DNA of 64,000 nucleotides from Streptomyces sp. NBC_01304. GTDB lineage: Bacteria > Actinomycetota > Actinomycetes > Streptomycetales > Streptomycetaceae. A model generated the notes under the pieces. It was given only the letters and a program-made list of their open reading frames with translations. It ran no database searches and was not told the DNA's origin. The stretch lies in the NCBI RefSeq assembly GCF_035975855.1, contig NZ_CP109055.1, positions 7,502,001-7,566,000 of the forward strand, written 5' to 3'. A program made the position numbers and the translations under genes. Positions 1 through 64,000 of this stretch are shown here, piece by piece; positions within the stretch are counted from its first letter, which is position 1, and every line of letters begins with the position of its first letter.

Positions 1-1413
1 CCGCCGCGGGTGCCAGACCATGTGTGGGCGAACCCTGACGTATCCGCGGCCCTAGCCGCCTGGGACTTCGGCACGACCTTCCGGCTGATCCGGCAGATCG
101 CCTCCCTGCGGCAGGAGGACATGTCGACGATCACCGGCCTGAGCCAGTCGTTTCTCTCGACACTCGAGTCAGGTACACGCCGCCTCGTCAACATCGACAA
201 GATCATCACCGTCCTGCAGCAAATGGAAGTCCCCCCGCACATCGCGCCGACCCCCGTCCCGGGAACTGCCACCCCGCACGGGCTTCAGATCCACGCCGCG
301 CCCACTGCGATCTCCATGCCTGTGTGGGAGAGCCCGCTGGATATCGCGAAGAGGCTCAGCAACACGACCTCCTCCAATGTTGATCCGGCCACGGTCGGAC
401 TCTTGGAGCAAGGCGTGGCGGATCTCGTCGACCGCTATGAGGCCGAAGGCCCTCAACGCTTGGCTCCTGAGGCCGTCGACCTGCGCAACTTCATCCAGGA
501 CCGGCTGGATGGCCGACAGCCACCGCGCCAGCGCGAGGCGCTCTTCCGGCTCGCGGCGCAAGCATCTGGACTACTCGGCTATATGGCCGTGAATGCCGGC
601 CGGGAAGCACTGGCGGACGCCTACTGCGCGGAGGCCGAAGAACTGGCGAAGGAAATCGCCGATCACGAGCTGATCATGTGGACGCACGGCACGCGATCAC
701 TCAACGCCTACTACGCAGGCCACTACGACCAAGCCGCTCGATGGGCCGCCACGGGACTCGCGATCGACCCGGCCCACCCACAAGCCATCCGCCTCCAGTC
801 CAACGGACTCGCCAGAGCACTGGGCAAACTCGGCGACCGCGCCGGAGCCGAGCGCGCGATCGCAGCAGCAGAGGACCTGAGCCGCCAGCACACCGTGTCC
901 GCGGGACTGACTTCCTGTATCTCCTTCGAGCCGTACGGCAGGGCCCGGACACTGGCCAACGCCGCGACCGTCCACGTCGCGCTCGCCAACGCCCCACGCG
1001 TCCTCGCCTACGCCGACCAGATCGACGAACTCATCGAACAATCCGACTCCGCCTGGAGCCGGGCACTCGTCCGCCTCGACGTCGCCACCGCTCTCCTCGC
1101 AGGCCCTCGTCCCGACGTCGAGCACGCAATGGTCCTGGGCCGGCAAGTCCTCGAAGCCGGTGGAGGGCCCCCGATCCGCTCCGTAGTGCAACGCGCAGGC
1201 GAACTCCATGCCCAGGCCAACGACTGGAACACCCTGCCCGTCGTCAGGGAGTACGCCGACGCCCTACGCTCCTGGCGGACCGACCCCCAGACCAGGGACT
1301 TGGCGAAGCCTGCAAAAATGTCCCCGCCGACGGAGCACACGAGAGGGGCAGCGGATGCAGCTCACGACCGACCCGGGCGCATTCCCTCCCACCCCTCCAC
1401 CCAGCACCACTGA
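1..1413 (+). CDS. XRE-family HTH/TPR transcriptional regulator (5' end outside window)
   Basis: The N-terminal part is an XRE-type helix-turn-helix: the stretch around QEDMSTITGLSQSFLSTLES is the recognition region, followed by RLVNIDKI. The C-terminal ~300 residues are alpha-helical TPR-like repeats, usual for Streptomyces regulators of this class. The frame is open from base 1, and the peptide VPDHVWANPDV aligns with VPDRVWSDPDV inside the paralogue at 7251, where about 40 further residues with a zinc-finger-like CxxC pair precede it. The GTG at 10 is therefore probably internal and the true start lies upstream of the window. The 3' end overlaps the next gene by 59 nt. Unlike the paralogue it lacks the internal DRRQFL segment. 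Its target is not visible, but the palindromes near 5.8, 7.2 and 18.8 kb are candidates. Confidence 0.85.
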   Translation, partial: PPRVPDHVWANPDVSAALAAWDFGTTFRLIRQIASLRQEDMSTITGLSQSFLSTLESGTRRLVNIDKIITVLQQMEVPPHIAPTPVPGTATPHGLQIHAAPTAISMPVWESPLDIAKRLSNTTSSNVDPATVGLLEQGVADLVDRYEAEGPQRLAPEAVDLRNFIQDRLDGRQPPRQREALFRLAAQASGLLGYMAVNAGREALADAYCAEAEELAKEIADHELIMWTHGTRSLNAYYAGHYDQAARWAATGLAIDPAHPQAIRLQSNGLARALGKLGDRAGAERAIAAAEDLSRQHTVSAGLTSCISFEPYGRARTLANAATVHVALANAPRVLAYADQIDELIEQSDSAWSRALVRLDVATALLAGPRPDVEHAMVLGRQVLEAGGGPPIRSVVQRAGELHAQANDWNTLPVVREYADALRSWRTDPQTRDLAKPAKMSPPTEHTRGAADAAHDRPGRIPSHPSTQHH

Positions 1414-2056
1414 CGCATCAGCAATCGCAGACCACGACTGGGCCGCCTTCGCCAACGTCGAGGAGATGACCAACCACTGGGACCGGCCCGGCTGGACCTC
1501 CTCGACCCGCGCCTACTACTGGATGCTCACCTTCCCCGACGCGGACCTGCTCATCGATCAAGCACGGCACTGCCAGAAGGAACTCCGGCCTCTCGGCTTC
1601 GACGACGTTGACGAAGATGCCCTCCACCTGACGCTGGGACGCATTGGCACCGTCGAGCAGGTAGCCCCCGGCCAGCTACACCGCTTGATCGCTGCCGCTC
1701 ATGCAGCACGACCCGAGGCGTTCAACCTCCGCGCGGTACCACTCACAGCCTCCCGCGGCGCGATCCGCTACAGCGTGGCCCCCTGGATCTCCACCATCGA
1801 CCTGCACGCCGCCCTCAGCAGAGCTGGCTCCGTGGTAGGACTATCGCCGAAGAAGCCGACGTCCGCTCTCCGCCCGCACATCGGCATCGCCTACAGCAAC
1901 CGCCGCATGCCCGCACACCTTGTGAGAGACGCCGTACTGCCCCTCCGTGCTCTGGACTCCGTGACTGTGCCTGTGCGGCGGGTTCAACTGGTGGAACTGC
2001 GGCGTGAAGGACACACCTACCGTTGGGACGTCATCCACGAGTTGGAGCTGCGCTAA
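1355..2056 (+). CDS. 2H phosphoesterase / 2'-5' RNA ligase-like protein
   Basis: A 233-residue protein with two spaced histidine motifs, HLTL and HIGI, which fit the paired HxTx-type motifs of the 2H phosphoesterase superfamily (RNA ligase and cyclic phosphodiesterase-like enzymes). The second motif has Gly instead of Thr/Ser, so activity is uncertain. The ATG at 1355 follows a GAGAGGGG ribosome site; the open frame extends further upstream, but that part lies inside the regulator gene and reads as out-of-frame sequence. The gene overlaps the preceding regulator by 59 nt, implying coupled translation. Its 3' end overlaps the convergent LuxR-type gene by 26 nt. The substrate is unknown; an RNA 2',3'-cyclic or nucleotide phosphodiester is the family expectation. 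Confidence 0.7.
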   Translation: MQLTTDPGAFPPTPPPSTTDASAIADHDWAAFANVEEMTNHWDRPGWTSSTRAYYWMLTFPDADLLIDQARHCQKELRPLGFDDVDEDALHLTLGRIGTVEQVAPGQLHRLIAAAHAARPEAFNLRAVPLTASRGAIRYSVAPWISTIDLHAALSRAGSVVGLSPKKPTSALRPHIGIAYSNRRMPAHLVRDAVLPLRALDSVTVPVRRVQLVELRREGHTYRWDVIHELELR

Positions 2057-2522
2057 GGAAGTCCGCAGGCCTCACCTCGAGCGACTCGTCGAGCCACCCG
2101 TAGCACCAGCCAAGCGCGATGAGCTGGACATCGTTCGCGGCCCCCGCGCGATCCCGCAAGAGCTTCAGCCGGTGCTTCGCAGTGCCGCGGGAGATCCGAC
2201 ACGCGTCGGCAATCTCCGGGATTGCTGCCCCTGAAGCGACCAACTGGACCATCTGCAACTCGATCTCGTCCGGGATGCCGTCGAAGGTAGCCTGCTCGGG
2301 GCGCGGAAGCTGCTGGGTGCGATACGCGATGTGCAGGAGCGGGGCGCGCCCGCTCACACCGGTCCGGCGCCCCATCGCTTGCACTTGGGTGGCCAGGGTG
2401 CCGGTAGTGATCTCCAAGTCGAGGGCCACGCTCGCGCTACTGGCGCCGGTCGCCAGCTTGGCGAGGATGCGCAGGTGGGCCGGGGTGAATCGGTCAGGCA
2501 CGGCGTAGCGATGTGTGGTCAT
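2031..2522 (-). CDS. LuxR-type HTH regulator
   Basis: A 163-residue protein from the ATG at 2522 (longer in-frame starts exist at 2543 and 2567). It appears to hold two helix-turn-helix segments. The first begins FTPAHLRILAKLATGASS, with later ITTGTLATQVQAMGRR. The second begins IPDEIELQMVQLVASGA, followed by IPEIADACRISRGTAKHRLK; this second one is the clearer GerE/LuxR-like unit. No receiver or sensor domain is present, so it resembles a stand-alone DNA-binding protein. It converges on and overlaps the 2H phosphoesterase gene by 26 nt. No target is evident. Confidence 0.6.
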   Translation of the reverse strand: MTTHRYAVPDRFTPAHLRILAKLATGASSASVALDLEITTGTLATQVQAMGRRTGVSGRAPLLHIAYRTQQLPRPEQATFDGIPDEIELQMVQLVASGAAIPEIADACRISRGTAKHRLKLLRDRAGAANDVQLIALGWCYGWLDESLEVRPADFLSAAPTRG

Positions 2523-2678
2523 GCGAGGTAGCTCTTCTCTCATGGTGATGATCGTCCGCACGAACATGGTGTGCTCTGGCAGCGAACGATCTGCCTGGAC
2601 ACGGCACTGAGCCTGCGGACCGACCTCTGACGCTGGTCGCTCCGCAGGCCTCAGAACATCAGATGCTCGACCTGCCCG

Positions 2679-4205
2679 TCACCGGGCCGCCTGGTGCGGT
2701 GCGCGGGTCACGGGAGTGGCATTCCGCGAGTGGCTCGGGTTGAGGAACCACTTGCGGGCAGATACGAGCCACCAGGTACCGGAGAAGACCAGGACCACGC
2801 CGACGGCGACGGGCGCGTAATTGAACGTCTCCAAGGACACCGGGGAGACCTGGGGCAGCATAAACAGGACCGTGATCACCACGACCCAGAGCACCGCGAT
2901 CACCCCCACGGGCCTCGACCAGCGCCCCAGATGCCAAGGCCCCCGGTGGAAGCCCTCACCTTGGCGCAGCCGGAGAAAAGTTGGGACGACGTACGCGATG
3001 TAGAGGCCGATCGTCGCGATCGAGGTGACGGCTGCGTATGCAGTGACGTTGTACAAGTACGGCAGGCCGAGGACGAACGCCCCGCCGGCCGCGAGCCAGA
3101 CGGCGTTGGTCGGCGTCCGGGTTCCCGGGTTCAGCTTGTGCCAGACCTTGGAGAGCGGAAGTGCTCCGTCGCGCGAGAAGGCATAGATCATGCGGCTGTT
3201 CGCGGTCACCGATGCCATGCCGCAGAACAGTTGGGCGCCGATGACGATGAGGAGCATCATCTCGCCGGTGCTCGCGCCGAGCGCGTCCATAAAGATCTGG
3301 GCCGGAGGCACCCCGGTCTCTGAGTCGAGAGCGCCGCTGTAGGACTGGATGGCGTAGGTCAGGCCGAAGAGAAGAACGAAGCCGGCCACCCAAGAGACGA
3401 GGATCGACCGGACGATTCCCTTGGGTCCTTCGACGGAGGCGTTCTTCGTCTCCTCGGTCATGTGCGCGGACGCGTCGTAGCCGGTGAACGTGTACTGCGC
3501 CATCAACAAGCCGATGAGCCCGACATAGACGGCGGAGCCCCAGCCGGTGTTGTTGACGAACTCGGTGAACACGAACCCGGGGGACTGGTGCCTGTCGGGG
3601 ATGACCAGGAGCGCGCCGACGATCACGACGACGCCGATCAGATGCCACCACACGGAGACGGTGTTGAAGAAGCCCACGATGCGCACCCGGAAAGTGTTCA
3701 CGGCGGCGTGCAGCAGGAGGATGAGGCCGAAGAGCGTGATCGTGTGGCCTGGGGTGGCGGCATACCCGAACTGAAGATTCAGGTAGGCGTTGAGAAATGA
3801 GGCGGCGCCGAAGTCGATGCCTGCGGTGACGGCTATCTGTCCGAGAGTGTTGAACCAGCCAGTGAACCAGGCCCAGGCTGGAGCAGACTTACGTGGGGCG
3901 AGCTTGTGGGCCCAGAAATAGAGGCCGGCGGAGGTCGGGTAGGAGGAACAGACCTCGGCCATGGCCAGGCCGACGAAGAGGGTCATCAGCCCGACGAGCA
4001 CCCAACCCCACATGATCACGGCGGGCCCGCCGGTGTTCATGCCGAACCCGTACATGGTCAGGCAGCCGGACAGGATGCTGATGATCGTGAACGAGACGGC
4101 GAAGTTCTGACGCCCAGACATGGACCGGTCCAGGGTCTGACTGATGCCGAGCTCAGCCAGACGCTCCTCTTCGGTCTGTGTGACGCTCGGGATGTCCAAT
4201 GGCAT
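2679..4205 (-). CDS. APC-superfamily amino acid permease
   Basis: A 508-residue integral membrane protein with about 12 hydrophobic segments. The N-terminal cytoplasmic stretch leads into helix 1 (FAVSFTIISILSG), typical of the amino acid/choline/GABA permease branch of the APC family. Conserved features include the Gly-rich helix 1-2 region and AFSRDGALP before a loop ending in TPTNAVW. The ATG at 4205 is preceded by GGAAGAAGG at good spacing, so the upstream in-frame ATG at 4232 was not used. It probably imports an amino acid or amine by cation symport. The gene stands alone, with a TPR-like gene upstream on the same strand. The exact substrate cannot be read from sequence. Confidence 0.88.
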   Translation of the reverse strand: MPLDIPSVTQTEEERLAELGISQTLDRSMSGRQNFAVSFTIISILSGCLTMYGFGMNTGGPAVIMWGWVLVGLMTLFVGLAMAEVCSSYPTSAGLYFWAHKLAPRKSAPAWAWFTGWFNTLGQIAVTAGIDFGAASFLNAYLNLQFGYAATPGHTITLFGLILLLHAAVNTFRVRIVGFFNTVSVWWHLIGVVVIVGALLVIPDRHQSPGFVFTEFVNNTGWGSAVYVGLIGLLMAQYTFTGYDASAHMTEETKNASVEGPKGIVRSILVSWVAGFVLLFGLTYAIQSYSGALDSETGVPPAQIFMDALGASTGEMMLLIVIGAQLFCGMASVTANSRMIYAFSRDGALPLSKVWHKLNPGTRTPTNAVWLAAGGAFVLGLPYLYNVTAYAAVTSIATIGLYIAYVVPTFLRLRQGEGFHRGPWHLGRWSRPVGVIAVLWVVVITVLFMLPQVSPVSLETFNYAPVAVGVVLVFSGTWWLVSARKWFLNPSHSRNATPVTRAPHQAAR

Positions 4206-4276
4206 GACGGTGACCTTCTTCCGTGATGGCAAAAGCAGGGTGAATAGGGGCTGTTAGGGCTCGACCACGCGGATGC

Positions 4277-5218
4277 CTAGGGCGCTGATGCCTTGATGGC
4301 CCATTTCCGGTGGCGTGTGAAGAGCGTTTGCGCTTCCCCGCAGTAGCTCCACGGAATATCCGTGGCGTACGGGCCTATGGTGTCGAATATCTCCGCGGCT
4401 TCCCTGTGCTGGCCCGCGAAGGACAGGGCATGGACGAGGTAGTTGGCGTCCTCGTGAATGGCGGCATGAGGGCTCAAGGGGGCCCGGAAATCCCACCAGT
4501 TCGCCCACGCCTGCTGTGTCGAAGGGTTGTCCGTCCAGGGGTGAACCGTCAGCCCATACCGGTGCCCTTCCGTCTCCATCCGCACGCGATGGGATTCGGC
4601 GAGGGCGACCAAGGGCAGGGTGTGAATCGGCAAGCCGCGGGGCGCATGAGCGCACTGCTCCTGTGCCCAGTGGAACATTTCGCCCGCTATGCCGTGCCAT
4701 GCGGGGAACATGTAGGTGAGGAGCTCGTGGTGTGCCTCCCTGTTCCACGGGTCACGCACTACCAGTTGCTCCCACACCTTCTGTACGGTCGCTCGCCATT
4801 GCCGGTCACGGTCTGGAGAGTGGTAGCGCAGGAGGGCGAGCATGACGACGTACGGCGCCGGATCGGGGGGAAGGGCTTCGCAGGCGGCGTCGCACGATTC
4901 CCACGCCTGTGCCATCTCCGCGTTGTTACCTTGTCCCCGCGGGCCGGCCATCGACCGTAAGGCCTGGACGGTGGCCAGAAGCGACAGGGCGTGGGGAGAT
5001 CGAGGTTCGGCCTGAGCCCAGGTGTCGGCGAAGGTCAGCCGCGCCCCGGCGCGGGCCAAGGCCTGGAGGCGGAAGATGCGCCGGTCCCAGTTGCTGCCGG
5101 TCGCGGCCAGCAGTTCCCGGACACCTTCCCAGCGGCCCATCGCTGCGTCCTCCATGACCGCCCGGAGCGGGGTGTCGTCTCGCGCCGGATGCCGGTCAAA
5201 CGCTGATGTATGTCTCAT
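4277..5218 (-). CDS. TPR-like helical hypothetical protein
   Basis: A 313-residue soluble, helix-rich protein with repeated amphipathic pairs such as FRLQALARAGARLTFADTW and AWESCDAACEALPPDPAPY. The pattern resembles degenerate tetratricopeptide repeats. No enzymatic motif was seen. The ATG at 5218 is chosen over an upstream ATG at 5374 because the earlier part is Arg/Ser-rich without family character and AAGGG lies about 11 nt before 5218. It lies 172 nt from the next same-strand gene (5391-5585) and may be cotranscribed with it. A protein-binding role is an inference from the repeat-like fold only. Confidence 0.6.
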   Translation of the reverse strand: MRHTSAFDRHPARDDTPLRAVMEDAAMGRWEGVRELLAATGSNWDRRIFRLQALARAGARLTFADTWAQAEPRSPHALSLLATVQALRSMAGPRGQGNNAEMAQAWESCDAACEALPPDPAPYVVMLALLRYHSPDRDRQWRATVQKVWEQLVVRDPWNREAHHELLTYMFPAWHGIAGEMFHWAQEQCAHAPRGLPIHTLPLVALAESHRVRMETEGHRYGLTVHPWTDNPSTQQAWANWWDFRAPLSPHAAIHEDANYLVHALSFAGQHREAAEIFDTIGPYATDIPWSYCGEAQTLFTRHRKWAIKASAP

Positions 5219-5390
5219 GGCTATTCCGGCACCCTTGCTTTGGAAGGGTGCAGCGATGATTCGCCGCGCTTCGTGGCGACTTTGGCGAACATCTTGAGTC
5301 CTCCGAGATGCGTACGCGACTGCGGGATCCAACGTAGAAGTGCGGTAAGGCGAACCATCAGGTGGCCGACTCACAGTGATTGCCGCGCTG

Positions 5391-5585
5391 TTAGAAGTTG
5401 ATCTCGCCGATCATCTCCGCCACGCGTGACGTGGCTCGGGCAATCGTCGGCGCGACCGATGAGCTGGCCAGGTAGAAGCCCAGAAGAACGGAGATGATCG
5501 CGTGTCCGGCGTTCAACCCGCCCTTCTTGATGAACAGGAAGACGAGGATGGCCAGTAGTACAACGGCGGAGATGCTAATGGCCAC
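5391..5585 (-). CDS. Small single-pass membrane protein
   Basis: A 64-residue protein with one or two hydrophobic segments: ISISAVVLLAILVFLFI near the N-terminus, then a Lys-Lys turn, then GHAIISVLLGFYLA. The GTG at 5585 has GGGGGG five bases upstream; a longer start at 5606 would add seven residues without a better ribosome site. Proteins of this general shape are common in Streptomyces, but I do not know the function. It lies 172 nt upstream of the TPR-like gene. The palindrome at 5813 lies about 230 nt upstream of this start and could control it. Confidence 0.6.
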   Translation of the reverse strand: MAISISAVVLLAILVFLFIKKGGLNAGHAIISVLLGFYLASSSVAPTIARATSRVAEMIGEINF

Positions 5586-6153
5586 CGGTACCCCCCCGGT
5601 CAGCACCAGACGTTGAGCCGTCGAAAGGGCGCGAGGATCGAACGGGCGGTTTGGCCCGTCCGGTCTCTCGCTGCTGATGAGGAGCTAGCACGCGTTCTCC
5701 CGTGCATCTCGACGTGTCGTTACTAACCCGCGACCGTGCGGCAGTTCGGTCAGGATTGGTCGAAGCCCAAGACTCGTCGATGCGGCGTTGTTGCGCACAT
5801 TTCAAGAGTGATATCGCTGAGGCGATTACCCATGTTGCCGCCGATGCTGAACCCTCCAGCCTGAGCATCGTTGTGGCCAAGTGCAGCCCACCTCGCGGCT
5901 ATGAATGCCTGGGAACTCGCAAATCGGCCGCTGTGGAAGTCTGTCACCAGGTCGTCGTGTCGGCAGCGAGCTACCCGTCATGATGGCGATCACCGCGGGT
6001 CCGACAACACGCATCGACATGTTCCACGGCCACGGCCTGGTCCCACCGCGGGCGCAGGCAGCGCCATTCCGCCGGCGCCCTTGAAGCATTTGGCCGAGGC
6101 GGGCAGGCGACGGATGTGACAGCGTCCCGAGTGGCTGTCCTACCCGACATCCT
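5586..6153. other. Intergenic stretch without a confident gene
   Basis: About 570 bases between the small membrane protein and the CYTH gene. Open frames on both strands here lack family character and ribosome sites. The one recognisable element is the GCAC-plus-palindrome operator at 5795-5830. No tRNA, terminator or repeat was recognised. Confidence 0.5.
5795..5830 (+). promoter_or_regulatory. Putative operator, copy A (ATCGCTGAGGCGAT)
   Basis: A palindrome-like 14-mer at 5813-5826 (ATCGCT-GA-GGCGAT, five of six arm positions complementary) is preceded, 18 nt upstream from start to start, by GCACATTTC. The same two-part arrangement with identical spacing recurs at 7161-7195 and 18846-18881. 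No plus-strand gene lies directly downstream; the nearest candidate target is the minus-strand small membrane gene. Dimeric binding by an XRE regulator is an inference. Confidence 0.5.
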
Positions 6154-6705
6154 CTACGCAGTGAACACGAGTTCCGACTCGGCAAGGATGTCCCGGCCGA
6201 GGACTGCCAGGTAGACCTCATCGACAGTGCCGTACGAGGCCTGGGTGACGTCGAGCCCCAGAGCCGCAGCTGCCTTGTGCACCGAGTTCTCGTCTGGTCC
6301 TTCGACCTCAAGGAATGTGGGAAGGTCGGGCCAGGTGTCGATGTCGAAGGCGACGCTGTTGAGTTTCCACTCCTCGCGGTAGTTCTCCTGGTAGCGCAGA
6401 GCGGTGAAGCCCATCGCCTCCAGCAGCGTCTTCGTCGAGTCGAAGTTGCCGACCTCGACCTCGGCTTCGAGAGTGGTGTCGATTGCCGACACGTTCGACG
6501 TCACCTGTTTGTAGGTGAGGAATGTCCTCTCGCCCTGCTGTCGGAGGCGGAGCCAGCCACCGCGGGCCTCGATGTAATTGTTCTTAAATACGATTCGCCG
6601 CATGAGCGTGCGGGGCATCGCGCAGACAGCCGATTGGGACGTCAGGTACTCGGTGATCTTCGACGGGTCGATTTCGAGGAACCGTGCTTCGAACTCAGTA
6701 CGCAT
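6154..6705 (-). CDS. CYTH-domain protein (class IV adenylate cyclase / triphosphatase-like)
   Basis: A 183-residue protein spanning essentially the whole CYTH fold. The N-terminal EFEARF stretch corresponds to the ExExK signature in a variant form with Arg. Downstream beta strands WLRLRQQGERTFLTYKQ and FDIDTWPDLPTFLEVEG match the conserved tunnel strands carrying Arg, Lys and Glu residues that bind metal and triphosphate. CYTH members hydrolyse or cyclise triphosphates (thiamine triphosphate, inorganic triphosphate, ATP); which applies here is not determinable. The gene is isolated, with long non-coding stretches on both sides. Confidence 0.82.
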   Translation of the reverse strand: MRTEFEARFLEIDPSKITEYLTSQSAVCAMPRTLMRRIVFKNNYIEARGGWLRLRQQGERTFLTYKQVTSNVSAIDTTLEAEVEVGNFDSTKTLLEAMGFTALRYQENYREEWKLNSVAFDIDTWPDLPTFLEVEGPDENSVHKAAAALGLDVTQASYGTVDEVYLAVLGRDILAESELVFTA

Positions 6706-7159
6706 CTCTCTCTTCCTGCTCGTGGCCTGCGCTGATCAGGGCCGGGGTGGCGGACGTGCGCAGGAGTTGCTCGTCGGGGTACTCGAGGGAAGAGCGGCGG
6801 GTACGCCTTCCACTCTCTTGGCCGGCAGGGGAACAAGTGCTGCAACACGGCTTCCTCCGGGAAGGTGCCTCAATAGCGCCTTCGAGGCTGATGAAGCGCG
6901 AACGGTCATTGCCCTCTGCGGTTGCCTCTGACTTGTTGTGCCGGACTGGCGGAGCCAAGGACGACCAGCACCGACTTCCGGATCGGTTCTGCTCGTTTGG
7001 CGGTGGACAACGGAGGCTCCGATGGCAGAAACCATCGACGAACATGCGCGATGGCCGCAGCATCCCTGCGCTCTTGCATGGCCAAATGAGCACAATCACG
7101 CGCTTCGTCCCCGCCTGCGTGCTGCAAGAGCCCTCAGGCTGGCGGGCAAAGGGCCCGTG
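6706..7159. other. Intergenic stretch without a confident gene
   Basis: About 450 bases between the divergently oriented CYTH gene and the second XRE regulator. Overlapping open frames occur on both strands, but none has a ribosome site or recognisable protein. The final part leads into the operator-like element at 7161-7195. Confidence 0.45.
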
Positions 7160-7160
7160 C

Positions 7161-7195
7161 GCACATTCCGTGGGTGATATCACTTGAGTGATTCC
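7161..7195 (+). promoter_or_regulatory. Putative operator, copy B (perfect palindrome ATCACTTGAGTGAT)
   Basis: Positions 7179-7192 form a perfect inverted repeat ATCACT-TG-AGTGAT. GCACATTCC starts 18 nt before it, the same layout as the copies at 5795 and 18846. It ends 58 nt upstream of the GTG start of the XRE/TPR regulator at 7251, so autoregulation is the simplest reading. The palindrome and spacing are seen directly; the bound protein is inferred. Confidence 0.6.
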
Positions 7196-7250
7196 GGTTG
7201 TGGGCATGGAAGTTGAGGTCATATGCCGTCGCCGAACGGGGAGGCATGAC

Positions 7251-8768
7251 GTGTTGCAGCAGGCGCCAAGGCGCTGTGAACAGTGCAGCTATCCACTGAG
7301 TCGGTACAACCCAGAGAGCTACTGCTCTTCCTGCGAACGTTCCAGGGCTGCTGCGGTCCAGCATGCCCTGAAGGTGCCAGACCGGGTGTGGAGCGACCCG
7401 GATGTCCGCCAGGCACTCGCTACCTGGGACTTTGGCAAGGCAAGCCGTCTCGTACGCCAACGAGGCTCCCTGCGGCAGGCCGACTTAGCGCAACTCACTG
7501 GACTGGGGCAGGCGTTCCTATCCATGCTGGAGGCAGGCAACCGCCGCCTCACCCACATAGACAAGATCATTGAGTTCCTGACAGGACTTGGTGTCCCGGC
7601 GGACCTCGCTCCCGTGTCACTCCCACGCACTGCTGCTGGCAGGCCTCGGCAGGAGCCCACCGACCTACTCGGAGGGGACCTTGACTCTGCTTTGCCCTGG
7701 ACAACGCACCGTATGGTGACGGCACTGGGCACCGCAGTTGGAGGTAGCGAGATGGACCGCCGACAATTCCTCGCCGTGAGTGGTCTTTCGCTCACCGCTC
7801 TTGTGCATCAATGGAGCACAGCCGAGGCCGAGCCACTAGTCCGAGCAGCACGGGGTAGTCGCCTTACCAATGACCTGCTCGATACCTTGCAAGCAACCAC
7901 CGACAGTCTTCGCACGATGGACGCGAGCGCCGGCAGCGGCACCCTTGCAGATCTCGGTGACGCGCACCTGCAGTTTCTGAAACGTCTCTTGCAGCAGGCA
8001 ACGTACGACGACGCAACTGGGCAACGTCTCGCAGCTATTGTCGCCGACACCGCTACTCAAACTGGATGGTTCACTTTCGACTCAGGGGAACACAACCGAA
8101 CCCCCGCCTACCTGCTGGCTGCACTCCGTGCCGCCAAGGCATCCGGGGACATTCGCCTCGGAGCTGGCGCGCTGTCTTACATAGCGATCCTCGGCTACTC
8201 AACCGGGCAACCTGGTGACGCCGTTACTGCCGCACGAGCTGCTCGAGAGAAGATCAAGGGGCTAGGTACCCCCGCACTTGAAGCCATGCTGCTCACTAGG
8301 CAGGCCCGCGGACACGCCAAGCTCGGAGAGCGTCAAGCTGCGTATTCCGCGCTCGGGCGGGCTGCTGAACTCTGCGCTCAGGGCCGCTCGGAGCGAGATC
8401 CGCACTGGTTGTACTGGATCAATGAGGGCGAGATCGATGGGCAGGCCGGCAGTTGCTACGTCGACCTGGGCGACCCGCAACGTGCCGTGACCAGCTTCAA
8501 CCAGGCTCGGGACATACTCCATCCGGCGCGCACCAAGGGTCTATTTCTGTCGAGAGCGGCTGCTGCCTACATCGAGCAAGGAGAGGTTGAAGCTGGATGT
8601 GTGACCGCGCATGAAGCCCTGGACCTTGCAGAACGGCTCCAGTCAGCCCGCCTGAACGAACACATCGAGACCATGCTCAACGCGATCACGCCAGTGACGC
8701 ACGCACCGTACGCTCGGGACCTACTGGAACGTGCCGCCGCTGTGACGGGAGCAAGGAGCCGAACGTGA
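7251..8768 (+). CDS. XRE-family HTH/TPR regulator with N-terminal zinc-finger-like motif
   Basis: A 505-residue protein starting at GTG 7251, six bases after GGGGAGG; an ATG at 7206 is possible but less well placed. Residues ~8-30 carry CEQC...CSSC, a small zinc-finger-like pair. Then comes VPDRVWSDPDV and an XRE helix-turn-helix (LRQADLAQLTGLGQAFLSML). In the middle, MDRRQFLAVSGLSLTAL resembles a twin-arginine signal but is internal. The remaining ~300 residues are TPR-like helices. It is a clear paralogue of the regulator at the window start. The stop overlaps the start of the HAD gene by 4 nt (GTGA). Its own promoter region carries operator copy B. It probably controls genes with the same palindrome, including the radical SAM operon. 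Confidence 0.85.
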   Translation: MLQQAPRRCEQCSYPLSRYNPESYCSSCERSRAAAVQHALKVPDRVWSDPDVRQALATWDFGKASRLVRQRGSLRQADLAQLTGLGQAFLSMLEAGNRRLTHIDKIIEFLTGLGVPADLAPVSLPRTAAGRPRQEPTDLLGGDLDSALPWTTHRMVTALGTAVGGSEMDRRQFLAVSGLSLTALVHQWSTAEAEPLVRAARGSRLTNDLLDTLQATTDSLRTMDASAGSGTLADLGDAHLQFLKRLLQQATYDDATGQRLAAIVADTATQTGWFTFDSGEHNRTPAYLLAALRAAKASGDIRLGAGALSYIAILGYSTGQPGDAVTAARAAREKIKGLGTPALEAMLLTRQARGHAKLGERQAAYSALGRAAELCAQGRSERDPHWLYWINEGEIDGQAGSCYVDLGDPQRAVTSFNQARDILHPARTKGLFLSRAAAAYIEQGEVEAGCVTAHEALDLAERLQSARLNEHIETMLNAITPVTHAPYARDLLERAAAVTGARSRT

Positions 8769-9493
8769 TCGGGGCCAAGCAGATCCTGGTGTTGTGGGAC
8801 ATCGACCGAACACTGCTGTACGTCGGTGACATCGACCGGCAGGTGTATCGCGAGACCTTTGCCGAAGTCGTCGGCCGACCGGCCGAGCGCCTCCCGGCGC
8901 GCGGGACTGGTGTCACCATGCCCCTCGCGATCCGCGCACTACTCTTGGACAACGGCGTTCCCGAGAACGAGGTGCCTGAGCTGCTGCCGCGGATGGTGAA
9001 GCTGCTACCTGAGCGTCTCGCCGCTCATGCAGAAGCCCTTCGGAAGCAGGGAGTGCTCATGCCCGGAGCTGTGGTGGCGCTACAAGCAGTACACGAACAC
9101 CCCACTTGTGTTCCGACTGTCGTCACCGGCAACCTCAAGCCGAACGCGCTACAGAAGCTCGCAGCCTTTGATCTCGACGGCTACCTCGACGCTGAAATCG
9201 GTGGGTTCGCCTCCGATGATGACCACCGGCCCGCGCTCGTCGCCGTCGCACAGAAACGCGCTCAGGCCAAGCACGGCGCTGTCTTCACCCGCACGAATAC
9301 CGTGATCATCGGAGACTCCCTCGAGGACGTCCGAACGGGGCTCGAAGGCGGAGCCCTAGTCATCGGGATCGCCTCCGGGAAGACCACGACCGAAGAACTC
9401 AAAGAGGCGGGCGCGGACGCCGTCTTCGACAGCCTCAAGGACGAAGTGCGACTGTTGGCATTTATCAACTCCCTTACGGGTAAAGGGTGCTGA
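8765..9493 (+). CDS. HAD-superfamily hydrolase (phosphoglycolate phosphatase-like)
   Basis: A 242-residue protein with the four HAD motifs. Motif I is LWDIDRTLL with the catalytic Asp pair, motif II is VVTGN, motif III is probably a Lys in the segment before TNTVI, and motif IV is IGDSLEDV. The cap region between motifs I and II is helical, as in the phosphoglycolate phosphatase branch. It starts at a GTG overlapping the regulator's stop codon (GTGA), so the two are translationally coupled. A small-molecule phosphate ester is the expected substrate. It converges on the biosynthetic operon at 9569-18708 and could remove a phosphate protecting group, which is a guess. Confidence 0.82.
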   Translation: MIGAKQILVLWDIDRTLLYVGDIDRQVYRETFAEVVGRPAERLPARGTGVTMPLAIRALLLDNGVPENEVPELLPRMVKLLPERLAAHAEALRKQGVLMPGAVVALQAVHEHPTCVPTVVTGNLKPNALQKLAAFDLDGYLDAEIGGFASDDDHRPALVAVAQKRAQAKHGAVFTRTNTVIIGDSLEDVRTGLEGGALVIGIASGKTTTEELKEAGADAVFDSLKDEVRLLAFINSLTGKGC

Positions 9494-9568
9494 ACGAACG
9501 ATCGTGCTTGCGGATTGCTCCATTGCGGACCTGGAGCTGTCGATCTCCCTAGAGGAGACAGGTCACTG

Positions 9569-10645
9569 TCACGGTTCGGCCATCCAATCCTCGATGCCGC
9601 GAAGTGCCCGGGCGAGGACATCGTCGGGAGCTCCGGACGAACGGAGTGATGTACTGGCAAGTGCCCCCAGTTGCGCATCTGGCAGCGCCAGATGCGAGCG
9701 CGCGAGCTGATATTCCGTGAGCAGGCTGGTCCCCAGCAACAGCGGATCGTCGGAGCCCAGGGAGCAGCGCACCCCGGCCTCCAGGATGTGTGGCAGCGGA
9801 TGCTCTTCGAGGTGCTTGACGACTCCCAATGCGTAATTGGACGTCAGGCACACATCCAAGGTGATCTGTTCGTCGGCGAGGCGATCCAGAAGTGCGCGGT
9901 CTTCAATGGCGCGGACACCATGGGCAATTCGGTCCGGGGTCAGCACGTCGAGTGTGCTGGCCAGACTTGGTGGGCCCGAGAGTTCGCCTGAATGGGGCGC
10001 AATGATTAGGTCCGCGTCCCGGGCGATCGCGAAGGATTCTTTGAATGTGGCCGGCGAGTTGGCTGACTCATCTCCGGTGAGTCCGAAGGCCACTACGCCG
10101 CGGCCTGCGTATGCGGCGGCCAGTTGCGCGAGGCTGGTGGCTTGGCGAGGATCACGGTTGCGGCTGGCGCCGAGGGTGAGTCCGAAACCGACACCGAGGG
10201 GCTTTCCTGCCGCGAACCCAGTCTCCAGAACCAGATCGAGCACCTCCTCAGCCGAGCCGAGAAGGGGGGCATAGGTGGTTGGGTTGAAGTGGGGTTCGAT
10301 CCACACGGCCCCGGATGCCGCCGCGTCCTCGACAACTTCGCGTACGAGTCGGCGCAGATCGGTTTGCGTGCGGATCAACTTGACGATGGCTCGGTAGCAG
10401 TGCTGGAACTGGTCGAAGGAGCGGTAGTAGCCGAGCTGCGGAGTTGGCTCGCCGCGGGACTCCGCCAAGTCCGCGAAAGTCTGGGACCGCATGCCGCCTT
10501 CGAGATGGAGATGGAGATCAGCCTTGGGCAACCGCGCCAGGCAGCGGCCAGTCGCGGTGATCTTGCCGGAGGCTAAGGGGTTCTGGGCCAAGGCTGTGTC
10601 CTCGCGGGAAACGCGGTCAGTGGGCGGGGTGTCACAGGCGCTCAA
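9569..10645 (-). CDS. Adenosine deaminase-family metal-dependent hydrolase
   Basis: A 358-residue amidohydrolase of the adenosine/adenine deaminase family. Visible catalytic motifs in order are KADLHLHLEGG (metal-binding His pair), GLTGDES, IAPHSGE (His and Glu near the active site), DRIAHG, and LGSDDPLL (the metal-binding Asp pair). The gene is the last of a tightly packed operon and overlaps the nucleotide-sugar dehydrogenase gene by 14 nt. The family deaminates adenosine or related purines to the 6-oxo form. In this setting a nucleoside intermediate may be the substrate, or the enzyme may act in supply or detoxification. Substrate identity is not settled by sequence. Confidence 0.85.
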   Translation of the reverse strand: MSACDTPPTDRVSREDTALAQNPLASGKITATGRCLARLPKADLHLHLEGGMRSQTFADLAESRGEPTPQLGYYRSFDQFQHCYRAIVKLIRTQTDLRRLVREVVEDAAASGAVWIEPHFNPTTYAPLLGSAEEVLDLVLETGFAAGKPLGVGFGLTLGASRNRDPRQATSLAQLAAAYAGRGVVAFGLTGDESANSPATFKESFAIARDADLIIAPHSGELSGPPSLASTLDVLTPDRIAHGVRAIEDRALLDRLADEQITLDVCLTSNYALGVVKHLEEHPLPHILEAGVRCSLGSDDPLLLGTSLLTEYQLARSHLALPDAQLGALASTSLRSSGAPDDVLARALRGIEDWMAEP

Positions 10646-11912
10646 TGTTCGCGCCGCTCAGGCGAGCCCGGCAGTCCAGGGCGTGGGCCGCGTGTCGCTC
10701 GACGAGCTGGAGGTCGAATGCATCGTGATCGGTCAGCAGGACCACGGCGTCGGATGCCGCCAGGTTGGCCGCTGTGAGGTGGGCATGGTGAGCGTGTGCA
10801 TCCAGGTCGAAGGGTTCCTCGACATGAGGGTCGACCACCTGGATCTGCGCTCCCTGGGCGATCAGGAGCCGCGCGATGGTGAAGGCGGGAGAGTGCCGGG
10901 TATCGCCGGTGTTGGCCTTGTAGGCGAGGCCGAGGAGGAGGATTCGCGAGCCCTTGACCGGCAGGCCGCGGCGGTTGAGCGCCTCGGTCAGACGTTGTAC
11001 GACGTGGGCCGGCATTGAGGTGTTGATCTCGTCAGCCATTTCGACGAGGCGCAAGGCGCTGCCTGTCTGGCGCCGGACCTTCCAGGACAGGTAGGTGGGG
11101 TCGATCGGCAGGCAGTGTCCGCCGACACCGGGGCCTGGAGTGAAGCGCATGAAGCCAAAGGGCTTGGTCGCGGCGGCGTCCAGCGCCGCCCAGATGTCCG
11201 TGCCCAGTTGCCGGGCGTAGGTGGCGACTTCGTTGACCAGGGCGATGTTGACCTGGCGGAAGGTGTTCTCCAGGACCTTCGCCAGTTCGGCGTCGCGTAT
11301 GGAGGCGACTTCGACGACGGTGTCGACGAGGCTGGTGTAGAACGCGCTGATGGCTTCCAGAGAGGCTGTGTTGATCCCAGAGACGATCTTGGGTGTGTTC
11401 TGGAGGGTCCAGGTTCGGTTGCCGGGGTCGATGCGTTCCGGGCTGTAGCCCAGGTGGAAGTCCGTGCCCGCGGTGAGTCCAGACGCGGCCTCCAGTAAGG
11501 GTTTCAGGACGTCCTCGGTGGTTCCGGGGTAGGTGGTGGATTCGAGGACGATGATGCAGCCGGGCCGCATGTGCGGGGCGAGTATCTGGCCAGCGTGCTC
11601 AACCGCGGAGAGGTCTGGCACGCCGTCCCGCAGCGGAGTCGGCACCGCGATGACCGCGACGTCGAACCCGGCCAGGTCCCCCGGGCACGCCGTCGGCGTG
11701 TACCTGCCGCTGGTCAGGACGGCCGTGATCTGGTCCGCTGGCACGTCTGGACTCAATGGCTCTGCTGCCTGGAGCCGTTTCACGCGTCGGACGTCGGTAT
11801 CGAAACCCACGACACGGTGGCCGACCCGAGCTGCTTGGATGGCCAGAGGAAGGCCGACATAGCCTTGGCCGAGTATGACCGTGCGGCGCGGTCGGAGAAT
11901 CGCGTCAGCCAC
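10632..11912 (-). CDS. Nucleotide-sugar 6-dehydrogenase (UDP-Glc/GDP-Man dehydrogenase family)
   Basis: A 426-residue protein with the Rossmann NAD-binding signature ILGQGYVGLPLA at residues ~13-24. A central domain follows, then the catalytic cysteine segment PGVGGHCLPIDP and a C-terminal UDP-binding domain (LLLGLAYKANTGDTR). The family carries out two-step oxidation of a sugar C6 hydroxyl to a carboxylate using NAD+. The GHCLPIDP form resembles UDP-GlcNAc/ManNAc dehydrogenases more than UDP-glucose dehydrogenases. It sits 6 nt downstream of the NUDIX gene and overlaps the deaminase gene by 14 nt. It suggests that an activated uronic or aminouronic acid is an intermediate of this pathway. 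Confidence 0.9.
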   Translation of the reverse strand: MADAILRPRRTVILGQGYVGLPLAIQAARVGHRVVGFDTDVRRVKRLQAAEPLSPDVPADQITAVLTSGRYTPTACPGDLAGFDVAVIAVPTPLRDGVPDLSAVEHAGQILAPHMRPGCIIVLESTTYPGTTEDVLKPLLEAASGLTAGTDFHLGYSPERIDPGNRTWTLQNTPKIVSGINTASLEAISAFYTSLVDTVVEVASIRDAELAKVLENTFRQVNIALVNEVATYARQLGTDIWAALDAAATKPFGFMRFTPGPGVGGHCLPIDPTYLSWKVRRQTGSALRLVEMADEINTSMPAHVVQRLTEALNRRGLPVKGSRILLLGLAYKANTGDTRHSPAFTIARLLIAQGAQIQVVDPHVEEPFDLDAHAHHAHLTAANLAASDAVVLLTDHDAFDLQLVERHAAHALDCRARLSGANIERL

Positions 11913-11918
11913 TGGCGA

Positions 11919-12383
11919 TCACTCGACCGGCAGGGGCAGATCGGCGGCCAGCAGGCGCTCATGGAGTTCTCCGAGGGCCGTGCGGTTGCTGTCGAACCGC
12001 AGCACCTCCTGGGCTGCCTTGTAGTCCAACCACTGGACGGCGGTGTGCTCGTGGGAGATCTTGATCTCGATGTCTGTGAGGTCGGTGGCGAACGAGTGCT
12101 CCGGTACGACGTAGGTCCCGGCTGGCCAGCTGTCGCGATCGGCGAAGAACCGCGCTGGGACGCTGGCCGTGGTCTGCAGCGGGTACAGCGGGACCGGCCG
12201 GTCGAGGCCGAGCTCTTCACGGGCCTCACGTGCGGCGGCCTGCTGCGGGGTCTCGCCAGTCTCGCCGCCGCCGGCCACGGCCTGCCATACGTTCATGTCC
12301 TCGCGTCGCAGCACAGCGAACTCGATCTGTTCGCCGACTCGGCGGAACGGCACGACGAGGATCTGGAAGGGGGCTCGGGTCAT
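11919..12383 (-). CDS. NUDIX hydrolase (NudB-like)
   Basis: A 154-residue protein containing the NUDIX box GGETGETPQQAAAREAREEL around residues 39-58, which binds Mg2+ and a diphosphate. The C-terminal segment RFDSNRTALGEL resembles the dihydroneopterin-triphosphate pyrophosphatase branch. The ATG at 12383 is preceded by AAGGAG at 8 nt and overlaps the aminotransferase stop by ATGA. The upstream open frame to 12572 is out-of-frame aminotransferase sequence. It is a clear paralogue of the NUDIX gene at 24826. In this operon it may hydrolyse a nucleotide-sugar or nucleoside-triphosphate intermediate. Confidence 0.88.
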   Translation of the reverse strand: MTRAPFQILVVPFRRVGEQIEFAVLRREDMNVWQAVAGGGETGETPQQAAAREAREELGLDRPVPLYPLQTTASVPARFFADRDSWPAGTYVVPEHSFATDLTDIEIKISHEHTAVQWLDYKAAQEVLRFDSNRTALGELHERLLAADLPLPVE

Positions 12384-13675
12384 TGGGGGTACTCCTTGAC
12401 CAGTGATCGGATGAGACGCAGGGGGCGGGCGGGCCGGCGCTGTTCTTGGCGCAGTTGGTGACGGTTCTCGTGGATCTTCTCCACAGCGCGCACGACATCG
12501 GCGAGTTCCTTCGGTCCCTCGAGCAGCAATCCTGATCCGGCTGCCTGCCCGAGCAACACCAGCGTGGAACACGCCGCGCGTGCTTGCTCGGCTGAGACGG
12601 TCCGTGAGCTGGAGTAGTCGCGGTTGGTGATGTCGGCGTAGATCGGTTCATCGGGGCAGGCGATGAGGTCACGAGTGGAGACAGGTATGCCCTCTGCCCG
12701 CAGCGCGGCGCGGAAGGCCCCGGGTGAGATGCTGTTGGCCTCGTCGTTGAATGCTTCGCCGTCGAAGGTGAAGGCGAAGGAGAACCGGCCGTGCGCGGTG
12801 ACCCGCGGGTCGAGAGTCGCGGGCACGGGCGTCAGCCCGGGCAGACTGGACAGCGCCGATGCCAGGAATGCCGCGCCTTTCGCCTTCGCCGCCAGGTGGG
12901 GCTCCAGTCGTTTCAACTGGACGCGCAGGACAGCGGATTGGAATTCGCTGAGACGCAGGTTCCAGCCGAGTTCGGGGTGATGGGCGACCCCGCGAGGGCG
13001 GCCGTGATCTCGCAGGGAGGCGATGCGTGCGGCGAGTGCATCGTCATGTGTGACGACTGCCCCGCCTTCGCCTGCGGAGATGTTCTTGGTGCTGGCGAAG
13101 CTGAACACGCCGATCGTGCCCATGGACCCGGTCTGAGTACCGTTCCAGGTCGCACCGAGGGACTGGGCGCAGTCCTCGACGATCGGAATGCCGTACGTGC
13201 CGGCGACGTCGCCGAGGCTGTCCATGTCGGCCGGGTGACCACCAAGGTGAACGGCGACCACTACCTTCGTTCTCTCGCTGATCGCGGCCTTCAGCGAGGA
13301 GCCGGTGATCGTGTGGGTGGCGGGATCGGTGTCCACGAAGACCGGCACGCCCCCGAGCAGGGAGACCGCGGTGGCTGTTGCCAGGTAGGTCATCGCGGGG
13401 ACGATGACCTCGTCTCCTGGCCGTACGCCGAGGGCCTTGAGGGCGATCATCAGTCCGGCAGTGCCGTTGGCGACCACGACTGCATGGGGCACTTGCAGGT
13501 AGTCGGCGAGTTCCGTCTCGAAGGCTTCTCCTTGTGATCCGCTGTGGATGCCGCCCCATCGGCGGCTGTCCAGGGCTTCGGCCAGTGCGGCGAGTTCTGC
13601 CTGGTCGAACTGCGGCCATGCCCGGAAGGGGCGTGTGCGTAGGGGTGATCCACCGAGGAGTGCGAGAGCTGTCAT
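12380..13675 (-). CDS. DegT/DnrJ/EryC1/StrS-family PLP aminotransferase
   Basis: A 431-residue fold-type I PLP enzyme. NGTAGL (~70-75) is the phosphate-binding area, VEDCAQSLGA carries the Asp that contacts the pyridine nitrogen (~168), and FASTKNISAGEGG carries the Schiff-base Lys at ~197. The family transaminates keto-sugars or keto-cyclitols in antibiotic and polysaccharide pathways; some members make 3-amino-5-hydroxybenzoate. It overlaps the APH-like gene and the NUDIX gene by 4 nt each (ATGA). Its presence between a carbamoyltransferase and a nucleotide-sugar dehydrogenase supports an amino-sugar or aminocyclitol moiety. Confidence 0.92.
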   Translation of the reverse strand: MTALALLGGSPLRTRPFRAWPQFDQAELAALAEALDSRRWGGIHSGSQGEAFETELADYLQVPHAVVVANGTAGLMIALKALGVRPGDEVIVPAMTYLATATAVSLLGGVPVFVDTDPATHTITGSSLKAAISERTKVVVAVHLGGHPADMDSLGDVAGTYGIPIVEDCAQSLGATWNGTQTGSMGTIGVFSFASTKNISAGEGGAVVTHDDALAARIASLRDHGRPRGVAHHPELGWNLRLSEFQSAVLRVQLKRLEPHLAAKAKGAAFLASALSSLPGLTPVPATLDPRVTAHGRFSFAFTFDGEAFNDEANSISPGAFRAALRAEGIPVSTRDLIACPDEPIYADITNRDYSSSRTVSAEQARAACSTLVLLGQAAGSGLLLEGPKELADVVRAVEKIHENRHQLRQEQRRPARPLRLIRSLVKEYPQ

Positions 13676-14634
13676 GGCTGTACCTCTTTCGCGACCGTGC
13701 GCAGGAGGCCGCGATGTTCGGTGATCCAGATCAGTTGCTGGTGACGGGTATGGGCGAAGGCTGACATGTCGCGAACCTCGCCCTCGGGCGTAGTGAAGGT
13801 TCGGGTCTCGGCCGCTTGGACGGTGATGTACAGGTCGATCATGAGTGCGCGCTCCGCCGCAGGGATCGGCGTGATGGCTTGATAGGCGCTCAGATAGGAC
13901 CGGAATGTTGAGTCCAGCAGTGGGGCGGGCAGCTCAGGGCTGACGGAGGCAACGTAGGCCCGCATAACCTCGTAGGGGCGCGGGAAGCGGGAGACCTGGT
14001 CGAAGTCGATGAACAGTTGCTGCTCCGGGGTGAGGCTGGCGAGTACGTTGTCCGGACGCGCGTCACCGTGGACCCACCTTTTGGGCGCACTCGCCACCGC
14101 CTGCGCTCCGAGCCCGAACTCCGCAAGGATCCGCAGACGCCAGCTGACGATCTCGCGGAGGGCCTTGTCTTGAGTCTGTCGCAGAATGTGTTCCAGGCCT
14201 GCAGTGGGAGGGTCGGACAGCTCAAGGAAGTTCGTGTGTCGACCGCCGGGCCGGAAACTGTCCAAGCGGGTGTGCAGCGCGGCGAGTGCAGCGGCGAAGT
14301 CGGTGAGTCCGGGCGGCTGTGTCGCGTGGATGTACTCGGCGAGCATGTACGTGGCACCGTTGATCTCGGCGGTCAAGTGGCCGTCCGGTGACCGCCGCAG
14401 TTGCGGGGCCAGCCCGGCCAGGGCCGCGTGCTGGTGTGCCTGTGCCGCGAGGCGAGTGCGCGCGGTGTCGAAGCGTCTGCCGAACCGTTTGACGGCGAGC
14501 GGTCCTTGATCGGTTGGTACCACGGTGGTGACACCGACGTGTCCACCCGGCAGTGGCCGTGCGGGCCCGCTTGCCCGCAGCCCGTACTGGCGCAGGCACG
14601 CGGATAGCTCCTCCGCGCCCATGGTTGTCGTCAC
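13672..14634 (-). CDS. Aminoglycoside phosphotransferase-fold kinase
   Basis: A 320-residue protein of the APH/choline-kinase fold. WVHGDARPDNVL (residues ~187-198) is the catalytic-loop motif with Asp191, and LFIDFDQ (~207-213) carries the metal-binding Asp. The N-terminal ATP lobe has LAVKRF with the expected Lys. It starts at a GTG overlapping the carbamoyltransferase stop (GTGA) and overlaps the aminotransferase by ATGA. It may phosphorylate a pathway intermediate or give self-resistance by phosphorylating the product; sequence alone does not separate these. Confidence 0.88.
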   Translation of the reverse strand: MTTTMGAEELSACLRQYGLRASGPARPLPGGHVGVTTVVPTDQGPLAVKRFGRRFDTARTRLAAQAHQHAALAGLAPQLRRSPDGHLTAEINGATYMLAEYIHATQPPGLTDFAAALAALHTRLDSFRPGGRHTNFLELSDPPTAGLEHILRQTQDKALREIVSWRLRILAEFGLGAQAVASAPKRWVHGDARPDNVLASLTPEQQLFIDFDQVSRFPRPYEVMRAYVASVSPELPAPLLDSTFRSYLSAYQAITPIPAAERALMIDLYITVQAAETRTFTTPEGEVRDMSAFAHTRHQQLIWITEHRGLLRTVAKEVQP

Positions 14635-16325
14635 TTGGTGAGCACCCTGTTTCCCAGGACGAGCAGGTCAAGGCCCGAAGAGTAGAACGTACGGATCGCG
14701 TCTTGAGGGCTGCACACGATCGGCTCCTCGGCGAGGTTGAACGAGGTGTTGAGGACGGCACCGACGCCGGTGAGGTCACGGAATGCGGTGATCAGCCGGT
14801 GGAAGAGGGGGTTGGTGTCTGCGGTCACGGTTTGCGGCCGAGCGGTGCCGTCGATATGAACCGCGGCCGGGATGAGACTCCGTGCTTCGGTCCGTACGGG
14901 CAGGGTTCGCTCCATGAACGGCACGGCGGGTTCCGGGCCGAAGTAGGTGGCGAAGTCCTCGGCGAGTACGGCCGGCGCGAAGGGCCGCCATGTTTCACGG
15001 AACTTCACCGCATCGTTCACCTGGTCGCGCATTGCCGCGCTGCGAGGGTCGGCGAGGATCGATCGGTTACCTAGGGCTCGTTGGCCAAGCTCCATGCGGC
15101 CCTGGAACCAGCCAACGATCTTCCCGTCGGCTAGTGCACGCGCTGCGGCCTCTGCCGGATCGTCCAGGGCCGGAGCTCGTAGCTTGGCGCGTGACAGCGC
15201 CTCGTTGATGGAGGTCTGAGCGAAGGAAGGGCCGTAGTAGTTGTGCGTCATCGCGGGGCCGCGATCCGCGCCGAGCAGGACGCAATGGGTGTAGAGGGCC
15301 GCGCCGATCGAGGTGCCGCTGTCATCCGGGCAGCTGGAGATGTAGATCTCGTCGAAAGGGGTCGAGGACGTGATCTTGCCGTTGTAGACGGAGTTCATGA
15401 AACTCCCTCCGCCCAAGGCGACCCTTCTTTCTCCGGTCTGCTGATGCAGGTTCACGAGCAGGTACCGCAGTGCGTCCTCAAGCACGTGCTGGACAGCCGC
15501 GGCCACATCATGATGCCGACTGGTGATCGCCTCACCCGGCTGCCGTGCCGGGCCGAACCGGCGGACGAACGCCTCGCTGACTGCGCCACGCGAGGGACGA
15601 AGGTAGTAGCCGAAGTAGTTGAGGTCGACGCGGATTGTGCCGTCCTCGAAGTCGACGAGGTCGCGGAGCGACTTGTAGGCGGTTGAGTCGGGATCTCCGT
15701 AGGCGGCAAGCCCCATGACCTTCCACTCGTCGCGGTCGATCCGAAAGCCCAGGTACTGAGTGACCGCGCCGTACAGCAACCCCACCGAATGAGGGTAGGG
15801 AATGGTATCGATGGCGGCGAAAGCGTTGCGGTCCCCGATTGCGCTCAGCGCGGTGCAGTCCTCGCCCCGGCCGTCGACCGTCAGGATCGCAGCCGACTCG
15901 AAGGGAGAGAGGAAGAAGGCGTTCGCCGCGTGGGCGTCATGGTGGTAGACGTAGTCGATCTGCAGGGGCTTACCTGCGGTTTGCAGGATCTGCGTCGCGT
16001 GCCCTTGGTACGGCGCGTCCACCAGGGTGGCGAGGTTGTTTGGCACCGAGTAGAGCCCCTCGGGGTGCCAGCGGGCGCGCCCCGCGTGGCGACCGTCGGG
16101 CACGCTCAGGTCGATCGCCGGGTTCGTACTAACCGCGACCCGGTCCACGCCGCGCAGACCCTCGGGGACAGTCGATAGACAGTAGTCGATGGCGCGGGCG
16201 GGAAAGGCCCGCGTGTGCTTGCTCCGGGTGAAGCGTTCTTCGGCCGCAGCTGCCACGACCTGGCCGTCCTCGATCAGCGCGGCTGAGGAAATATGCAGAT
16301 CACTGGCGATACCGAGGATGCGCAT
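14631..16325 (-). CDS. O-carbamoyltransferase (NodU/CmcH/TobZ family)
   Basis: A 564-residue protein beginning MRILGIASD at ATG 16325, after GGGAG. The N-terminal Kae1-like domain has metal-binding HHDAHAA at ~128-134 and TVDGRGED. The C-terminal YrdC-like domain contains WFQGRMELGQRALGNRSI, highly characteristic of this family. Known members use carbamoyl phosphate and ATP through a carbamoyl-adenylate to O-carbamoylate sugars, cephems or aminoglycosides. The longer open frame upstream to 16523 belongs to the preceding gene in another frame. It starts 5 nt after the HPr-kinase-like gene. It indicates an O-carbamoyl group on the pathway product. Confidence 0.93.
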   Translation of the reverse strand: MRILGIASDLHISSAALIEDGQVVAAAAEERFTRSKHTRAFPARAIDYCLSTVPEGLRGVDRVAVSTNPAIDLSVPDGRHAGRARWHPEGLYSVPNNLATLVDAPYQGHATQILQTAGKPLQIDYVYHHDAHAANAFFLSPFESAAILTVDGRGEDCTALSAIGDRNAFAAIDTIPYPHSVGLLYGAVTQYLGFRIDRDEWKVMGLAAYGDPDSTAYKSLRDLVDFEDGTIRVDLNYFGYYLRPSRGAVSEAFVRRFGPARQPGEAITSRHHDVAAAVQHVLEDALRYLLVNLHQQTGERRVALGGGSFMNSVYNGKITSSTPFDEIYISSCPDDSGTSIGAALYTHCVLLGADRGPAMTHNYYGPSFAQTSINEALSRAKLRAPALDDPAEAAARALADGKIVGWFQGRMELGQRALGNRSILADPRSAAMRDQVNDAVKFRETWRPFAPAVLAEDFATYFGPEPAVPFMERTLPVRTEARSLIPAAVHIDGTARPQTVTADTNPLFHRLITAFRDLTGVGAVLNTSFNLAEEPIVCSPQDAIRTFYSSGLDLLVLGNRVLTK

Positions 16326-16330
16326 CTTTC

Positions 16331-17422
16331 TCACTCTCCCACTGCTGTGCGGTATATGAGGTCTTCGAGTAGGCGAACGGTCAGTGGGCCGGCGGCAGGT
16401 GGTTGGACCAGACGGTAGGTGGGAATCTGCGGAATCCGCAGTTCGGCCCGGGGCGCCAGGTCGGCCACAGCGGCCTGCTGCGGGAAGACCGCAGCCGGAT
16501 GGAGTAACAGGTTGCGGGCCCAAACCGCCCTAGATTCAGCTCTGTTGAGCTTCTCCAGGCGGGGTGTGACCGCTCGTGGATCGAGGTGCGGTTCGATGGC
16601 CATGCCGAGACGACACCGAGGTATCACCCCACTGTCGGAGGCGGCCGCTAACTCCTGCGGCCGCACCTGGAGACGGGTGCCCGGCTCGTACCGGGCCCCA
16701 AGGTCGCCGTACTGCTGCGACCATTTGCGCGTGAGGAACCTCCGCAGCGGGCCTTCGGCCAGAGCGAGCACGCTGCCCGCGCGGATCCCGACCTGGATGG
16801 GGAAGCCAAGCGCCACGGTGCGCTCGGATTCCTCCTCGGCGGGCAGCAGGGCGACCTTGTCGTTGCTGACCAGCGCCGTCCCCGGGTGCTCCAGGGCGTG
16901 CAGGAGCGTCGTCGTCTTACCGACCGTACGTGCTCCGACCAGTGCCACAGCCGTTCCCTGCAGTACGAAACACGCCGCGTGGAAGAACAGGTGTCCTCTC
17001 CCCAGCAGTTCACGCAGGACGAGCGCGCGCAGGATCCGGACCACCACCCGCATGGACTGGGGCCCGGAACCGGTCGGCGACAGGAGGTGGACTGCCGATT
17101 GCCCGTCATCCACGAGGCAGATCGTGTCTGGTGCCGTGGGCAGAACGGCTCGCCGCAGCGGCGGGGAGAGCCGTGCCTGATGGACCGAGTGCCACAGTTC
17201 CAGGGGTACCTCATGGACAAAGAGCCGTGCCTGGGCCGGGGACTGCTGAGGTCCGAAGTAGCCCTCCGTGTACCACCCGACGTAGTCGACGATCGGCGAC
17301 GGCGCGTAGATCTCGACCACGGCCTCTGCGACACCGACGTGTTCCCGCCGCAAGGCAGTGGTAGGACGGTGCACCCAGGAGTCGAGTTCCTCGCTCGACA
17401 AACTGCCCTGCACGCAGGTCAC
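16331..17422 (-). CDS. HPr kinase-like P-loop protein
   Basis: A 363-residue protein starting at GTG 17422, overlapping the radical SAM stop as GTGA. The P-loop LVGARTVGKTTTLLHAL at ~161-177 and the following SNDKVAL segment match the C-terminal catalytic region of HPr serine kinase-like proteins. The N-terminal ~150 residues are not recognisable. Homologues outside phosphotransferase regulation are found in natural-product clusters, for example beside lasso-peptide genes where such a kinase phosphorylates a peptide. Here it is coupled to a radical SAM gene, so a peptide or small molecule could be the acceptor. The open frame further upstream is out-of-frame radical SAM sequence. Confidence 0.7.
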   Translation of the reverse strand: MTCVQGSLSSEELDSWVHRPTTALRREHVGVAEAVVEIYAPSPIVDYVGWYTEGYFGPQQSPAQARLFVHEVPLELWHSVHQARLSPPLRRAVLPTAPDTICLVDDGQSAVHLLSPTGSGPQSMRVVVRILRALVLRELLGRGHLFFHAACFVLQGTAVALVGARTVGKTTTLLHALEHPGTALVSNDKVALLPAEEESERTVALGFPIQVGIRAGSVLALAEGPLRRFLTRKWSQQYGDLGARYEPGTRLQVRPQELAAASDSGVIPRCRLGMAIEPHLDPRAVTPRLEKLNRAESRAVWARNLLLHPAAVFPQQAAVADLAPRAELRIPQIPTYRLVQPPAAGPLTVRLLEDLIYRTAVGE

Positions 17423-18708
17423 CCCTCGACCGCGTAGGCGCCGCCGTCCACCAGGTCGGTCACGTGCTCCTCCAACCGATCGATGCCGTCGACCGCCACG
17501 ACGCTCTTGGCCTCTGCCAGGAGCCGGTTGGAGCGGTTCTTGAATGGGTCGCACACCTTCGGGCAGATCACAGGCAGCCTGCCGCGCAGCTGCCGGCGCA
17601 ACTCTCCCTCCCAGACCGCGGCGAACGGCCGCTCCAGGGCGCTGCCATAGCTGAAACCGCCCGGGCGGGGGTGGTAGTTGCACGGGTACAGGCAGCCGTC
17701 GGAGCCCACCGCGGCCATCAGGTCGGTGATCGAGCATGTCGAGCACGACCGGGCCATCTCGCCGGTCTGACCGACCCGGTGGATCTCGAACAGCCGGAAG
17801 GCCTCCGTCTCGAGCTCTCCGCGGACCCGCCCGATCAACCGGGCGGCCTGACGTGCCTGGTCAGGATCCAGCGGACGCTGCCCGGAATTGTCCTGCTTCA
17901 AGCGCAAGCTGTCGGCGCCTGCCGCACGGATGAGTCCGGCGGCCGTATGCACCTCGTGGAAGTTCTCCGGATACATGACGAAGGACGTGTTGATCTCCAC
18001 GTCCGAGCCAGTCTCGGCACGCCGCTGGACAAGCCGCGCCAGATTGGCGAGGGCCCGCTCGAACATGACCTTGCCAGCTGGCCGACCGCCGTACTTCAGC
18101 TGGGCGTAGGTCTCCGGTGTTCCCGCATCGATGCTGATGTGCACATATCCGGCTGAAAGCAGGGCCTCGATGCAGGCGTCATCCATCAGCACGGCGTTCG
18201 TGAAGATCCCGTAGCGGATGCCACGCTCTGCCAAGAGACCGAATGCCGGTATCAACGCCTTGCGGGCGACGAGCGGTTCGCCGATCAACCCGGAGAACGA
18301 TACGGCCTCCACCTTGAAGTCCCCCGACTGGTCTTCGCCATTCTGCCGGTAGGGCGCCTTCACCTCGTAGTCGACGATGTCGCCGATAAGTTTGAGCATG
18401 TTCGCCGGGTTCGTCAGATGGTCCGGGAGCCTATCCGCGGCACTCTTGGCTGCGTCGAGCATGACTAGCTGCTCGCGCTCGTCGTCCCACAATTCGAGGG
18501 GAACATGGTCTCCGATGCACCAAGCGCATCGCAGGTTGCACCCACTGGAAGGATGGATCAGGACCTCGTACGGCGGGACGATCGCCCCCTGCGACACCGC
18601 CGCGAAACGCGACCAGTGCCGTCGGAGCACGTCTAGTTCGTTGAAGCGGCCGGGGAGATCGCTGCGAACATACGGGGCGAGCGGATTTGTCCCTGGAGTA
18701 ATGGCCAT
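17419..18708 (-). CDS. Radical SAM/SPASM-domain enzyme
   Basis: A 429-residue protein from ATG 18708, preceded by AGGGG. The radical SAM cluster motif SGCNLRCAWC gives Cys57, Cys61 and Cys64 (CxxxCxxC). The C-terminal SPASM-like region has Cys322, 325, 339, 343, 382 and 386 (SCSTC, GCLYPC, ICPKVC), enough for auxiliary iron-sulphur clusters. SPASM enzymes modify peptides or small molecules such as cyclitols (dehydrogenation, C-C or C-N bond formation). It is the first gene of an eight-gene operon. Two palindromes, at 18818 and 18864, lie in its upstream region. A longer in-frame start at 18849 is open but includes the palindrome at 18818, so it was not chosen. Confidence 0.85.
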   Translation of the reverse strand: MAITPGTNPLAPYVRSDLPGRFNELDVLRRHWSRFAAVSQGAIVPPYEVLIHPSSGCNLRCAWCIGDHVPLELWDDEREQLVMLDAAKSAADRLPDHLTNPANMLKLIGDIVDYEVKAPYRQNGEDQSGDFKVEAVSFSGLIGEPLVARKALIPAFGLLAERGIRYGIFTNAVLMDDACIEALLSAGYVHISIDAGTPETYAQLKYGGRPAGKVMFERALANLARLVQRRAETGSDVEINTSFVMYPENFHEVHTAAGLIRAAGADSLRLKQDNSGQRPLDPDQARQAARLIGRVRGELETEAFRLFEIHRVGQTGEMARSCSTCSITDLMAAVGSDGCLYPCNYHPRPGGFSYGSALERPFAAVWEGELRRQLRGRLPVICPKVCDPFKNRSNRLLAEAKSVVAVDGIDRLEEHVTDLVDGGAYAVEG

Positions 18709-18817
18709 GCGTAAACCCCTGAGCGTTGTCGGCTGTTGCCACGCGGATAGCTGCCGCGGCGTCGGAGCCGGGCTGGCGATGCCGTGACAAGCTAGTGGCC
18801 CGCTGATGGCGGGGCAC

Positions 18818-18831
18818 ATCACTAGAGAGAT
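18818..18831 (-). promoter_or_regulatory. Putative operator, copy C (ATCACTAGAGAGAT)
   Basis: ATCACT-AG-AGAGAT, the 14-bp palindrome of copy B with one arm mismatch, lies about 110 nt upstream of the radical SAM start. Unlike the other copies it has no GCACnTTyC box at the 18-nt position. Its centre is 46 bp from that of copy D. It probably regulates the biosynthetic operon. Confidence 0.5.
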
Positions 18832-18845
18832 ATGGCTCGCAGGCT

Positions 18846-18881
18846 GCACTTTCCAGGGCTGATATCACCAGCGTGATACGC
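18846..18881 (+). promoter_or_regulatory. Putative operator, copy D (ATCACCAGCGTGAT)
   Basis: GCACTTTCC at 18846 is followed 18 nt later (start to start) by ATCACC-AG-CGTGAT at 18864-18877, the same composite layout as copies A and B. It lies between the radical SAM operon and the frameshifted Mrr-like gene, so either could be the target. Confidence 0.5.
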
Positions 18882-19144
18882 GCTTCGGGCCCGCTACTTC
18901 ACGTACACATCTTCTCCGCGGGTCTCCACATCGATGACCCTCTTGTCTTGGGCCGTGCCCTTGCCCACGAAGCGGCACAGGCCGCCACCGGAACAACGCC
19001 CTGTGTCCTGCGCAGTGTTGCTCCGAGCCTCCGCTACTCCCTTCACACCGCGGAGCTGACGAACCTCGTGTGGACGAGGTGCGGGAGCGGACGGGGGACC
19101 GCGCCTGGCGCGAGTAGAACCGGCGTACGGAACTCGAACGCTCA

Positions 19145-19622
19145 ATGGCCACCATCGACGCCGTGAGCTGGCAAGACTTTGAGCACCACGTCGCCGAACT
19201 GTGCCGCCGAGACGGCTGCACGAACGTCACCGTCACCGGAGGCTCGGGCGATCTCGGAGCAGACGTCGTTGGCACGCTCCCCGACGGCCGGCACCTGGTC
19301 GCCCACGTCAAGCATTACGCACCGGTACATCCCCGGCGGCGACATGCAGAAGTTCGACGGCACCGAGACACTCGAACACAAAGCGGATGTGGCGCTGTCC
19401 GTCGCCACCCGCCCGTTCAGGGAAGCCGCCCGAGACCTCGCTATGCGGCACGACATCATCGGCATCAACCGCGACCTGTTCGGCGCCTGGAACAGCGGCG
19501 CACCCCTGGAACCCCTGCTCCCACTCAACGGAGCCGGTGACGGGCCCAGCCGAAATCCGAAGGCCACCCGCAAGCCGGAGGCGGACACCGCAAAGACCTG
19601 CCCGGTGGCGGTGCACAGCTGA
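19145..19622 (+). pseudogene. Frameshifted Mrr-like restriction endonuclease
   Basis: The first frame from ATG 19145 reads a typical Mrr-like start: FEHHVAELCRRDGC, then GGSGDLGADVVG and HLVAHVKHYAP, covering the catalytic Asp and a VxK motif in place of QxK. Near 19318-19325 the family sequence continues only in the +1 frame (RYIPGGDMQKFDGT..., ALSVATRPF..., HDIIGINRDLF) to the stop at 19622. A one-base deletion or two-base insertion therefore breaks the gene. An in-frame TAG upstream supports 19145 as the original start. It may be an inactive remnant or an assembly error. It is not closely similar to the intact Mrr-type gene at 48073. Confidence 0.72.
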
Positions 19623-19663
19623 CTACGCTGCCACCTGGGCACCTCACTCTTGACGGAACGCGC

Positions 19664-20986
19664 CTACGGGGTCAGGCGGTTCGGGCCGCGGAACAAGAAC
19701 GTGGCCTCACGGATCGAGTCCAGGCCGAGCATCACCATCAGCACCCGACCAAGCCCCATACCCAGACCGCCGTGCGGCGGGCACCCGAACCGGAACGCGT
19801 TCAGGTAGTCCTGCAGCGGCTCGGTGTTCATGCCCTTCTCGGCGGCCTGCTTCAGCAGCACGTCGTACCGGTGCTCACGCTGCGCGCCGGTGGTGACCTC
19901 CAGCCCCTTCCACAGCAGGTCGAAGCTCAGGGTCACGTTCGGGTCGTCGGTCGGCCGCATGTGGTAGAAGGGCCGGATGCCGACCGGGTAGTGCGTGATG
20001 AACACGAACTCGTGCCCGGTGGCCTCCTTGATGTGGGCCGAGATGCTCCGCTCACCCTCCGGGTCCAGGTCCTCCTTCACCCCCTGCGGGTCCCAACCGC
20101 CCTCGCGCAGAATCTTGTGCGCCTCGGTCATGGTGATCCGGGGGTAGGGAGTCGTGGGGACGGTGACCTCGACGCCGAAGTGCTCGGCGATCGCCTCACC
20201 GTGCGCGTCGGCGGCCTTGCCGATCGCGTGCGCGAGCATCTGCTCCTCGAACGCCATCACGTCCGCGACGCCGTCGATCCAGGCCAACTCCACGTCGACG
20301 CCCGTGAATTCGGTGGCGTGCCGGGAAGTGAACGACGGCTCGGCACGGAAGACCGGGCCGATCTCGAAGACCTTGTCGATGCCGGCCGCGATCGCCATCT
20401 GCTTGTAGAACTGCGGCGACTGCGCCAGGTAGGCGCTGCGGTCGAAGTAGCCCAACTTGAAGACCTCCGCGCCGGACTCGGACGCGGTGCCCATGAGCTT
20501 GGGGGTGTGCATCTCCGTGGCGCCCTGCGCGTAGGCGTATTCGCGCATCCCCTGCTCCAGGGTGGTCTGCACGGCGAACATCAGCTGGGTGGCGGGCCGT
20601 CGGCGTACGTCCAGGAAGCGCCAGTCCAGGCGCTGCTCCAGGCCGGTGTGCTCGTCGATCGGCAGCGGCGTGGCGGCCAGGTTCAGGACCTCGACCTGCT
20701 CGGGGACGATCTCCAGGCCGCCGAGCTTGACCTGGGCGGCGTCGACGACGCGACCGGTGATGCGGACCGCGGACTCGGTTGTCAGACCCTCCAGAGCCGA
20801 CTCGGTTTCGTCGCCTTCCCTGCCACGGCGGTGGGTGACCTGCACCAGGCCGGTGTGGTCGCGCACGACCACGAACTGCATCTTGGCTTGCAGTCGGAGG
20901 GAGTTCACCCAGCCGGAAATAGAAATGGTTTTGCCTACGTGTTGTCGCAGGTCAGAGACCAAAACGCGGCTCACCGTGTGGATCAT
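19664..20986 (-). CDS. aspS: Archaeal-type aspartyl-tRNA synthetase (AspS2-like, possibly non-discriminating)
   Basis: A 440-residue class II synthetase from ATG 20986, preceded by GGGAGGG. The N-terminal OB fold (ISGWVNSLRLQAKMQFVVVR) binds the anticodon. The catalytic core has motif 2, FRAEPSFTSRHATEFT, and motif 3, GGLGMGLGRVLM. The length and missing GAD insertion set it apart from the ~590-residue bacterial AspRS and place it with the archaeal/eukaryal-type enzymes, some of which charge both tRNA-Asp and tRNA-Asn. A T-box leader precedes it. It is probably an accessory copy used under aspartate-tRNA starvation, or resistant to an inhibitor; the latter is inference. Confidence 0.9.
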   Translation of the reverse strand: MIHTVSRVLVSDLRQHVGKTISISGWVNSLRLQAKMQFVVVRDHTGLVQVTHRRGREGDETESALEGLTTESAVRITGRVVDAAQVKLGGLEIVPEQVEVLNLAATPLPIDEHTGLEQRLDWRFLDVRRRPATQLMFAVQTTLEQGMREYAYAQGATEMHTPKLMGTASESGAEVFKLGYFDRSAYLAQSPQFYKQMAIAAGIDKVFEIGPVFRAEPSFTSRHATEFTGVDVELAWIDGVADVMAFEEQMLAHAIGKAADAHGEAIAEHFGVEVTVPTTPYPRITMTEAHKILREGGWDPQGVKEDLDPEGERSISAHIKEATGHEFVFITHYPVGIRPFYHMRPTDDPNVTLSFDLLWKGLEVTTGAQREHRYDVLLKQAAEKGMNTEPLQDYLNAFRFGCPPHGGLGMGLGRVLMVMLGLDSIREATFLFRGPNRLTP

Positions 20987-21228
20987 CGCAGCCCTCCCAG
21001 GGGCGTCGTCATGATCCCTTGGGAGCGCGGGCGAGAAGGGGACTCGCGGTGCCACCACGCTTTTGCCACCGCTAGGCAGCGGCGGCCTCATTCGTGCCCG
21101 ATGACGAGGGCCAACCGGCGGGGCATTAGACCCGAAGGTCGTTCCTCCCCGCGCTCAGGAGGGTCTTCACCAAGGGCCATGCGGCTGCCTTCGCAGCTAC
21201 CGGCAGCTCTCTCAGCTCACGTGACCCT
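20987..21228 (-). promoter_or_regulatory. T-box riboswitch leader of the AspRS gene
   Basis: Reading the minus strand: AGAGAGCTGCC (21212-21202) and GGCAGC (21189-21184) form the Stem I distal hairpin with the AG-bulge signature. The 3' side then gives GAA followed by GAC (21165-21163) and CCTGAG, where T-boxes place the specifier codon; GAC is an Asp codon. Further down, GTGGTGGCACCGCG (21058-21045) is the T-box/antiterminator sequence with bulge TGGC (21054-21051), which pairs with a tRNA 3' end GCCA, i.e. discriminator G73 as in tRNA-Asp. There is no U-run terminator before the start, and GGGAGGG lies just upstream of the ATG, so control is probably translational as in other actinobacterial T-boxes. 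Confidence 0.82.
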
Positions 21229-21405
21229 GGGCTAATTGTCTCCATCAACGCGTTGCCATCGAGGGTAGGAGGACTCCAGACGCAGCGGCAACAGGAATAG
21301 GCAGCCCGATGGGGCGGCAGCATGATCGGGGAGAAGAAGAGGCCGTTGACAGCAGCGAGAAGTCGGCGTTGCGCGCGCCGGAGGACAACTGCCTCGGTTG
21401 TGGAC

Positions 21406-21481
21406 GGACGCTGGAAATCCCCTGGTGGCGGACACGAGGTAGCCAGGTTTTGGACGTGGCAAGTCCCCACTGGCGGACACG
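21406..21481 (-). repeat. Two imperfect ~30-bp direct repeats, insertion-sequence-end-like
   Basis: Two units, 21406-21436 and 21452-21481, both begin GGACG and end TGGCGGACACG with a related middle (AATCCCC / AGTCCCC). On the minus strand each begins with GTGTCCGCCA. Multiple short subterminal repeats of this kind are typical of IS21-type ends, but no transposase or second end is visible, so this would be a remnant. Confidence 0.4.
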
Positions 21482-21631
21482 TGATCACGACGAGTAACGC
21501 TCAGAGGCTCGCAGGTCACCGCGATACGCCACATGCCTGGTGAGCCTCGCGTGGCCCACCGGTGATTGACGTGGGGTTCAATACCTTTGCCCGTGTCAGC
21601 CACTTCTCCAGCGGTGAGGGCGGGTATCGGC

Positions 21632-22294
21632 ATGGCGGCGCGGGAAGCGAGCGGCATTGCGGAGATCGAAGGCAGTCCGGACCGGCTGGTCGCGCTCTCG
21701 GACGGGATCTACGCCATCGCCATGACCCTCCTCGTCCTGGACCTGAAGCTGCCGGGTGAGGTGCATGCCTCGCGGCTCGGGCATGAGCTCGTCCGCCTGT
21801 GGCCGCAACTGGCCGCCTACGTATCCAGCTTCGCCCTGCTGGCGGTCTTCTGGCAGGACCATCGCCGGCTGTTCCTGCGGGTACGCCGCATCGATGGAAC
21901 CCTGGGAGCCCTCACGGTCGCCTCGCTCGGTGCCGTGGCCTTGCTGCCCTTCCCCACCAACGTGCTGGCCGAGTACCGCCTCCAGACCCCAGCAGTCGCC
22001 TTGTACGCCGGGGTCATCACCCCGATCGTCACGCTGCACCTCGCCATCGCCGCAACCCTGTGGCGCCACCAGGACCTACAGGCCAAGCGCATCACCGACC
22101 AGATGGGACGCGCAGTGGTGTGGGACCTGGGCGCCACCGTCGTCGTCTTCGGTCTGTCCCTGCCCGTGGCCTTCGCCTCCCCCCTGGCGGCGGTCTGCCT
22201 GTGGCTCCTTCTGATCCCCCTCAAGGTCATCACTGGACGGCAGGCCAGAGCCGCCTACCGACACGACGACCCGGGCTGTGGCACACCCACCTGA
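21632..22294 (+). CDS. TMEM175-family (DUF1211) potassium channel-like membrane protein
   Basis: A 220-residue protein with about six membrane segments. The signature RLVALSDGIYAIAMTLLVLD near residue 20 matches the FSDGVFAIAITLL motif of TMEM175 proteins, whose helix 1 lines the ion pore. A second conserved point is VFWQDHRRLF in helix 3. The ATG at 21632 follows GAGGGCGGG; a GTG at 21614 is an alternative, and the TTG start at 21566 was not used. Bacterial homologues form K+-selective channels. The gene stands alone between the AspRS leader region and a minus-strand HIT gene. Confidence 0.85.
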   Translation: MAAREASGIAEIEGSPDRLVALSDGIYAIAMTLLVLDLKLPGEVHASRLGHELVRLWPQLAAYVSSFALLAVFWQDHRRLFLRVRRIDGTLGALTVASLGAVALLPFPTNVLAEYRLQTPAVALYAGVITPIVTLHLAIAATLWRHQDLQAKRITDQMGRAVVWDLGATVVVFGLSLPVAFASPLAAVCLWLLLIPLKVITGRQARAAYRHDDPGCGTPT

Positions 22295-22411
22295 CCGCCT
22301 CGAATCGTCAGCCGGGCAGAAGGACACGCTCACTGAGAGCGACGGGTGCGGACACTCGTACTGCGGTCCGCCATTGGGGAATTCTCGGGGCTCTGCCATC
22401 ACTCGGTCGAG

Positions 22412-22834
22412 TCAACGGACCTGGCGCCGAGCCTTCATCGCCGCAGCGAGCTGAAGGACCGGATCTGTTGGGACTTGATGGACGGACTGCTCCTTGGGCC
22501 AGGTCGAGAACCCGTCATCCGGCCAACGCGGCACGACATGAATATGGAAATGAGGCACGGATTGTTCAGACCCTGGTCCGCTGGCGTGGAGCAGGTTCAC
22601 CCCGGTCGCCTTCAGCGCGAACCGCATCGCCTCGGCCACCTCTTGGACGAGGACTATCGTCTTGTCCAGCACGTTGCGCGGGATGTCGAACAGATCCCGG
22701 TGATGGCCCTTTGGGACTACGAGGGTGTGCCCGGGCGCGAGCGGCGAGAGCGGGGCGAAGGCAGCAGCGACCTCTTCGTCCGCGATCCAGCGGGCGGAGT
22801 TCTCGCGGATGAGAGTGCAGAACACGCAGTCCAT
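22412..22834 (-). CDS. HIT-family nucleotide hydrolase/transferase
   Basis: A 140-residue protein with the histidine triad HFHIHVVP at His95, His97 and His99. The N-terminal MDCVFCTLI gives the CxxC zinc pair common in bacterial HIT proteins. The ATG at 22834 has GGGAG upstream; the frame to 22957 is unsupported. HIT proteins hydrolyse nucleoside phosphoramidates and adenylates, including aminoacyl-AMP, through a histidine-nucleotidyl intermediate. It lies 144 nt downstream of the PhyH gene on the same strand. Confidence 0.9.
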   Translation of the reverse strand: MDCVFCTLIRENSARWIADEEVAAAFAPLSPLAPGHTLVVPKGHHRDLFDIPRNVLDKTIVLVQEVAEAMRFALKATGVNLLHASGPGSEQSVPHFHIHVVPRWPDDGFSTWPKEQSVHQVPTDPVLQLAAAMKARRQVR

Positions 22835-22978
22835 ACCGAAGACACTCCCAGACGCTGCGCACGGGCTGCCATTGAATTCACCGCTCGTACACCGCTGCGA
22901 TCGCTGTGGTCGGTGCAGGAGGATTGGTAAGGGAAGACCGGCAACCGGCCTTCCCACACTTCACCTCCACCTCAATAT

Positions 22979-23767
22979 TCACTGGCCCAGGCCGCGCCGG
23001 ATGGCGATCTCGACGGGCGAGTAGTCCTCATCCGGGCGGTCGAGCCGGTACGGCTCGGCCGGGTACAGCGGCGGCTGACCCAGAACCCGTGGGCTCGTCC
23101 CGTGGTGGGACTGGGCCGCATGAACCAGGAACGGATGGCACAAGTAGACGTCCCCGGCCTGCCCAGTGGCCAGAACCTGAGGCAGGTCAGCGGTCGCATC
23201 GAACAGCCCCGCAGCACCAAGATCGCCGGTGCTCATTCCCTGCTCGCTGGCCGCTACCAGACGCGAGGGGACATGCAGATGTGAGCCTGCTCGAATCTGG
23301 GTGGGCGCGTCATTCTCCGTCGTGTCGGAGAACAGGAACAGCATCAGCAGAGCCCGCCCCCGCGAGCGGACATTGACCCACGGCGGGCCGCTCTTGTGCT
23401 CCTCAGGGTGATAGCTGCCGTCGATGTGCCATCCGTCGTCACCCGGGTCCGCAGGATGCGGGAAGCGAATGGGGATGGTGCCCATGCTCTTCCTGGGCAA
23501 CCACCCGCCCACACCGACAAGTTGGTCGAAGGCGCGATGTAGGCGGCGCGAGTTCGCGGCCTCCACGAACGGTTCCTGAGCGCAGGAACCCAGCCGGATC
23601 ACCGGCTCACTCCACGTCGCCGGATCGTTCGGGTCGCACCCCGTCTCCTGCCAGCAAATCGCACGGCACTCGGCCGCCACCTCACCAGAGAACGCTCCCT
23701 CTACCCGAATGAAGCCATGCTCGAGAAACTCATCCACTTGCGTTGCGGAAAGTGCTCTGCTCGACAT
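22979..23767 (-). CDS. Phytanoyl-CoA dioxygenase (PhyH)-family Fe(II)/2-oxoglutarate oxygenase
   Basis: A 262-residue double-stranded beta-helix oxygenase. The iron facial triad is visible as H114-x-D116 in DGWHIDGSYH and a distal His in YLCHPFLVHAAQ (His211 or His216, the latter likely). A downstream Arg in HHGTSPRVL would bind 2-oxoglutarate. Family members hydroxylate or halogenate small molecules, often in antibiotic clusters. The start at 23767 gives the normal family N-terminus. It precedes the HIT gene on the same strand. The substrate is unknown; a link to the operon at 9.5-18.7 kb is only positional. Confidence 0.85.
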   Translation of the reverse strand: MSSRALSATQVDEFLEHGFIRVEGAFSGEVAAECRAICWQETGCDPNDPATWSEPVIRLGSCAQEPFVEAANSRRLHRAFDQLVGVGGWLPRKSMGTIPIRFPHPADPGDDGWHIDGSYHPEEHKSGPPWVNVRSRGRALLMLFLFSDTTENDAPTQIRAGSHLHVPSRLVAASEQGMSTGDLGAAGLFDATADLPQVLATGQAGDVYLCHPFLVHAAQSHHGTSPRVLGQPPLYPAEPYRLDRPDEDYSPVEIAIRRGLGQ

Positions 23768-24002
23768 GCCCAGTCCTCACCTGTTGAAGTAAGTACCTTG
23801 TGAGGAAAGCGGGTTGGGGTGCCGGCTGTCGAATGAGTTTCGGCTTGAGGCCTGCGACGGGAATGAACCTGGTCTTTGCGGCGAGAGTATCTCGGCCTAT
23901 CAGAGGCAGTTCAATCGACCCGTGGCCCCGCAGAGCGGGATGTGGCACCTCGTGAGGGATATTGCATCCCCTCCGCGGGCCGACAACTGGCACGCTGCCT
24001 TC

Positions 24003-24587
24003 ATGAAGCAACGTGAGGTGCTGCTGATCGGCGGACGTGCTGGCGTCGGCAAGACGACCGTGGGATGGGAGGTCTCCGCGCAGCTACGCGCAACGAAGAT
24101 CGCCCACGTGATCCTGGAGGGGGACTTCCTCGGCCAGGTCCATCCAGCGCCAGCGGGTGATCCACGCCGTTCGGGGATCGTCGAGCGCAACCTCGCAGCC
24201 ATCTGGGGAAACTACGAGGACCTCGGATACCACCGCCTCATCTACACCCACACCGTGAGCGTGCTCTCCAATGCAGCCCCCATGTTCGAGCGCACCCTGG
24301 GGCCGAACGTTCGGCTCACACGCGTCCTGCTCACTGCCTCCGATGCGACCACCGACGAGCGGTTGGCCGGCAGGGAACTCGGCTCCGAGCTGGAGAAGGA
24401 GCGCGCAAGCAGCGCCTACAAGGCACGGCTTCTGGACGAACAGGCACCCTCGGACACCGTGCGGGTGATGACCGACGGCCGAACCGTCGTGGACATCGCC
24501 CGCGAGGTACTCGCCACCACCGGCTGGATCGACCAAGGCACACACACGAAATCCGTCGCGCAGACGGATGCGCTGCACTCACCCTGA
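24003..24587 (+). CDS. P-loop kinase-like NTPase
   Basis: A 194-residue protein starting at ATG 24003 with Walker A GGRAGVGKTTVGW at ~10-22. VILEGDFLG and RLIYTHTVSVL follow in positions typical of nucleoside/shikimate-kinase-like or zeta-toxin-like P-loop proteins. A C-terminal Arg/Glu-rich helix could be the lid. The open frame upstream to 23814 lacks family character. No antitoxin gene is adjacent, which argues against a toxin. The acceptor is unknown. It faces away from the PhyH gene, from which it is separated by about 235 nt. Confidence 0.6.
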   Translation: MKQREVLLIGGRAGVGKTTVGWEVSAQLRATKIAHVILEGDFLGQVHPAPAGDPRRSGIVERNLAAIWGNYEDLGYHRLIYTHTVSVLSNAAPMFERTLGPNVRLTRVLLTASDATTDERLAGRELGSELEKERASSAYKARLLDEQAPSDTVRVMTDGRTVVDIAREVLATTGWIDQGTHTKSVAQTDALHSP

Positions 24588-24825
24588 CCATGTGCCGAAC
24601 AACATCACCCCGCGTCTCGAGTACTGCACCACAGCCGTACGCCCGAGCTGGCCCGACCTCCCGCCAGACATCCGTCGGCTCGTCTCCCAACACCTCGGCG
24701 GCGTGGTGGATGCAGGGCCGAGTGCCGGAAGCGGGTTCACCAGCGGCTTCGCCGCCGTACTCCGCGGGGCCGACGGCCGCCATGGCCATGGGGACGACGG
24801 AACCGCTCCGACGTCTCCATGGCCA

Positions 24826-25302
24826 TCAAGACTCTGCGGCCAACGAGCTGCGGCGAAGACGGTGGTCGAGCTCCCACAACGCAGTGCGGTTGGAATCCCA
24901 ACGCACCGTCGATTTCGCCTCGCTGAAGGAGAACCAGCTGCACTCGGTGTGCTCGCTGGACAGCGCCAACTCCGATGCGTCGACTCGGACACCGAAGGCA
25001 TGCTCAGGAATCACCAAGACCTCCGGCCCCCACGTGAACTCGCCCGTGACGCTCACTACCGGAATCGTCGCCCGCGCATCCAGTTCGATGAACTCGAAGT
25101 CGCCGGCCAGGCCAGCTTCTTCAGCTGCCTCTCGCCGGGCGGCCTGAAGCGGTGCTTCTCCCGCTTCACCACCACCAGCCACCCCTTGCCAGTAGCCGCC
25201 CTCGGAGCGGCGGAACAAGGCGTAGAGCAGCCCTCCCTCAGCCTGCCGGTACGGCAGTACCAACACCTGGAATGGAGCGCGACTCTGCGCAGCTTCAGTC
25301 AT
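24826..25302 (-). CDS. NUDIX hydrolase (NudB-like), paralogue of the 11919 gene
   Basis: A 158-residue protein with NUDIX box GGEAGEAPLQAARREAAEEA at ~45-64 and the C-terminal signature RWDSNRTALWEL. It shares RAPFQxLV near the start, AVAGGGE/GVAGGGE before the box and the DSNRTAL end with the operon NUDIX protein. The two are clearly paralogous, but each lies among different neighbours. It probably hydrolyses a nucleoside or pterin triphosphate. It lies about 200 nt downstream of the kinase-like gene. Confidence 0.85.
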   Translation of the reverse strand: MTEAAQSRAPFQVLVLPYRQAEGGLLYALFRRSEGGYWQGVAGGGEAGEAPLQAARREAAEEAGLAGDFEFIELDARATIPVVSVTGEFTWGPEVLVIPEHAFGVRVDASELALSSEHTECSWFSFSEAKSTVRWDSNRTALWELDHRLRRSSLAAES

Positions 25303-25506
25303 CGCTCCACGGTAGAGCCGACGAGCCGCCTACGGAGTCGATCCCGGTCACCGCAGCCCGCCCCAGCCAGTCACGGACTTCCACTGCACCCGGTGCGGGC
25401 GCACTGTTGTCCGTTGCCTCCTGTGACCGTTGATCGTGTTCGAGCTCTTGAGTAGGCGCGAATGGGAGGCAAGCGGCTGCTTCGGCTCACCACGACAGTA
25501 GTGAGA

Positions 25507-26328
25507 TCAACAGCGCCCACTGCATGCGCCACGCCATGCCTGCACCAGAGCTTCAACCGACGCGAACCGGTCAGCAGGGTCGCTGGCAGTGGCACGGTCG
25601 ATGACCTTCAGCTGAGACGACGAACCGCGCCACTCCCGCTCGTCATCGCCTGCATCCAGCAGCAGACGCAGGACCCGGCCGAGCACGAACACCGTCGTTC
25701 GGATTTCGATGGTCGAGCCTTTAGAGAACTCCTCCGGCGCCATGAAACGTCGCGAGCCTGGCAGCCGATCGGCCTCCAGGATGAACGGCCCCGGCCTGTA
25801 CTCGTCCAAATCGCACAGGGCCATGCGCTGCGCTCCGAAGTCGTAGAGGAAACACCCGTCGTACAGGTCGACTGCGACGAACCCGGCCTCCTCCACGGCC
25901 AGGTGCGCGCCGAGGATCGAGTCCAGGGACCGCAGAATCTCCGCAACAGGCAGACTGCGGAACCGAGCCATCGGACTCCCCGGAGCGGAGCGACCGCCGT
26001 GGTGCGCGACCGTCGGGTGGTACAGAACCTCGCCCTCAACCCACGGATAGACCAGCGCCAAACCGTCCTTGATCGGAATATGGTGGCGCAGAGGCACGAC
26101 CGCCGGATGCTGCACCGCGTCGTGCACATCCAGAGCGCGACGCAGCGAAGCTACTCCGGCCGAATGGGCCGCACTCTTCACGAACCACTGCTCACTCCCG
26201 ACCGCGACGCCGTACGACACGCAGCCCGAGTCCTGCTCCCGGAATACCTGGAAGACGTGGCCCACGTCTTCCAGGTACGGCTCCAGCAGTTCGACGAAAT
26301 CAACGTCCAGCAGCGGATGCGTCGGCAT
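25507..26328 (-). CDS. Divergent protein-kinase-fold protein
   Basis: A 273-residue protein from ATG 26328 with weak eukaryotic-like kinase landmarks in order. WFVKSA resembles the ATP-binding Lys strand, FVAVDLYDGCFLYDF resembles the HRD catalytic loop with only the Asp kept, LCDLDEY replaces DFG, and RFMAPEEF matches the APE motif. The Gly-rich loop is not clear, and Arg-rich RxDRF near the end resembles the kinase end helix. It may be a pseudokinase or a small-molecule kinase of this fold. Its stop is about 200 nt before the NUDIX gene and its start 60 nt after the ArgRS stop, suggesting cotranscription with ArgRS. Confidence 0.6.
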   Translation of the reverse strand: MPTHPLLDVDFVELLEPYLEDVGHVFQVFREQDSGCVSYGVAVGSEQWFVKSAAHSAGVASLRRALDVHDAVQHPAVVPLRHHIPIKDGLALVYPWVEGEVLYHPTVAHHGGRSAPGSPMARFRSLPVAEILRSLDSILGAHLAVEEAGFVAVDLYDGCFLYDFGAQRMALCDLDEYRPGPFILEADRLPGSRRFMAPEEFSKGSTIEIRTTVFVLGRVLRLLLDAGDDEREWRGSSSQLKVIDRATASDPADRFASVEALVQAWRGACSGRC

Positions 26329-26388
26329 TTTGACGATCCTGCCAGCACACATGCGTAGCCGTGCCGGCATTGCTCGTTCGGCTTCCGA

Positions 26389-28113
26389 TCACATCTGGTC
26401 AGGAGACTCGATACCGAGCAGGCCCAGCCCGAGTTCGAGAGTCCGTGCCGTCAGATCACACAGGACCAGGCGGCTCTGCCGGGTCTCGCCCTCCGAGCGA
26501 AGTACGGGGCACTTCTCGTAGAAGGTGGTGAACGTGCTGGCCAGGGAGTACAGGTAGGTGGCGAGCTTGTGGAATTCGAGAGTCTCGGCGACCGAAGTCA
26601 CCAAGCTGCCGAAGGCGAGCAACTCCAGCGCCAGTGCCCGCTCCGCGTGCTCGGTAAGGGCCAGCGCCGCGATGTCCCGCGGCGGCTCAGCTCCCAACCT
26701 CCGGAAGATGGAGCAGATACGGGCCCGCGCGTACTGCAGGTACGGCGCGGTGTTGCCGTCGAACGACAGCATCCGGTCGTAGTCGAAGACATAGTCCTTG
26801 AGCCGGTCCGTCGACAGGTCGGCGTACTTGACCGCCCCGATGCCCACCGCCCTGGCGACCGCGGCACGCGTCGCTTCATCGAGTTGCGGGTTCTTGGCGG
26901 CGATGACCGCGGCCGCCCTGCTCACCGCCTCCTCAAGGAGATCAACTAGCTTCACCGAGGCGCCGGCCCGGGTACGCAGCATCTTGCCGTCATCGCCGAG
27001 GATCGACCCATGCCCGACGTGCTCCGCCCTCGCAGGCGGCACGAGCCAGCCAGCATGCCGCGCTACGGCGTAGATCATGTCGAGGTGCTGGCTCTGGGGA
27101 AGCCCCACCACATACAGCAGCCGGGTCGCGTGCAGGCTGTGAAGGCGGTGCCGGATAGTGGCCAGGTCGGTGGCGCCGTAGCCGAAACCGCCGTCGCCCT
27201 TGCGGACGATGATCGGCAGCGGATCCCCGTGACGGTTGGTGTAGCCCTCGGGGAAGACACACAGTGCGCCTTCGCTCTCCTGTAGAAGGTCACGATCGTC
27301 GAGTTCGTCTACGACCTGCTGCAGGTGATCGTTGTAGGCGCTCTCGCCGACAAAGTCTTCCTCGGTGAGCCGTACACCCAGGAGCCCGTAGACGGTCATG
27401 AAGTACTTCTTCGACTCGTCGACCAGCGTGTGCCAGAGGCGCAGCGTCGTCTCGTCGCCGCTCTGGAGCAGCACCACCCGCTTGCGAGCGCGATCCTTGA
27501 ACTGCTCGTCGGCATCGAACTTGCGCCGGGCCGCCTGGTAGAAGCCGTTCAGGTCACCGACGGACAGTTCGTGGGCAGCCTCGGACTCGCCGATGTCCAG
27601 TAGGTGTTCGACGAGCATGCCGAAGGGCGTGCCCCACTCGCCGATGTGGTTCTGCCGGATGACGGTGTGGCCCTGCCACTCCAGCAGGCGTACCGCGGCA
27701 TCGCCGATGATCGTCGACCGAAGGTGCCCGACGTGCATCTCCTTGGCAGCATTCGGCGCGGAGTAGTCGACCGTGATCCTCTCCGGTACCTCGGCCTGGG
27801 GAACCCCGAGACGCTCGTCCCTGCAGGTCGCAGCCAGCAGGGAGCCCAGAGTCGTATCCGCGATCGTCATGTTGATGAAACCGGGGCCGGAGACCTCGAC
27901 GGACGAGCAGAGGTCGTCGAGGTAAGCAACCTTCACGACCTGGGTGGCGATGTCCTGGGGGTTGCCGCCGATCTTGCGAACGAGAGCAAGGGCGGCGTCG
28001 GACTGGAAGTCTGCTCGCTGGGATCGACGGACGGCCGGATCTACGGGGAGACCCGCCACTGATTCGAACGCCGGAGCCAACCTCTGGTGCAGTAGTTCTT
28101 CCAGATTCGCCAT
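26389..28113 (-). CDS. argS: Arginyl-tRNA synthetase (accessory copy likely)
   Basis: A 574-residue class I synthetase. The N-terminal Add1 domain leads into SAPNAAKEMHVGHLRST, the HIGH-type motif. The core continues to DDGKMLRTRAG, the position of KMSKS, here degenerate as in other ArgRS. The C-terminal DALR anticodon-binding domain has YLQYARARICSI. It ligates Arg to tRNA-Arg. Full-length, with no missing block seen. It sits among kinase-like, NUDIX and DnaB-like genes rather than core genes, so it may be a second copy; this needs the rest of the genome. No T-box sequence was found upstream. Confidence 0.92.
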   Translation of the reverse strand: MANLEELLHQRLAPAFESVAGLPVDPAVRRSQRADFQSDAALALVRKIGGNPQDIATQVVKVAYLDDLCSSVEVSGPGFINMTIADTTLGSLLAATCRDERLGVPQAEVPERITVDYSAPNAAKEMHVGHLRSTIIGDAAVRLLEWQGHTVIRQNHIGEWGTPFGMLVEHLLDIGESEAAHELSVGDLNGFYQAARRKFDADEQFKDRARKRVVLLQSGDETTLRLWHTLVDESKKYFMTVYGLLGVRLTEEDFVGESAYNDHLQQVVDELDDRDLLQESEGALCVFPEGYTNRHGDPLPIIVRKGDGGFGYGATDLATIRHRLHSLHATRLLYVVGLPQSQHLDMIYAVARHAGWLVPPARAEHVGHGSILGDDGKMLRTRAGASVKLVDLLEEAVSRAAAVIAAKNPQLDEATRAAVARAVGIGAVKYADLSTDRLKDYVFDYDRMLSFDGNTAPYLQYARARICSIFRRLGAEPPRDIAALALTEHAERALALELLAFGSLVTSVAETLEFHKLATYLYSLASTFTTFYEKCPVLRSEGETRQSRLVLCDLTARTLELGLGLLGIESPDQM

Positions 28114-28309
28114 CCCGGAACGCTATTCGGCCGGGACGGTGGCCGTCCATGGAATTAGCCACTCACGCACGTGAGGGCTTGCGGTATGTGCTGAAGGCGA
28201 AGGACGGCAGATGCCGGCCGTGTCCCTTGCGCACGATGCCGCCTCCCCGATCATGCGATGCACGCACCCCCAGGCTGGCAGTGCCAGAACTCTCCTGGAA
28301 GATACATAT

Positions 28310-29209
28310 ATGACCGACATGAACAGGGCAGAAGACGCCAACAAAGCGGAGGGCAGCTTCGCAGCCCTGCTGGAGACAACCCTCGACAGCATGGAGGAGG
28401 CGGGCATCGAGATGACGGGTATCGCGACAGGATTTCGGGATCTGGATGCCCTCACCCATGGTCTACAACCAGGGCATCTGACTGTGATCGCTTCCCGTCC
28501 CGGCATGGGGCGTACCGCCATGCTGAGTGGCATCTGCCGCCACGCTGCCATTGCTCAAGGCCATCCCACATCCGTTTTCACCTTCGAAGACACCCCGGAG
28601 GACTTCGGCCGGCGACTCATGGCGGCTGAGGGCCGCGTGGCTCTGCACCGCATGCGGTCGGGCACAATGGCCGACGAGGACTGGATTCGGGTAGCGAAGC
28701 GTGTACCCGATATCCATACGGCTCCACTGACAGTTCACACGCCTGCCTCCATGACGCTGAGCGAATTCCTGGACCAAGCCCGTGAAGATGTCCGGGACCG
28801 GGGAGCACGCCTCATTGCCGTTGACGGACTTCAGGACATCCGCCCGGACAAACGCAACGATCTGCGAGAACGTGAAGTCGGCGATACAGCGCGGGCGCTC
28901 AAGACCCTTGCCCGCGAACTTCGTGTCCCTGTCGTGGCTACGTCTCATCTCAACCGCGGACCTGAGCAGCGGTACGGGAACCGGCCGCAGCTCGACGACC
29001 TGCGCGAGTCAGGGGCGGTCACGTATGCCGCCGACATGATCATCTTGCTGTTCAGGGAAGACGCCTACGAGAAGGAATCCCCGAGGGCGGGCGAGATCGA
29101 CCTGATCATCGCGCGCAACCGGTACGGCCCGGAGTGCCTGATCACGGCCGCGTTCCAGCAGCACTACGGTCGGCTGGTCGACATGGCACCGTTGCCGACG
29201 CACGAGTGA
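28310..29209 (+). CDS. DnaB-like helicase C-terminal domain ATPase
   Basis: A 299-residue protein that has the RecA-like C-terminal domain of DnaB but no N-terminal primase-binding domain. GFRDLDALTHGLQPGHL leads to Walker A SRPGMGRTA, then FTFEDTPEDF, Walker B LIAVDGLQDI, and ATSHLNRG with the sensor residues, followed by DLRESGAVTYAADMIILL. These are diagnostic of the DnaB/KaiC-like group. Full-length DnaB is ~450 residues, so this is a stand-alone ATPase, common on actinobacterial accessory elements. The ATG at 28310 was chosen over upstream in-frame starts lacking family sequence. It diverges from the ArgRS gene. Confidence 0.82.
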   Translation: MTDMNRAEDANKAEGSFAALLETTLDSMEEAGIEMTGIATGFRDLDALTHGLQPGHLTVIASRPGMGRTAMLSGICRHAAIAQGHPTSVFTFEDTPEDFGRRLMAAEGRVALHRMRSGTMADEDWIRVAKRVPDIHTAPLTVHTPASMTLSEFLDQAREDVRDRGARLIAVDGLQDIRPDKRNDLREREVGDTARALKTLARELRVPVVATSHLNRGPEQRYGNRPQLDDLRESGAVTYAADMIILLFREDAYEKESPRAGEIDLIIARNRYGPECLITAAFQQHYGRLVDMAPLPTHE

Positions 29210-29354
29210 GTTTGCCCGCGGCTGCTGCGCGAAGTGGCCGCCGCGGGCCTTCATCTGCGGTGAGCGGCGGTGACCACAGCCATCTCGGCGAAGAAGAAGC
29301 TGAACCCACGGAAATTCGGTTCCATATACGGGAGTTGCACATGATCCTGAAGTC

Positions 29355-29912
29355 ATGAATGAGCCCGCCGAATGGCTCTCCCGCGGCCCAGCCCAGCTAC
29401 GCCGCTGGAGAAGTCGCGATGCCGAGACGGTGTACCAGCTCGTTGAGGAGTCAGTGGAGCACCTGCGGCCTTGGATGCCTTGGGTGGCAGAGCACAGCCG
29501 GGAGAAGTCCGCGGACTTCGTCGCACGCTGCGAAGCAGACTGGTCCAGCAGGACCGGGTACAAGTATGCGATCTGGAATGGGGACTCGGTGGCCGGCTGT
29601 TGTGCCCTGGTCCATCGCGGGTTCGGTGGAATGGAGATCGGTTACTGGCTGCACCCGGCTTTCACTGGCCGCGGACTTGCTACATCGGCAGCCTCCGCCC
29701 TCACTCGTCAGGCATTCGCACTGCGCGACATCGGCCGCGTGGAGATCATCCACGACGAAGCCAACGAGGCCAGCGCGGCTGTCCCACGGCGCCTCGGCTT
29801 CATCCGCGTCGAATCCCGTCCGGTATCGGCCCCGTCAGCGCCTGCCGACACTGGAGTCGATGTGGTCTGGCGCATCGAACGCTCTGTCTTCGGCAACGGT
29901 ATTTGCGGATAG
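29355..29912 (+). CDS. GNAT-family acetyltransferase (RimJ/RimL-like)
   Basis: A 185-residue protein with the GNAT acetyl-CoA site: GYWLHPAFTGRGLATSAASAL carries the R/QxxGxG/A pyrophosphate loop as TGRGLA. The opening RRWRSRDAETVYQLVEES and late RRLGFIRVE match the RimJ/RimL N-acetyltransferase branch. Substrates may be protein N-termini or small amines. It lies between the DnaB-like gene and the end of the phage head module, converging on the latter. Confidence 0.85.
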   Translation: MNEPAEWLSRGPAQLRRWRSRDAETVYQLVEESVEHLRPWMPWVAEHSREKSADFVARCEADWSSRTGYKYAIWNGDSVAGCCALVHRGFGGMEIGYWLHPAFTGRGLATSAASALTRQAFALRDIGRVEIIHDEANEASAAVPRRLGFIRVESRPVSAPSAPADTGVDVVWRIERSVFGNGICG

Positions 29913-29929
29913 GCCGCTGGCCCGGGTGG

Positions 29930-30247
29930 CTATCGCCGCGGACGGGATCGTAGGGGCACGGCGATTAGCTCGGATGAAGCAGTGGATGGGGCATCGGGTG
30001 CGGCCACTGTTTCGAGCTGTACGAGGTGCCGTTCAAGGGCGGTGACGTTGGCGGAGTTGTCGATGGTCGCGATGCCGTTGACCGTCACCTTCAAGGGCTC
30101 GGCGACGAGCGCGGCGAGGCGTTCGTGGAGCACTTCCAGCGCGACAGCCTTGGCGGAGCGCAGCCGCTCGTAGCGGGCGGCGAGGTCGTTGCCGTCGGTG
30201 TCGGGGCCGAGCTGGGCTTGGAGCCAGCGCAGTACATCTTCGTTCAT
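29930..30247 (-). CDS. Phage-module hypothetical protein
   Basis: A 105-residue acidic, helical protein starting MNEDVLRWLQAQLG at ATG 30247. It follows the capsid gene cluster on the same strand, after a hairpin at 30272-30300. No family was recognised. By position, after capsid, it could be a head-completion or minor structural protein, which is inference. Confidence 0.55.
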   Translation of the reverse strand: MNEDVLRWLQAQLGPDTDGNDLAARYERLRSAKAVALEVLHERLAALVAEPLKVTVNGIATIDNSANVTALERHLVQLETVAAPDAPSTASSELIAVPLRSRPRR

Positions 30248-30271
30248 ACGGGTCCTGATCGAAGGGGCGGT

Positions 30272-30300
30272 GGGGAAAAGCGGTTGCCCCGCTTCTCCCC
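30272..30300 (-). terminator. Stem-loop between small phage genes
   Basis: A 12-bp stem with one mismatch: GGGGAAAAGCGG (30272-30283) pairs with CCGCTTCTCCCC (30289-30300) around a 5-nt loop. It lies between the genes ending at 30317 and beginning at 30247. There is no clear T-run, so it is a Streptomyces-style terminator or processing hairpin. Confidence 0.5.
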
Positions 30301-30316
30301 ACCGCGCGGGTCTGCC

Positions 30317-30535
30317 CTAGGCGGGCTTCGCCTTCCGGGCAGACGGCCTATCGGGTGCTGTGTCATGGGAGGGCGGCTGTCCGCCCTCCCAGCAGCGCGG
30401 ATTCGTGATCTGCTCCACTACAGCCGGATCCGAGACCTCCTCGCCGGCGAGGAGTACGACAGGGACCCGTTCGACCGGGTTGAGGACATGGACGGTGGCC
30501 GACAGGACGCCGAGCGATCTCACGGCGGCGCTCAC
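30317..30535 (-). CDS. Small phage protein coupled to the capsid gene
   Basis: A 72-residue protein starting at GTG 30535, which overlaps the capsid stop codon as GTGA. Its central part, VVLLAGEEVSDPAVVEQITN, resembles the small post-capsid proteins of actinophages, which have a similar pattern of a Gly-Glu-Glu-Val-x-Asp turn and an ITNP element. The longer open frame upstream is antisense-free but out-of-frame capsid sequence. The C-terminus is Lys/Pro-rich. A head-assembly role is inferred from coupling. Confidence 0.6.
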   Translation of the reverse strand: MSAAVRSLGVLSATVHVLNPVERVPVVLLAGEEVSDPAVVEQITNPRCWEGGQPPSHDTAPDRPSARKAKPA

Positions 30536-31581
30536 AGGACGGTGGCGGTGATGTGGCAGTCCGGCGAGTACAGGACCGGCATCGCCGCCGCGGCGCCCTT
30601 GGTCCAAATCTGCACGGGGTCGTCCTGGACGTCGCGGGTGATGACGATGCCCGGGGCATCCTCGCGCTCGATTTGCGGGTTCGTGCCGCGGGACAGGGCC
30701 AGGGACTCGGTGGTGGTGCCGTACTGGGTCTGGCCCCACTTCGCACGGTCGGGCGGCAGCATGATCCATCGGTCATCCGGCAGGACACGCTTCGAGACGT
30801 CGTCCTGCCACACTTGCGCCTTGTAGAACGTCACGGGCGGAAGCCCGTACGTGCCGCGCACCGAGTTGACCTGCTCCGGGTTCAGAGTCGCGGTCGGCGT
30901 CTGACCGCCTGCAGGGGTGCCGTAGTAGGCGGCGCGGTAGGACTGATTGCTGGCCAGGTGTGACCACGCCTTGCGGGAGGTGAGGACCAACTCCGGGGCC
31001 GGGGCGCCGATGGAGTCGAGGTAGTCGATCCACCGCAGCTCATCCGCGATCGGATCCGCGTCCGGAGCGGACCACGGCTTCGGCGCGGTGGGCATGTTGG
31101 CCTGCGGTACGCCGTAGTCGACCTCCACGGTCAGCCCGTTCTCGCCGGCCAGGCTGAACTTGCCGTCCAGCAGCACATCACCGGCCGCGAGTTCGAGGCG
31201 GGAGCGGATGGCTTCGACATGACGCTCCACGTCGTCGTACAGGAGCTCCACCAGGCGGTCCTCGTCCGCACCGCGGGAAGCATCGAGGAGCAGCTGCTCC
31301 ATCTCGCCGACCAGGAGTTTCTGGCCCAGTGCGGGGAGAGTGCCCTCAGTCTGTGTGGATTCGGCCTGCCGCTTCGCGAATGGCACGGATGCGTCGTAGG
31401 CGCGGTAGGAGGCGGCGTTCACGCGGCGCTTGGACTGCCGCACCCGCCACTTCACGTCCTTCACCTGCGTCTCGGCGAACACCGACTGGGTGAGGAGGAA
31501 GTCCGCGGGGGTGGGAATGGAGCGGGCGTAGACCGTCAGGTCGGCTACGGATACACCCTTGAGGAGGTCGGCGACACTCAT
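30532..31581 (-). CDS. Phage major capsid protein (lambda gpE-like family)
   Basis: A 349-residue protein of the length of the phage capsid E family. It opens MSVADLLKGVSVADLTVYAR, followed by RQSKRRVNAASYRAYDASVPF. Later elements include YLDSIGAPAPELVLTSRKAW and a C-terminal domain with DAPGIVITR and YSPDCHITATV, consistent with that family. It starts at ATG 31581 overlapping the decoration gene stop (ATGA). Neighbours (decoration, scaffold-like and portal) support the assignment. It forms the head shell of the element. Confidence 0.82.
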   Translation of the reverse strand: MSVADLLKGVSVADLTVYARSIPTPADFLLTQSVFAETQVKDVKWRVRQSKRRVNAASYRAYDASVPFAKRQAESTQTEGTLPALGQKLLVGEMEQLLLDASRGADEDRLVELLYDDVERHVEAIRSRLELAAGDVLLDGKFSLAGENGLTVEVDYGVPQANMPTAPKPWSAPDADPIADELRWIDYLDSIGAPAPELVLTSRKAWSHLASNQSYRAAYYGTPAGGQTPTATLNPEQVNSVRGTYGLPPVTFYKAQVWQDDVSKRVLPDDRWIMLPPDRAKWGQTQYGTTTESLALSRGTNPQIEREDAPGIVITRDVQDDPVQIWTKGAAAAMPVLYSPDCHITATVL

Positions 31582-32006
31582 GCGCTCACCGCCCCGAAGA
31601 AGCGGATCTGTGCTGCCGTCGCGTTGTAGGCGATCTTCGCGGGATCAATTCCGCCCGGAATCTTCGCGGCCTTCACCGTGCCGTGCCAGAACAGCGCCGC
31701 CGGGACCTTCGTCGTGCCGGGGGTGAACGGCGCTTCGGCGTACACGAGGCCGGCGAGGGTCTCACGGCCGTCCTTTGCCGCCGGGTCGTACGGCCCGTAC
31801 AGACCGGAGGCGGTGATACGGCCGACCGGAACACCGGAGCGCACGTAGCCGTGCGGCTGCGTGGCCGTCGGCTCGACGTAGTGCGTGTTCTTGGTGAGTT
31901 TGGTCAGGTCGAGGGTGATGGTCTCCGTGGAGTCGGTGCCGTGCCGGGAGGCGAGCCAGTCCCGGTCAGCGGTCATTGTCACGGAGGTGGTGTACGGCTG
32001 GATCAA
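31578..32006 (-). CDS. Phage head decoration protein (lambda gpD-like)
   Basis: A 142-residue protein assigned from TTG 32006, which is 8 nt after AGGAG; the GTG at 32042 lacks a ribosome site. The sequence is rich in short beta elements: YVRSGVPVGRITASG, then LAGLVYAEAPF and an alanine-rich end. It matches the head decoration protein D pattern of a small trimeric protein that stabilises the capsid lattice. It is directly upstream of the capsid gene with ATGA overlap, the same order as in lambda-like heads. Confidence 0.7.
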   Translation of the reverse strand: MIQPYTTSVTMTADRDWLASRHGTDSTETITLDLTKLTKNTHYVEPTATQPHGYVRSGVPVGRITASGLYGPYDPAAKDGRETLAGLVYAEAPFTPGTTKVPAALFWHGTVKAAKIPGGIDPAKIAYNATAAQIRFFGAVSA

Positions 32007-32119
32007 CGCCGTTTCTCCTGGTGATGCGGTGCTGTCGCGCACTCACCGGATGGTGGAGCCGTCCACGAGGAGAAGCGGGGCGTGGTCCCCAACTTGCCGT
32101 TCTTCAACGGCAGTCGTTG

Positions 32120-32791
32120 CTACTCGGAGGCAGCGAGGATGCCTCGGCGTCGGGCCATTTCCAGTCCGGCGGAGCCGGGCTTGTTGTCGATGCCACCGGG
32201 GCGTGGCGGGGGAACGGAAGCCGGGGCGCCACCAGGGGCGGCGGGCAGCGGCTGGACGCTCGAGCGGATCGTGGTGAACAGTTCGGGGCGTCGCTCCTTC
32301 AGCTCCTCCACGGCTTCGCTGAGCGCGTCGCCGGTGACGTCGTCCGGGACGCGCAGGAGCGCCACGGCATCATCCAGGTCATGGCCCGTCGCCCCGACAC
32401 CGGAGAGTGCGGCGCGGAGGGTTGCGTCACGCTCGCGGACCCGGGCTGCGGCTTCACGAGCGGCAGCGTCCTTCTCGCGCGCGGCCAGCGCCTGCTCGCG
32501 ACGCTCCGCCTCGGACAGCTGCTCCTGCTCCGCCTGCCGGACACCGGCGAGATACTCCTCAAGCGCCCCCGCATTGGAGAAGCCGAGCTTCTCAATCAGG
32601 CTGCGCACAGCCGCTCGGCCACCTTGGTCCTTCTCGCGGGCCATCAGCGTGTTCAACTGCTTCTGGCTGATGTTGACGGTGACTTCGTCGTTCGACGGAT
32701 CATCCGGAGATGCACCGAGAACCGGGAGGATGGGACGGCCGTCACGCCGGTAGCCGAGCACGGCACGCGGAGTGGGCAGAGTGCGGGTCAT
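32120..32791 (-). CDS. Phage scaffolding-like protein
   Basis: A 223-residue protein with a long charged coiled-coil-like centre (about residues 40-140, rich in Ala, Glu and Arg: AEQEQLSEAERREQALAAR) and a Pro/Gly-rich tail ending MARRRGILA. This composition and the place between portal and decoration genes fit a capsid scaffolding protein. ATG 32791 follows GGGAG at 11 nt; TTG 32794 is the in-frame alternative. No protease domain is visible. The protein identity is inferred from position and composition. Confidence 0.62.
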   Translation of the reverse strand: MTRTLPTPRAVLGYRRDGRPILPVLGASPDDPSNDEVTVNISQKQLNTLMAREKDQGGRAAVRSLIEKLGFSNAGALEEYLAGVRQAEQEQLSEAERREQALAAREKDAAAREAAARVRERDATLRAALSGVGATGHDLDDAVALLRVPDDVTGDALSEAVEELKERRPELFTTIRSSVQPLPAAPGGAPASVPPPRPGGIDNKPGSAGLEMARRRGILAASE

Positions 32792-32942
32792 CAAGTGGTG
32801 CTACTCCCACGACGGCCCCGCGCCAAGATCGAGTCTACGTATCCCAAGAACAGACCCGGTGCATACGGTGTCAATGCGCCGCCATGCCGCAATCACACAG
32901 AGTCAGGCGGTCCTGTTGGACGTCGAGACACTGCGGCCCTGG

Positions 32943-34742
32943 TCACGGTCGAGGGAGCGCATTTCCATCGGCCCGTGGATCAGCCGGGGGAAGCGATGCG
33001 GACGACGCAGCTTCCGCTGGGCGACGCTCCCGTACCCGAGCTGCCTCCCGAGAGGTGATCCGCGTGACCTCCTCCCGTGCATCTTCAATCGGGTATCCGG
33101 CGTCCTGCAGCATCCGAATCCCGGTCTCCAGTGACAACACCCCGGCTGTCACACCCTTGACGACTTCGTCGAGGATCGCGGGCCGGTCGGTCGGGGTGTG
33201 CGGGCCGAACACGATGCGCGCAGCCAGCGTTGTCCCCGTGGTCCAGCCGTCGGCTCGGCCGGCCTGGTGGATGCGCTGCACCATCTTCAGCAGCAGCGCG
33301 TACTTGTGGGCGCGCGCGAGCCGCATGGAGTCCACCAGAGAATCCAACGGTCCGAGGGACAGCTGGAGGGCATAGCCGCTGGGTACATCGGATGGATCGA
33401 CTGTCCCCAGACTCACTGCGGGCAGACGGGCGTTGACCGATGCTCGTTCGCGGATCTCCTCCACGCGCGCTCGCAGTTCGGCGAGTTGGCCGGATGTGTC
33501 GAGGACGTCCATGCGGCCGCCGTCGGCGAGCTGGAACACCGTGCCGGGTTCGACGACCAGGGGCTTGGGACGGCCGGTGACGCGCTCGACTTCGGCGCGG
33601 GCTCCGGCCAGGCCGATGATCGGCGCCCCGGTGGTGGCGGAGGCACGGGCGGAATCGGTGTCGGTCTCCGCCAGCTCGTCGAGGGCCTGCATGACCTTCG
33701 CGAGGGCGGACTGCCCGAAGTGCTCACCATCAGCGACGGTGTTGGAGATGTGGACGAGCGGAATGAAGTCGAGGTGCAGATCCAGCCGGTGTAGGACCTC
33801 GCCATCGGCGCGGGTGCGGAAGTGCGCCTTGCCCATGGGCAGATCGTCCAGGCTCTGCCCATGGCGAAGGTCATCGAAGAACCATTCAGCGTCGGTTAGG
33901 TAACAGGTGGTCCTCGACGGCCGGTCTGGTGCCCATGGATAGATGCGCTCGACACTGCCCGCTTCCGCAACGTACCGGTCACCGAGCTCCAGCTCCTGCT
34001 CACCGGCTCCGCTGATCACAGGATGCCGGTCCGCTCGGCCGCTTCTGTCCTCGCCGCTGCGGGAGGCCGGAGCTACGGGCCCCAGCTCGTAGGTGATCCT
34101 GCGGACCTTCGCCTTCAATCCGCGCGTTGGATCTTCAGGTATCTCCCAGGCCAGATGCACCCGGCGCGGATAGTCGCCTGGGTCGGCGTCATCCTCGAGG
34201 ACGGGGAAGTAGAACCCAGGGTCGTAGGTCTTGAGCCGGACCCGACCCTTCTCAGGGTCCCAGGCCAGGAGATAGAGCCCATCGCCCAGGAGTACGGCCT
34301 TACGCTCCGCGGCCTGCATCCGCAGAGGTAGCAACTCGGACTCAGCCCAGTCCCGAAGACGCTGCTGTACGGCGGCCGCGGCTGCGAATTCGGGGGTGAC
34401 ATCGTCGTCACCCGCGTGCTCGGCGCCGGGCACGATGATCTGCTGTGTCTTCCCCAGCAGATGAGCCAGCATCGTGTCGACGAACGTCGACGGATCACCG
34501 AACTCCCGGCGCTCAGCCGCAGCCTCATTGCCGGCCAGAGTGGCCAGTTCGCCAGCTTGGTTGGAGTCGTACGCGGACAGCAGCTTGTACGCGGCCAGGC
34601 GGCGCACGGCATCGCCCGGCAGCCAGCTTGCCTGCAGCTCCGGCGCGAGCGCCCGATGAGGACGACCATCATGCGTACTAGCCATCACTGGCTTGTAGTT
34701 CAGCCACGACCAGGCGTCGGTCAGGAAGGTGCGAAGGCGCAC
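32943..34742 (-). CDS. Phage portal protein
   Basis: A 599-residue protein. The N-terminal half includes FVDTMLAHLLGKTQ and KAVLLGDGLYLLAWD, a typical portal clip and stem region. The middle has FIPLVHISNTVADGEHFGQS, a portal hallmark around the wing, and the C-terminal region has SGYALQLSLGPLDSLV. It would form the dodecameric ring through which terminase packages DNA. The GTG at 34742 lacks a good ribosome site, as does the internal ATG 34685. In an intact phage it would follow the large terminase directly; here 17 kb of unrelated DNA lies between them. Confidence 0.82.
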   Translation of the reverse strand: MRLRTFLTDAWSWLNYKPVMASTHDGRPHRALAPELQASWLPGDAVRRLAAYKLLSAYDSNQAGELATLAGNEAAAERREFGDPSTFVDTMLAHLLGKTQQIIVPGAEHAGDDDVTPEFAAAAAVQQRLRDWAESELLPLRMQAAERKAVLLGDGLYLLAWDPEKGRVRLKTYDPGFYFPVLEDDADPGDYPRRVHLAWEIPEDPTRGLKAKVRRITYELGPVAPASRSGEDRSGRADRHPVISGAGEQELELGDRYVAEAGSVERIYPWAPDRPSRTTCYLTDAEWFFDDLRHGQSLDDLPMGKAHFRTRADGEVLHRLDLHLDFIPLVHISNTVADGEHFGQSALAKVMQALDELAETDTDSARASATTGAPIIGLAGARAEVERVTGRPKPLVVEPGTVFQLADGGRMDVLDTSGQLAELRARVEEIRERASVNARLPAVSLGTVDPSDVPSGYALQLSLGPLDSLVDSMRLARAHKYALLLKMVQRIHQAGRADGWTTGTTLAARIVFGPHTPTDRPAILDEVVKGVTAGVLSLETGIRMLQDAGYPIEDAREEVTRITSREAARVRERRPAEAASSASLPPADPRADGNALPRP

Positions 34743-34918
34743 GGGACAGGTCCGTAACGTCGGCCCCGCGCCACCTACAGCGTAGGTGAGCCTGTCACCC
34801 GCTTCCCGATCTCAGGGGCTGTGACCCGAGCAATGTGCAGGTTCTCCTGATCGGGCCCACCCGCATGAGGGCCCGCCGCTACCCTCCGCTTGTCGGCCAG
34901 TTGCGGGAGGGCGAGAGC

Positions 34919-36358
34919 ATGGTCCAGCAGACATGGAGCAGCGATCGCAGACTGACGGCGATCAGCAGAGCAAGTCTCTCGGTCCCTGCGCGGCAGGCCA
35001 TAGTCGACAAGCAGGTCCTGCCCGGCCTCGCCGTTCTTGACTACGGCTGTGGCCGTGGCGGCGATGTACGCGCGCTCCAGCAACTGGATTGCCAAGTAAC
35101 CGGCTGGGACCCGTTCTACCAAGCCGACACCAGGTTGGAGCCGGCTGACGTCGTCCTCCTCACCTACGTCCTCAACGTCATCGAAGACCCACAAGAGCGA
35201 CGCAAGACCCTGCAGGATGCGTGGGACCTCGCCGGAACAGTCCTCATCGCCTCTGCACGACTGACGTGGGAAAGGTCGAAGGTCAGGGGAGAGGCATTCG
35301 GTGACGGCCTGCTCACCAGCCGACAGACCTTCCAACACCTCTTCGGAGCAAGCGAGCTCCGCACCTACGTCGAGGAGGTGACCGGCGTACGGACAGTCTC
35401 CGCAGCACCAGGCATCGTCTACGCCTTCAAGGACGAGAGAGCGCGGCTCAGTTACCTTGCTCGACGGATCGTTCCGGATGCCGAGTGGCTTGCATCCGAG
35501 GACACGACCTCAGCGATCGCAGCAGTAGTTGATCACGTCGAACGCCGCGGGCGGCTGCCCCGGATGGAAGAAGTTCCCCAGCCCATGGCTGAGCTCCTCG
35601 GCCACCTACGCCCCAACGAGGTACGACGGCTCGTACGCGACTCTGCCGACGTCGGCAGAGTTGAAGAAGGTGGGAAGCGAACCACCCTCAACACGCTGCT
35701 CTTCCTCGCCGTCGAACTCTTCAACGGCCGCGGCCCCTTCAGTAGCCTCCCGCTCAGTGTCCAACTCGACGTCCGCGCGTTCTTCTCCTCCTACAAGGAA
35801 GCCTGCCAGCGATCCGACCGGCTTCTGCTCAAGCTGCGTGACGACACGTACATTCGCGGAGCAATGAATGCCTCCGCCGTCGGGAAGCTGACCCCGACCG
35901 CCCTCTACGTCCACCAGCGAGCAATCGACCGGATTCCCACAGTGCTACGCCTCTACGAGCACTGCGCCTCGATCGCCGCCGGCCGTCCGCAGGAATGGAC
36001 CTTGGCCAAACTCCGCCACCAGGGCCGTGGAGTGAGCTGGCTGCACTACCCGGACTTTGACACTGACCCGCACCCGCGGACGCTGTCCTCCTATCACGTG
36101 GAATTGAAGACGCTGGAGACGTCCTTCACCTCGTACGCAGAGTCCCTGAACCGACCCCTACTCCATCGGAAGCACGAATTTCTGGCCGAAGACGACCCAG
36201 ACGTCGAGCGGTACAAGAGGCTGACGGCGTCAGAGGTGAGGGCGGGCCTCTATGAGCACCCTCACCTCATCGGGACGGAGGATGGCTGGGAGAAGGAACT
36301 CGTTCGTTGCGGCCGGGCCCTTCGCGGACATCGGCTAGTACGCCGCACGGCAGGATGA
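34919..36358 (+). CDS. DNA phosphorothioation-associated putative methyltransferase
   Basis: A 479-residue protein from ATG 34919, preceded by GGGAGGG. The N-terminal Rossmann segment LDYGCGRGGDVRAL (~residues 40-53) binds S-adenosylmethionine, and a later VLLTYVLNVIED resembles a methyltransferase core. The long C-terminal half (e.g. FFSSYKEACQRSDRLLLKL, WLHYPDFDTDPHPRTLSS) is diagnostic of a family that accompanies dnd clusters. Its precise target is not established. It is the first gene of the island and converges with dndA, with only 4 nt between the stop codons. Confidence 0.86.
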   Translation: MVQQTWSSDRRLTAISRASLSVPARQAIVDKQVLPGLAVLDYGCGRGGDVRALQQLDCQVTGWDPFYQADTRLEPADVVLLTYVLNVIEDPQERRKTLQDAWDLAGTVLIASARLTWERSKVRGEAFGDGLLTSRQTFQHLFGASELRTYVEEVTGVRTVSAAPGIVYAFKDERARLSYLARRIVPDAEWLASEDTTSAIAAVVDHVERRGRLPRMEEVPQPMAELLGHLRPNEVRRLVRDSADVGRVEEGGKRTTLNTLLFLAVELFNGRGPFSSLPLSVQLDVRAFFSSYKEACQRSDRLLLKLRDDTYIRGAMNASAVGKLTPTALYVHQRAIDRIPTVLRLYEHCASIAAGRPQEWTLAKLRHQGRGVSWLHYPDFDTDPHPRTLSSYHVELKTLETSFTSYAESLNRPLLHRKHEFLAEDDPDVERYKRLTASEVRAGLYEHPHLIGTEDGWEKELVRCGRALRGHRLVRRTAG

Positions 36359-36362
36359 GCGA

Positions 36363-37505
36363 TCAGACCGAATCCGGCTGCAATGTCGCGATCAGGTTCG
36401 CCAGCTCCTCGACATCCAGGTCAGCTGCTTGGCTCGGGAACCAGGACATGCGGAGCCCGTTCTCTGCCGCGTCTTCGGGCAGACCCATGGCGGTCAGTAC
36501 GTGGCTGGGGGTGTACGAGGCGCTCGTGCACGCGGAGCCCGTAGCGACGGCTACGTGGTGGTTCAACTGGACAATGAGTGCCTCGGCATCAACGCCGTCA
36601 AAGGACAGGTTCAGGATGTGGGGGACAGTGTGGTCCTGATCGCCATTGATCTGGAATCGGGTCTTAGCGAGGGCAGCCAGGAGCCGGGAGCGGAGATCCG
36701 CTGCGTCCTTGCTCCACTTTCTGTGTTCCTTCTGGAAGATCTTCGCGGCCTCGGCCAGTCCCATGATCAGCGGTACAGGCAGTGTTCCGGGGCGTAGCTT
36801 CCGCTCCTGACCGCCACCGAACATGATCGGCTGCAGTGGCAGCCTGCCTGAGCTCCGACGGCGGGTGACCAGCATCCCGACGCCCTTCGGTGCGCCGATC
36901 TTGTGACCACTGATGCTGATCATGTCGATCGGAGCGGTCAGGTCCTCAGGTACCTTCCCGTATCCCTGTGCGGCATCCACATGCAGGTATGTCGGGGTCT
37001 CACGCAGCAGCCCAGCGAGCTCGGCCACTGGCTGGACGACACCCGTCTCGTTGTTCACGTGCATCAGAGAGACGAGGAGCGTGTCAGGGCGTAGCCGCTC
37101 CATCACTGCCTCGACCGAGACCCTGCCTGATACGCCAGGCTTGATGAAGTCGACTTCGAAGCCACGTGACTGCAGGTGCTCCAGGGGCTCGATCACCGCC
37201 TTGTGCTCGATCGCCGACGTGATGATGTGACGCCGACCACTCTGCTCGCCGTGGGGTGCAAGACCCAGCAACGCGATGTTGTTGCTCTCAGTGGCGCCAC
37301 TGGTAAAGATCAACTCGTCCGGTTCGGCGCCGACAGTGCTGGCGAGATAGTCGCGCGCTTGCTGCACTGCACGCTTCGCTCGGGTCCCGTAGTCGTGCGT
37401 CCGTGACCCGGCGTTCCCGAAGTCCTCGGTCATCCAGTGCAGCACCACTTCGGCCACGCGCGGGTCCACACGCGTTGTAGCCGCAGCATCGAGATACGTC
37501 ACCAC
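36363..37505 (-). CDS. dndA: Cysteine desulfurase DndA
   Basis: A ~380-residue NifS-like PLP enzyme. Key points are the N-terminal YLDAAATT, the Lys segment SGHKIGAPKGVG (Schiff base) and the catalytic Cys in ATGSACTSASYTPSHVL. It removes sulfur from L-cysteine and hands it to DndC for the DNA backbone. The start lies among tandem GTG codons at 37517-37502; GTG 37505 follows GGTGGGG. Unlike the other dnd genes it is on the minus strand, divergent from dndB. The shared 77-nt intergenic region carries a perfect palindrome at 37546-37567. Confidence 0.93.
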   Translation of the reverse strand: MVTYLDAAATTRVDPRVAEVVLHWMTEDFGNAGSRTHDYGTRAKRAVQQARDYLASTVGAEPDELIFTSGATESNNIALLGLAPHGEQSGRRHIITSAIEHKAVIEPLEHLQSRGFEVDFIKPGVSGRVSVEAVMERLRPDTLLVSLMHVNNETGVVQPVAELAGLLRETPTYLHVDAAQGYGKVPEDLTAPIDMISISGHKIGAPKGVGMLVTRRRSSGRLPLQPIMFGGGQERKLRPGTLPVPLIMGLAEAAKIFQKEHRKWSKDAADLRSRLLAALAKTRFQINGDQDHTVPHILNLSFDGVDAEALIVQLNHHVAVATGSACTSASYTPSHVLTAMGLPEDAAENGLRMSWFPSQAADLDVEELANLIATLQPDSV

Positions 37506-37545
37506 TAGCCCCACCACACCTTTGAGCGTTAATCCAGCACGTTCT

Positions 37546-37567
37546 GTACGTCTTATCTCTGACGTAC
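37546..37567. promoter_or_regulatory. Palindromic operator between dndA and dndB
   Basis: GTACGTC (37546-37552) and GACGTAC (37561-37567) form a perfect 7-bp inverted repeat around the AT-rich spacer TTATCTCT. It lies in the divergent promoter region, 15 nt upstream of the dndB GTG and about 40 nt upstream of the dndA start. DndB-type proteins are known to repress dnd transcription in other hosts, so DndB autoregulation is a reasonable expectation but is not shown here. Confidence 0.65.
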
Positions 37568-37582
37568 GATAGCGTTACGCGA

Positions 37583-38713
37583 GTGGGATCACCGTCATCT
37601 TCGCAGCTTGTCGACACCGCTACCTCCGCCGGCTTTGACTACATCTTTCCAGCCATCCGGGGCGTTCAGGCGGGTCGCGAGTTCTACGTGTCCATGTGCC
37701 CGCTGCGGCTCATCCCGAAGATCTTCCTCTTCGATGAGGACGAGCTGGCGCCAGAGGTTCGCGCCCAACGTGTCTTGAACAAGGGGCGACTTCCAGCCCT
37801 CACCCGCTACATCGTCGAGAACCCAGACGACTACGTCTTCAGCGCCCTCACTGCATCTGTCGATGGCGAGATGTACTTCGAGAGCATCGCCGACACTGGC
37901 ATGGGCATGCGTGCTGGCCAGATCCGCATCCCCATGGCTGCCCGCTTCCTGATCAACGACGGGCAACATCGACGGGCAGCCATCGAAGAGGCCCTGAAGG
38001 AGAACCCCGACCTCGGAGAGGAGACGATCGCCGTCGTCTTCTTCCACGACGCAGGGCTGGCTCGCTGCCAGCAGATGTTCGCCGACCTCAACCGGCACGC
38101 AGTACGCCCACCCCGTTCCATTGGCGTCCTGTATGACCATCGAGACGACCTGGCGATCATGGCCCGACTCCTGGCGATGAAGTCCCCTGTCTTCAAAGGG
38201 CACGTCGAGATGGAGAGCAGCACCCTTGCTCAACGATCCCGCAAGCTGTTCACCCTGAGTGCCGTCTACTCCGCCACCCAGTCCCTCCTGCAAGGGCTGG
38301 AGATCAAGAAGGAGAAGGCGCAGGAGCTGGCAGAGGCATACTGGGAGGCTGTCGACCTTGTGGTCCCAGAGTGGGGGATGGTACGCAAGCGTGAGCTCGC
38401 GGCTCCCGAGGTACGCAAGGACTACATCCACAGCCACGGCATCGCCTTGCACGCACTTGGCCGGATCGGGAACTCGCTCCTGCGGAATTCCGAATCGCCC
38501 CAGGTGTGGCATTCGAAGCTCAAGCTCCTGACTTCGGTTGACTGGTCCCGTATCAACCCAGATTGGGAAGGGCGCGCGCTGATCGGTGGACGTGTGTCGA
38601 AGAGCCACCAGAACCTGACCCTGACTGTGAACTACCTGCGCCGTCACATGAAGCTCCAACTCAGCCCAGAGGAGCAGCGTGTTGAGGACGCATACTCGCG
38701 AGGAGATGCATGA
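37583..38713 (+). CDS. dndB: DndB, DGQHR-domain regulator of phosphorothioation
   Basis: A 376-residue protein carrying the DGQHR signature at residues ~126-130 (LINDGQHRRAAIEEAL), with FADLNRHAVRPPRS further on, typical of DndB. In other systems DndB is dispensable for modification and controls transcription or modification frequency. It starts at GTG 37583 just after the dndA/dndB palindrome. It overlaps dndC by ATGA, so dndB-dndC are translationally coupled. It is one of three DGQHR proteins in the island. Confidence 0.92.
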   Translation: MGSPSSSQLVDTATSAGFDYIFPAIRGVQAGREFYVSMCPLRLIPKIFLFDEDELAPEVRAQRVLNKGRLPALTRYIVENPDDYVFSALTASVDGEMYFESIADTGMGMRAGQIRIPMAARFLINDGQHRRAAIEEALKENPDLGEETIAVVFFHDAGLARCQQMFADLNRHAVRPPRSIGVLYDHRDDLAIMARLLAMKSPVFKGHVEMESSTLAQRSRKLFTLSAVYSATQSLLQGLEIKKEKAQELAEAYWEAVDLVVPEWGMVRKRELAAPEVRKDYIHSHGIALHALGRIGNSLLRNSESPQVWHSKLKLLTSVDWSRINPDWEGRALIGGRVSKSHQNLTLTVNYLRRHMKLQLSPEEQRVEDAYSRGDA

Positions 38714-40203
38714 GCACCCCGAAGCCGTCGGCCCCCTTCCAGGGCAGGGCTCTCGCCGAAGTGGTCAACGAGCTCACGGAAGAGATCCGTGAGCTCTATA
38801 CGGCTGACGAGGTGCCTTGGGTCATCGGCTACAGCGGAGGCAAAGACTCCACTGCTGTACTCCAACTCGTTTGGCTTGCCCTTCAGGGGCTGACTGATGA
38901 ACAGCGCACCAAGCCCGTGCACGTCATCAGTACGGACACACTGGTCGAAAATCCGGTGGTGGCCGCCTGGGTCTCCCAGTCCCTCGACACGATGGGGAAG
39001 GCAGCGAAGGAGCAAGGGCTGCCGATTGAGCCGCACCGCCTGATCCCTGAGGTGAAGGACACCTTCTGGGTCAACCTCATTGGCAAGGGCTACCCAGCTC
39101 CCCGCCCCAAGTTCCGGTGGTGCACGGAACGATTGAAGATCAAGCCGTCCAACGCGTTCATTCGTCGAGTCGTGCGCCGGCACGGTGAGGCGATCCTCGT
39201 CCTCGGCATTCGAAAGACCGAGAGTCAGGCTCGTGCCCGCGCCATGGCGAAGCACGAGAAGCGCCGTGTGCGTGACCGGCTCTCTCCCAACGGCAATCTG
39301 CCGAACTCCCTCGTCTACAGCCCTATCGAAGCGTGGGGTACAGAAGAGGTCTGGATGTTCTTGATGCAGTACTCCAACGCGTGGGGGCATCGGAACAAGG
39401 ATCTGCTGACCATGTACCAGGGCGCCTCCGAGGACTCGGAGTGCCCCTTGGTAGTGGACGACACCACGCCTTCCTGTGGCGACAGTCGCTTTGGATGCTG
39501 GACTTGCACCCTTGTGGACAAGGACAAGTCGATGACTGCCATGATCCGCAACGATGAGGAGAAGGAGTGGATGCGTCCCCTCCTGGAACTCCGAAATCTG
39601 CTGGACGACGTGTCGACAGAGAAGGAGGACCGCGACTTCCGGCGGATGAACGGCAACGTTCAACTCTTCCACGACGGAGTTATTCAGGGCCCATACACGC
39701 AGGAAGCACGTCAGAAGTGGCTGACGAAGCTTCTGAACGCTCAGACCCGCGTGAGGCAGACCGCACCGGAGAGCGTCAAGGGTATCGAGCTGATCTCGGA
39801 GGCAGAGCTGCATGAGATCCGCCGCATCTGGGTGTTCGACAAGCATGAAGTCGAAGACACGCTGCCGGCGATCTATGAGGCAGAGACGAGCGAGAAGTTT
39901 CCCGGACGACCTCTTGACGAGCAACTGGTGCTCGGGGCGGAGGAGATCGACCTCCTCAAGGAAGTGTGCGACGGCGACGATATCCACTTCACGATGACGC
40001 GTGAACTCCTCGCAGTCGAGCGGAAGCACCGGACCATGACGCGCCGCTCTGGGCTCTTCAAGGAACTGGAGAAGACGGTTAAGAAGGGGTTCTACGAAAA
40101 CGAAGACGACGCCCTTCAGTTCGCGAAGCGTAAGCAGGAGATCCGAGACACCGCCCCGACCTACGTGACGCTGGACGAAGAGACCACCGATGCTCCTTCA
40201 TAA
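38710..40203 (+). CDS. dndC: DndC, PP-loop/iron-sulfur DNA sulfur modification protein
   Basis: A 497-residue protein with the PP-loop ATP pyrophosphatase motif GYSGGKDST at ~40-48, as in PAPS reductases. Cysteines at FRWCTERLK and in the cluster SECPL, SCGDSRFGCWTC are the iron-sulfur ligands expected of DndC. DndC activates DNA and mediates sulfur transfer to the non-bridging oxygen. It starts at ATG 38710 within the dndB stop (ATGA) and overlaps dndD by 14 nt. Confidence 0.94.
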   Translation: MSTPKPSAPFQGRALAEVVNELTEEIRELYTADEVPWVIGYSGGKDSTAVLQLVWLALQGLTDEQRTKPVHVISTDTLVENPVVAAWVSQSLDTMGKAAKEQGLPIEPHRLIPEVKDTFWVNLIGKGYPAPRPKFRWCTERLKIKPSNAFIRRVVRRHGEAILVLGIRKTESQARARAMAKHEKRRVRDRLSPNGNLPNSLVYSPIEAWGTEEVWMFLMQYSNAWGHRNKDLLTMYQGASEDSECPLVVDDTTPSCGDSRFGCWTCTLVDKDKSMTAMIRNDEEKEWMRPLLELRNLLDDVSTEKEDRDFRRMNGNVQLFHDGVIQGPYTQEARQKWLTKLLNAQTRVRQTAPESVKGIELISEAELHEIRRIWVFDKHEVEDTLPAIYEAETSEKFPGRPLDEQLVLGAEEIDLLKEVCDGDDIHFTMTRELLAVERKHRTMTRRSGLFKELEKTVKKGFYENEDDALQFAKRKQEIRDTAPTYVTLDEETTDAPS

Positions 40204-42181
40204 CATTGCACTTCATGACTTTGGCGCCTACCGCGGCAAGCAGTCCCTCGACCTGAGCGTTAAGCCCGGGAGGCCGATCGTCTTGATCGGAGGCCTCAAC
40301 GGGTGCGGCAAGACAACCTTGCTGGATGCCATCCAGTTGGTGCTGTACGGCCATCGGGCAAGGTGTAGCGGACGCGGGAATCGCTCCTACGACGCCTACC
40401 TACGCGAGAGCATCAACCGCAAGGCGAACGCAGCTGAGGGCGCGGAGATCGCCCTGGAGTTTTCCGTCGTTGTGGATGCTCAGGAGCGGCACTACCGGGT
40501 TGTCCGCAGTTGGCACATCAGTGGTAAGCAGCTCAAAGAATTCCTGAACGTCATCGTCGATGGCCAGTATGACCGGATCCTCAGTGAGGGCTGGGCTGAC
40601 CACGTAGAAGACATCCTTCCGCTCGAAGTAGCCTCGCTGTTCTTCTTTGATGGCGAAAAGATTGAGTCGCTCGCAGACCCTGAGCGGGCAGCTAGCGTCA
40701 TCGAATCTGCTGTTCACTCGCTACTTGGCGTGAGCACAGTGGAGCAGCTGCGAACAGATCTTGTCGCGCTAGTACGACGACAGCGGCTTTCCAGCGAGGA
40801 CCAGGCCGTCCTCGACCAGATCCGCGCCCAGGAAGCCGAGCACGAAGCGGCTAGGCAGGAAATCGCGGACCGGAAGCAAACCTTGGGCAGTGTCCGGTCC
40901 CGGTGTGATCGGCTGCAGGTGCAACTCGACAAGGTAGAGAAGGCATTCGAGCGCGCTGGCGGAAAGCTCTTTGAGCGCCAGAAGGAACTCGAGAGCAATC
41001 GGAAAGCAATTGATGAGCGTCTGGCAGCCCAGCGTGCTGCCCTGCGGTCCCTTGCTGCAGGACCGTTGCCTCTTCTGATGCTTCCGCAGCAGTTGGCCAA
41101 GCTCCGCGAGCAGGCCGGCCGCGAGAAGGATGCTGACGATGCCACGCGGGTCGTAGGCGTCCTGGAGGATCGCGATGCGTGGCTTCTCGACCACCTTCCT
41201 GCGTCTGTGACGGCTGCCGCACGCACGGCATTGAAGAAGAAGCTGGCATCGGATCGTCAGAAGCGCGAGAGCGCAGCGGAACTCAAGCAGAGCCTCGACC
41301 TTCCGAGTGACGCGCTTGAGCAGCTTTCGGCTCTCGATGAAGCACTCTCCCGGGATGCATCCCGAGCTCGCGAGCTCCTCAAGGAGTCCGCGGACACGAC
41401 TGACCGTCTCGACGACGCCGATCGTCTCTTGGCTGGTGTCCCGGACAAGAAGCTGATCAAGGATCTTGTTGAGGAGCGCAACGAAGCGATTGACGCCCTC
41501 GCCGTTGAGAAGGACAAACTCCGGCGTGGCGAAGAGCAGTTGGAGGAGCTCAAGACCCGACACGCTCGAATCGGTGCCGACCTGGAGCGAGCGCAGCAGA
41601 AGCGGGTCAAGACGCTCATTGAGATCGAGGAGCTCGAGCGAATCGTCACGTTCGCTGGGAAGGCACGAGACACGCTGGAGAAGTTCGGCGAGGCTCTGCT
41701 GCGGCGCCACATCAGCCGTCTCGAAGTCGCTGTCCTCCAAAGCTTCAAGACGTTGATGCGCAAGAGCGGCCTCATCCACGATCTGCGGATCGACACCGCC
41801 AAGTCCAACCTCACCCTCGCGGACGCTGACGGGGAACCCGTCGACCCCGGACGGCTCAGCGCGGGCGAACGGCAGCTACTTGCCATCTCGCTGCTCTGGG
41901 GCCTGGCCAAGGTTGCCGGGAACAAGCTGCCCAGTGTGATCGACACGCCTCTGGGACGCCTCGACAGCCAACACCGTCAGCACCTGGTCGACCGCTACTT
42001 CCCGAACGCTGGTCGGCAGGTACTCCTGCTGTCCACAGATGAGGAGATCGACGAGAATCTCCTCAGCCGTCTGAAGCCATCCCTCGCACACACCTACACC
42101 CTTGTTCACGACGACACGTCGTTCACCACCACCGTCGAGGCTGGGTACTGGTGGACAGCAGGAGCCCCGCATGTCGCTTGA
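40190..42181 (+). CDS. dndD: DndD, SMC-like ATPase of phosphorothioation
   Basis: A 663-residue SMC/Rad50-like ATPase. Walker A is GGLNGCGKTTLLDAIQLVLY at ~34-53. A long coiled-coil region of Glu/Lys/Ala-rich helices spans about 220-520. The C-terminal signature and Walker B are LSAGERQLLAISLLW and PSVIDTPLGRLDS. It works with DndC and DndE, probably providing strand manipulation or nicking energy. It overlaps dndC by 14 nt and dndE by 11 nt. Confidence 0.93.
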   Translation: MLLHNIALHDFGAYRGKQSLDLSVKPGRPIVLIGGLNGCGKTTLLDAIQLVLYGHRARCSGRGNRSYDAYLRESINRKANAAEGAEIALEFSVVVDAQERHYRVVRSWHISGKQLKEFLNVIVDGQYDRILSEGWADHVEDILPLEVASLFFFDGEKIESLADPERAASVIESAVHSLLGVSTVEQLRTDLVALVRRQRLSSEDQAVLDQIRAQEAEHEAARQEIADRKQTLGSVRSRCDRLQVQLDKVEKAFERAGGKLFERQKELESNRKAIDERLAAQRAALRSLAAGPLPLLMLPQQLAKLREQAGREKDADDATRVVGVLEDRDAWLLDHLPASVTAAARTALKKKLASDRQKRESAAELKQSLDLPSDALEQLSALDEALSRDASRARELLKESADTTDRLDDADRLLAGVPDKKLIKDLVEERNEAIDALAVEKDKLRRGEEQLEELKTRHARIGADLERAQQKRVKTLIEIEELERIVTFAGKARDTLEKFGEALLRRHISRLEVAVLQSFKTLMRKSGLIHDLRIDTAKSNLTLADADGEPVDPGRLSAGERQLLAISLLWGLAKVAGNKLPSVIDTPLGRLDSQHRQHLVDRYFPNAGRQVLLLSTDEEIDENLLSRLKPSLAHTYTLVHDDTSFTTTVEAGYWWTAGAPHVA

Positions 42182-42548
42182 GACAGTTCGCCTCTCGCAG
42201 ACGGCGAAGGACCAACTCGTCTGGTTGAAGCGCAACACCGGCATGACTCAGTGGAACGACCTGTGCAGGTGGGCTCTGGCGCTGTCACTTCGAGACTCGT
42301 CCACGCCCTTGGTAAAGGAAGTCGTGACCGACTCCAACGTCGAGATGACCTGGAAGACGTTCACTCACCCGTACGGAGATATCTACCTCGCCCTGCTCAA
42401 GCAGCGATGCCTCATGGACGGTGAAGAGCTGTCGGACGAAGCCATCGCGCGGACGCTGACGGTGCATCTGCACCGTGGTATCGGCTACCTGCACGGTCGT
42501 CCCGACCTTCGGTCCGTCGAACAGCTCGTCTCCACCGCCACGGGATAG
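42171..42548 (+). CDS. dndE: DndE, DNA-binding phosphorothioation protein
   Basis: A 125-residue protein from ATG 42171, six bases after GGAG. MSLETVRLSQTAKDQLVWLK and TGMTQWNDLCRWAL match DndE, a tetrameric nicked-DNA-binding protein of about this size. It completes the DndA-E set. The gene is followed after 17 nt by a strong terminator at 42566-42593, which ends the dndBCDE transcript. Confidence 0.9.
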   Translation: MSLETVRLSQTAKDQLVWLKRNTGMTQWNDLCRWALALSLRDSSTPLVKEVVTDSNVEMTWKTFTHPYGDIYLALLKQRCLMDGEELSDEAIARTLTVHLHRGIGYLHGRPDLRSVEQLVSTATG

Positions 42549-42565
42549 CGCCTGGTTGATGGATG

Positions 42566-42593
42566 GCCCGCCCCGCCTGCAGGCGGGGCGGGC
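42566..42593 (+). terminator. Terminator after dndE
   Basis: A perfect 12-bp stem, GCCCGCCCCGCC (42566-42577) with GGCGGGGCGGGC (42582-42593), around TGCA, followed by TTCTG. It separates the modification operon from the downstream restriction-like genes, implying independent expression of the two halves. Confidence 0.8.
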
Positions 42594-42844
42594 TTCTGCA
42601 CGTCGGTATGGGTGAGGCCAACGCTGCGCAGTGTTGGCAAATTTTCCCAGCAACCGCCTGCAACATCAGGCCCAGTTGGCCGACCTATCTATGTGAGGGC
42701 AGCCGGGCGCCTGACAGATTCAGCAGTTTCGCCACGCCTGTCAGTGGCGTCCAGTAGCCTCGCAGGACAACTGAATGAGCACCGCTTCAACACACGGACG
42801 CGAGCCACCGTATGGGGTTCGCCACCAGACACTCTGGAGCGATC

Positions 42845-43315
42845 ATGATCAGCCACCCCGTCGAGGGGGCTATTGCCGCGCTGCAAGAGAGCGCGCTCCG
42901 CACCTTCGACAGCTATCAACTCGACAGGATCGACCGAGCCCTCGACGAGCTTCTGCGCAACCCCTCTGATGAATCGACGCCGGCGGAGTACCGCGTTCGG
43001 TCAGCCATGGGACACGCATACGAGGTACTCGAGCGCCGCAAGACCATCACACCTCTCGTCTCCCTCTGCGCAGAGCACACCGATCAGGGTGTGCTCGACT
43101 GGGACTATTCGCTGATCGAGATCAACGAATGGCTGTGCAGCGAACCCGGAATCTCCCTGGAGCAGCGAGCTCTGCTCCAGGCGCTCGCACGTGGCGAGGA
43201 CGCCACGACCCTCGCGCAGCGTGAGGGGCTTCCTGTAGCTCGAGTACGAGAACGGATCAGCCGCGCCCGCAGAGCAGGCCGTCAGCTCTGGAAGACGTCG
43301 GTGCTGGCTGCATGA
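42845..43315 (+). CDS. Small HTH protein with sigma-region-4-like domain
   Basis: A 156-residue protein from ATG 42845, preceded by GGAG at 5 nt. The C-terminal ~50 residues (SLEQRALLQALARGEDATTL, then REGLPVARVRERISRARR) have the form of a sigma-factor region 4 helix-turn-helix. No region 2 is seen, so it is not a complete sigma factor. The N-terminal ~100 residues are helical and unrecognised. It overlaps the GIY-YIG gene by ATGA and heads the operon after the dndE terminator. A regulator of this operon is the likely role. Confidence 0.6.
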   Translation: MISHPVEGAIAALQESALRTFDSYQLDRIDRALDELLRNPSDESTPAEYRVRSAMGHAYEVLERRKTITPLVSLCAEHTDQGVLDWDYSLIEINEWLCSEPGISLEQRALLQALARGEDATTLAQREGLPVARVRERISRARRAGRQLWKTSVLAA

Positions 43316-43719
43316 AACCGAGACTCATCGGTCTGCGCCCATGGCTTGTACGCGCACTCATTCCGCCGCAGCACATTGGTACGTACGTGCTCTACACGGC
43401 GGATGGCGTCCCGAGCTACATCGGCCGCAGCGATACAGACCTCAGGCGACGGCTTCTCCGGCACTGTACAAACCGGCGAGGCACGTACTTCACCTACGAC
43501 GTCCACCACAGCGCCCTGAACGCCTTCGAGGTGGAATGCGCCCTGTTCCACACGCTGGCGCCCGCGATCACCAATCGCATACACCCGGACCGCCCCGCCC
43601 ACCAAAAGGTCTGCTGCGTGTACTGCCGTGCCACGCAGCGCACCGTGCGTCGCCATCGCCTTGCACCCCAGGCACCAAAGACCGATCCATCTAAACGCCC
43701 GAGTGAGGACCTCCGATGA
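43312..43719 (+). CDS. GIY-YIG nuclease
   Basis: A 135-residue protein with a GIY-YIG domain: GTYVLYTADGVPSYIGRS carries the two tyrosine motifs, the Arg helix is DLRRRLLRH, and the catalytic Glu is probably in ALNAFEVECALFH. A C-terminal CCVYC and basic tail follow. GIY-YIG domains cut DNA in a metal-dependent way. It is coupled by ATGA to both the HTH gene and the GHKL ATPase gene, so it probably acts with the ATPase. This arrangement next to dndA-E suggests restriction of DNA without phosphorothioate, which is inference. Confidence 0.78.
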   Translation: MKPRLIGLRPWLVRALIPPQHIGTYVLYTADGVPSYIGRSDTDLRRRLLRHCTNRRGTYFTYDVHHSALNAFEVECALFHTLAPAITNRIHPDRPAHQKVCCVYCRATQRTVRRHRLAPQAPKTDPSKRPSEDLR

Positions 43720-45455
43720 CATCCCCCCTGTTCTTGGCCCCAGATGACCACCGCGGCAACATCATCCAGGTTGACCGTGCCCTGGAATCCATGCGTGATG
43801 CCGGCTTTGATCTCACAGCTGCCATCGGCGAGCCCTTGGACAACTCCATCCAGGCGGAAGCCACTCTGATGCGTGTCATCCCGGTGTACGGCGCTCGCAA
43901 GAAGAGCATCGAGAAGCTCATCATCTCCGATAACGGCGTCGGTATCGATCCATCGATCATGCACAACGTGCTGTCCATCGGCTACAGCGCCCGATACAAC
44001 GAACGGGACGGCCTGGGACGCTTCGGCATGGGGCTGAAGCTCGCCGGCCTGAGCCTGGGCAAGCGCATCGACATCTACAGCAAGCGCGCCAACAGCCCCA
44101 CGATCCACCACAGCTACGTAGACCTCGAAGAGGTCCGCGAAGGTAAGCAGCAGTACATCAGCACTGACGAGGTCCAGAGCTGGCCTGAAGAGGCTGCCAG
44201 GCAGATGGTCGGCAGGGACAGCCGCCCACTCGCATCCGGCACAGTTGTGATCTTCAGCAAGATCGACCGACTCTCCACCGGCGGCACGTACGGCACGTCG
44301 CTGGAAGAGAAGATCTCTGACCTTCGCAAGTTCATCGCACGCGCATTCCGGACCTACATCGACACGGGGCGCACCATCGAACTCGAAGGCAAGGAGGTCA
44401 CGCTCCACGACCCCCTCTTCCAGCGAGACAACCCCCGCATCATCAGCAAGTACAAGTCGCAGAAGCTTGACCCTCGAGGCACGATCATCGAGGACGAAGA
44501 TATCGAGATCGACGGCCACAAGGTCCACGTAACAGTCGCCTTGGTCCCCGTGGAATTCCGGCCCTGGGCTGGAGCAGGCGGTGCGGTAGACCACCGGGGC
44601 GATGACATCCGGGACTTCCAGATCAACGCCGAGAACGCGGGCAAGATCAGCATTCTGCGCAACGGCCGCGAGATCTTCTACGACACCATCCCTCGGTTCC
44701 TTGACGCGACACGGAACGACAAGGCCATCCGGTATGTCGCCATTGAAGTGACGTTCCCTGCGGAGCTGGACGAGTACTTCCAGGTTCGCAACGTCAAGCG
44801 CGGAGCCGAGCCGGTAACCAAGCTTCGGAATCAACTGAAGGACTGGTTGAAGAGGCCCGTCCGCGTAGCCCGCAAGCAGATCCACGAGCACTGGATTGAG
44901 GTGGACACACGCAAGCGGCTCGAGAGTGGCCCTCACGACGCAAGCATGGCTACCGCGGCGCGGGCGAATCCAAGCCTTCCTCACGGGCTTGCCGGCCGGA
45001 CAGTCACTCCGGAACAAGAAGAGCAGATCGTCCTGGACGCCGCGGAGGACATGGGGCTCGACCCCGAGGTCGATGTAGCGAAGGTCGACGCACTACGCGA
45101 ACAGATCCGGACTAAGCCCATCACCCTCTTCGATGCGAGTTGGCCCGGCAAAGAGTTCATCGTGGTCCAACACCTCAACGGCAAGGCACTGGTCAAGTTC
45201 AACCTTCGGCATGCGTTCTTCAAAGAGGTCTACGTTCCCCTGAAGAAGCTCGCCGATCAAGGTACAGAAGGGATGACCCCCGAGGACATGCTCGACCTGG
45301 CTCGTCGCGCCGAGACTGCCATCGACCTGCTCTTCATGGGCTACGCACGCGCGGAATCCATGTCGCAGAACCCAGAAGAGGACTACAGCCAACTGCGCAC
45401 CCACTGGGGCATGTTCACCGAGGCGATGCTCAAGGAAGAACTTAAGGATCAGTGA
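43716..45455 (+). CDS. GHKL (Hsp90/MutL-like) ATPase
   Basis: A 579-residue protein with the Bergerat ATP-binding fold: the N box AIGEPLDNSIQAEA at ~35-48, G1 DNGVGID, and G2 GRFGMGLKLAGLSLG. A middle region with VEFRPWAGAGGAVDHRG and a C-terminal helical half (EQEEQIVLDAAEDMGL...) are not assigned. GHKL ATPases of the MutL/MORC type dimerise on ATP and act on DNA. Coupled by ATGA to the GIY-YIG nuclease, it is a plausible motor or switch for it. The gene ends at a strong hairpin terminator. Confidence 0.8.
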   Translation: MTSPLFLAPDDHRGNIIQVDRALESMRDAGFDLTAAIGEPLDNSIQAEATLMRVIPVYGARKKSIEKLIISDNGVGIDPSIMHNVLSIGYSARYNERDGLGRFGMGLKLAGLSLGKRIDIYSKRANSPTIHHSYVDLEEVREGKQQYISTDEVQSWPEEAARQMVGRDSRPLASGTVVIFSKIDRLSTGGTYGTSLEEKISDLRKFIARAFRTYIDTGRTIELEGKEVTLHDPLFQRDNPRIISKYKSQKLDPRGTIIEDEDIEIDGHKVHVTVALVPVEFRPWAGAGGAVDHRGDDIRDFQINAENAGKISILRNGREIFYDTIPRFLDATRNDKAIRYVAIEVTFPAELDEYFQVRNVKRGAEPVTKLRNQLKDWLKRPVRVARKQIHEHWIEVDTRKRLESGPHDASMATAARANPSLPHGLAGRTVTPEQEEQIVLDAAEDMGLDPEVDVAKVDALREQIRTKPITLFDASWPGKEFIVVQHLNGKALVKFNLRHAFFKEVYVPLKKLADQGTEGMTPEDMLDLARRAETAIDLLFMGYARAESMSQNPEEDYSQLRTHWGMFTEAMLKEELKDQ

Positions 45456-45461
45456 CTCCGT

Positions 45462-45492
45462 GGTGACGGACGGCCTGGCGCCATCCGTCACC
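45462..45492 (+). terminator. Terminator after the GHKL ATPase gene
   Basis: GGTGACGGA (45462-45470) and TCCGTCACC (45484-45492) form a perfect 9-bp outer stem, extended by an inner GGC/GCC pair across one mismatch. It lies 7 nt after the stop codon and separates the HTH/GIY-YIG/ATPase operon from the DGQHR gene at 45675. Confidence 0.72.
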
Positions 45493-45674
45493 GCTCTGGG
45501 GCGCGTCTACCTTGGCGTGTTCTGTGGCGGAGATCGTTTCATTTTCTGCATCAGGTCCCGGAGGCGCGGGGCGACCTGCAGGATGTCGTGGGAGGGCGCA
45601 GCAAGCATCGCGCCGTAAGCCGGCGCGACGGCCGCTGGCATCGCAACTGAAGCAGCGTAGGAAGGCAGTGAAGG

Positions 45675-47846
45675 ATGTTTGGCTCGGGCAATGGACTCAC
45701 GTTCCGCGACTACGTGCAGGGAACGTGGGGGAGCTTCGACACTCCGGCGGGGAGGGTCGACTACATCATGACGAAGGCGCGACTTGGTGGTGATGCCAAC
45801 ACCCCCGAGCGGCAACTCACCAAGAACCTGGCCCCTGTTCGAGAAGTCATGGATGCCGGCGATCTTGACTTCAATCAGCTCCTACAACGCGACCTCGATG
45901 ACCACCGCGTAGCCGTCAATCTGATCCCCTACCTGCTCAAACCCCAGACCACAGGGCCCGCGTTCTTCCCGCCGATCGTGGCCGTGGTGCTTCCCTTCCA
46001 CAACAAGCGCCCCACAGCGTTTCCCATGCTGGGGGAGGTGACGTCCATAAGCGCCGATGACGCCAACTGGCAGGAGCAACGTGCGGGAACTGCGTTCCAG
46101 GTCCACCGTCTCCTCGGCTCCGATGGACAACCGCACGGGGCAAATGTGGGCAAGCTGTGGTGGAACCGTGCCGAGTCAAGTCTCGTTGTTCTTGACGGGC
46201 AGCACCGTGCCATGGCACTTCTTGCGATCGAGCGCACCCTGACCAACTCGTGGCAGGACACCTCCGCGGTCAAGTACCGCTCCTTCTACGAACATCAGGT
46301 ACGGCGCGTGCTGGAGCAACACGGGGCTGGCGAACCTGACCTGTCGAAGGTCGAAGTACCGGTCACTGTTTGCTGGTTCCCGGATCAAACCGGGGCCGGT
46401 TCCCGGCCCCACGAAGCTGCGCGGAAGCTATTCGTTGATGTCAACAAGGAGGCGCGCCCGCCGAGCGAGTCCCGCATCATCCTGCTCTCGGACGCTGAAC
46501 TCTCCAACGTCCTCACACGAAGCATGCTCAGCGAGCTGCGCAGCCGTAACGATGCCTCCTACGTTCCGCTGTACGCGGTGGAGTACGACAACCCGGAAGT
46601 CAACAGCCACCGCCCGGCACGATGGTCGGTGCTCACCAACATCAACCTGCTCAAGATGGCCGTAAATCGCTGCATCTTCGGGCCGTCGAAGTACCTCACC
46701 AACGTCGCGCAGGGGATCTCGGGCAAGGAGAGCGAGCAACAGCGCGATGACTTCATGCGCAGTCAGCTTGAGGTGGACACCCTTCTCGAGAGGTACTTCG
46801 AAGACGGAGGCATCCCCTTCGACCGGGACTCTCTCGGAGACAAGCAGTTCCCCCTCGGCAAGATGGAAGCGATCAGCGCGAGGTTCAAGGAGACGTGGGG
46901 CAGGGCGATCCTGACGCTGTTGTCGAGGACCACCCCGTATGCGGCACACGCCAGCGCGCTGACCAAGCTGAAAGATGACTGGCATGTCGCCGATACGTTT
47001 GCGGCTCTGGCTCACGATGCACTCTTCGGCGGGGTGGGCGTGTTCTGGACCCTGCGTGACAGCTACGACCACTACATGGAGCACAGGGACAACGCGGATC
47101 GCCGGCTGCCCAAGTCGGACGTCATCCGCGCCTGGGAAGCACTCAAAGGCAAAGAGGAGGACTTCGACCAGTACCGTGCGCAAGAGTATCTGCGGTCGAC
47201 CCGTCCCGAGCGCGTCAAGCGTTGCAAAGATGCGTACGGAGTCCTCAACACTCACGCCTGCCAGCTCGGCCTCGTCATGACGATGGGCTCACTCTGGGAA
47301 GTGCGAAAGACGCAACCCGGCGGTGTCGAACTCAAGGATCTCCCGGCATTCGCGGAAGCCCTTGTCGAGGCATGGAACGCCTTCTTCCAGATCGAGCACA
47401 GCCGGACTCGTGACCGAAAGGTCGCTTTCAACAAGACTGGCATCTCGAACCCGATCAACCAGATCGGGAGCATGGAGTCCGCCCAAGCGGTCTACTTCCG
47501 CTACTTCTGGCTGCAGGCACTGGCGGTCCCCACAGCATGGCCCCACGTGGCCCAGTGGCTGCCGGACCGCGAAGAGTTCGACATTAAGCTCGGCGAAGCC
47601 CGGCGCATGTACCTGGACTTGTGCATCAAGCAGCAGCTGAAGGCCCTCAAGACGAACCAGCCCACCGCGCAGGAGAGCGATCTCCGACCTGTAGCCGAGA
47701 AGCAAGCGAACACCGCGCTCAAGAAGGCCCTCAAGGACTGGTTCGAGGTGTCGGAGGACGACTTCGAAGCGTGGCTGAGCGAGCCGATCCGCCGCAGCAA
47801 GCAGGGGGAACTCGACCTGGACGATGCTGGTAGGGAAGCGGAGTAG
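45675..47846 (+). CDS. Large DGQHR-domain protein
   Basis: A 723-residue protein with DGQHRAMALLAIE at ~174 onwards, the same signature as DndB but in a protein twice as long. FVDVNKEARPPSESR after it fits the family's second conserved block. The C-terminal 400 residues are helical, with Lys/Glu-rich ends, and are unassigned. The ATG at 45675 follows GAAGG. It may sense or bind modified DNA, or regulate the nearby nucleases, by analogy with DndB. It has no obvious nuclease motif. It could belong functionally with the GHKL ATPase, 220 nt upstream. Confidence 0.65.
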   Translation: MFGSGNGLTFRDYVQGTWGSFDTPAGRVDYIMTKARLGGDANTPERQLTKNLAPVREVMDAGDLDFNQLLQRDLDDHRVAVNLIPYLLKPQTTGPAFFPPIVAVVLPFHNKRPTAFPMLGEVTSISADDANWQEQRAGTAFQVHRLLGSDGQPHGANVGKLWWNRAESSLVVLDGQHRAMALLAIERTLTNSWQDTSAVKYRSFYEHQVRRVLEQHGAGEPDLSKVEVPVTVCWFPDQTGAGSRPHEAARKLFVDVNKEARPPSESRIILLSDAELSNVLTRSMLSELRSRNDASYVPLYAVEYDNPEVNSHRPARWSVLTNINLLKMAVNRCIFGPSKYLTNVAQGISGKESEQQRDDFMRSQLEVDTLLERYFEDGGIPFDRDSLGDKQFPLGKMEAISARFKETWGRAILTLLSRTTPYAAHASALTKLKDDWHVADTFAALAHDALFGGVGVFWTLRDSYDHYMEHRDNADRRLPKSDVIRAWEALKGKEEDFDQYRAQEYLRSTRPERVKRCKDAYGVLNTHACQLGLVMTMGSLWEVRKTQPGGVELKDLPAFAEALVEAWNAFFQIEHSRTRDRKVAFNKTGISNPINQIGSMESAQAVYFRYFWLQALAVPTAWPHVAQWLPDREEFDIKLGEARRMYLDLCIKQQLKALKTNQPTAQESDLRPVAEKQANTALKKALKDWFEVSEDDFEAWLSEPIRRSKQGELDLDDAGREAE

Positions 47847-48008
47847 CCGGAGCACGCCCGAGACGGCAGGTCCGAAGCGGCACGTCGGCCAGGTTCGGCC
47901 ATTCCGCGTGCCGCAGCTGCCCAGCCCGCAGGTCCGTCCATCGGCGGGCCTTACATACCCCCCTCACCGTGACGTCCGAGTCTCGTGAGGTGAAAGACCA
48001 CCTTTGGT

Positions 48009-48043
48009 GTCGAGTACGCGGCCCCGCGCGTCATGTACTCGAC
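48009..48043. promoter_or_regulatory. Inverted repeat upstream of the Mrr-type gene
   Basis: GTCGAGTAC (48009-48017) and GTACTCGAC (48035-48043) are perfect 9-bp inverted arms separated by 17 nt, ending 29 nt before the ATG at 48073. The wide spacing suits an operator bound by a dimer more than a terminator, though a hairpin is also possible. Confidence 0.5.
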
Positions 48044-48072
48044 CCGCCACCTCAGTACCGGGGAGAGAAGCA

Positions 48073-49335
48073 ATGGCCGAGCCCGCACGGTTCATCGAAA
48101 CACTTGCCGACCGCGTTGAACACGTGTTGAGGAAACGCCAACTTGGCCCGCTCTCAGTGAAAGAGCTCATTACGGAACTCGGTCCGGAGACAGACACCTC
48201 CGCCACGACCCTGGCAGCAGAACATCAATTGGTTCAGGCCCTCCGAGAAGACGAGCTCAGGCGCGCGGCGCGCGGCAAGCGCCCCCGTTTCGGTATCACC
48301 GACGGGGAATCGGTGCGTCTTCGTCCACCGGGCAACCCGGCAGAAGCCGCGGTAGAAGAGTGGAACGAGAGGGTCAAGCTGGACCTCCTTGAGCAGCTCA
48401 GGGAGTGCGACCCGATCGTGTTCGAACACATCGTGGCGCAGCTACTCATCGCGATCGGATACGAAGAGGTCCGTGTCACCAAGCGATCGAACGACGGCGG
48501 CGTCGATGTGCACGCCATCCTGTCTGCCCGCGGCGTGACGCGTGTCCCCACTGCGTTGCAGGTGAAGCGGTGGCGGAAGCCTGTGGGGCGGCCGGACGTA
48601 CAACAACTGCGCGGCTCCCTCAAATCCACCCAGCAAGGCGTCATAGTCACGACCAGCAGCTTCTCGAGACCTGCCCTTGAGGATGCAGCCCGCCAGGACG
48701 GTAGCCCAGTCCATCTGATTGACGGACAAATGCTCGCAGACTTGATGGTCGAACACGGTCTGGGGGTCCAGACAGCTCGAGTTGCGTTCTTCTCCCTGGA
48801 CGAGCAACGCCTGACGGGCGGTTCACCTGCGGCCGCGGCTAGGGCAACCGCTGAAGGTGACCAGGTATCGCCTGGACTTCGGCAAGGGAGCCAGATGTAC
48901 TTCCTAGCCCAACTGCCAGGAGGCCGAAACGCCGACTACCTGTCCACACTGGCGATCATGGCTCAGCTGGCGGAGGAGCAGCCGACGCTAGACGAATACA
49001 TCGCAGTATTCCAAGAGCACTTCCCAAACATCTCGCGGGTGGATGAAGCACGACGCCGGATGCGAGTCCTCCTCTCCCTGGGCCTGGCCGAGGTCGAGAG
49101 CAATCACGTCACACTCACCTTCCTTGGACGACGCTTCCTCGACGACAGAGATCCGCGACTGCTGCGCGAAGCCTTCTTGGCCCGGATCGCGGGGGCGGCC
49201 GAGGTGCGGGCGCTCGTCGCAGACGCTGCCGACGACCGAGCAAGAAGGCAGCGAGTCCTTGATGATCCGCCCGCCGGGCTCAGCTCAACCCAAGCCGCAC
49301 TGGTGCTCAGGTGGCTCACTCAACTCGGCTTGTGA
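48073..49335 (+). CDS. Mrr-type restriction endonuclease
   Basis: A 420-residue protein from ATG 48073, preceded by GGGGAGAG. Residues ~1-100 look like a winged helix (VLRKRQLGPLSVKELITELG). The central Mrr catalytic fold is clear: FEHIVAQLLIAIGYEEV, NDGGVDVHAIL with the catalytic Asp, ALQVKRW with the QxK pair, and DVQQLRGSL, then GVIVTTSSFS. The C-terminal region (~280-420) is helical and unassigned. Mrr enzymes typically cut modified DNA. In a phosphorothioating host this could be a partner or a separate defence. It stands alone between two DGQHR genes. Confidence 0.82.
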   Translation: MAEPARFIETLADRVEHVLRKRQLGPLSVKELITELGPETDTSATTLAAEHQLVQALREDELRRAARGKRPRFGITDGESVRLRPPGNPAEAAVEEWNERVKLDLLEQLRECDPIVFEHIVAQLLIAIGYEEVRVTKRSNDGGVDVHAILSARGVTRVPTALQVKRWRKPVGRPDVQQLRGSLKSTQQGVIVTTSSFSRPALEDAARQDGSPVHLIDGQMLADLMVEHGLGVQTARVAFFSLDEQRLTGGSPAAAARATAEGDQVSPGLRQGSQMYFLAQLPGGRNADYLSTLAIMAQLAEEQPTLDEYIAVFQEHFPNISRVDEARRRMRVLLSLGLAEVESNHVTLTFLGRRFLDDRDPRLLREAFLARIAGAAEVRALVADAADDRARRQRVLDDPPAGLSSTQAALVLRWLTQLGL

Positions 49336-49489
49336 AGCGCGCCGGCGCGGATGTCAGGCACGGCTGATCCGAGGCGGCAGGGGCGTATTGGCGGCCATAT
49401 GAGTAGTTCGAGGCAAAACGAGCAGGATGGTGAAACTGCTAGCATCGGACCTGTTTGAATCACGGTCGGAGCACGGGTAGGGGGAATAG

Positions 49490-51184
49490 GTGAGCGAGAT
49501 AACTCGCACCTATCAGGCGTTTCGTACACTACAGACCTCTGAGAGTAAGCCGTTGGTGCTGTTCGCTGCCCCGGCTGTAGACATTGACGAATGGGTAGGG
49601 GTCCCCCAGCGCCGCAGACTCGGAGATGAAGAGACTTCCGGATTCCAGCGTGAAGAAGACCCGCGTCGGATTCGAGAACTGACCAGGTTCTTCGGTGACC
49701 GGCATAATGTTGCGCAGAATCCACTCCTTGCCGCGCTCCAAGACTCTAAGAGAATTGTGTTCGAAGAGCTTGAGCCAGGCTCTCCGTTTGGCGAGTTGAG
49801 GATTACCTACGAGGACTACTCGAAGGTGTCCATGTTGAAACTCCTAAAGCGGCTTGTTGTTCGCCTTGAAGAGCGAGTTGACTCGCTTAACGATAGCGTC
49901 GTGGATCAGACTCGGGTGGCCAGACTGCTCGAACTGGAGAGTCAGCGCATCGATGCGGAGAACGGCGATGAGGGCGAAGAGCTAAACGGAGATGTCACAA
50001 ATGAATACACTGGTGGCGATGATGGCGATGACGCCGCCACAGTGTTGCTTGCCGAAGAGACGCGCATCGTAGAATTCTATACCGAGCTCAAGGGGAGAAT
50101 TAAGGTATTGGAGCATTTGGGCATCGAAGATGCCGATGCCGTCCAGGGATTCACGAAGAGCGCCCTGCTGGGATACCTGAAGCCTGTGGTGCTTGTTGAC
50201 GGGCAGCACAGGCTGCGCGGGGCCGTTATGTCGGCGCGTTCCTTGTCGAAGACCGCTCAGGGAGAGGACAACATTCTCAACGCAGTTGAGGATGGCTTGG
50301 ATCCGGCCGAGGCCGAGCGGCAGGTAATCCGTGAGTTGTCGCGGAAGCTGCCAGTCTCACTCCTCATGGATGAGAGTCCGAGCGAGCACGTGTTTCAATT
50401 TGTTGTCGTGAACCAGAAGGCGATTCCCATGGGGAAGGCGCTGCTTGGGACCATTGTCTCGACCAGCCTCAGTCGCGACGAGCTTCAACAGGTTGCTAAG
50501 CGTCTTCAAGGTGCGGGCATCGAGCTAGAGGACTCCCAAGCTGTCGCCTACTTGACGAGGGACGAAGCGAGTCCGTTCCGGAACGTTGTTCAGACTGGAA
50601 TGGGCGGCGATCGCCCCGACCTGCTCAAGTGGAGTGTCCTTCAAGGGCTTGTGTCGATTTTCCGGAAGTTGCAGGGAGGCCGGCCTTACCATGCGAAGGT
50701 TGACTACGCGAAGGCATGGAGGGAGAACTACTTCCCTGAATGCGGCCTGGTGTCCGGAGATTCGGAATCGGAACGCCTTGAAGACTGGTCGCGTCCTGAC
50801 GGCCCATGGCGGGAAGTGTTCATTCGCTTCTATTCCAAGATCCGCGACTACTTTGGGGATCCCGTCGACGTTGATACGTTCAACGGATGGGGTAGCACAT
50901 CCGAGAGTAATCTGTTCAATAAGATTTCATTGACCATTCTGGCGTGCGACTACTTCGACTTCATCTATACGCAGGGTGAACCGCTTGCGAGTCTTGAAGA
51001 TTTTGAAGCTTCGCTCGACAAATGGTTGATGGGTGGGCGAGTGAATGCATCATACTTCAATAGGGATTGGAAGCTGGAAGGGGCGAAGAAGGATCAGTTG
51101 ATAGTGAAGCAGCTGTGGTCGCAGAACTGGCATGAATATCGAAAAGTCCCGTCGAATGTCCTGCCTAGGAAATTTAAGCCCTAG
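49490..51184 (+). CDS. DGQHR-domain protein (low-GC)
   Basis: A 564-residue protein from GTG 49490 after GGGGGA. The signature VVLVDGQHRLRGAVMSARS falls near residue 237. FVVVNQKAIPMGKALLGT about 60 residues later is the second conserved block. The acidic segment TGGDDGDDAATVLL lies before it. Codon third positions are visibly richer in A/T than in the other island genes, indicating separate acquisition. It is followed after 6 nt by the HNH gene, so the two form an operon. No catalytic motif is evident; a DNA-sensing or regulatory role like DndB is inferred. Confidence 0.65.
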   Translation: MSEITRTYQAFRTLQTSESKPLVLFAAPAVDIDEWVGVPQRRRLGDEETSGFQREEDPRRIRELTRFFGDRHNVAQNPLLAALQDSKRIVFEELEPGSPFGELRITYEDYSKVSMLKLLKRLVVRLEERVDSLNDSVVDQTRVARLLELESQRIDAENGDEGEELNGDVTNEYTGGDDGDDAATVLLAEETRIVEFYTELKGRIKVLEHLGIEDADAVQGFTKSALLGYLKPVVLVDGQHRLRGAVMSARSLSKTAQGEDNILNAVEDGLDPAEAERQVIRELSRKLPVSLLMDESPSEHVFQFVVVNQKAIPMGKALLGTIVSTSLSRDELQQVAKRLQGAGIELEDSQAVAYLTRDEASPFRNVVQTGMGGDRPDLLKWSVLQGLVSIFRKLQGGRPYHAKVDYAKAWRENYFPECGLVSGDSESERLEDWSRPDGPWREVFIRFYSKIRDYFGDPVDVDTFNGWGSTSESNLFNKISLTILACDYFDFIYTQGEPLASLEDFEASLDKWLMGGRVNASYFNRDWKLEGAKKDQLIVKQLWSQNWHEYRKVPSNVLPRKFKP

Positions 51185-51190
51185 CGCGAT

Positions 51191-52138
51191 ATGGATACTC
51201 GGGGAATTAAAAACTTCTACGGTGCGCTCGGTGAGGCGCTGCCGAATCGGTGGTCAGAAGATGGCGTGCGAAAGATTTCCCATCTGGCCACCCCCGAGGG
51301 TCTGCTAGGAAAGAATGAATGGATTCTCCGAGCCGACTACTCTATGACTGTAGGGCGCTGGTTCATCGAGGGACTTGTCGACCTCGGGAGGTATGCGCGC
51401 AATAGCGAGAACATTGGGCATCTATTTAAAGAGATGTCTGCCTGTCTGAGGGAGCTCGACCCAAGCGCGCCACAGGACGAAGTCAAGGCGACTGCACGTC
51501 AGCTTGCGTCGTTTGCATGGAGGGAAGTCGAAGCCAGGCGGGCGGCGGGGCGGCCAAATATTGATCGTGCGCTTAAGAATGCTGTCTGGTTCCGAGATGA
51601 GCCTATGCAGCGTTGCTATCTGTGCGGGTATAGATTCTCGACGCATGCGAAGGATCGATTTCTGGGGAGATCTGCTATTCCTTTGAAGACCCACAACCTG
51701 GTCGACTTCACTCGCCCAAGAGGGGTAAAGCCGAGACATCTGGGTGTGGAGCTGGATCATGTAATCCCTGTCGCTGAAGGTGGCAGAACGGATGAAGATA
51801 ATCTCAAGCTGGCGTGTGGCTGGTGCAACATTGTCAAGAGCAGTCTGTGGAGTGTCTACGACGCTAAGGCTTGGTCAGCGGGAGTGATAGATCACCCGTC
51901 TCTCGGCCTCACTTCAGTGCCCCAACCACTCTGGATGCTCCGCATAGTGGCAACGCGCGCGCGATGCGAGTCGGCCGGGGGGTGTAGTGCACGTCTGACC
52001 ACAAACGAACTCTTCGTTGCTCCTCGCAACCTCAAAGGAGCGTTGACGCCAACCAATCTCATGGTCGTCTGTCGGCAGCACGACCCCTGGGCGGCGCACC
52101 GCCTCATCAGCCCCACCTTGCTAGCGAGGAGGAGGTAG
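51191..52138 (+). CDS. HNH endonuclease
   Basis: A 315-residue protein with a zinc-bound HNH site. CYLCGYRF gives the first Cys pair, LGVELDHVIPVAEGG the catalytic His, and TDEDNLKLACGWCN the Asn and second Cys pair. A later segment with CESAGGC and VVCRQHD may form another zinc site. It shares the low-GC character of the DGQHR gene upstream. Its stop is only 17 nt from the convergent large-terminase stop, marking the island's right edge. A PT-related nuclease is possible but not shown. Confidence 0.8.
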   Translation: MDTRGIKNFYGALGEALPNRWSEDGVRKISHLATPEGLLGKNEWILRADYSMTVGRWFIEGLVDLGRYARNSENIGHLFKEMSACLRELDPSAPQDEVKATARQLASFAWREVEARRAAGRPNIDRALKNAVWFRDEPMQRCYLCGYRFSTHAKDRFLGRSAIPLKTHNLVDFTRPRGVKPRHLGVELDHVIPVAEGGRTDEDNLKLACGWCNIVKSSLWSVYDAKAWSAGVIDHPSLGLTSVPQPLWMLRIVATRARCESAGGCSARLTTNELFVAPRNLKGALTPTNLMVVCRQHDPWAAHRLISPTLLARRR

Positions 52139-52155
52139 CGGCGTGCTCTGCCGGG

Positions 52156-53703
52156 CTATCGCCGCCCATGCAGGCGACCGTCGGTATAAGACTCTGCCAT
52201 GGTGGTGGCGCCGGGAGCAGCGAGCTGCGTCAGAGCGTGTACGGCCGCGTCCATGCGGTCCGGCGAGTCCATGCCGGCGACCCATGTCACCATCTGCTGC
52301 TCCAATGTGGGCCACTCGCCTACGTGGTGGATGCGCCCCTGTTCGTAGAGCTGGGCTATCGGCTCAGCCCTCAATCGTTTTCCGTGCTTGGCCGTGACGG
52401 GCAAGACGGCGGGCATGACCATGTTCTCGGTGCGGTGCTCCCGCCCCAGTTCCTGCCACGCCTGGTGCAGGATTTGACGGCTCATGTCTCCGCCATAGTT
52501 GGACTCGACGACGATCGCGTCGGCCCTCAACTCGATGGCGAGTAGACACGTCTCCCGGCCCCAGGAGTCGGCGCCGCGATTACCGGAGCGGTCGTCCAGG
52601 ACGTATAGGTGTCCCTCACGGTCGCTGGCGGCAGCCACGATGCCGGTCTCGTCACCGACAGCGGATTCTCCGCCAGCGGGGTCGACGGCGACGACGATCC
52701 GTGCGAGGTCGATGCCCCGGAACTGGGCGGCGCTGATGCGGTTGTTGGTGATCCATGGCCACTGCCATACACCGCCGTCCTGCGGGCGGGGCTGCTGCAT
52801 GTACAACGACCACCAGACGCGTTCACCCACGGATCGACGGATCTCGGAGAGTGCGTCGGCGTCATACCGCTCGGGCCACAGAGGAGCCCCGACCTCGCGG
52901 CCGAGCGCGTCGTCCTCGGACAGGGCGAGGGCGGGCAGGTCGATGACTGTCCACCGGTCGCCCTCATCGGCGAGAACGCGGCCGGCAAGGTCGTCCTCGT
53001 CCCAGCGGGTCTGAATCAGGATGACGGAGCCGCCGGGCTCGATGCGGGTGAGCAGGACGGCCTGCCACCACTCCCACAGGCGTTTGCGCATGGTGGGGGA
53101 GGAGGCTTCGGCAGCGTCCTTGATCGGGTCGTCCACTACCGCGAGGTGGGCGCCCTTGCCGGTGAGGCCGCCGCCGACACCGGCCATGACGGCTCCGCCT
53201 TCGGTGCCGGTGAGGTCGAAGCGATTGGCGGCAGAAGAGCCGGGGCGCAGGCTGATGCCAAGCTGTGGCCCGTAGTTGAGGATTGCGTCGCGGATCCACC
53301 GGCCGTGATCATCAGCGAGATCAGAGGAGTAGGAGGCGATCATCACCCGATGTTCCGGGCGGCGCCGCAGGTACCAGAGGGGTGCCCAGCGGGCGGCTCG
53401 GCGGCTCTTGCCATGCCGCGGCGGCATCGTCAGGAGCAGCCTCGTCGGATGACCGGCTGCGACTTGCTCGAAGGCAGCGTCGATCTTGGCGAGGTGCGGG
53501 GCCTGCATCTCCCGCCCGTCCGTGAGGACGGAGGCCATCGCGCCGGGGGAGCGGTCCATCGCCAGTTCACGCTCGATGCGTACGAGCCGGGCGCGCAGTT
53601 CGGGGGTGGAGGCTGCGGCTATCTCACGGCGGCGCTGAGCGGGAAGCGACCGGTAGGTGTGGAGGACCGCGGCCTCGTCAGCTCTTGTCACCCTCGCCCG
53701 CAT
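52156..53703 (-). CDS. Phage terminase large subunit
   Basis: A 515-residue protein with both terminase domains. The ATPase has TMPPRHGKSRRAARW (Walker A, ~residues 91-105) and HLAVVDDPIKD as the Walker B region. The RNase H-like nuclease has VAVDPAGGE, IVVESNYGGD and MDAAVHAL with the acidic metal ligands. It packages DNA into the procapsid. It overlaps the small-subunit gene by 26 nt. The portal gene, its normal next neighbour, lies 17.4 kb away. Confidence 0.92.
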   Translation of the reverse strand: MRARVTRADEAAVLHTYRSLPAQRRREIAAASTPELRARLVRIERELAMDRSPGAMASVLTDGREMQAPHLAKIDAAFEQVAAGHPTRLLLTMPPRHGKSRRAARWAPLWYLRRRPEHRVMIASYSSDLADDHGRWIRDAILNYGPQLGISLRPGSSAANRFDLTGTEGGAVMAGVGGGLTGKGAHLAVVDDPIKDAAEASSPTMRKRLWEWWQAVLLTRIEPGGSVILIQTRWDEDDLAGRVLADEGDRWTVIDLPALALSEDDALGREVGAPLWPERYDADALSEIRRSVGERVWWSLYMQQPRPQDGGVWQWPWITNNRISAAQFRGIDLARIVVAVDPAGGESAVGDETGIVAAASDREGHLYVLDDRSGNRGADSWGRETCLLAIELRADAIVVESNYGGDMSRQILHQAWQELGREHRTENMVMPAVLPVTAKHGKRLRAEPIAQLYEQGRIHHVGEWPTLEQQMVTWVAGMDSPDRMDAAVHALTQLAAPGATTMAESYTDGRLHGRR

Positions 53704-54229
53704 CGCCTCCGGCGAGGTTGATCAGCCGTTCCAGTTCGTCCAGGCCCGCGGTCTCCACCTGGACGGCGCCGCCGTCCGGCCCGGACAGTTCCGTGCGGGC
53801 GGGTCGGTCCAGGCCGAGCAGGCGGCTGCTGCGTTCGATGATTCGTACCGCGCGGTCTACGGCTTGGTAGTCGCCGTTGCGGATCGCGGCGCGGTAGACG
53901 CCGAAGAAGAGTCGCTCGAGTCGCTCGACCATGAGCTGACGCAGCTCATCAGTGTTGGAGTCCAGGGCGGTGGTGCGCTCGACGAGGGCCTTGGAGACGT
54001 CCTTGCAGGCCAGCTCGATGAGCCGCTTGTCGGTGGGGGGCTCCAGGCCGCGTTTGTACTTGTCGATGCCATACCCCTGCGGGTACGCGACACCGTCAGA
54101 GTTGATCGCTGGGTCGGCGGCGAGCTTGCGGCCGATGGTCAGCCAGTCGACGCCGGCGAGCTTCAGGTCGATCGCGTCGGCGCGGCGCTGGGTGATGGCG
54201 GCCCGGGTGGCGCGGTTGGGGCGGCCCAT
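53678..54229 (-). CDS. Phage terminase small subunit-like protein
   Basis: A 183-residue protein from ATG 54229. An N-terminal helix-turn-helix-like part (TQRRADAIDLKLAGVDWLTI) is followed by helical central residues and a basic/acidic C-terminus ending GDAGEGDKS. This size and order (HTH, oligomerisation helices) fits TerS, and it directly precedes and overlaps TerL. The open frame upstream to 54358 is not supported. It would recognise the packaging site of the element. Confidence 0.72.
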   Translation of the reverse strand: MGRPNRATRAAITQRRADAIDLKLAGVDWLTIGRKLAADPAINSDGVAYPQGYGIDKYKRGLEPPTDKRLIELACKDVSKALVERTTALDSNTDELRQLMVERLERLFFGVYRAAIRNGDYQAVDRAVRIIERSSRLLGLDRPARTELSGPDGGAVQVETAGLDELERLINLAGGDAGEGDKS

Positions 54230-54453
54230 GACACAACTCCCTGGGCCCCGCGCCTGCTGTCCATGATCCCTGACCCAACCGCGAACCGCTTTGACCTGTT
54301 GGTTCACAAAAGCACAAGCAGGGGTGCGGGGAGGAACACAGCGGACACACGCGGGCACGGGACGTGGCGTCAGAGAGAGATCGGGGTGTGTTGGCGTGAG
54401 TGACGGAGGTGCCGCTCACGCCGGAGTGCCATCTGGTGAGGTTGGATGCCGCC

Positions 54454-55971
54454 CTACGCGCTGTCCTCGGCAATGCGAGGGAACAGCGGGTTCGCGGGAG
54501 GGAGACTCCCATCGATCTCTGTGCACTGCCTGGCGATTCGGGAGGCGGCATCCGGGAGGAACGGCTGCAACTGGTCGCCCAGTGCGCGGCATGCCTGAAC
54601 GAGGGTGGCGAGAACTGCGTCGAGACGTTCCCCGGCTTCGTGGTCGCCGCCCTGCTCGGCTTTGGCCAGCTCCCAGGGGCGGGCGTTGTCGATGCAGCGG
54701 TTGGCTTCCTCCACGATCGTCCAGACTGCGGCGGCTGCTCGGCGGAAGTCGAAGTCGTACAAGGCTGCATCCACTTGGCCCGGGACATCGCGGCAGGCCG
54801 CAGCTAGAGGTTCGGTGGCCGGAGCGTCAGCCAGGGGTGCATGGCCGTTGCGGTAGCGGTGGACCATGGTCACGACCCGGTTGACGAGATTCCCAAGACC
54901 GCCTGCCAGGTCGGCGTTGGCTCGGGCAATGAGCCGCTCCCGGGTGAAGTCGGCGTCACCGACTCTGGGGACTTCCCGCAGGAGCCACCAGCGCACCGCG
55001 TCCGTGCCGAACTCTTCGACCAGGTCGGCAGGGTCGACGGTGCTGCCGCTGGACTTGCTGATCTTGCGTCCGTCGACGGTGAGGTAGTCGTGGACGAGGA
55101 TGTCGGTGGGCAGCGGCAGCCCTGCGGAGAGGAGCATGGCCGGCCAGTACACGGCGTGGAAGCGCACCACCCCCTTGCCGACCAGGTGGACGCGCCGCTC
55201 GCTCCGTACCCACCACTGCGCATAGGCCTCGTCGCTGTCGCCGTATCCGAGGCTCGTGACGTAGTTGCCGAGCGCGTCCCACCACACGTAGATGACCTGG
55301 CTGGCGTCGCCCGGTACAGGGATGCCCCAGCCACGGGCCCGGGTGTGGGACCGGGAGATGGAGAAGTCGTGCAGCCCGCTATTAATGAGGGCGAGGACTT
55401 CGTTGCGGCGGGCAGCCGGTTCGATCCGTAGGGTCCCGCTGGAGATCAGATCGTGCAGGGTGTCGGCATAGCGGGATAGGCGGAAGAACCAGTTCTCCTC
55501 GGCGACCAGTTGGGGTTCGGTGCCGTGCTCGGTACATCGGCCGTCGACGAGGTCGGCCGGGGTGTAGAACTGCTCGCAGCCGACGCAGTACAGGCCTTCG
55601 TAGTGCTTGCGGTACAGGTCTCCGGCCGTGGCGCACTGGCGCCAGAGCCGCTCCACGCCGATGCGGTGGCGTGGGTCGCGGCTGGTGCGGATGAAGTCGT
55701 CGAAGGACAGCGCCAGTGGTTCGCGTAGTGCGGCGAAGGCTTCGGCGTTGCGGTCGACGAGGGTCTGGACGTCGATGCCTTCGGCCTCGGCGGCCAGGAC
55801 GTTCTTGAGTGAGTTGTCGTCGGTGCCGCTGAGGAACCGGACCTGATCGCCACGGTGGCGGCGATGCCGGGCGAGGACGTCCGCCTGCACCAGTTCCAGG
55901 GCGAAGCCCAGGTGGGGGCGGGCGTTGACGTACGGGATCGTCGTGGTGATGTAGTGCTGTGGTGCGGTCAT
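54454..55971 (-). CDS. metG: Methionyl-tRNA synthetase (accessory copy likely)
   Basis: A 505-residue class I synthetase. ITTTIPYVNARPHLGFALE holds the HIGH-type motif as PHLGF; the zinc knuckle is CVGCEQFYTP...CTEHG; KMSKS appears as KISKSSG near residue 300. The C-terminal anticodon-binding domain has PWELAK. It lacks the extra C-terminal dimerisation domain found in many longer MetRS. Its 216-nt leader contains two GC-rich hairpins. It sits beside phage and hypothetical genes, so it is probably not the housekeeping copy; that needs the rest of the genome. Confidence 0.9.
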   Translation of the reverse strand: MTAPQHYITTTIPYVNARPHLGFALELVQADVLARHRRHRGDQVRFLSGTDDNSLKNVLAAEAEGIDVQTLVDRNAEAFAALREPLALSFDDFIRTSRDPRHRIGVERLWRQCATAGDLYRKHYEGLYCVGCEQFYTPADLVDGRCTEHGTEPQLVAEENWFFRLSRYADTLHDLISSGTLRIEPAARRNEVLALINSGLHDFSISRSHTRARGWGIPVPGDASQVIYVWWDALGNYVTSLGYGDSDEAYAQWWVRSERRVHLVGKGVVRFHAVYWPAMLLSAGLPLPTDILVHDYLTVDGRKISKSSGSTVDPADLVEEFGTDAVRWWLLREVPRVGDADFTRERLIARANADLAGGLGNLVNRVVTMVHRYRNGHAPLADAPATEPLAAACRDVPGQVDAALYDFDFRRAAAAVWTIVEEANRCIDNARPWELAKAEQGGDHEAGERLDAVLATLVQACRALGDQLQPFLPDAASRIARQCTEIDGSLPPANPLFPRIAEDSA

Positions 55972-56016
55972 CGGAACCTCCAGTTGCGAGGCGGAGCTCC
56001 GAGTCCGAAAACAGAT

Positions 56017-56039
56017 CGAGGCCCCGTCTCGGGGCCTCG
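56017..56039 (-). terminator. Perfect GC hairpin in the MetRS leader
   Basis: CGAGGCCCCG (56017-56026) and CGGGGCCTCG (56030-56039) pair perfectly across TCT. On the minus strand it is followed by ATCTGTTTTC. A second hairpin, GCCCCGC/GCGGGGC, lies at 56063-56078. Either this terminates the gene at 56188 or the pair forms an attenuator for MetRS. No T-box sequence is present. Confidence 0.6.
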
Positions 56040-56187
56040 GAAATGCGCGTCCGGTATCAGCAGCCCCGCTGGCGGGGCATCATCTCGATTCGGAATGAAG
56101 GCGCGATCATGCGCCGATGCTAGCAGCGGCTCCAGGCTCCACGGCAGGGATTATTTCCCGAGATGCGGCGCTGTATCTCTCGGTGAT

Positions 56188-56487
56188 TTACGAGCCGAGC
56201 AGTCGCACTCCTCGCACCGCGGCCGCGGCAGAGATGCGCAAGGCCAGCAGATATTCGGTGTCCGTGATGGAGCCGTCGTCGCTGCTGCCACCCACGGTGA
56301 TCTCGATCGAGTCCTGGCTGACGGTGTAGCTCGCGTAATACGAGGTCTTGTCCTCGCAAGCCACGATGTCGCCGAGGAACCGCAGCACGTCGTCACGCTC
56401 CATGACGAAGACGCCGATCAGTAGACCAGCTCGATGCTCCCAGCCGGCCATGTGCTGTCTGACCCTGGCGAGTTGTGCGTCATCCAC
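56188..56487 (-). CDS. Hypothetical protein
   Basis: A 99-residue protein beginning MDDAQLARVRQHMAGWEHRA, with alternating hydrophobic strands (LLIGVFVMERDDVLRFL; ISAAAAVRGVRLL). I recognise no family. Codon usage is normal for the region. It lies 18 nt downstream of the gene at 56506 on the same strand, so they may be cotranscribed. The MetRS leader hairpins follow it. Confidence 0.5.
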   Translation of the reverse strand: MDDAQLARVRQHMAGWEHRAGLLIGVFVMERDDVLRFLGDIVACEDKTSYYASYTVSQDSIEITVGGSSDDGSITDTEYLLALRISAAAAVRGVRLLGS

Positions 56488-56505
56488 CCCTGCGCACCCG
56501 GACCG

Positions 56506-56838
56506 TCAGCTTCGCCTGGACCCGGCTCGGGCCGTGTCGGTGGCGCGATGGCCGGGGTGGGCCAGGACGATGCCGGGACCCCATCGGTAGGTGAGCTCCC
56601 GGGCAGGCACCATGCCGGAAGTCATACGGACCCTGAGTTCGACAGCGCCGTCCGGGTGCCTGTGGCGAGCGTGAATCGACGCCCAGCGCCAGGCGCCGTC
56701 GTTCCAGATCCAGGCAGCGGGCTCGTGCCCGGCCGGGTACACATCCGTGCGCACGCCGTGAGCCTCGTGCTCATCGCGAGTTGGGGCCTCGATGGGGTCG
56801 ATGGCAGGGGCGGTGCCCGGCGGCTCCAAATAGAACAT
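56506..56838 (-). CDS. Hypothetical protein
   Basis: A 110-residue protein with WIWNDGAWRWASIHARHRH and VELRVRM centred in it, and a basic C-terminus. No family is recognised. It is the first gene of a likely pair with 56188-56487. Its start is about 50 nt from the left end of the TIR element at 56887, so the insertion lies just outside its promoter region. Confidence 0.5.
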   Translation of the reverse strand: MFYLEPPGTAPAIDPIEAPTRDEHEAHGVRTDVYPAGHEPAAWIWNDGAWRWASIHARHRHPDGAVELRVRMTSGMVPARELTYRWGPGIVLAHPGHRATDTARAGSRRS

Positions 56839-56886
56839 GAGTGCGATGATAGGTGAAGTGTCGTGCTACGCGATGTGACGACGACC

Positions 56887-56929
56887 TGACCTGTCGCAAT
56901 GAAGGTTGAGTGATTCTCAGCGAAGGTTG
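56887..56929 (+). repeat. Left terminal inverted repeat
   Basis: 43 bases, flanked on the outside by CGACC (56882-56886). It is near-identical to the complement of 57473-57515. Confidence 0.85.
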
Positions 56930-56997
56930 GTGACCGCAGGCTTCCCTGCCCAGCCGCTTCCGGCGCGGAATTTTCCGGCGGTCGCTAGTGTCGGCCC

Positions 56998-57417
56998 ATG
57001 TCCAGTCCTGGAGACGTGCCGCCGGAGATCCTGAACCGGTCGCGGTCGATCTGCCGGCAACTGCCCGAGTCGTACGAGGAACCAGCCTGGATCGGCGTGC
57101 GCTGGCGGATCCGTACGCGGACGTTCGTCCATGTCTACACGCCGGACGTGGATCGCTACCCGGTCTACGCCTCGTATGCGACCGCAGATCAGGAACTGGT
57201 CGTGATGACTTTTCGGGTACCCGTCGACGACCTGCTCGGCCTGACCGCCGGTGGGTTCCCGTTCCTCCGTGCCGACTGGGGCCATAACGTCGTCGCCGCC
57301 GTTCTCGGTGACCACACCGACTGGACCGAGCTTGCGGAACTGATCACCGACAGCTACCGCAAGATGGCCCCGAAGTTCCTCGCCGCGCGGGTCCCCCTCC
57401 TGCCACCGATCAGCTGA
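56998..57417 (+). CDS. MmcQ/YjbR family protein inside the TIR element
   Basis: A 139-residue protein with the MmcQ/YjbR pattern: ICRQLPESYEEPAW, RIRTRTFVHVY, VVMTFRVP and WGHNVVAAVL. These proteins have a MmcQ-like (CyaY-like) fold, are sometimes annotated as DNA-binding, and lack a settled function. The ATG at 56998 has no ribosome site but lies 6 nt after TAGTGT (56986-56991), a good -10, so the transcript may be leaderless. It lies wholly within the inverted-repeat element at 56887-57515. Confidence 0.8.
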   Translation: MSSPGDVPPEILNRSRSICRQLPESYEEPAWIGVRWRIRTRTFVHVYTPDVDRYPVYASYATADQELVVMTFRVPVDDLLGLTAGGFPFLRADWGHNVVAAVLGDHTDWTELAELITDSYRKMAPKFLAARVPLLPPIS

Positions 57418-57472
57418 CCGGCGGTGGGCCTCGTCTCCCGCCACAAGGACCGAATCCGCAGAAGCAGCCGCT

Positions 57473-57515
57473 CAACCTTCGCCGAGAATCACTCAACCTT
57501 CATTGCGACAGGTCA
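57473..57515 (-). repeat. Right terminal inverted repeat
   Basis: 43 bases, complementary to 56887-56929 with one mismatch, followed outside by CGACC (57516-57520). Confidence 0.85.
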
Positions 57516-57634
57516 CGACCGATAGATGGCCCGCCTGCGTATCGTCGCCGCACCGTCCTCCAAACACCACAGGATTGATGTCTGAGCCATGGGCAGTCGG
57601 ACGCGGCCGGCTCGGCAGGATCCGACAGCAGGCC

Positions 57635-58414
57635 TCACTCGATGGCTGCTTCCGCCCGCAACGCGTCGCGCAGAGCCTCTGCTTGACGCAGGCCAGGGAA
57701 GTTCCCGCAGGCTTTGGTTAGCAGGGCCAGTGCCGCCCCGGGGTAGGCAGTGAGCAGGGCGAGGAGGAGTCCGGCCTTGGCTGCCCTGGTGGTCTTCCAG
57801 TAGCGGAGGGCGGATGGTCCGGGGATGCCCTGGCGGAAGGTCATCGCGAGTACGAGCGCGAAGACGGAGATGCACCAGGCTGAGTAGCCGATGTGGAGGT
57901 AAAGCCCTGCACCGGCGGGAAGTTGAGGATGCAACAGGGCCTCGATGAGCACGAAGGGCACAATGCTGAGGATCGCGAAGACCAGTACGCCTGCCACCAA
58001 CAGAGCCGTCTCCCAGAGCCAAGACCAGACGAGGCGACGCGCCCAGAGCCGTCCTAGGACGGGGACGAATCCTGCACCGTCATGGTCGAGGGCACTCTCC
58101 ACCAGGGCCCGGTGCCAGGCCTGCGCACTGCCTTCGAGCAGGCTGTGGCGCGAGGGCGGCGGTCTCATCAGGGAGGCGTCGGCAGGCTCGTCTCCTTCCG
58201 GAGCGTCCTGCTCTTCGTCGGCGTCGTCGATGACGTCCAACCGGATGCAGCGGGCGAGCTCGTCCAAGTCGCCTACTAGGGACGGAAGTTCATCAGCTGG
58301 GACGTTGCGGGAAGTGGCCAGGTGCACCACCGAGTCATGCTCTTTCACGTGCCAGGCGTAATCCACGTGGGCGCGGATCGTGGTGCGGTTGGGGCGGAGG
58401 GCGTGCAGGCGCAC
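57635..58414 (-). CDS. Membrane protein of unknown function
   Basis: A 259-residue protein from the first available GTG, 58414. Residues ~120-215 contain two or three hydrophobic segments (ALLVAGVLVFAILSIVPFVLI; GYSAWCISVFALVLAM). The N-terminal part is soluble and acidic. A striking point is that the frame is open upstream for 42 more codons with normal codon use, and is interrupted only by the TAG at 58541-58543 that ends the preceding gene. There is no good ribosome site at 58414. The two genes may therefore be one interrupted reading frame. Confidence 0.55.
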   Translation of the reverse strand: MRLHALRPNRTTIRAHVDYAWHVKEHDSVVHLATSRNVPADELPSLVGDLDELARCIRLDVIDDADEEQDAPEGDEPADASLMRPPPSRHSLLEGSAQAWHRALVESALDHDGAGFVPVLGRLWARRLVWSWLWETALLVAGVLVFAILSIVPFVLIEALLHPQLPAGAGLYLHIGYSAWCISVFALVLAMTFRQGIPGPSALRYWKTTRAAKAGLLLALLTAYPGAALALLTKACGNFPGLRQAEALRDALRAEAAIE

Positions 58415-58540
58415 ACATCGCAGGCCGACTCCCAGTTCCTCCGTGTGGAAGTCGCTGACGAGCGGGGCTTTGAGGGCCTCGGGGTCGCTGGCGCCGACGG
58501 CCTCGCGCGCGTCGGTATCCGACTCGTCGAGAACTGGCCA

Positions 58541-58918
58541 CTAGGTGAGTTCGACGACAGCTTCGGGGTGATGACCCAAGGGGCACCAGAGGTAGACCTC
58601 TTCGCCTGGGGCGTCCTGCTGGGCGTACCACTCGTAGTAGGCGAGCAGGACCTCGGTCAGGCTCTCGACGGTGGTCTCTGCCCACCGGGCGGCCTCTGAG
58701 ACCTCCTGAAGTACGGGGGCCCACGCCTCCGCCCACTTGGCCGGCGTTCCGTACACCTCCTCCATAAGAGCAAAGGGCATTGGTATCCAAGGGTGTGGGA
58801 CGTCTTCGATCTCGGGCCAGATCATGGGTTCTCCCTCAGGTGCCTCGTGTACCCAGTGGACAGGAGCGGCTGACGCCCCGTGGGCAGCGGCAGCGTATGT
58901 CCCGCTCACAATGCTCAT
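58541..58918 (-). CDS. Hypothetical protein ending at an in-frame amber codon
   Basis: A 125-residue protein from ATG 58918, preceded by GGCGGAG. It contains VTPAKW-like WAEAWAPVLQEVSEA and ends YLWCPLGHHPEAVVELT at TAG. It is in the same frame as the membrane gene downstream with no other stop between, so it may be the first part of a longer protein. No family is recognised. Confidence 0.5.
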   Translation of the reverse strand: MSIVSGTYAAAAHGASAAPVHWVHEAPEGEPMIWPEIEDVPHPWIPMPFALMEEVYGTPAKWAEAWAPVLQEVSEAARWAETTVESLTEVLLAYYEWYAQQDAPGEEVYLWCPLGHHPEAVVELT

Positions 58919-59533
58919 CCGCTCCGCCTGGACCGCCGCGGTCGGGTCGCGGGGGTGATGAGTACGCCGTAGTCGGTGAAGTCCGCCGCCACGGCCGGAA
59001 TGAACCACAAGCGGACATCACTCCTGGCGGTGGGTCACGGCCTGCACCTGCGACAGTGTGATCGTCGGCACCGGCGGCGAACGCTTTGCCATCCTCATCC
59101 AAGTCGGCGAGGACTAGTGACAGTAGGGGCGGCCGCGGATGAGGTTCGCACTTGATGATGAGCGACGCGGCCGCCCCGAGAGGCAGCGTACAGCGATCAT
59201 TCAGGCCGACGGGGCACACCTGGCGTGGTGGCCGACCCCGAGAGTTTCCACGATGCGAAAGGAAACAGAGTCGCTGCGTCCCGTCTGAGTCAGGGAGGGT
59301 TCGACGCGCTGGTGGCTCATGCTGCTGGGGCTTCCCGCTAACAGGGGGAACGTCCGTTTACCGCCGTCATGCCGAGTCCTCGCGTGTGGCAGGTACGGGG
59401 TCTGGCTGGAAACGGATTGCGGTCGCAATGTCTCACTGGTAGAACTGGCCAGACTCGTGACCTCTGTGAACACATGACACAGGAGGGACGAGTGAACAGT
59501 CTCGGTTCACAACTCAGTTACGGGGGTGGCTGC
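58919..59533. other. Intergenic stretch before the type VII-like operon
   Basis: About 600 bases. Overlapping open frames on both strands have no recognisable protein. A short frame ending near 59129 (ERFAILIQVGED) has coding-like composition but no start. The promoter of the operon beginning at 59534 should lie here; no -10/-35 is convincing. Confidence 0.4.
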
Positions 59534-59866
59534 ATGAAGTTCGACATGGGGTCGACGACGCTGGCCCAGCTCGGCAAGAGCACGGTGGGATCCAGCGACG
59601 ACCTGGGTGCGCTGATCCAGCAGCTGGTCGCCGCGGCGCAGCCGCTGGAGGGCAAGTTCAACGGGGCCGGCCGGGCCGCGTTCGACGCGTTCAAAGACAA
59701 TTCGGACGAGATCACGGCCGCGCTGAACGGGTCGCTGTCCGCGATCCTGGGCGGCCAGGGCGGCATGAACGAGTCCTTCAACACGGGCATGCAGGAGCAG
59801 GCCGACGTCGTCAACCAGCACATGGGTGCTGCCAACTTCGACGCTGCCCGGTTCGGCGCGCGCTAA
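59534..59866 (+). CDS. WXG100/ESAT-6-like secreted protein
   Basis: A 110-residue helical-hairpin protein from ATG 59534, preceded by GGGGG. The middle contains FNGAGRAAFDAFKDN, where a Gly-turn replaces the classic WxG but the size and helix-turn-helix layout match the ESAT-6/WXG100 superfamily. It has no signal peptide, as expected for type VII secretion. It is the first of four cooperating genes that end with a modular toxin. It is likely a co-secreted partner. Confidence 0.72.
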   Translation: MKFDMGSTTLAQLGKSTVGSSDDLGALIQQLVAAAQPLEGKFNGAGRAAFDAFKDNSDEITAALNGSLSAILGGQGGMNESFNTGMQEQADVVNQHMGAANFDAARFGAR

Positions 59867-59884
59867 GCGAGGGGGACTTCCAAC

Positions 59885-60193
59885 ATGGCTAACCAGGACC
59901 GTAATTCGTACGACATCGCCGCCTCGACCGAAGTGCAGGGCAGCCTGCTCGCGATCGTCGGCCGCCTCGAGCTGGTGCTCGGCGACCGCGATGCCGCGGT
60001 GAAGGCCGCGATGGCCGAGTTCCAGGCCGACGGGGTCTCCGAGGAGTACCACGGCAAGGAAGTCCGCTGGAACAAGGCGGCCAACGAGGTACGCGAAATC
60101 ATCAAGCTGGTGCGCTCGGCGCTGGAGAAGAACGACGAGACCGCCCGGTCCACGCTCGCGCGAGCCAAGGCCGCGGTCGACAACATCGGCTGA
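59885..60193 (+). CDS. Second ESAT-6/WXG100-like small protein
   Basis: A 102-residue protein, ATG 59885 after GAGGGGG. Helical hairpin: LLAIVGRLELVLGDRDAAV, then DGVSEEYHGKEVRWNKAANE with a WNK turn, and a C-terminal helix LARAKAAVDNIG. It is 18 nt after the first member, so a heterodimer pair like EsxA/EsxB is probable. Confidence 0.68.
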   Translation: MANQDRNSYDIAASTEVQGSLLAIVGRLELVLGDRDAAVKAAMAEFQADGVSEEYHGKEVRWNKAANEVREIIKLVRSALEKNDETARSTLARAKAAVDNIG

Positions 60194-60285
60194 TCGCCGA
60201 GGGCAGCAGATGAACGGGCCTCGGCAGCCGGATATGGCTGCACGCTGTCCCGGATTGATGGACGGCAGTCAGTAGGGGGATTTTC

Positions 60286-60744
60286 GTGACGCGTTGGGAC
60301 ATTCAGCCCCTCGGGGTGCAGGGCTCGTTGAGCGTGACTAAGCAGGGCGCCGAGCAGCTCGAGAAGGCCGCCGGGGACCTGCTCAAGCATCTTGCCAGCG
60401 CGGCCGCCAATGCAGGGACGGTCGTGCCGGGCTCCGCGCACTTCGACTTCACCGGTCCGGTGGCCCCGGGCCAGGCCCGGCCCGGCTCACCGATGGGGCC
60501 CATCGCCGTCGCGCTGTCCCGATGGATGGAGAACCGGCGGCCGAAGCTGGAGTTCATGGCGACCAGGACCCTGAACTCCTACAAGGGGGCCGTTGAGGCG
60601 GTCAACGCCTACAGCCAGGGCAACCTGGAGCAGGCGGCCAACGCGCAAAGCGAGGCAGTGCGGGCGCCGCGCATGCCTGATATGCCGCAGGGGCCCGGCC
60701 TGTATCAGCCGCCCGCTGCCGGGGGCCAGGGGGCTACGAAGTGA
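60286..60744 (+). CDS. DUF6507-family protein
   Basis: A 152-residue protein starting at GTG 60286, TRWDIQPLGVQGSL. It is helical with a Pro/Gly-rich tail and an overall shape like DUF6507 proteins that accompany actinobacterial WXG toxin genes. It overlaps the toxin gene by 4 nt (GTGA). It may be an adaptor or chaperone for toxin export, judged by coupling. Confidence 0.62.
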   Translation: MTRWDIQPLGVQGSLSVTKQGAEQLEKAAGDLLKHLASAAANAGTVVPGSAHFDFTGPVAPGQARPGSPMGPIAVALSRWMENRRPKLEFMATRTLNSYKGAVEAVNAYSQGNLEQAANAQSEAVRAPRMPDMPQGPGLYQPPAAGGQGATK

Positions 60745-63371
60745 GCCCCAGCGGGGAGGCCCTGCGCCCGGAGGAGATGCTGGAGTTCACCGGCAATCTC
60801 GAAGAGCTGGAGACCGACGCCTCCGATCTGATCTTTGATGGCAGCGCACTGTGGTCGGCCGGCAACTTGATCGACTCCAGTTTCCGCGGCCTGGACTCCT
60901 ACTACAGCGCCCCGGAGGCGGAGCAGCTGTTCGCCACCACCGGTCCGGTTGCCACCGTCGGCGACGACTTCGCCACCGAGCTGGAGACGGTGGGCACGGC
61001 CCTGGCCGCCTACGCCGCCGAGGTCCGGCCACTGGTGAAGAGGCTGGAGGAACTCCAGGAAGAGGCGCGGGCGTTCCGGACGAGCATCGCGGGCGACGAG
61101 CACTGGAAGGACGACGAGTCCAAGGCGAATGAGAACGCCGCCCGCCGCTCCGAGATGCAGCGGGTGTGGGAGGCGTTCACCGATGCCGAGCGGGCCTGCT
61201 CCAACAAGATCTACGCCTTGTACACCGGCTTCCGTCTCGTCCCAGACGACGGCCAGGGCAAGAAGCCGGGAGAGAACGAGTACGGCTACAGCGCGGACAT
61301 GCTCGAGGACGCCGAGGGCCTGCCCTGGGGCGACAAGACCGTGGAGTCCATCCGCTGGTTCGAGGTCCACCGCCAGGCCAAGCACTTCATCTGGGACGGC
61401 CTGGTCATGGACTTCGGCGTGGGCACCGTCAAGGGCCTGGGCGCACTCGTCGGCCTGAGCGACGACGTGAGCGCCGGTCAAGCCTGGTCGAACCTCGGCA
61501 AGGTCCTCACCGGCCTTGGCATGCTCATCGCCGTGCCGCACGCACTCGCGGTGCCGGACAAGTACATGCCCAAGTACCTCCAAGAGAGCCGCACCGCCCT
61601 CAAAGAGGCGGGCAAAGCGATGATCTCCTACGACCAGTGGGGCAAGGACAACGCCCGTGCCCTGGGCGGCACCACCGGCAACGTCCTCACCACCATCTTC
61701 ACTGGCGGAGCCGGCACCGCGGCCAAGGCGGGCACCTTCGCCAAAGTCGTCTCCGTCACGGGCAAGGCAGCCAGATTCATCGACCCGATGACCTACGTCG
61801 TCAAGGGCGCCGGAGCCGGCGTGAAATTCAGCGCGGTCAAGCTCGGCGACGCCCTCGCGAACCTGAAGATGCTGCGCACCGGCGAATACCTGAGGATCGG
61901 CGAGGGCGCCTACCGTCTCCCCGACACCCCAGCCTCCCGTGCCGAGGCCGCCGCCTTCCCGCCCGAGCGGTTCGAGCGGCTGGAGGACTTCGACGGCAAC
62001 ACCATCTACGCCGACAAGGCGAACAAGGGCGAGTGGTTCAACCCGGACGGCACGCGCTACACGGAAAAACCGGCGCCGCTGGAGAGGTCCGCAGACCAGC
62101 GGGCTGCGGCCGGGGATGAAGCGGCGAAGCCGCGAGAGCCTGCCCTGGTGGGCGCGACCGCACGCGCCGGGGAAACCTCTGCCCACACCGGAGACGGCTT
62201 CGAGCCGGGAGCTGCCCGCGGGGCTGACGACGGCGCGGGCGCTGCCCGTGACCTGACCTCTGGGCGCACGGGCGATGCCAGCTCCGGGCAGCAGGCCGGA
62301 CGTGGACAAGGCGGAGACAACGGTATTCCGACTCGCTCGGGTGGGTCAGGCGGTGGCCTCGATGGTCCAGGGCACGGCGGCGATGACGCGCTGGGCAATG
62401 CTGGGCCGGCTGACGATGCCGCACGCGACGCTGGCGATGGTGCTGCTGATCAGGCAGACGCAGGCAGCGGGCCAAGCCGTGACGGGGGCCGCCAGCTCAC
62501 CGTCGAAGAGTTGAGGGAGATCCGTGACGAACATGTCCGGCTGGCAAATGAGAACCCGGACTGGTTCAAGGATTACTACCGCACCAATGAGCAGCAGACT
62601 AAAGCGTGGCGTCGGGACATCTATGCGAAGTACGAAGGGGACTACCTCACCGAGTTGACCAAGGATGCGAGCGGAAAATGGGTCGCTAAGCATGACATGG
62701 CATATGGGGTGCCAGAGACCCGTTTCAATCCGACCCCCTACTCGCGTGAGTCAGCCCCAGATCAGGTGCAGACCCACCTCGATGATGTATCAACAATCCG
62801 TCGCCAGGGAATGGAACTGACTGCCGCGGAAAAGGCGTACAAGAAGAACCCTTCTGCGGAGAATCTCGACGCCGTGCAGCGAGCCCGGGAGGCTTTGGGC
62901 GGCCGGGCAAATAACAGCAAGTTGGGCGAAAGGCTCGGAGAGGATGCCGCCAGGTATCATGTTGTGCCGCAGCACTTCGATGATCCAAAGTGGATCGAAC
63001 TCCCCAAGACGCCTAACGGCGCAGATGCATTCGATCAACTCTGGGAGCTAAAGAATGACGAGCTTGTCATTGCCGAGGCGAAGGGTCCCAAGGCAGACCT
63101 AGACTGGCGGCAGGGGCAAGTCATTAAGGATGGCGTGAAAGTGCCGTCAGGCAAGATGGTCAAGCAGGGGACTTTGGAGTACGCCGAGACTATTTGCGCG
63201 GAAATGCTTGACCGGGCCGCTCGTTCACCCAGGGATGCACGACTTGCCCTTCGGATCCTAGAAGCCATTGAGAATAAGAAGTTGCATTACGTTATGATCA
63301 AAGCCAACGAGAATACGGGTAAGTATTCGGGCGCTATGCTGGAACACCTAAAGCTCTTTGAAGGAGAGTAA
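60741..63371 (+). CDS. Polymorphic toxin with nuclease-like C-terminal domain
   Basis: An 876-residue modular protein. Residues 1-150 are helical WXG/LXG-like (EFTGNLEELETDASDLIFD...). Residues ~210-390 are hydrophobic and Gly/Ala-rich, like the pre-toxin region. A low-complexity Gly/Asp/Ala linker spans ~470-590. The C-terminal ~280 residues contain YHVVPQHF and ELVIAEAKGPKADLDWRQGQ; the ExK in IAEAKG with upstream acidic residues resembles a PD-(D/E)xK nuclease-type toxin. DNA encoding the last ~850 bases is lower in GC than the linker, as when toxin tips are swapped. The adjacent gene encodes a likely immunity protein. Confidence 0.78.
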   Translation: MSPSGEALRPEEMLEFTGNLEELETDASDLIFDGSALWSAGNLIDSSFRGLDSYYSAPEAEQLFATTGPVATVGDDFATELETVGTALAAYAAEVRPLVKRLEELQEEARAFRTSIAGDEHWKDDESKANENAARRSEMQRVWEAFTDAERACSNKIYALYTGFRLVPDDGQGKKPGENEYGYSADMLEDAEGLPWGDKTVESIRWFEVHRQAKHFIWDGLVMDFGVGTVKGLGALVGLSDDVSAGQAWSNLGKVLTGLGMLIAVPHALAVPDKYMPKYLQESRTALKEAGKAMISYDQWGKDNARALGGTTGNVLTTIFTGGAGTAAKAGTFAKVVSVTGKAARFIDPMTYVVKGAGAGVKFSAVKLGDALANLKMLRTGEYLRIGEGAYRLPDTPASRAEAAAFPPERFERLEDFDGNTIYADKANKGEWFNPDGTRYTEKPAPLERSADQRAAAGDEAAKPREPALVGATARAGETSAHTGDGFEPGAARGADDGAGAARDLTSGRTGDASSGQQAGRGQGGDNGIPTRSGGSGGGLDGPGHGGDDALGNAGPADDAARDAGDGAADQADAGSGPSRDGGRQLTVEELREIRDEHVRLANENPDWFKDYYRTNEQQTKAWRRDIYAKYEGDYLTELTKDASGKWVAKHDMAYGVPETRFNPTPYSRESAPDQVQTHLDDVSTIRRQGMELTAAEKAYKKNPSAENLDAVQRAREALGGRANNSKLGERLGEDAARYHVVPQHFDDPKWIELPKTPNGADAFDQLWELKNDELVIAEAKGPKADLDWRQGQVIKDGVKVPSGKMVKQGTLEYAETICAEMLDRAARSPRDARLALRILEAIENKKLHYVMIKANENTGKYSGAMLEHLKLFEGE

Positions 63372-64000
63372 GTGGCCACGAATATTCCCCGCCACGCCTT
63401 CCCTACGGACGACGCGGCCGAAGGTGTGGAGGTGCTCGATGAGACAGTCGATTGGATCCTTGAACGCCTAGGGCGATCGGACGTTGCCCGTGGCCAAGCT
63501 CTGAGCACCATGGTGACCCGGGCGAAGTCACACTGCGCACTGGATCCGTTGGCCGGGAAGATTGAGAGCTGGCAGGCTTGGGTTGCCGCCATGCAGACCG
63601 GGTCGTCCTTGTTTGCTGCGGTGACTACCACGGAAGAAGATGTGCAGTGCCGCATCGCGGGTGAAGCGCGGACCATCCCCGCTTTGAGGCCACAGTCCTA
63701 TACGGACGCTGGGAACTGGGTTACCTCTTTCTACCTCGCCTTGATTTGCCGCGAACAGGAACGTCTCAATCAGTTGGCGCGGGTCCCGATCTCCCTGCTG
63801 CGAGAGTCCGGGGCCGTCTTTGACGAGTACATCTATGCGTGGGTCGATGCGCTGCAGAGGTACTGGCTTGGTGAGCCCGAGGTGATGGAGAAGCTCGCGG
63901 AAGCCTTCGATGGTACTGATCCTCAAGCTGCTCACGTCGCCGATAATGAACTGCTCCTGAAGATCTTGTATCCCCCGCTTGAGCTGTTCCACCGCTACCT
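63372..64000 (+). CDS. Imm49-like immunity protein (3' end outside window)
   Basis: An open frame from GTG 63372, starting immediately after the toxin stop, and still open at 64000 (~210 residues seen). Elements NWVTSFYLALICREQERLNQ, ARVPISLLRESG and KILYPPLELFHRY match the Imm49 family, and the Trp/Tyr-rich helix DEYIYAWVDALQRYW fits too. It would bind and neutralise the nuclease domain of the preceding protein. AAGGAGAG just before it is its ribosome site. The gene is truncated only by the window end. Confidence 0.78.
   Translation, partial: MATNIPRHAFPTDDAAEGVEVLDETVDWILERLGRSDVARGQALSTMVTRAKSHCALDPLAGKIESWQAWVAAMQTGSSLFAAVTTTEEDVQCRIAGEARTIPALRPQSYTDAGNWVTSFYLALICREQERLNQLARVPISLLRESGAVFDEYIYAWVDALQRYWLGEPEVMEKLAEAFDGTDPQAAHVADNELLLKILYPPLELFHRY

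Follow-up and report, generated by a model that had tools for sequence, protein, structure and literature searches.

Immediately downstream of the dnd genes in the window, a stretch of 64,000 nucleotides from Streptomyces sp. NBC_01304 (source genome of 10.99 Mb in 4 contigs), lies a conserved, phosphorothioation (PT)-linked module composed of an HTH protein, a GIY-YIG nuclease and a GHKL ATPase, usually accompanied by the DGQHR1 protein. The balance tips slightly towards an exchangeable restriction/effector module coupled to DNA PT, a modification discovered in Streptomyces. It is most likely a PT-linked restriction/effector partner of new composition, built on a paraMORC-type GHKL ATPase, and probably a means, not described before, by which foreign DNA lacking the mark is recognized as non-self and attacked.

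All three open reading frames claimed in the earlier note are present on the + strand: the HTH protein (42845-43315, 156 aa), the GIY-YIG (URI) nuclease (43312-43719, 135 aa) and the GHKL ATPase (43716-45455, 579 aa), joined by ATGA overlaps at 43312 and 43716 as that note described. The first of them begins 296 bp past dndE, which has the same orientation; this agrees with the claimed position right after that gene. Its start at 42845 is the one common to homologs, and an in-frame ATG also exists upstream at 42812. The HTH–GIY junction permits a 4-base overlap in 19 of 23 loci, including a Bacillus locus (L064) in which GHKL comes first; the 4-base overlap between GIY and GHKL is rarer among the loci. 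As for the terminators said to bound the unit, strong hairpins do lie between dndE and the HTH gene (42566-42593, + strand, z −3.40; a putative terminator) and 3′ of the GHKL gene (45460-45494, + strand, z −3.49; a putative terminator/attenuator), but neither has a T-run and neither was listed by a simple terminator scan of the window. Moreover, the second hairpin is no unit boundary, because the following gene, DGQHR1 (45675-47846, + strand), stays with the unit in 17 of the 30 GHKL relatives returned by a scan of 84,980 species genomes (scan loci) and in one further locus (L039).

The search of genomes for the trio that the earlier note proposed came out in favor of a link with dnd. In 24 of the 30 scan loci dnd genes adjoin the unit; they are found inside the fetched stretch in 23, and in L048 that stretch runs on directly into a dnd cluster. 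In three more (L056, L059 and L063) the unit is unlinked and the genome has dnd on different contigs, and two have Ssp-type genes. The remaining one, L062, is a 3.5-kb MAG contig in whose genome DndC over the cut-off was not found. Coupling to dnd only is not sustained, given the two Ssp-type relatives (L064 and L066) and the CxC/Pbe-type helicase present in part of the carrier genomes. Both relatives have genes for DUF4007, which we take to be SspB (matches of 1.9e-72 and 2.9e-89), and L066 encodes GHKL without the HTH protein that is present in the remaining 29 scan loci. The unit, beside dnd or rarely Ssp-type genes, is spread over Actinomycetota, and a few relatives come from cyanobacteria, Bacillus and Acidobacteria.

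The genus sample gives the background for this linkage. DndC is over the cut-off in 18/392 genomes (4.6%), five of these being solitary DndC-like genes (L113-L117, 63–64% to the DndC of the window), around which other dnd genes were not found within ~9 kb on either side. Each of the four genus genomes with a GHKL match above 200 bits (34% identity in G221) also has DndC, whereas among genomes with weaker GHKL matches only, DndC occurs in 4/112, always on a different contig. HTH matches above 200 bits are confined to three of the 392 genomes (G000, G097 and G347) and GIY matches above 200 bits to two of 295 (G000 and G097), always together with the unit; G126 has a 25-bit GIY fragment. Full-length HTH and GIY proteins thus never occur apart from the unit in the genus samples. 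A chance neighbor is rejected by the 24/30 linkage and by the contrast with the weak GHKL matches. The unit might also be an autonomous anti-phage system, merely co-resident with dnd in defense islands, as the stretches fetched for L032, L056, L059, L062 and L063 hold the unit without dnd and GHKL proteins occur in many restriction-modification settings, according to the sections covered of PMC2292703. We regard this as very unlikely, since the 24 linked loci, the three genomes with dnd elsewhere and the two with Ssp-type genes stand far above the DndC background, and the weaker GHKL matches are not dnd-linked.

Gene order around the unit is varied. It follows dndE on the same strand in 13 of the 24 linked loci (L042-L046, L049-L052, L054, L055, L067 and L070) and the methyltransferase gene in three (L058, L061 and L065, the last with CxC genes between). 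It faces the dnd cluster in L047, L048, L053, L057 and L071, precedes dnd in L068 and L069, and in L060 neighbors the dndA gene of a cluster that runs the opposite way. In L047, L048 and L061, GHKL is 67–68% like that of the window and DndD only 36–37% like it. Because one GHKL clade adjoins two distant dnd lineages in varied gene orders, the association has been rebuilt repeatedly, which argues for function. Vertical hitch-hiking with a single dnd lineage alone is therefore rejected, although GHKL distances remain correlated with those of DndD (Mantel r 0.50) and DndC (0.60), with p at most 0.0002 (DndC versus DndD, 0.95); shared descent thus accounts for part of the linkage, and the 30 loci cannot be counted as independent.

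In the window, the dnd region comprises a gene for a DNA phosphorothioation-associated putative methyltransferase (34835-36358, + strand; TIGR04096, 530 bits), dndA (36363-37517, − strand) and the modification genes dndBCDE (37583-42548, + strand; DndC TIGR03183 692 bits, DndE TIGR03184 125 bits). Beyond the unit are a further nuclease gene outside the conserved set, for an Mrr_cat restriction endonuclease-like protein (48073-49335, + strand; 102 bits), and a separate module, the pair DGQHR2 (DpdB-like) and HNH (49490-52138, + strand). The window thus stacks three slot modules: the unit with DGQHR1, the Mrr-like gene and DGQHR2–HNH. Among the mapped loci, the Mrr-like, DGQHR2 and HNH genes are found together only in L042, L070 and L072, and the DGQHR2–HNH pair also follows dnd without the unit in L110.

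We surveyed the slot after dndE in the 13 genus loci with a dndCD cluster. The unit with DGQHR1 occupies it in three; the other ten, the majority, have dnd without the unit. Four have a GIY-YIG-like protein and DGQHR1, with the HKD helicase at the edge of the stretch, and two (L104 and L105) have GmrSD/DndI-like proteins with CxC. The others are single cases: the DGQHR2–HNH pair with CxC; an Lsr2-like protein, HKD helicase and CxC; a contig that ends after dndE; and G221, whose contig ends in the dnd cluster, with a distant GHKL, an Lsr2-domain protein, HKD helicase and CxC ATPase. In the plasmid records, a long DndC match was found in 33 and GIY in one. Modification therefore seems not to need the unit. 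This bears on the idea that HTH and GHKL form an ATP clamp that assists DndCDE in selecting or keeping PT sites, or that remodels DNA there, with the nuclease as a dispensable add-on. Such an accessory would fit the retention of HTH and GHKL where GIY-YIG is lost, the occurrence of the unit with two different dnd lineages and the DNA looping between recognition and cut sites proposed for paraMORC proteins in the sections covered of PMC2292703. Nevertheless, with modification loci and plasmids so often lacking the unit, and GmrSD/DndI-like nucleases taking the same slot elsewhere, we find it quite unlikely. Experimental tests of DndI as a PT restriction partner are reported in the part of PMC11662687 covered here, so the other slot tenants are fair candidates for the same job.

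The protein called a GIY-YIG nuclease in the earlier note scores 23.2 bits against PF01541, barely above the cut-off of 22.6. In an alignment of 27 rows, N88 is conserved throughout, whereas Y25, Y36, G38, R39, R47, H51 and E75 are conserved in 26; the exception is a fragment of 31 residues from L066. We take these positions to be the GIY…YIG core with the catalytic Arg and Glu and the His and Asn typical of the family, so that the protein, which also has a C-terminal NxxHPxxP…CxxC signature, is predicted to be a nuclease with an intact active site. The full gene is present in 23 of the 30 scan loci, L066 has the weak 31-residue match, and six loci lack it (L046, L053, L054, L059, L068 and L071). 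Together with the addition of DGQHR1 in the close clade, this absence removes the claim of a self-contained three-gene unit. Since the nuclease is missing there, HTH and GHKL are the core of the module and the nuclease looks like an exchangeable part, and cleavage by GIY-YIG is not essential to the module. The single GIY match among 72,556 plasmid records is on a Nocardiopsis plasmid (L032) that also holds HTH and GHKL; dnd genes were not found within the fetched stretch carrying the unit.

The same loci weigh on another explanation, in which HTH and GHKL hold off the GIY-YIG nuclease, freed to cut all DNA when an invader blocks Dnd. Standalone nucleases at the edges of Dnd loci, URI included, were proposed in general terms as such back-up suicide effectors in the part of PMC10853773 covered here, and that role would suit a nuclease that is small, stands alone and is coupled in translation to a DNA-binding protein. 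However, the unit sits directly 3′ of dndE on the same strand in 13/24 linked loci rather than at a loose edge, and a nuclease–inhibitor set would not predict the persistence of HTH and GHKL without the nuclease in 6/30 loci, which makes this reading unlikely.

The HTH protein of the window, with a conserved N-terminal part and a helix-turn-helix, has no match in the Pfam search and a weak sigma match in NCBIfam (E 0.023). Sigma70_r4_2 was found in 6/26 members of its family at E 0.05 or better (best 5.5e-6), for which reason we consider the earlier label of a sigma-region-4-like regulator a fair one. DNA-binding proteins of the sigma-70 region 4/Lsr2 kind recur beside PT systems: in CxC loci, the HKD helicase has as its neighbor a large protein whose DNA-binding domain is a sigma-70 region 4 or Lsr2 (L048 14603-16834 and L040 8406-10121).

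The third protein, previously described as a MutL/MORC-like GHKL ATPase, matches PF13589 with 69.5 bits, and S. regalis (L042) and the genus-mate G097 have the same 97% GHKL match. It has the Bergerat-fold ATP-binding motifs (ExxDN, DxGxG and the glycine box), and E39, D42, N43, D72, G74, G76, G101, G104, G106, T176 and K361 are invariant in 37/37 sequences. The GHKL part of the description therefore holds, but the MORC-specific S5 motif GhXhhpXXRhl was matched by 0/27 members, which rules out MORC proper. With GHKL and S5 modules (residues about 1-400) without the MORC motif, a C-terminal domain (402-579) and a nuclease encoded beside it, the protein is of the paraMORC type. All 27 members scanned match PADLOC MzaB (best 7.1e-18; residues 23-236 in the protein of the window), but the latter reaches 64.5 bits against the NCBIfam MzaB cut-off of 850, which speaks against a place in the MZA system. 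In the MORC/paraMORC paper of Iyer, Abhiman and Aravind 2008 (PMC2292703), comparable proteins combine GHKL and S5 modules whose motifs are intact, in some cases followed by a further C-terminal domain, and are encoded in operons with nucleases; some of their neighbors are SF2 helicases that begin with an HKD domain, like those of our CxC loci. The partners there are methylases, helicases and VSR, HNH or REase nucleases, however; in the sections covered a link to phosphorothioation is not described, and "GIY-YIG" does not occur anywhere in the text. Distant GHKL relatives (about 26–27%) on a Pannonibacter plasmid (L036) and a Photobacterium plasmid (L034) are accompanied by cysteine desulfurase, DUF4007, ATPase and PAPS-reductase genes (Ssp-like), or by a PAPS-reductase gene. 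These neighborhoods suggest that the GHKL–PT link is wider than the close relatives of the unit.

DGQHR1, a large DGQHR/DndB-like (ParB-fold-like) protein of 723 aa that the close clade adds to the unit as the product of a fourth gene, stays below its family cut-offs (PF14072, 21.1 of 29.1 bits; TIGR03187, 32.4 of 58.85 bits). The one pointer to it as, perhaps, a reader of PT marks is the DGQxR motif that it has in common with DndI (PMC11662687, in the part covered). In four Streptomyces dnd loci (L106, L108, L109 and L112), a GIY-YIG-like protein of 237–240 aa is paired with DGQHR1 and GHKL is absent; DGQHR1 may be a partner common to two different GIY-YIG nucleases.

Among known PT partners, DndFGH likewise restricts on behalf of the modification, but DptF (TIGR03238) was detected in 0/31 unit-carrying genomes, mostly drafts (control plasmid, 525 bits); TIGR03237 was also found in 0/31, in a search run without a positive control. 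For such DptF-less carriers, the unit is a concrete, testable candidate for restricting on behalf of their dnd genes, because it tracks dnd across actinobacteria, keeps its active sites and has its slot in common with GmrSD/DndI-like enzymes. PbeABCD/CxC is another PT restriction/effector partner, but its HKD-SF2 helicase (query L040) was not found at E 1e-40 in the genome of the window; in the 31 carrier genomes it is strong in 13 and weak in one. SspFGH is also a PT effector partner, but the source text covered mentions for it only an FtsK-like part and a Walker A motif and never uses the word "GHKL"; the idea of an SspFGH relative was set aside for this reason. In the IscS-DndBCDE-DndI system, as far as the covered part of PMC11662687 goes, an NTPase (ParB-like DUF262, DGQQR) regulates a nickase beside dndBCDE. 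DndI resembles the unit as a single-module PT restriction partner beside dndBCDE, with GmrSD-type proteins in the same slot in L104 and L105, but the unit has its GHKL ATPase and GIY-YIG nuclease on separate chains and the DGQHR protein is separate too. Catenulispora (L068) has, beside its GIY-less HTH–GHKL pair, an ORF (7302-8996, − strand) that looks DUF262-like by eye and separates the methyltransferase gene from dndA.

Rakesh, Aravind and Krishnan 2024 (PMC10853773) list URI (GIY-YIG) among nucleases near DndDE and suggest alternative restriction partners to DndFGH. No GHKL partner is described in the sections covered, and GHKL, MORC, MutL and HSP90 have no occurrence in the main text. VcSduA, a Shedu protein with a GHKL domain (PMC12137116), is similar in that a GHKL ATPase is hypothesized to control a nuclease in anti-phage defense; it differs in its fused DUF4263 nuclease and the lack of a GIY-YIG partner, and a PT link is not mentioned in the text covered. 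CMoRE (PMC12923530) is a GIY-YIG nuclease with DNA-modification-dependent activity, but it is a single protein with its own sensing domain that cuts 5hmC/5ghmC DNA; "GHKL", "ATPase" and "phosphorothioat" do not occur in the part of its text covered. The view that the arrangement matches no named defense system agrees with our literature searches (including the covered parts of PMC8092258, PMC8011034 and PMC12704722, supplements excluded), in which no paper naming the unit was found. In the literature compared, as far as covered, MORC/MutL-like ATPases in restriction and DNA sulfur marking are kept apart, and the unit would join them.

How such a module could work can be sketched from its parts. 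The HTH protein would bind DNA and recruit the GHKL protein. MutL/MORC-type GHKL proteins close as an ATP-dependent dimeric clamp on DNA, and the GHKL protein of the unit might do the same. The clamp could then permit nicking of DNA by the GIY-YIG nuclease encoded alongside it or by a substitute. PT marks, sensed by DGQHR1 or by GHKL itself, would release or inhibit the complex, so that unmarked incoming DNA would be cut and self DNA spared. The ATP-gated cleavage of unmodified DNA suggested in the earlier note is plausible by comparison with DndFGH and DndI; the GIY-less loci and the dnd loci without the unit count against a simple three-part restriction enzyme. A more general and somewhat doubtful version, which we put forward tentatively, is a PT-reading clamp in which the paraMORC GHKL protein and its HTH partner scan DNA as an ATP-dependent ring, released at PT marks and otherwise licensing interchangeable nucleases (GIY-YIG, the Mrr-like enzyme or the HKD helicase). 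If true, the clamp would serve both Dnd and Ssp modification, would apply a restriction logic like that of MutL–MutH to a mark on the DNA backbone, and could be a model for how MORC proteins first read epigenetic marks.

Finally, the block from the methyltransferase gene to HNH is flanked by phage genes for a portal (32943-34742, − strand) and a terminase large subunit (52156-53721, − strand), and past the portal gene follow genes for scaffold, decoration and major head proteins. The whole block therefore looks like cargo inside a prophage head module. Homologs of both flanking phage genes are present in the S. regalis locus, and the IMG/VR contig (L072) has the same block.
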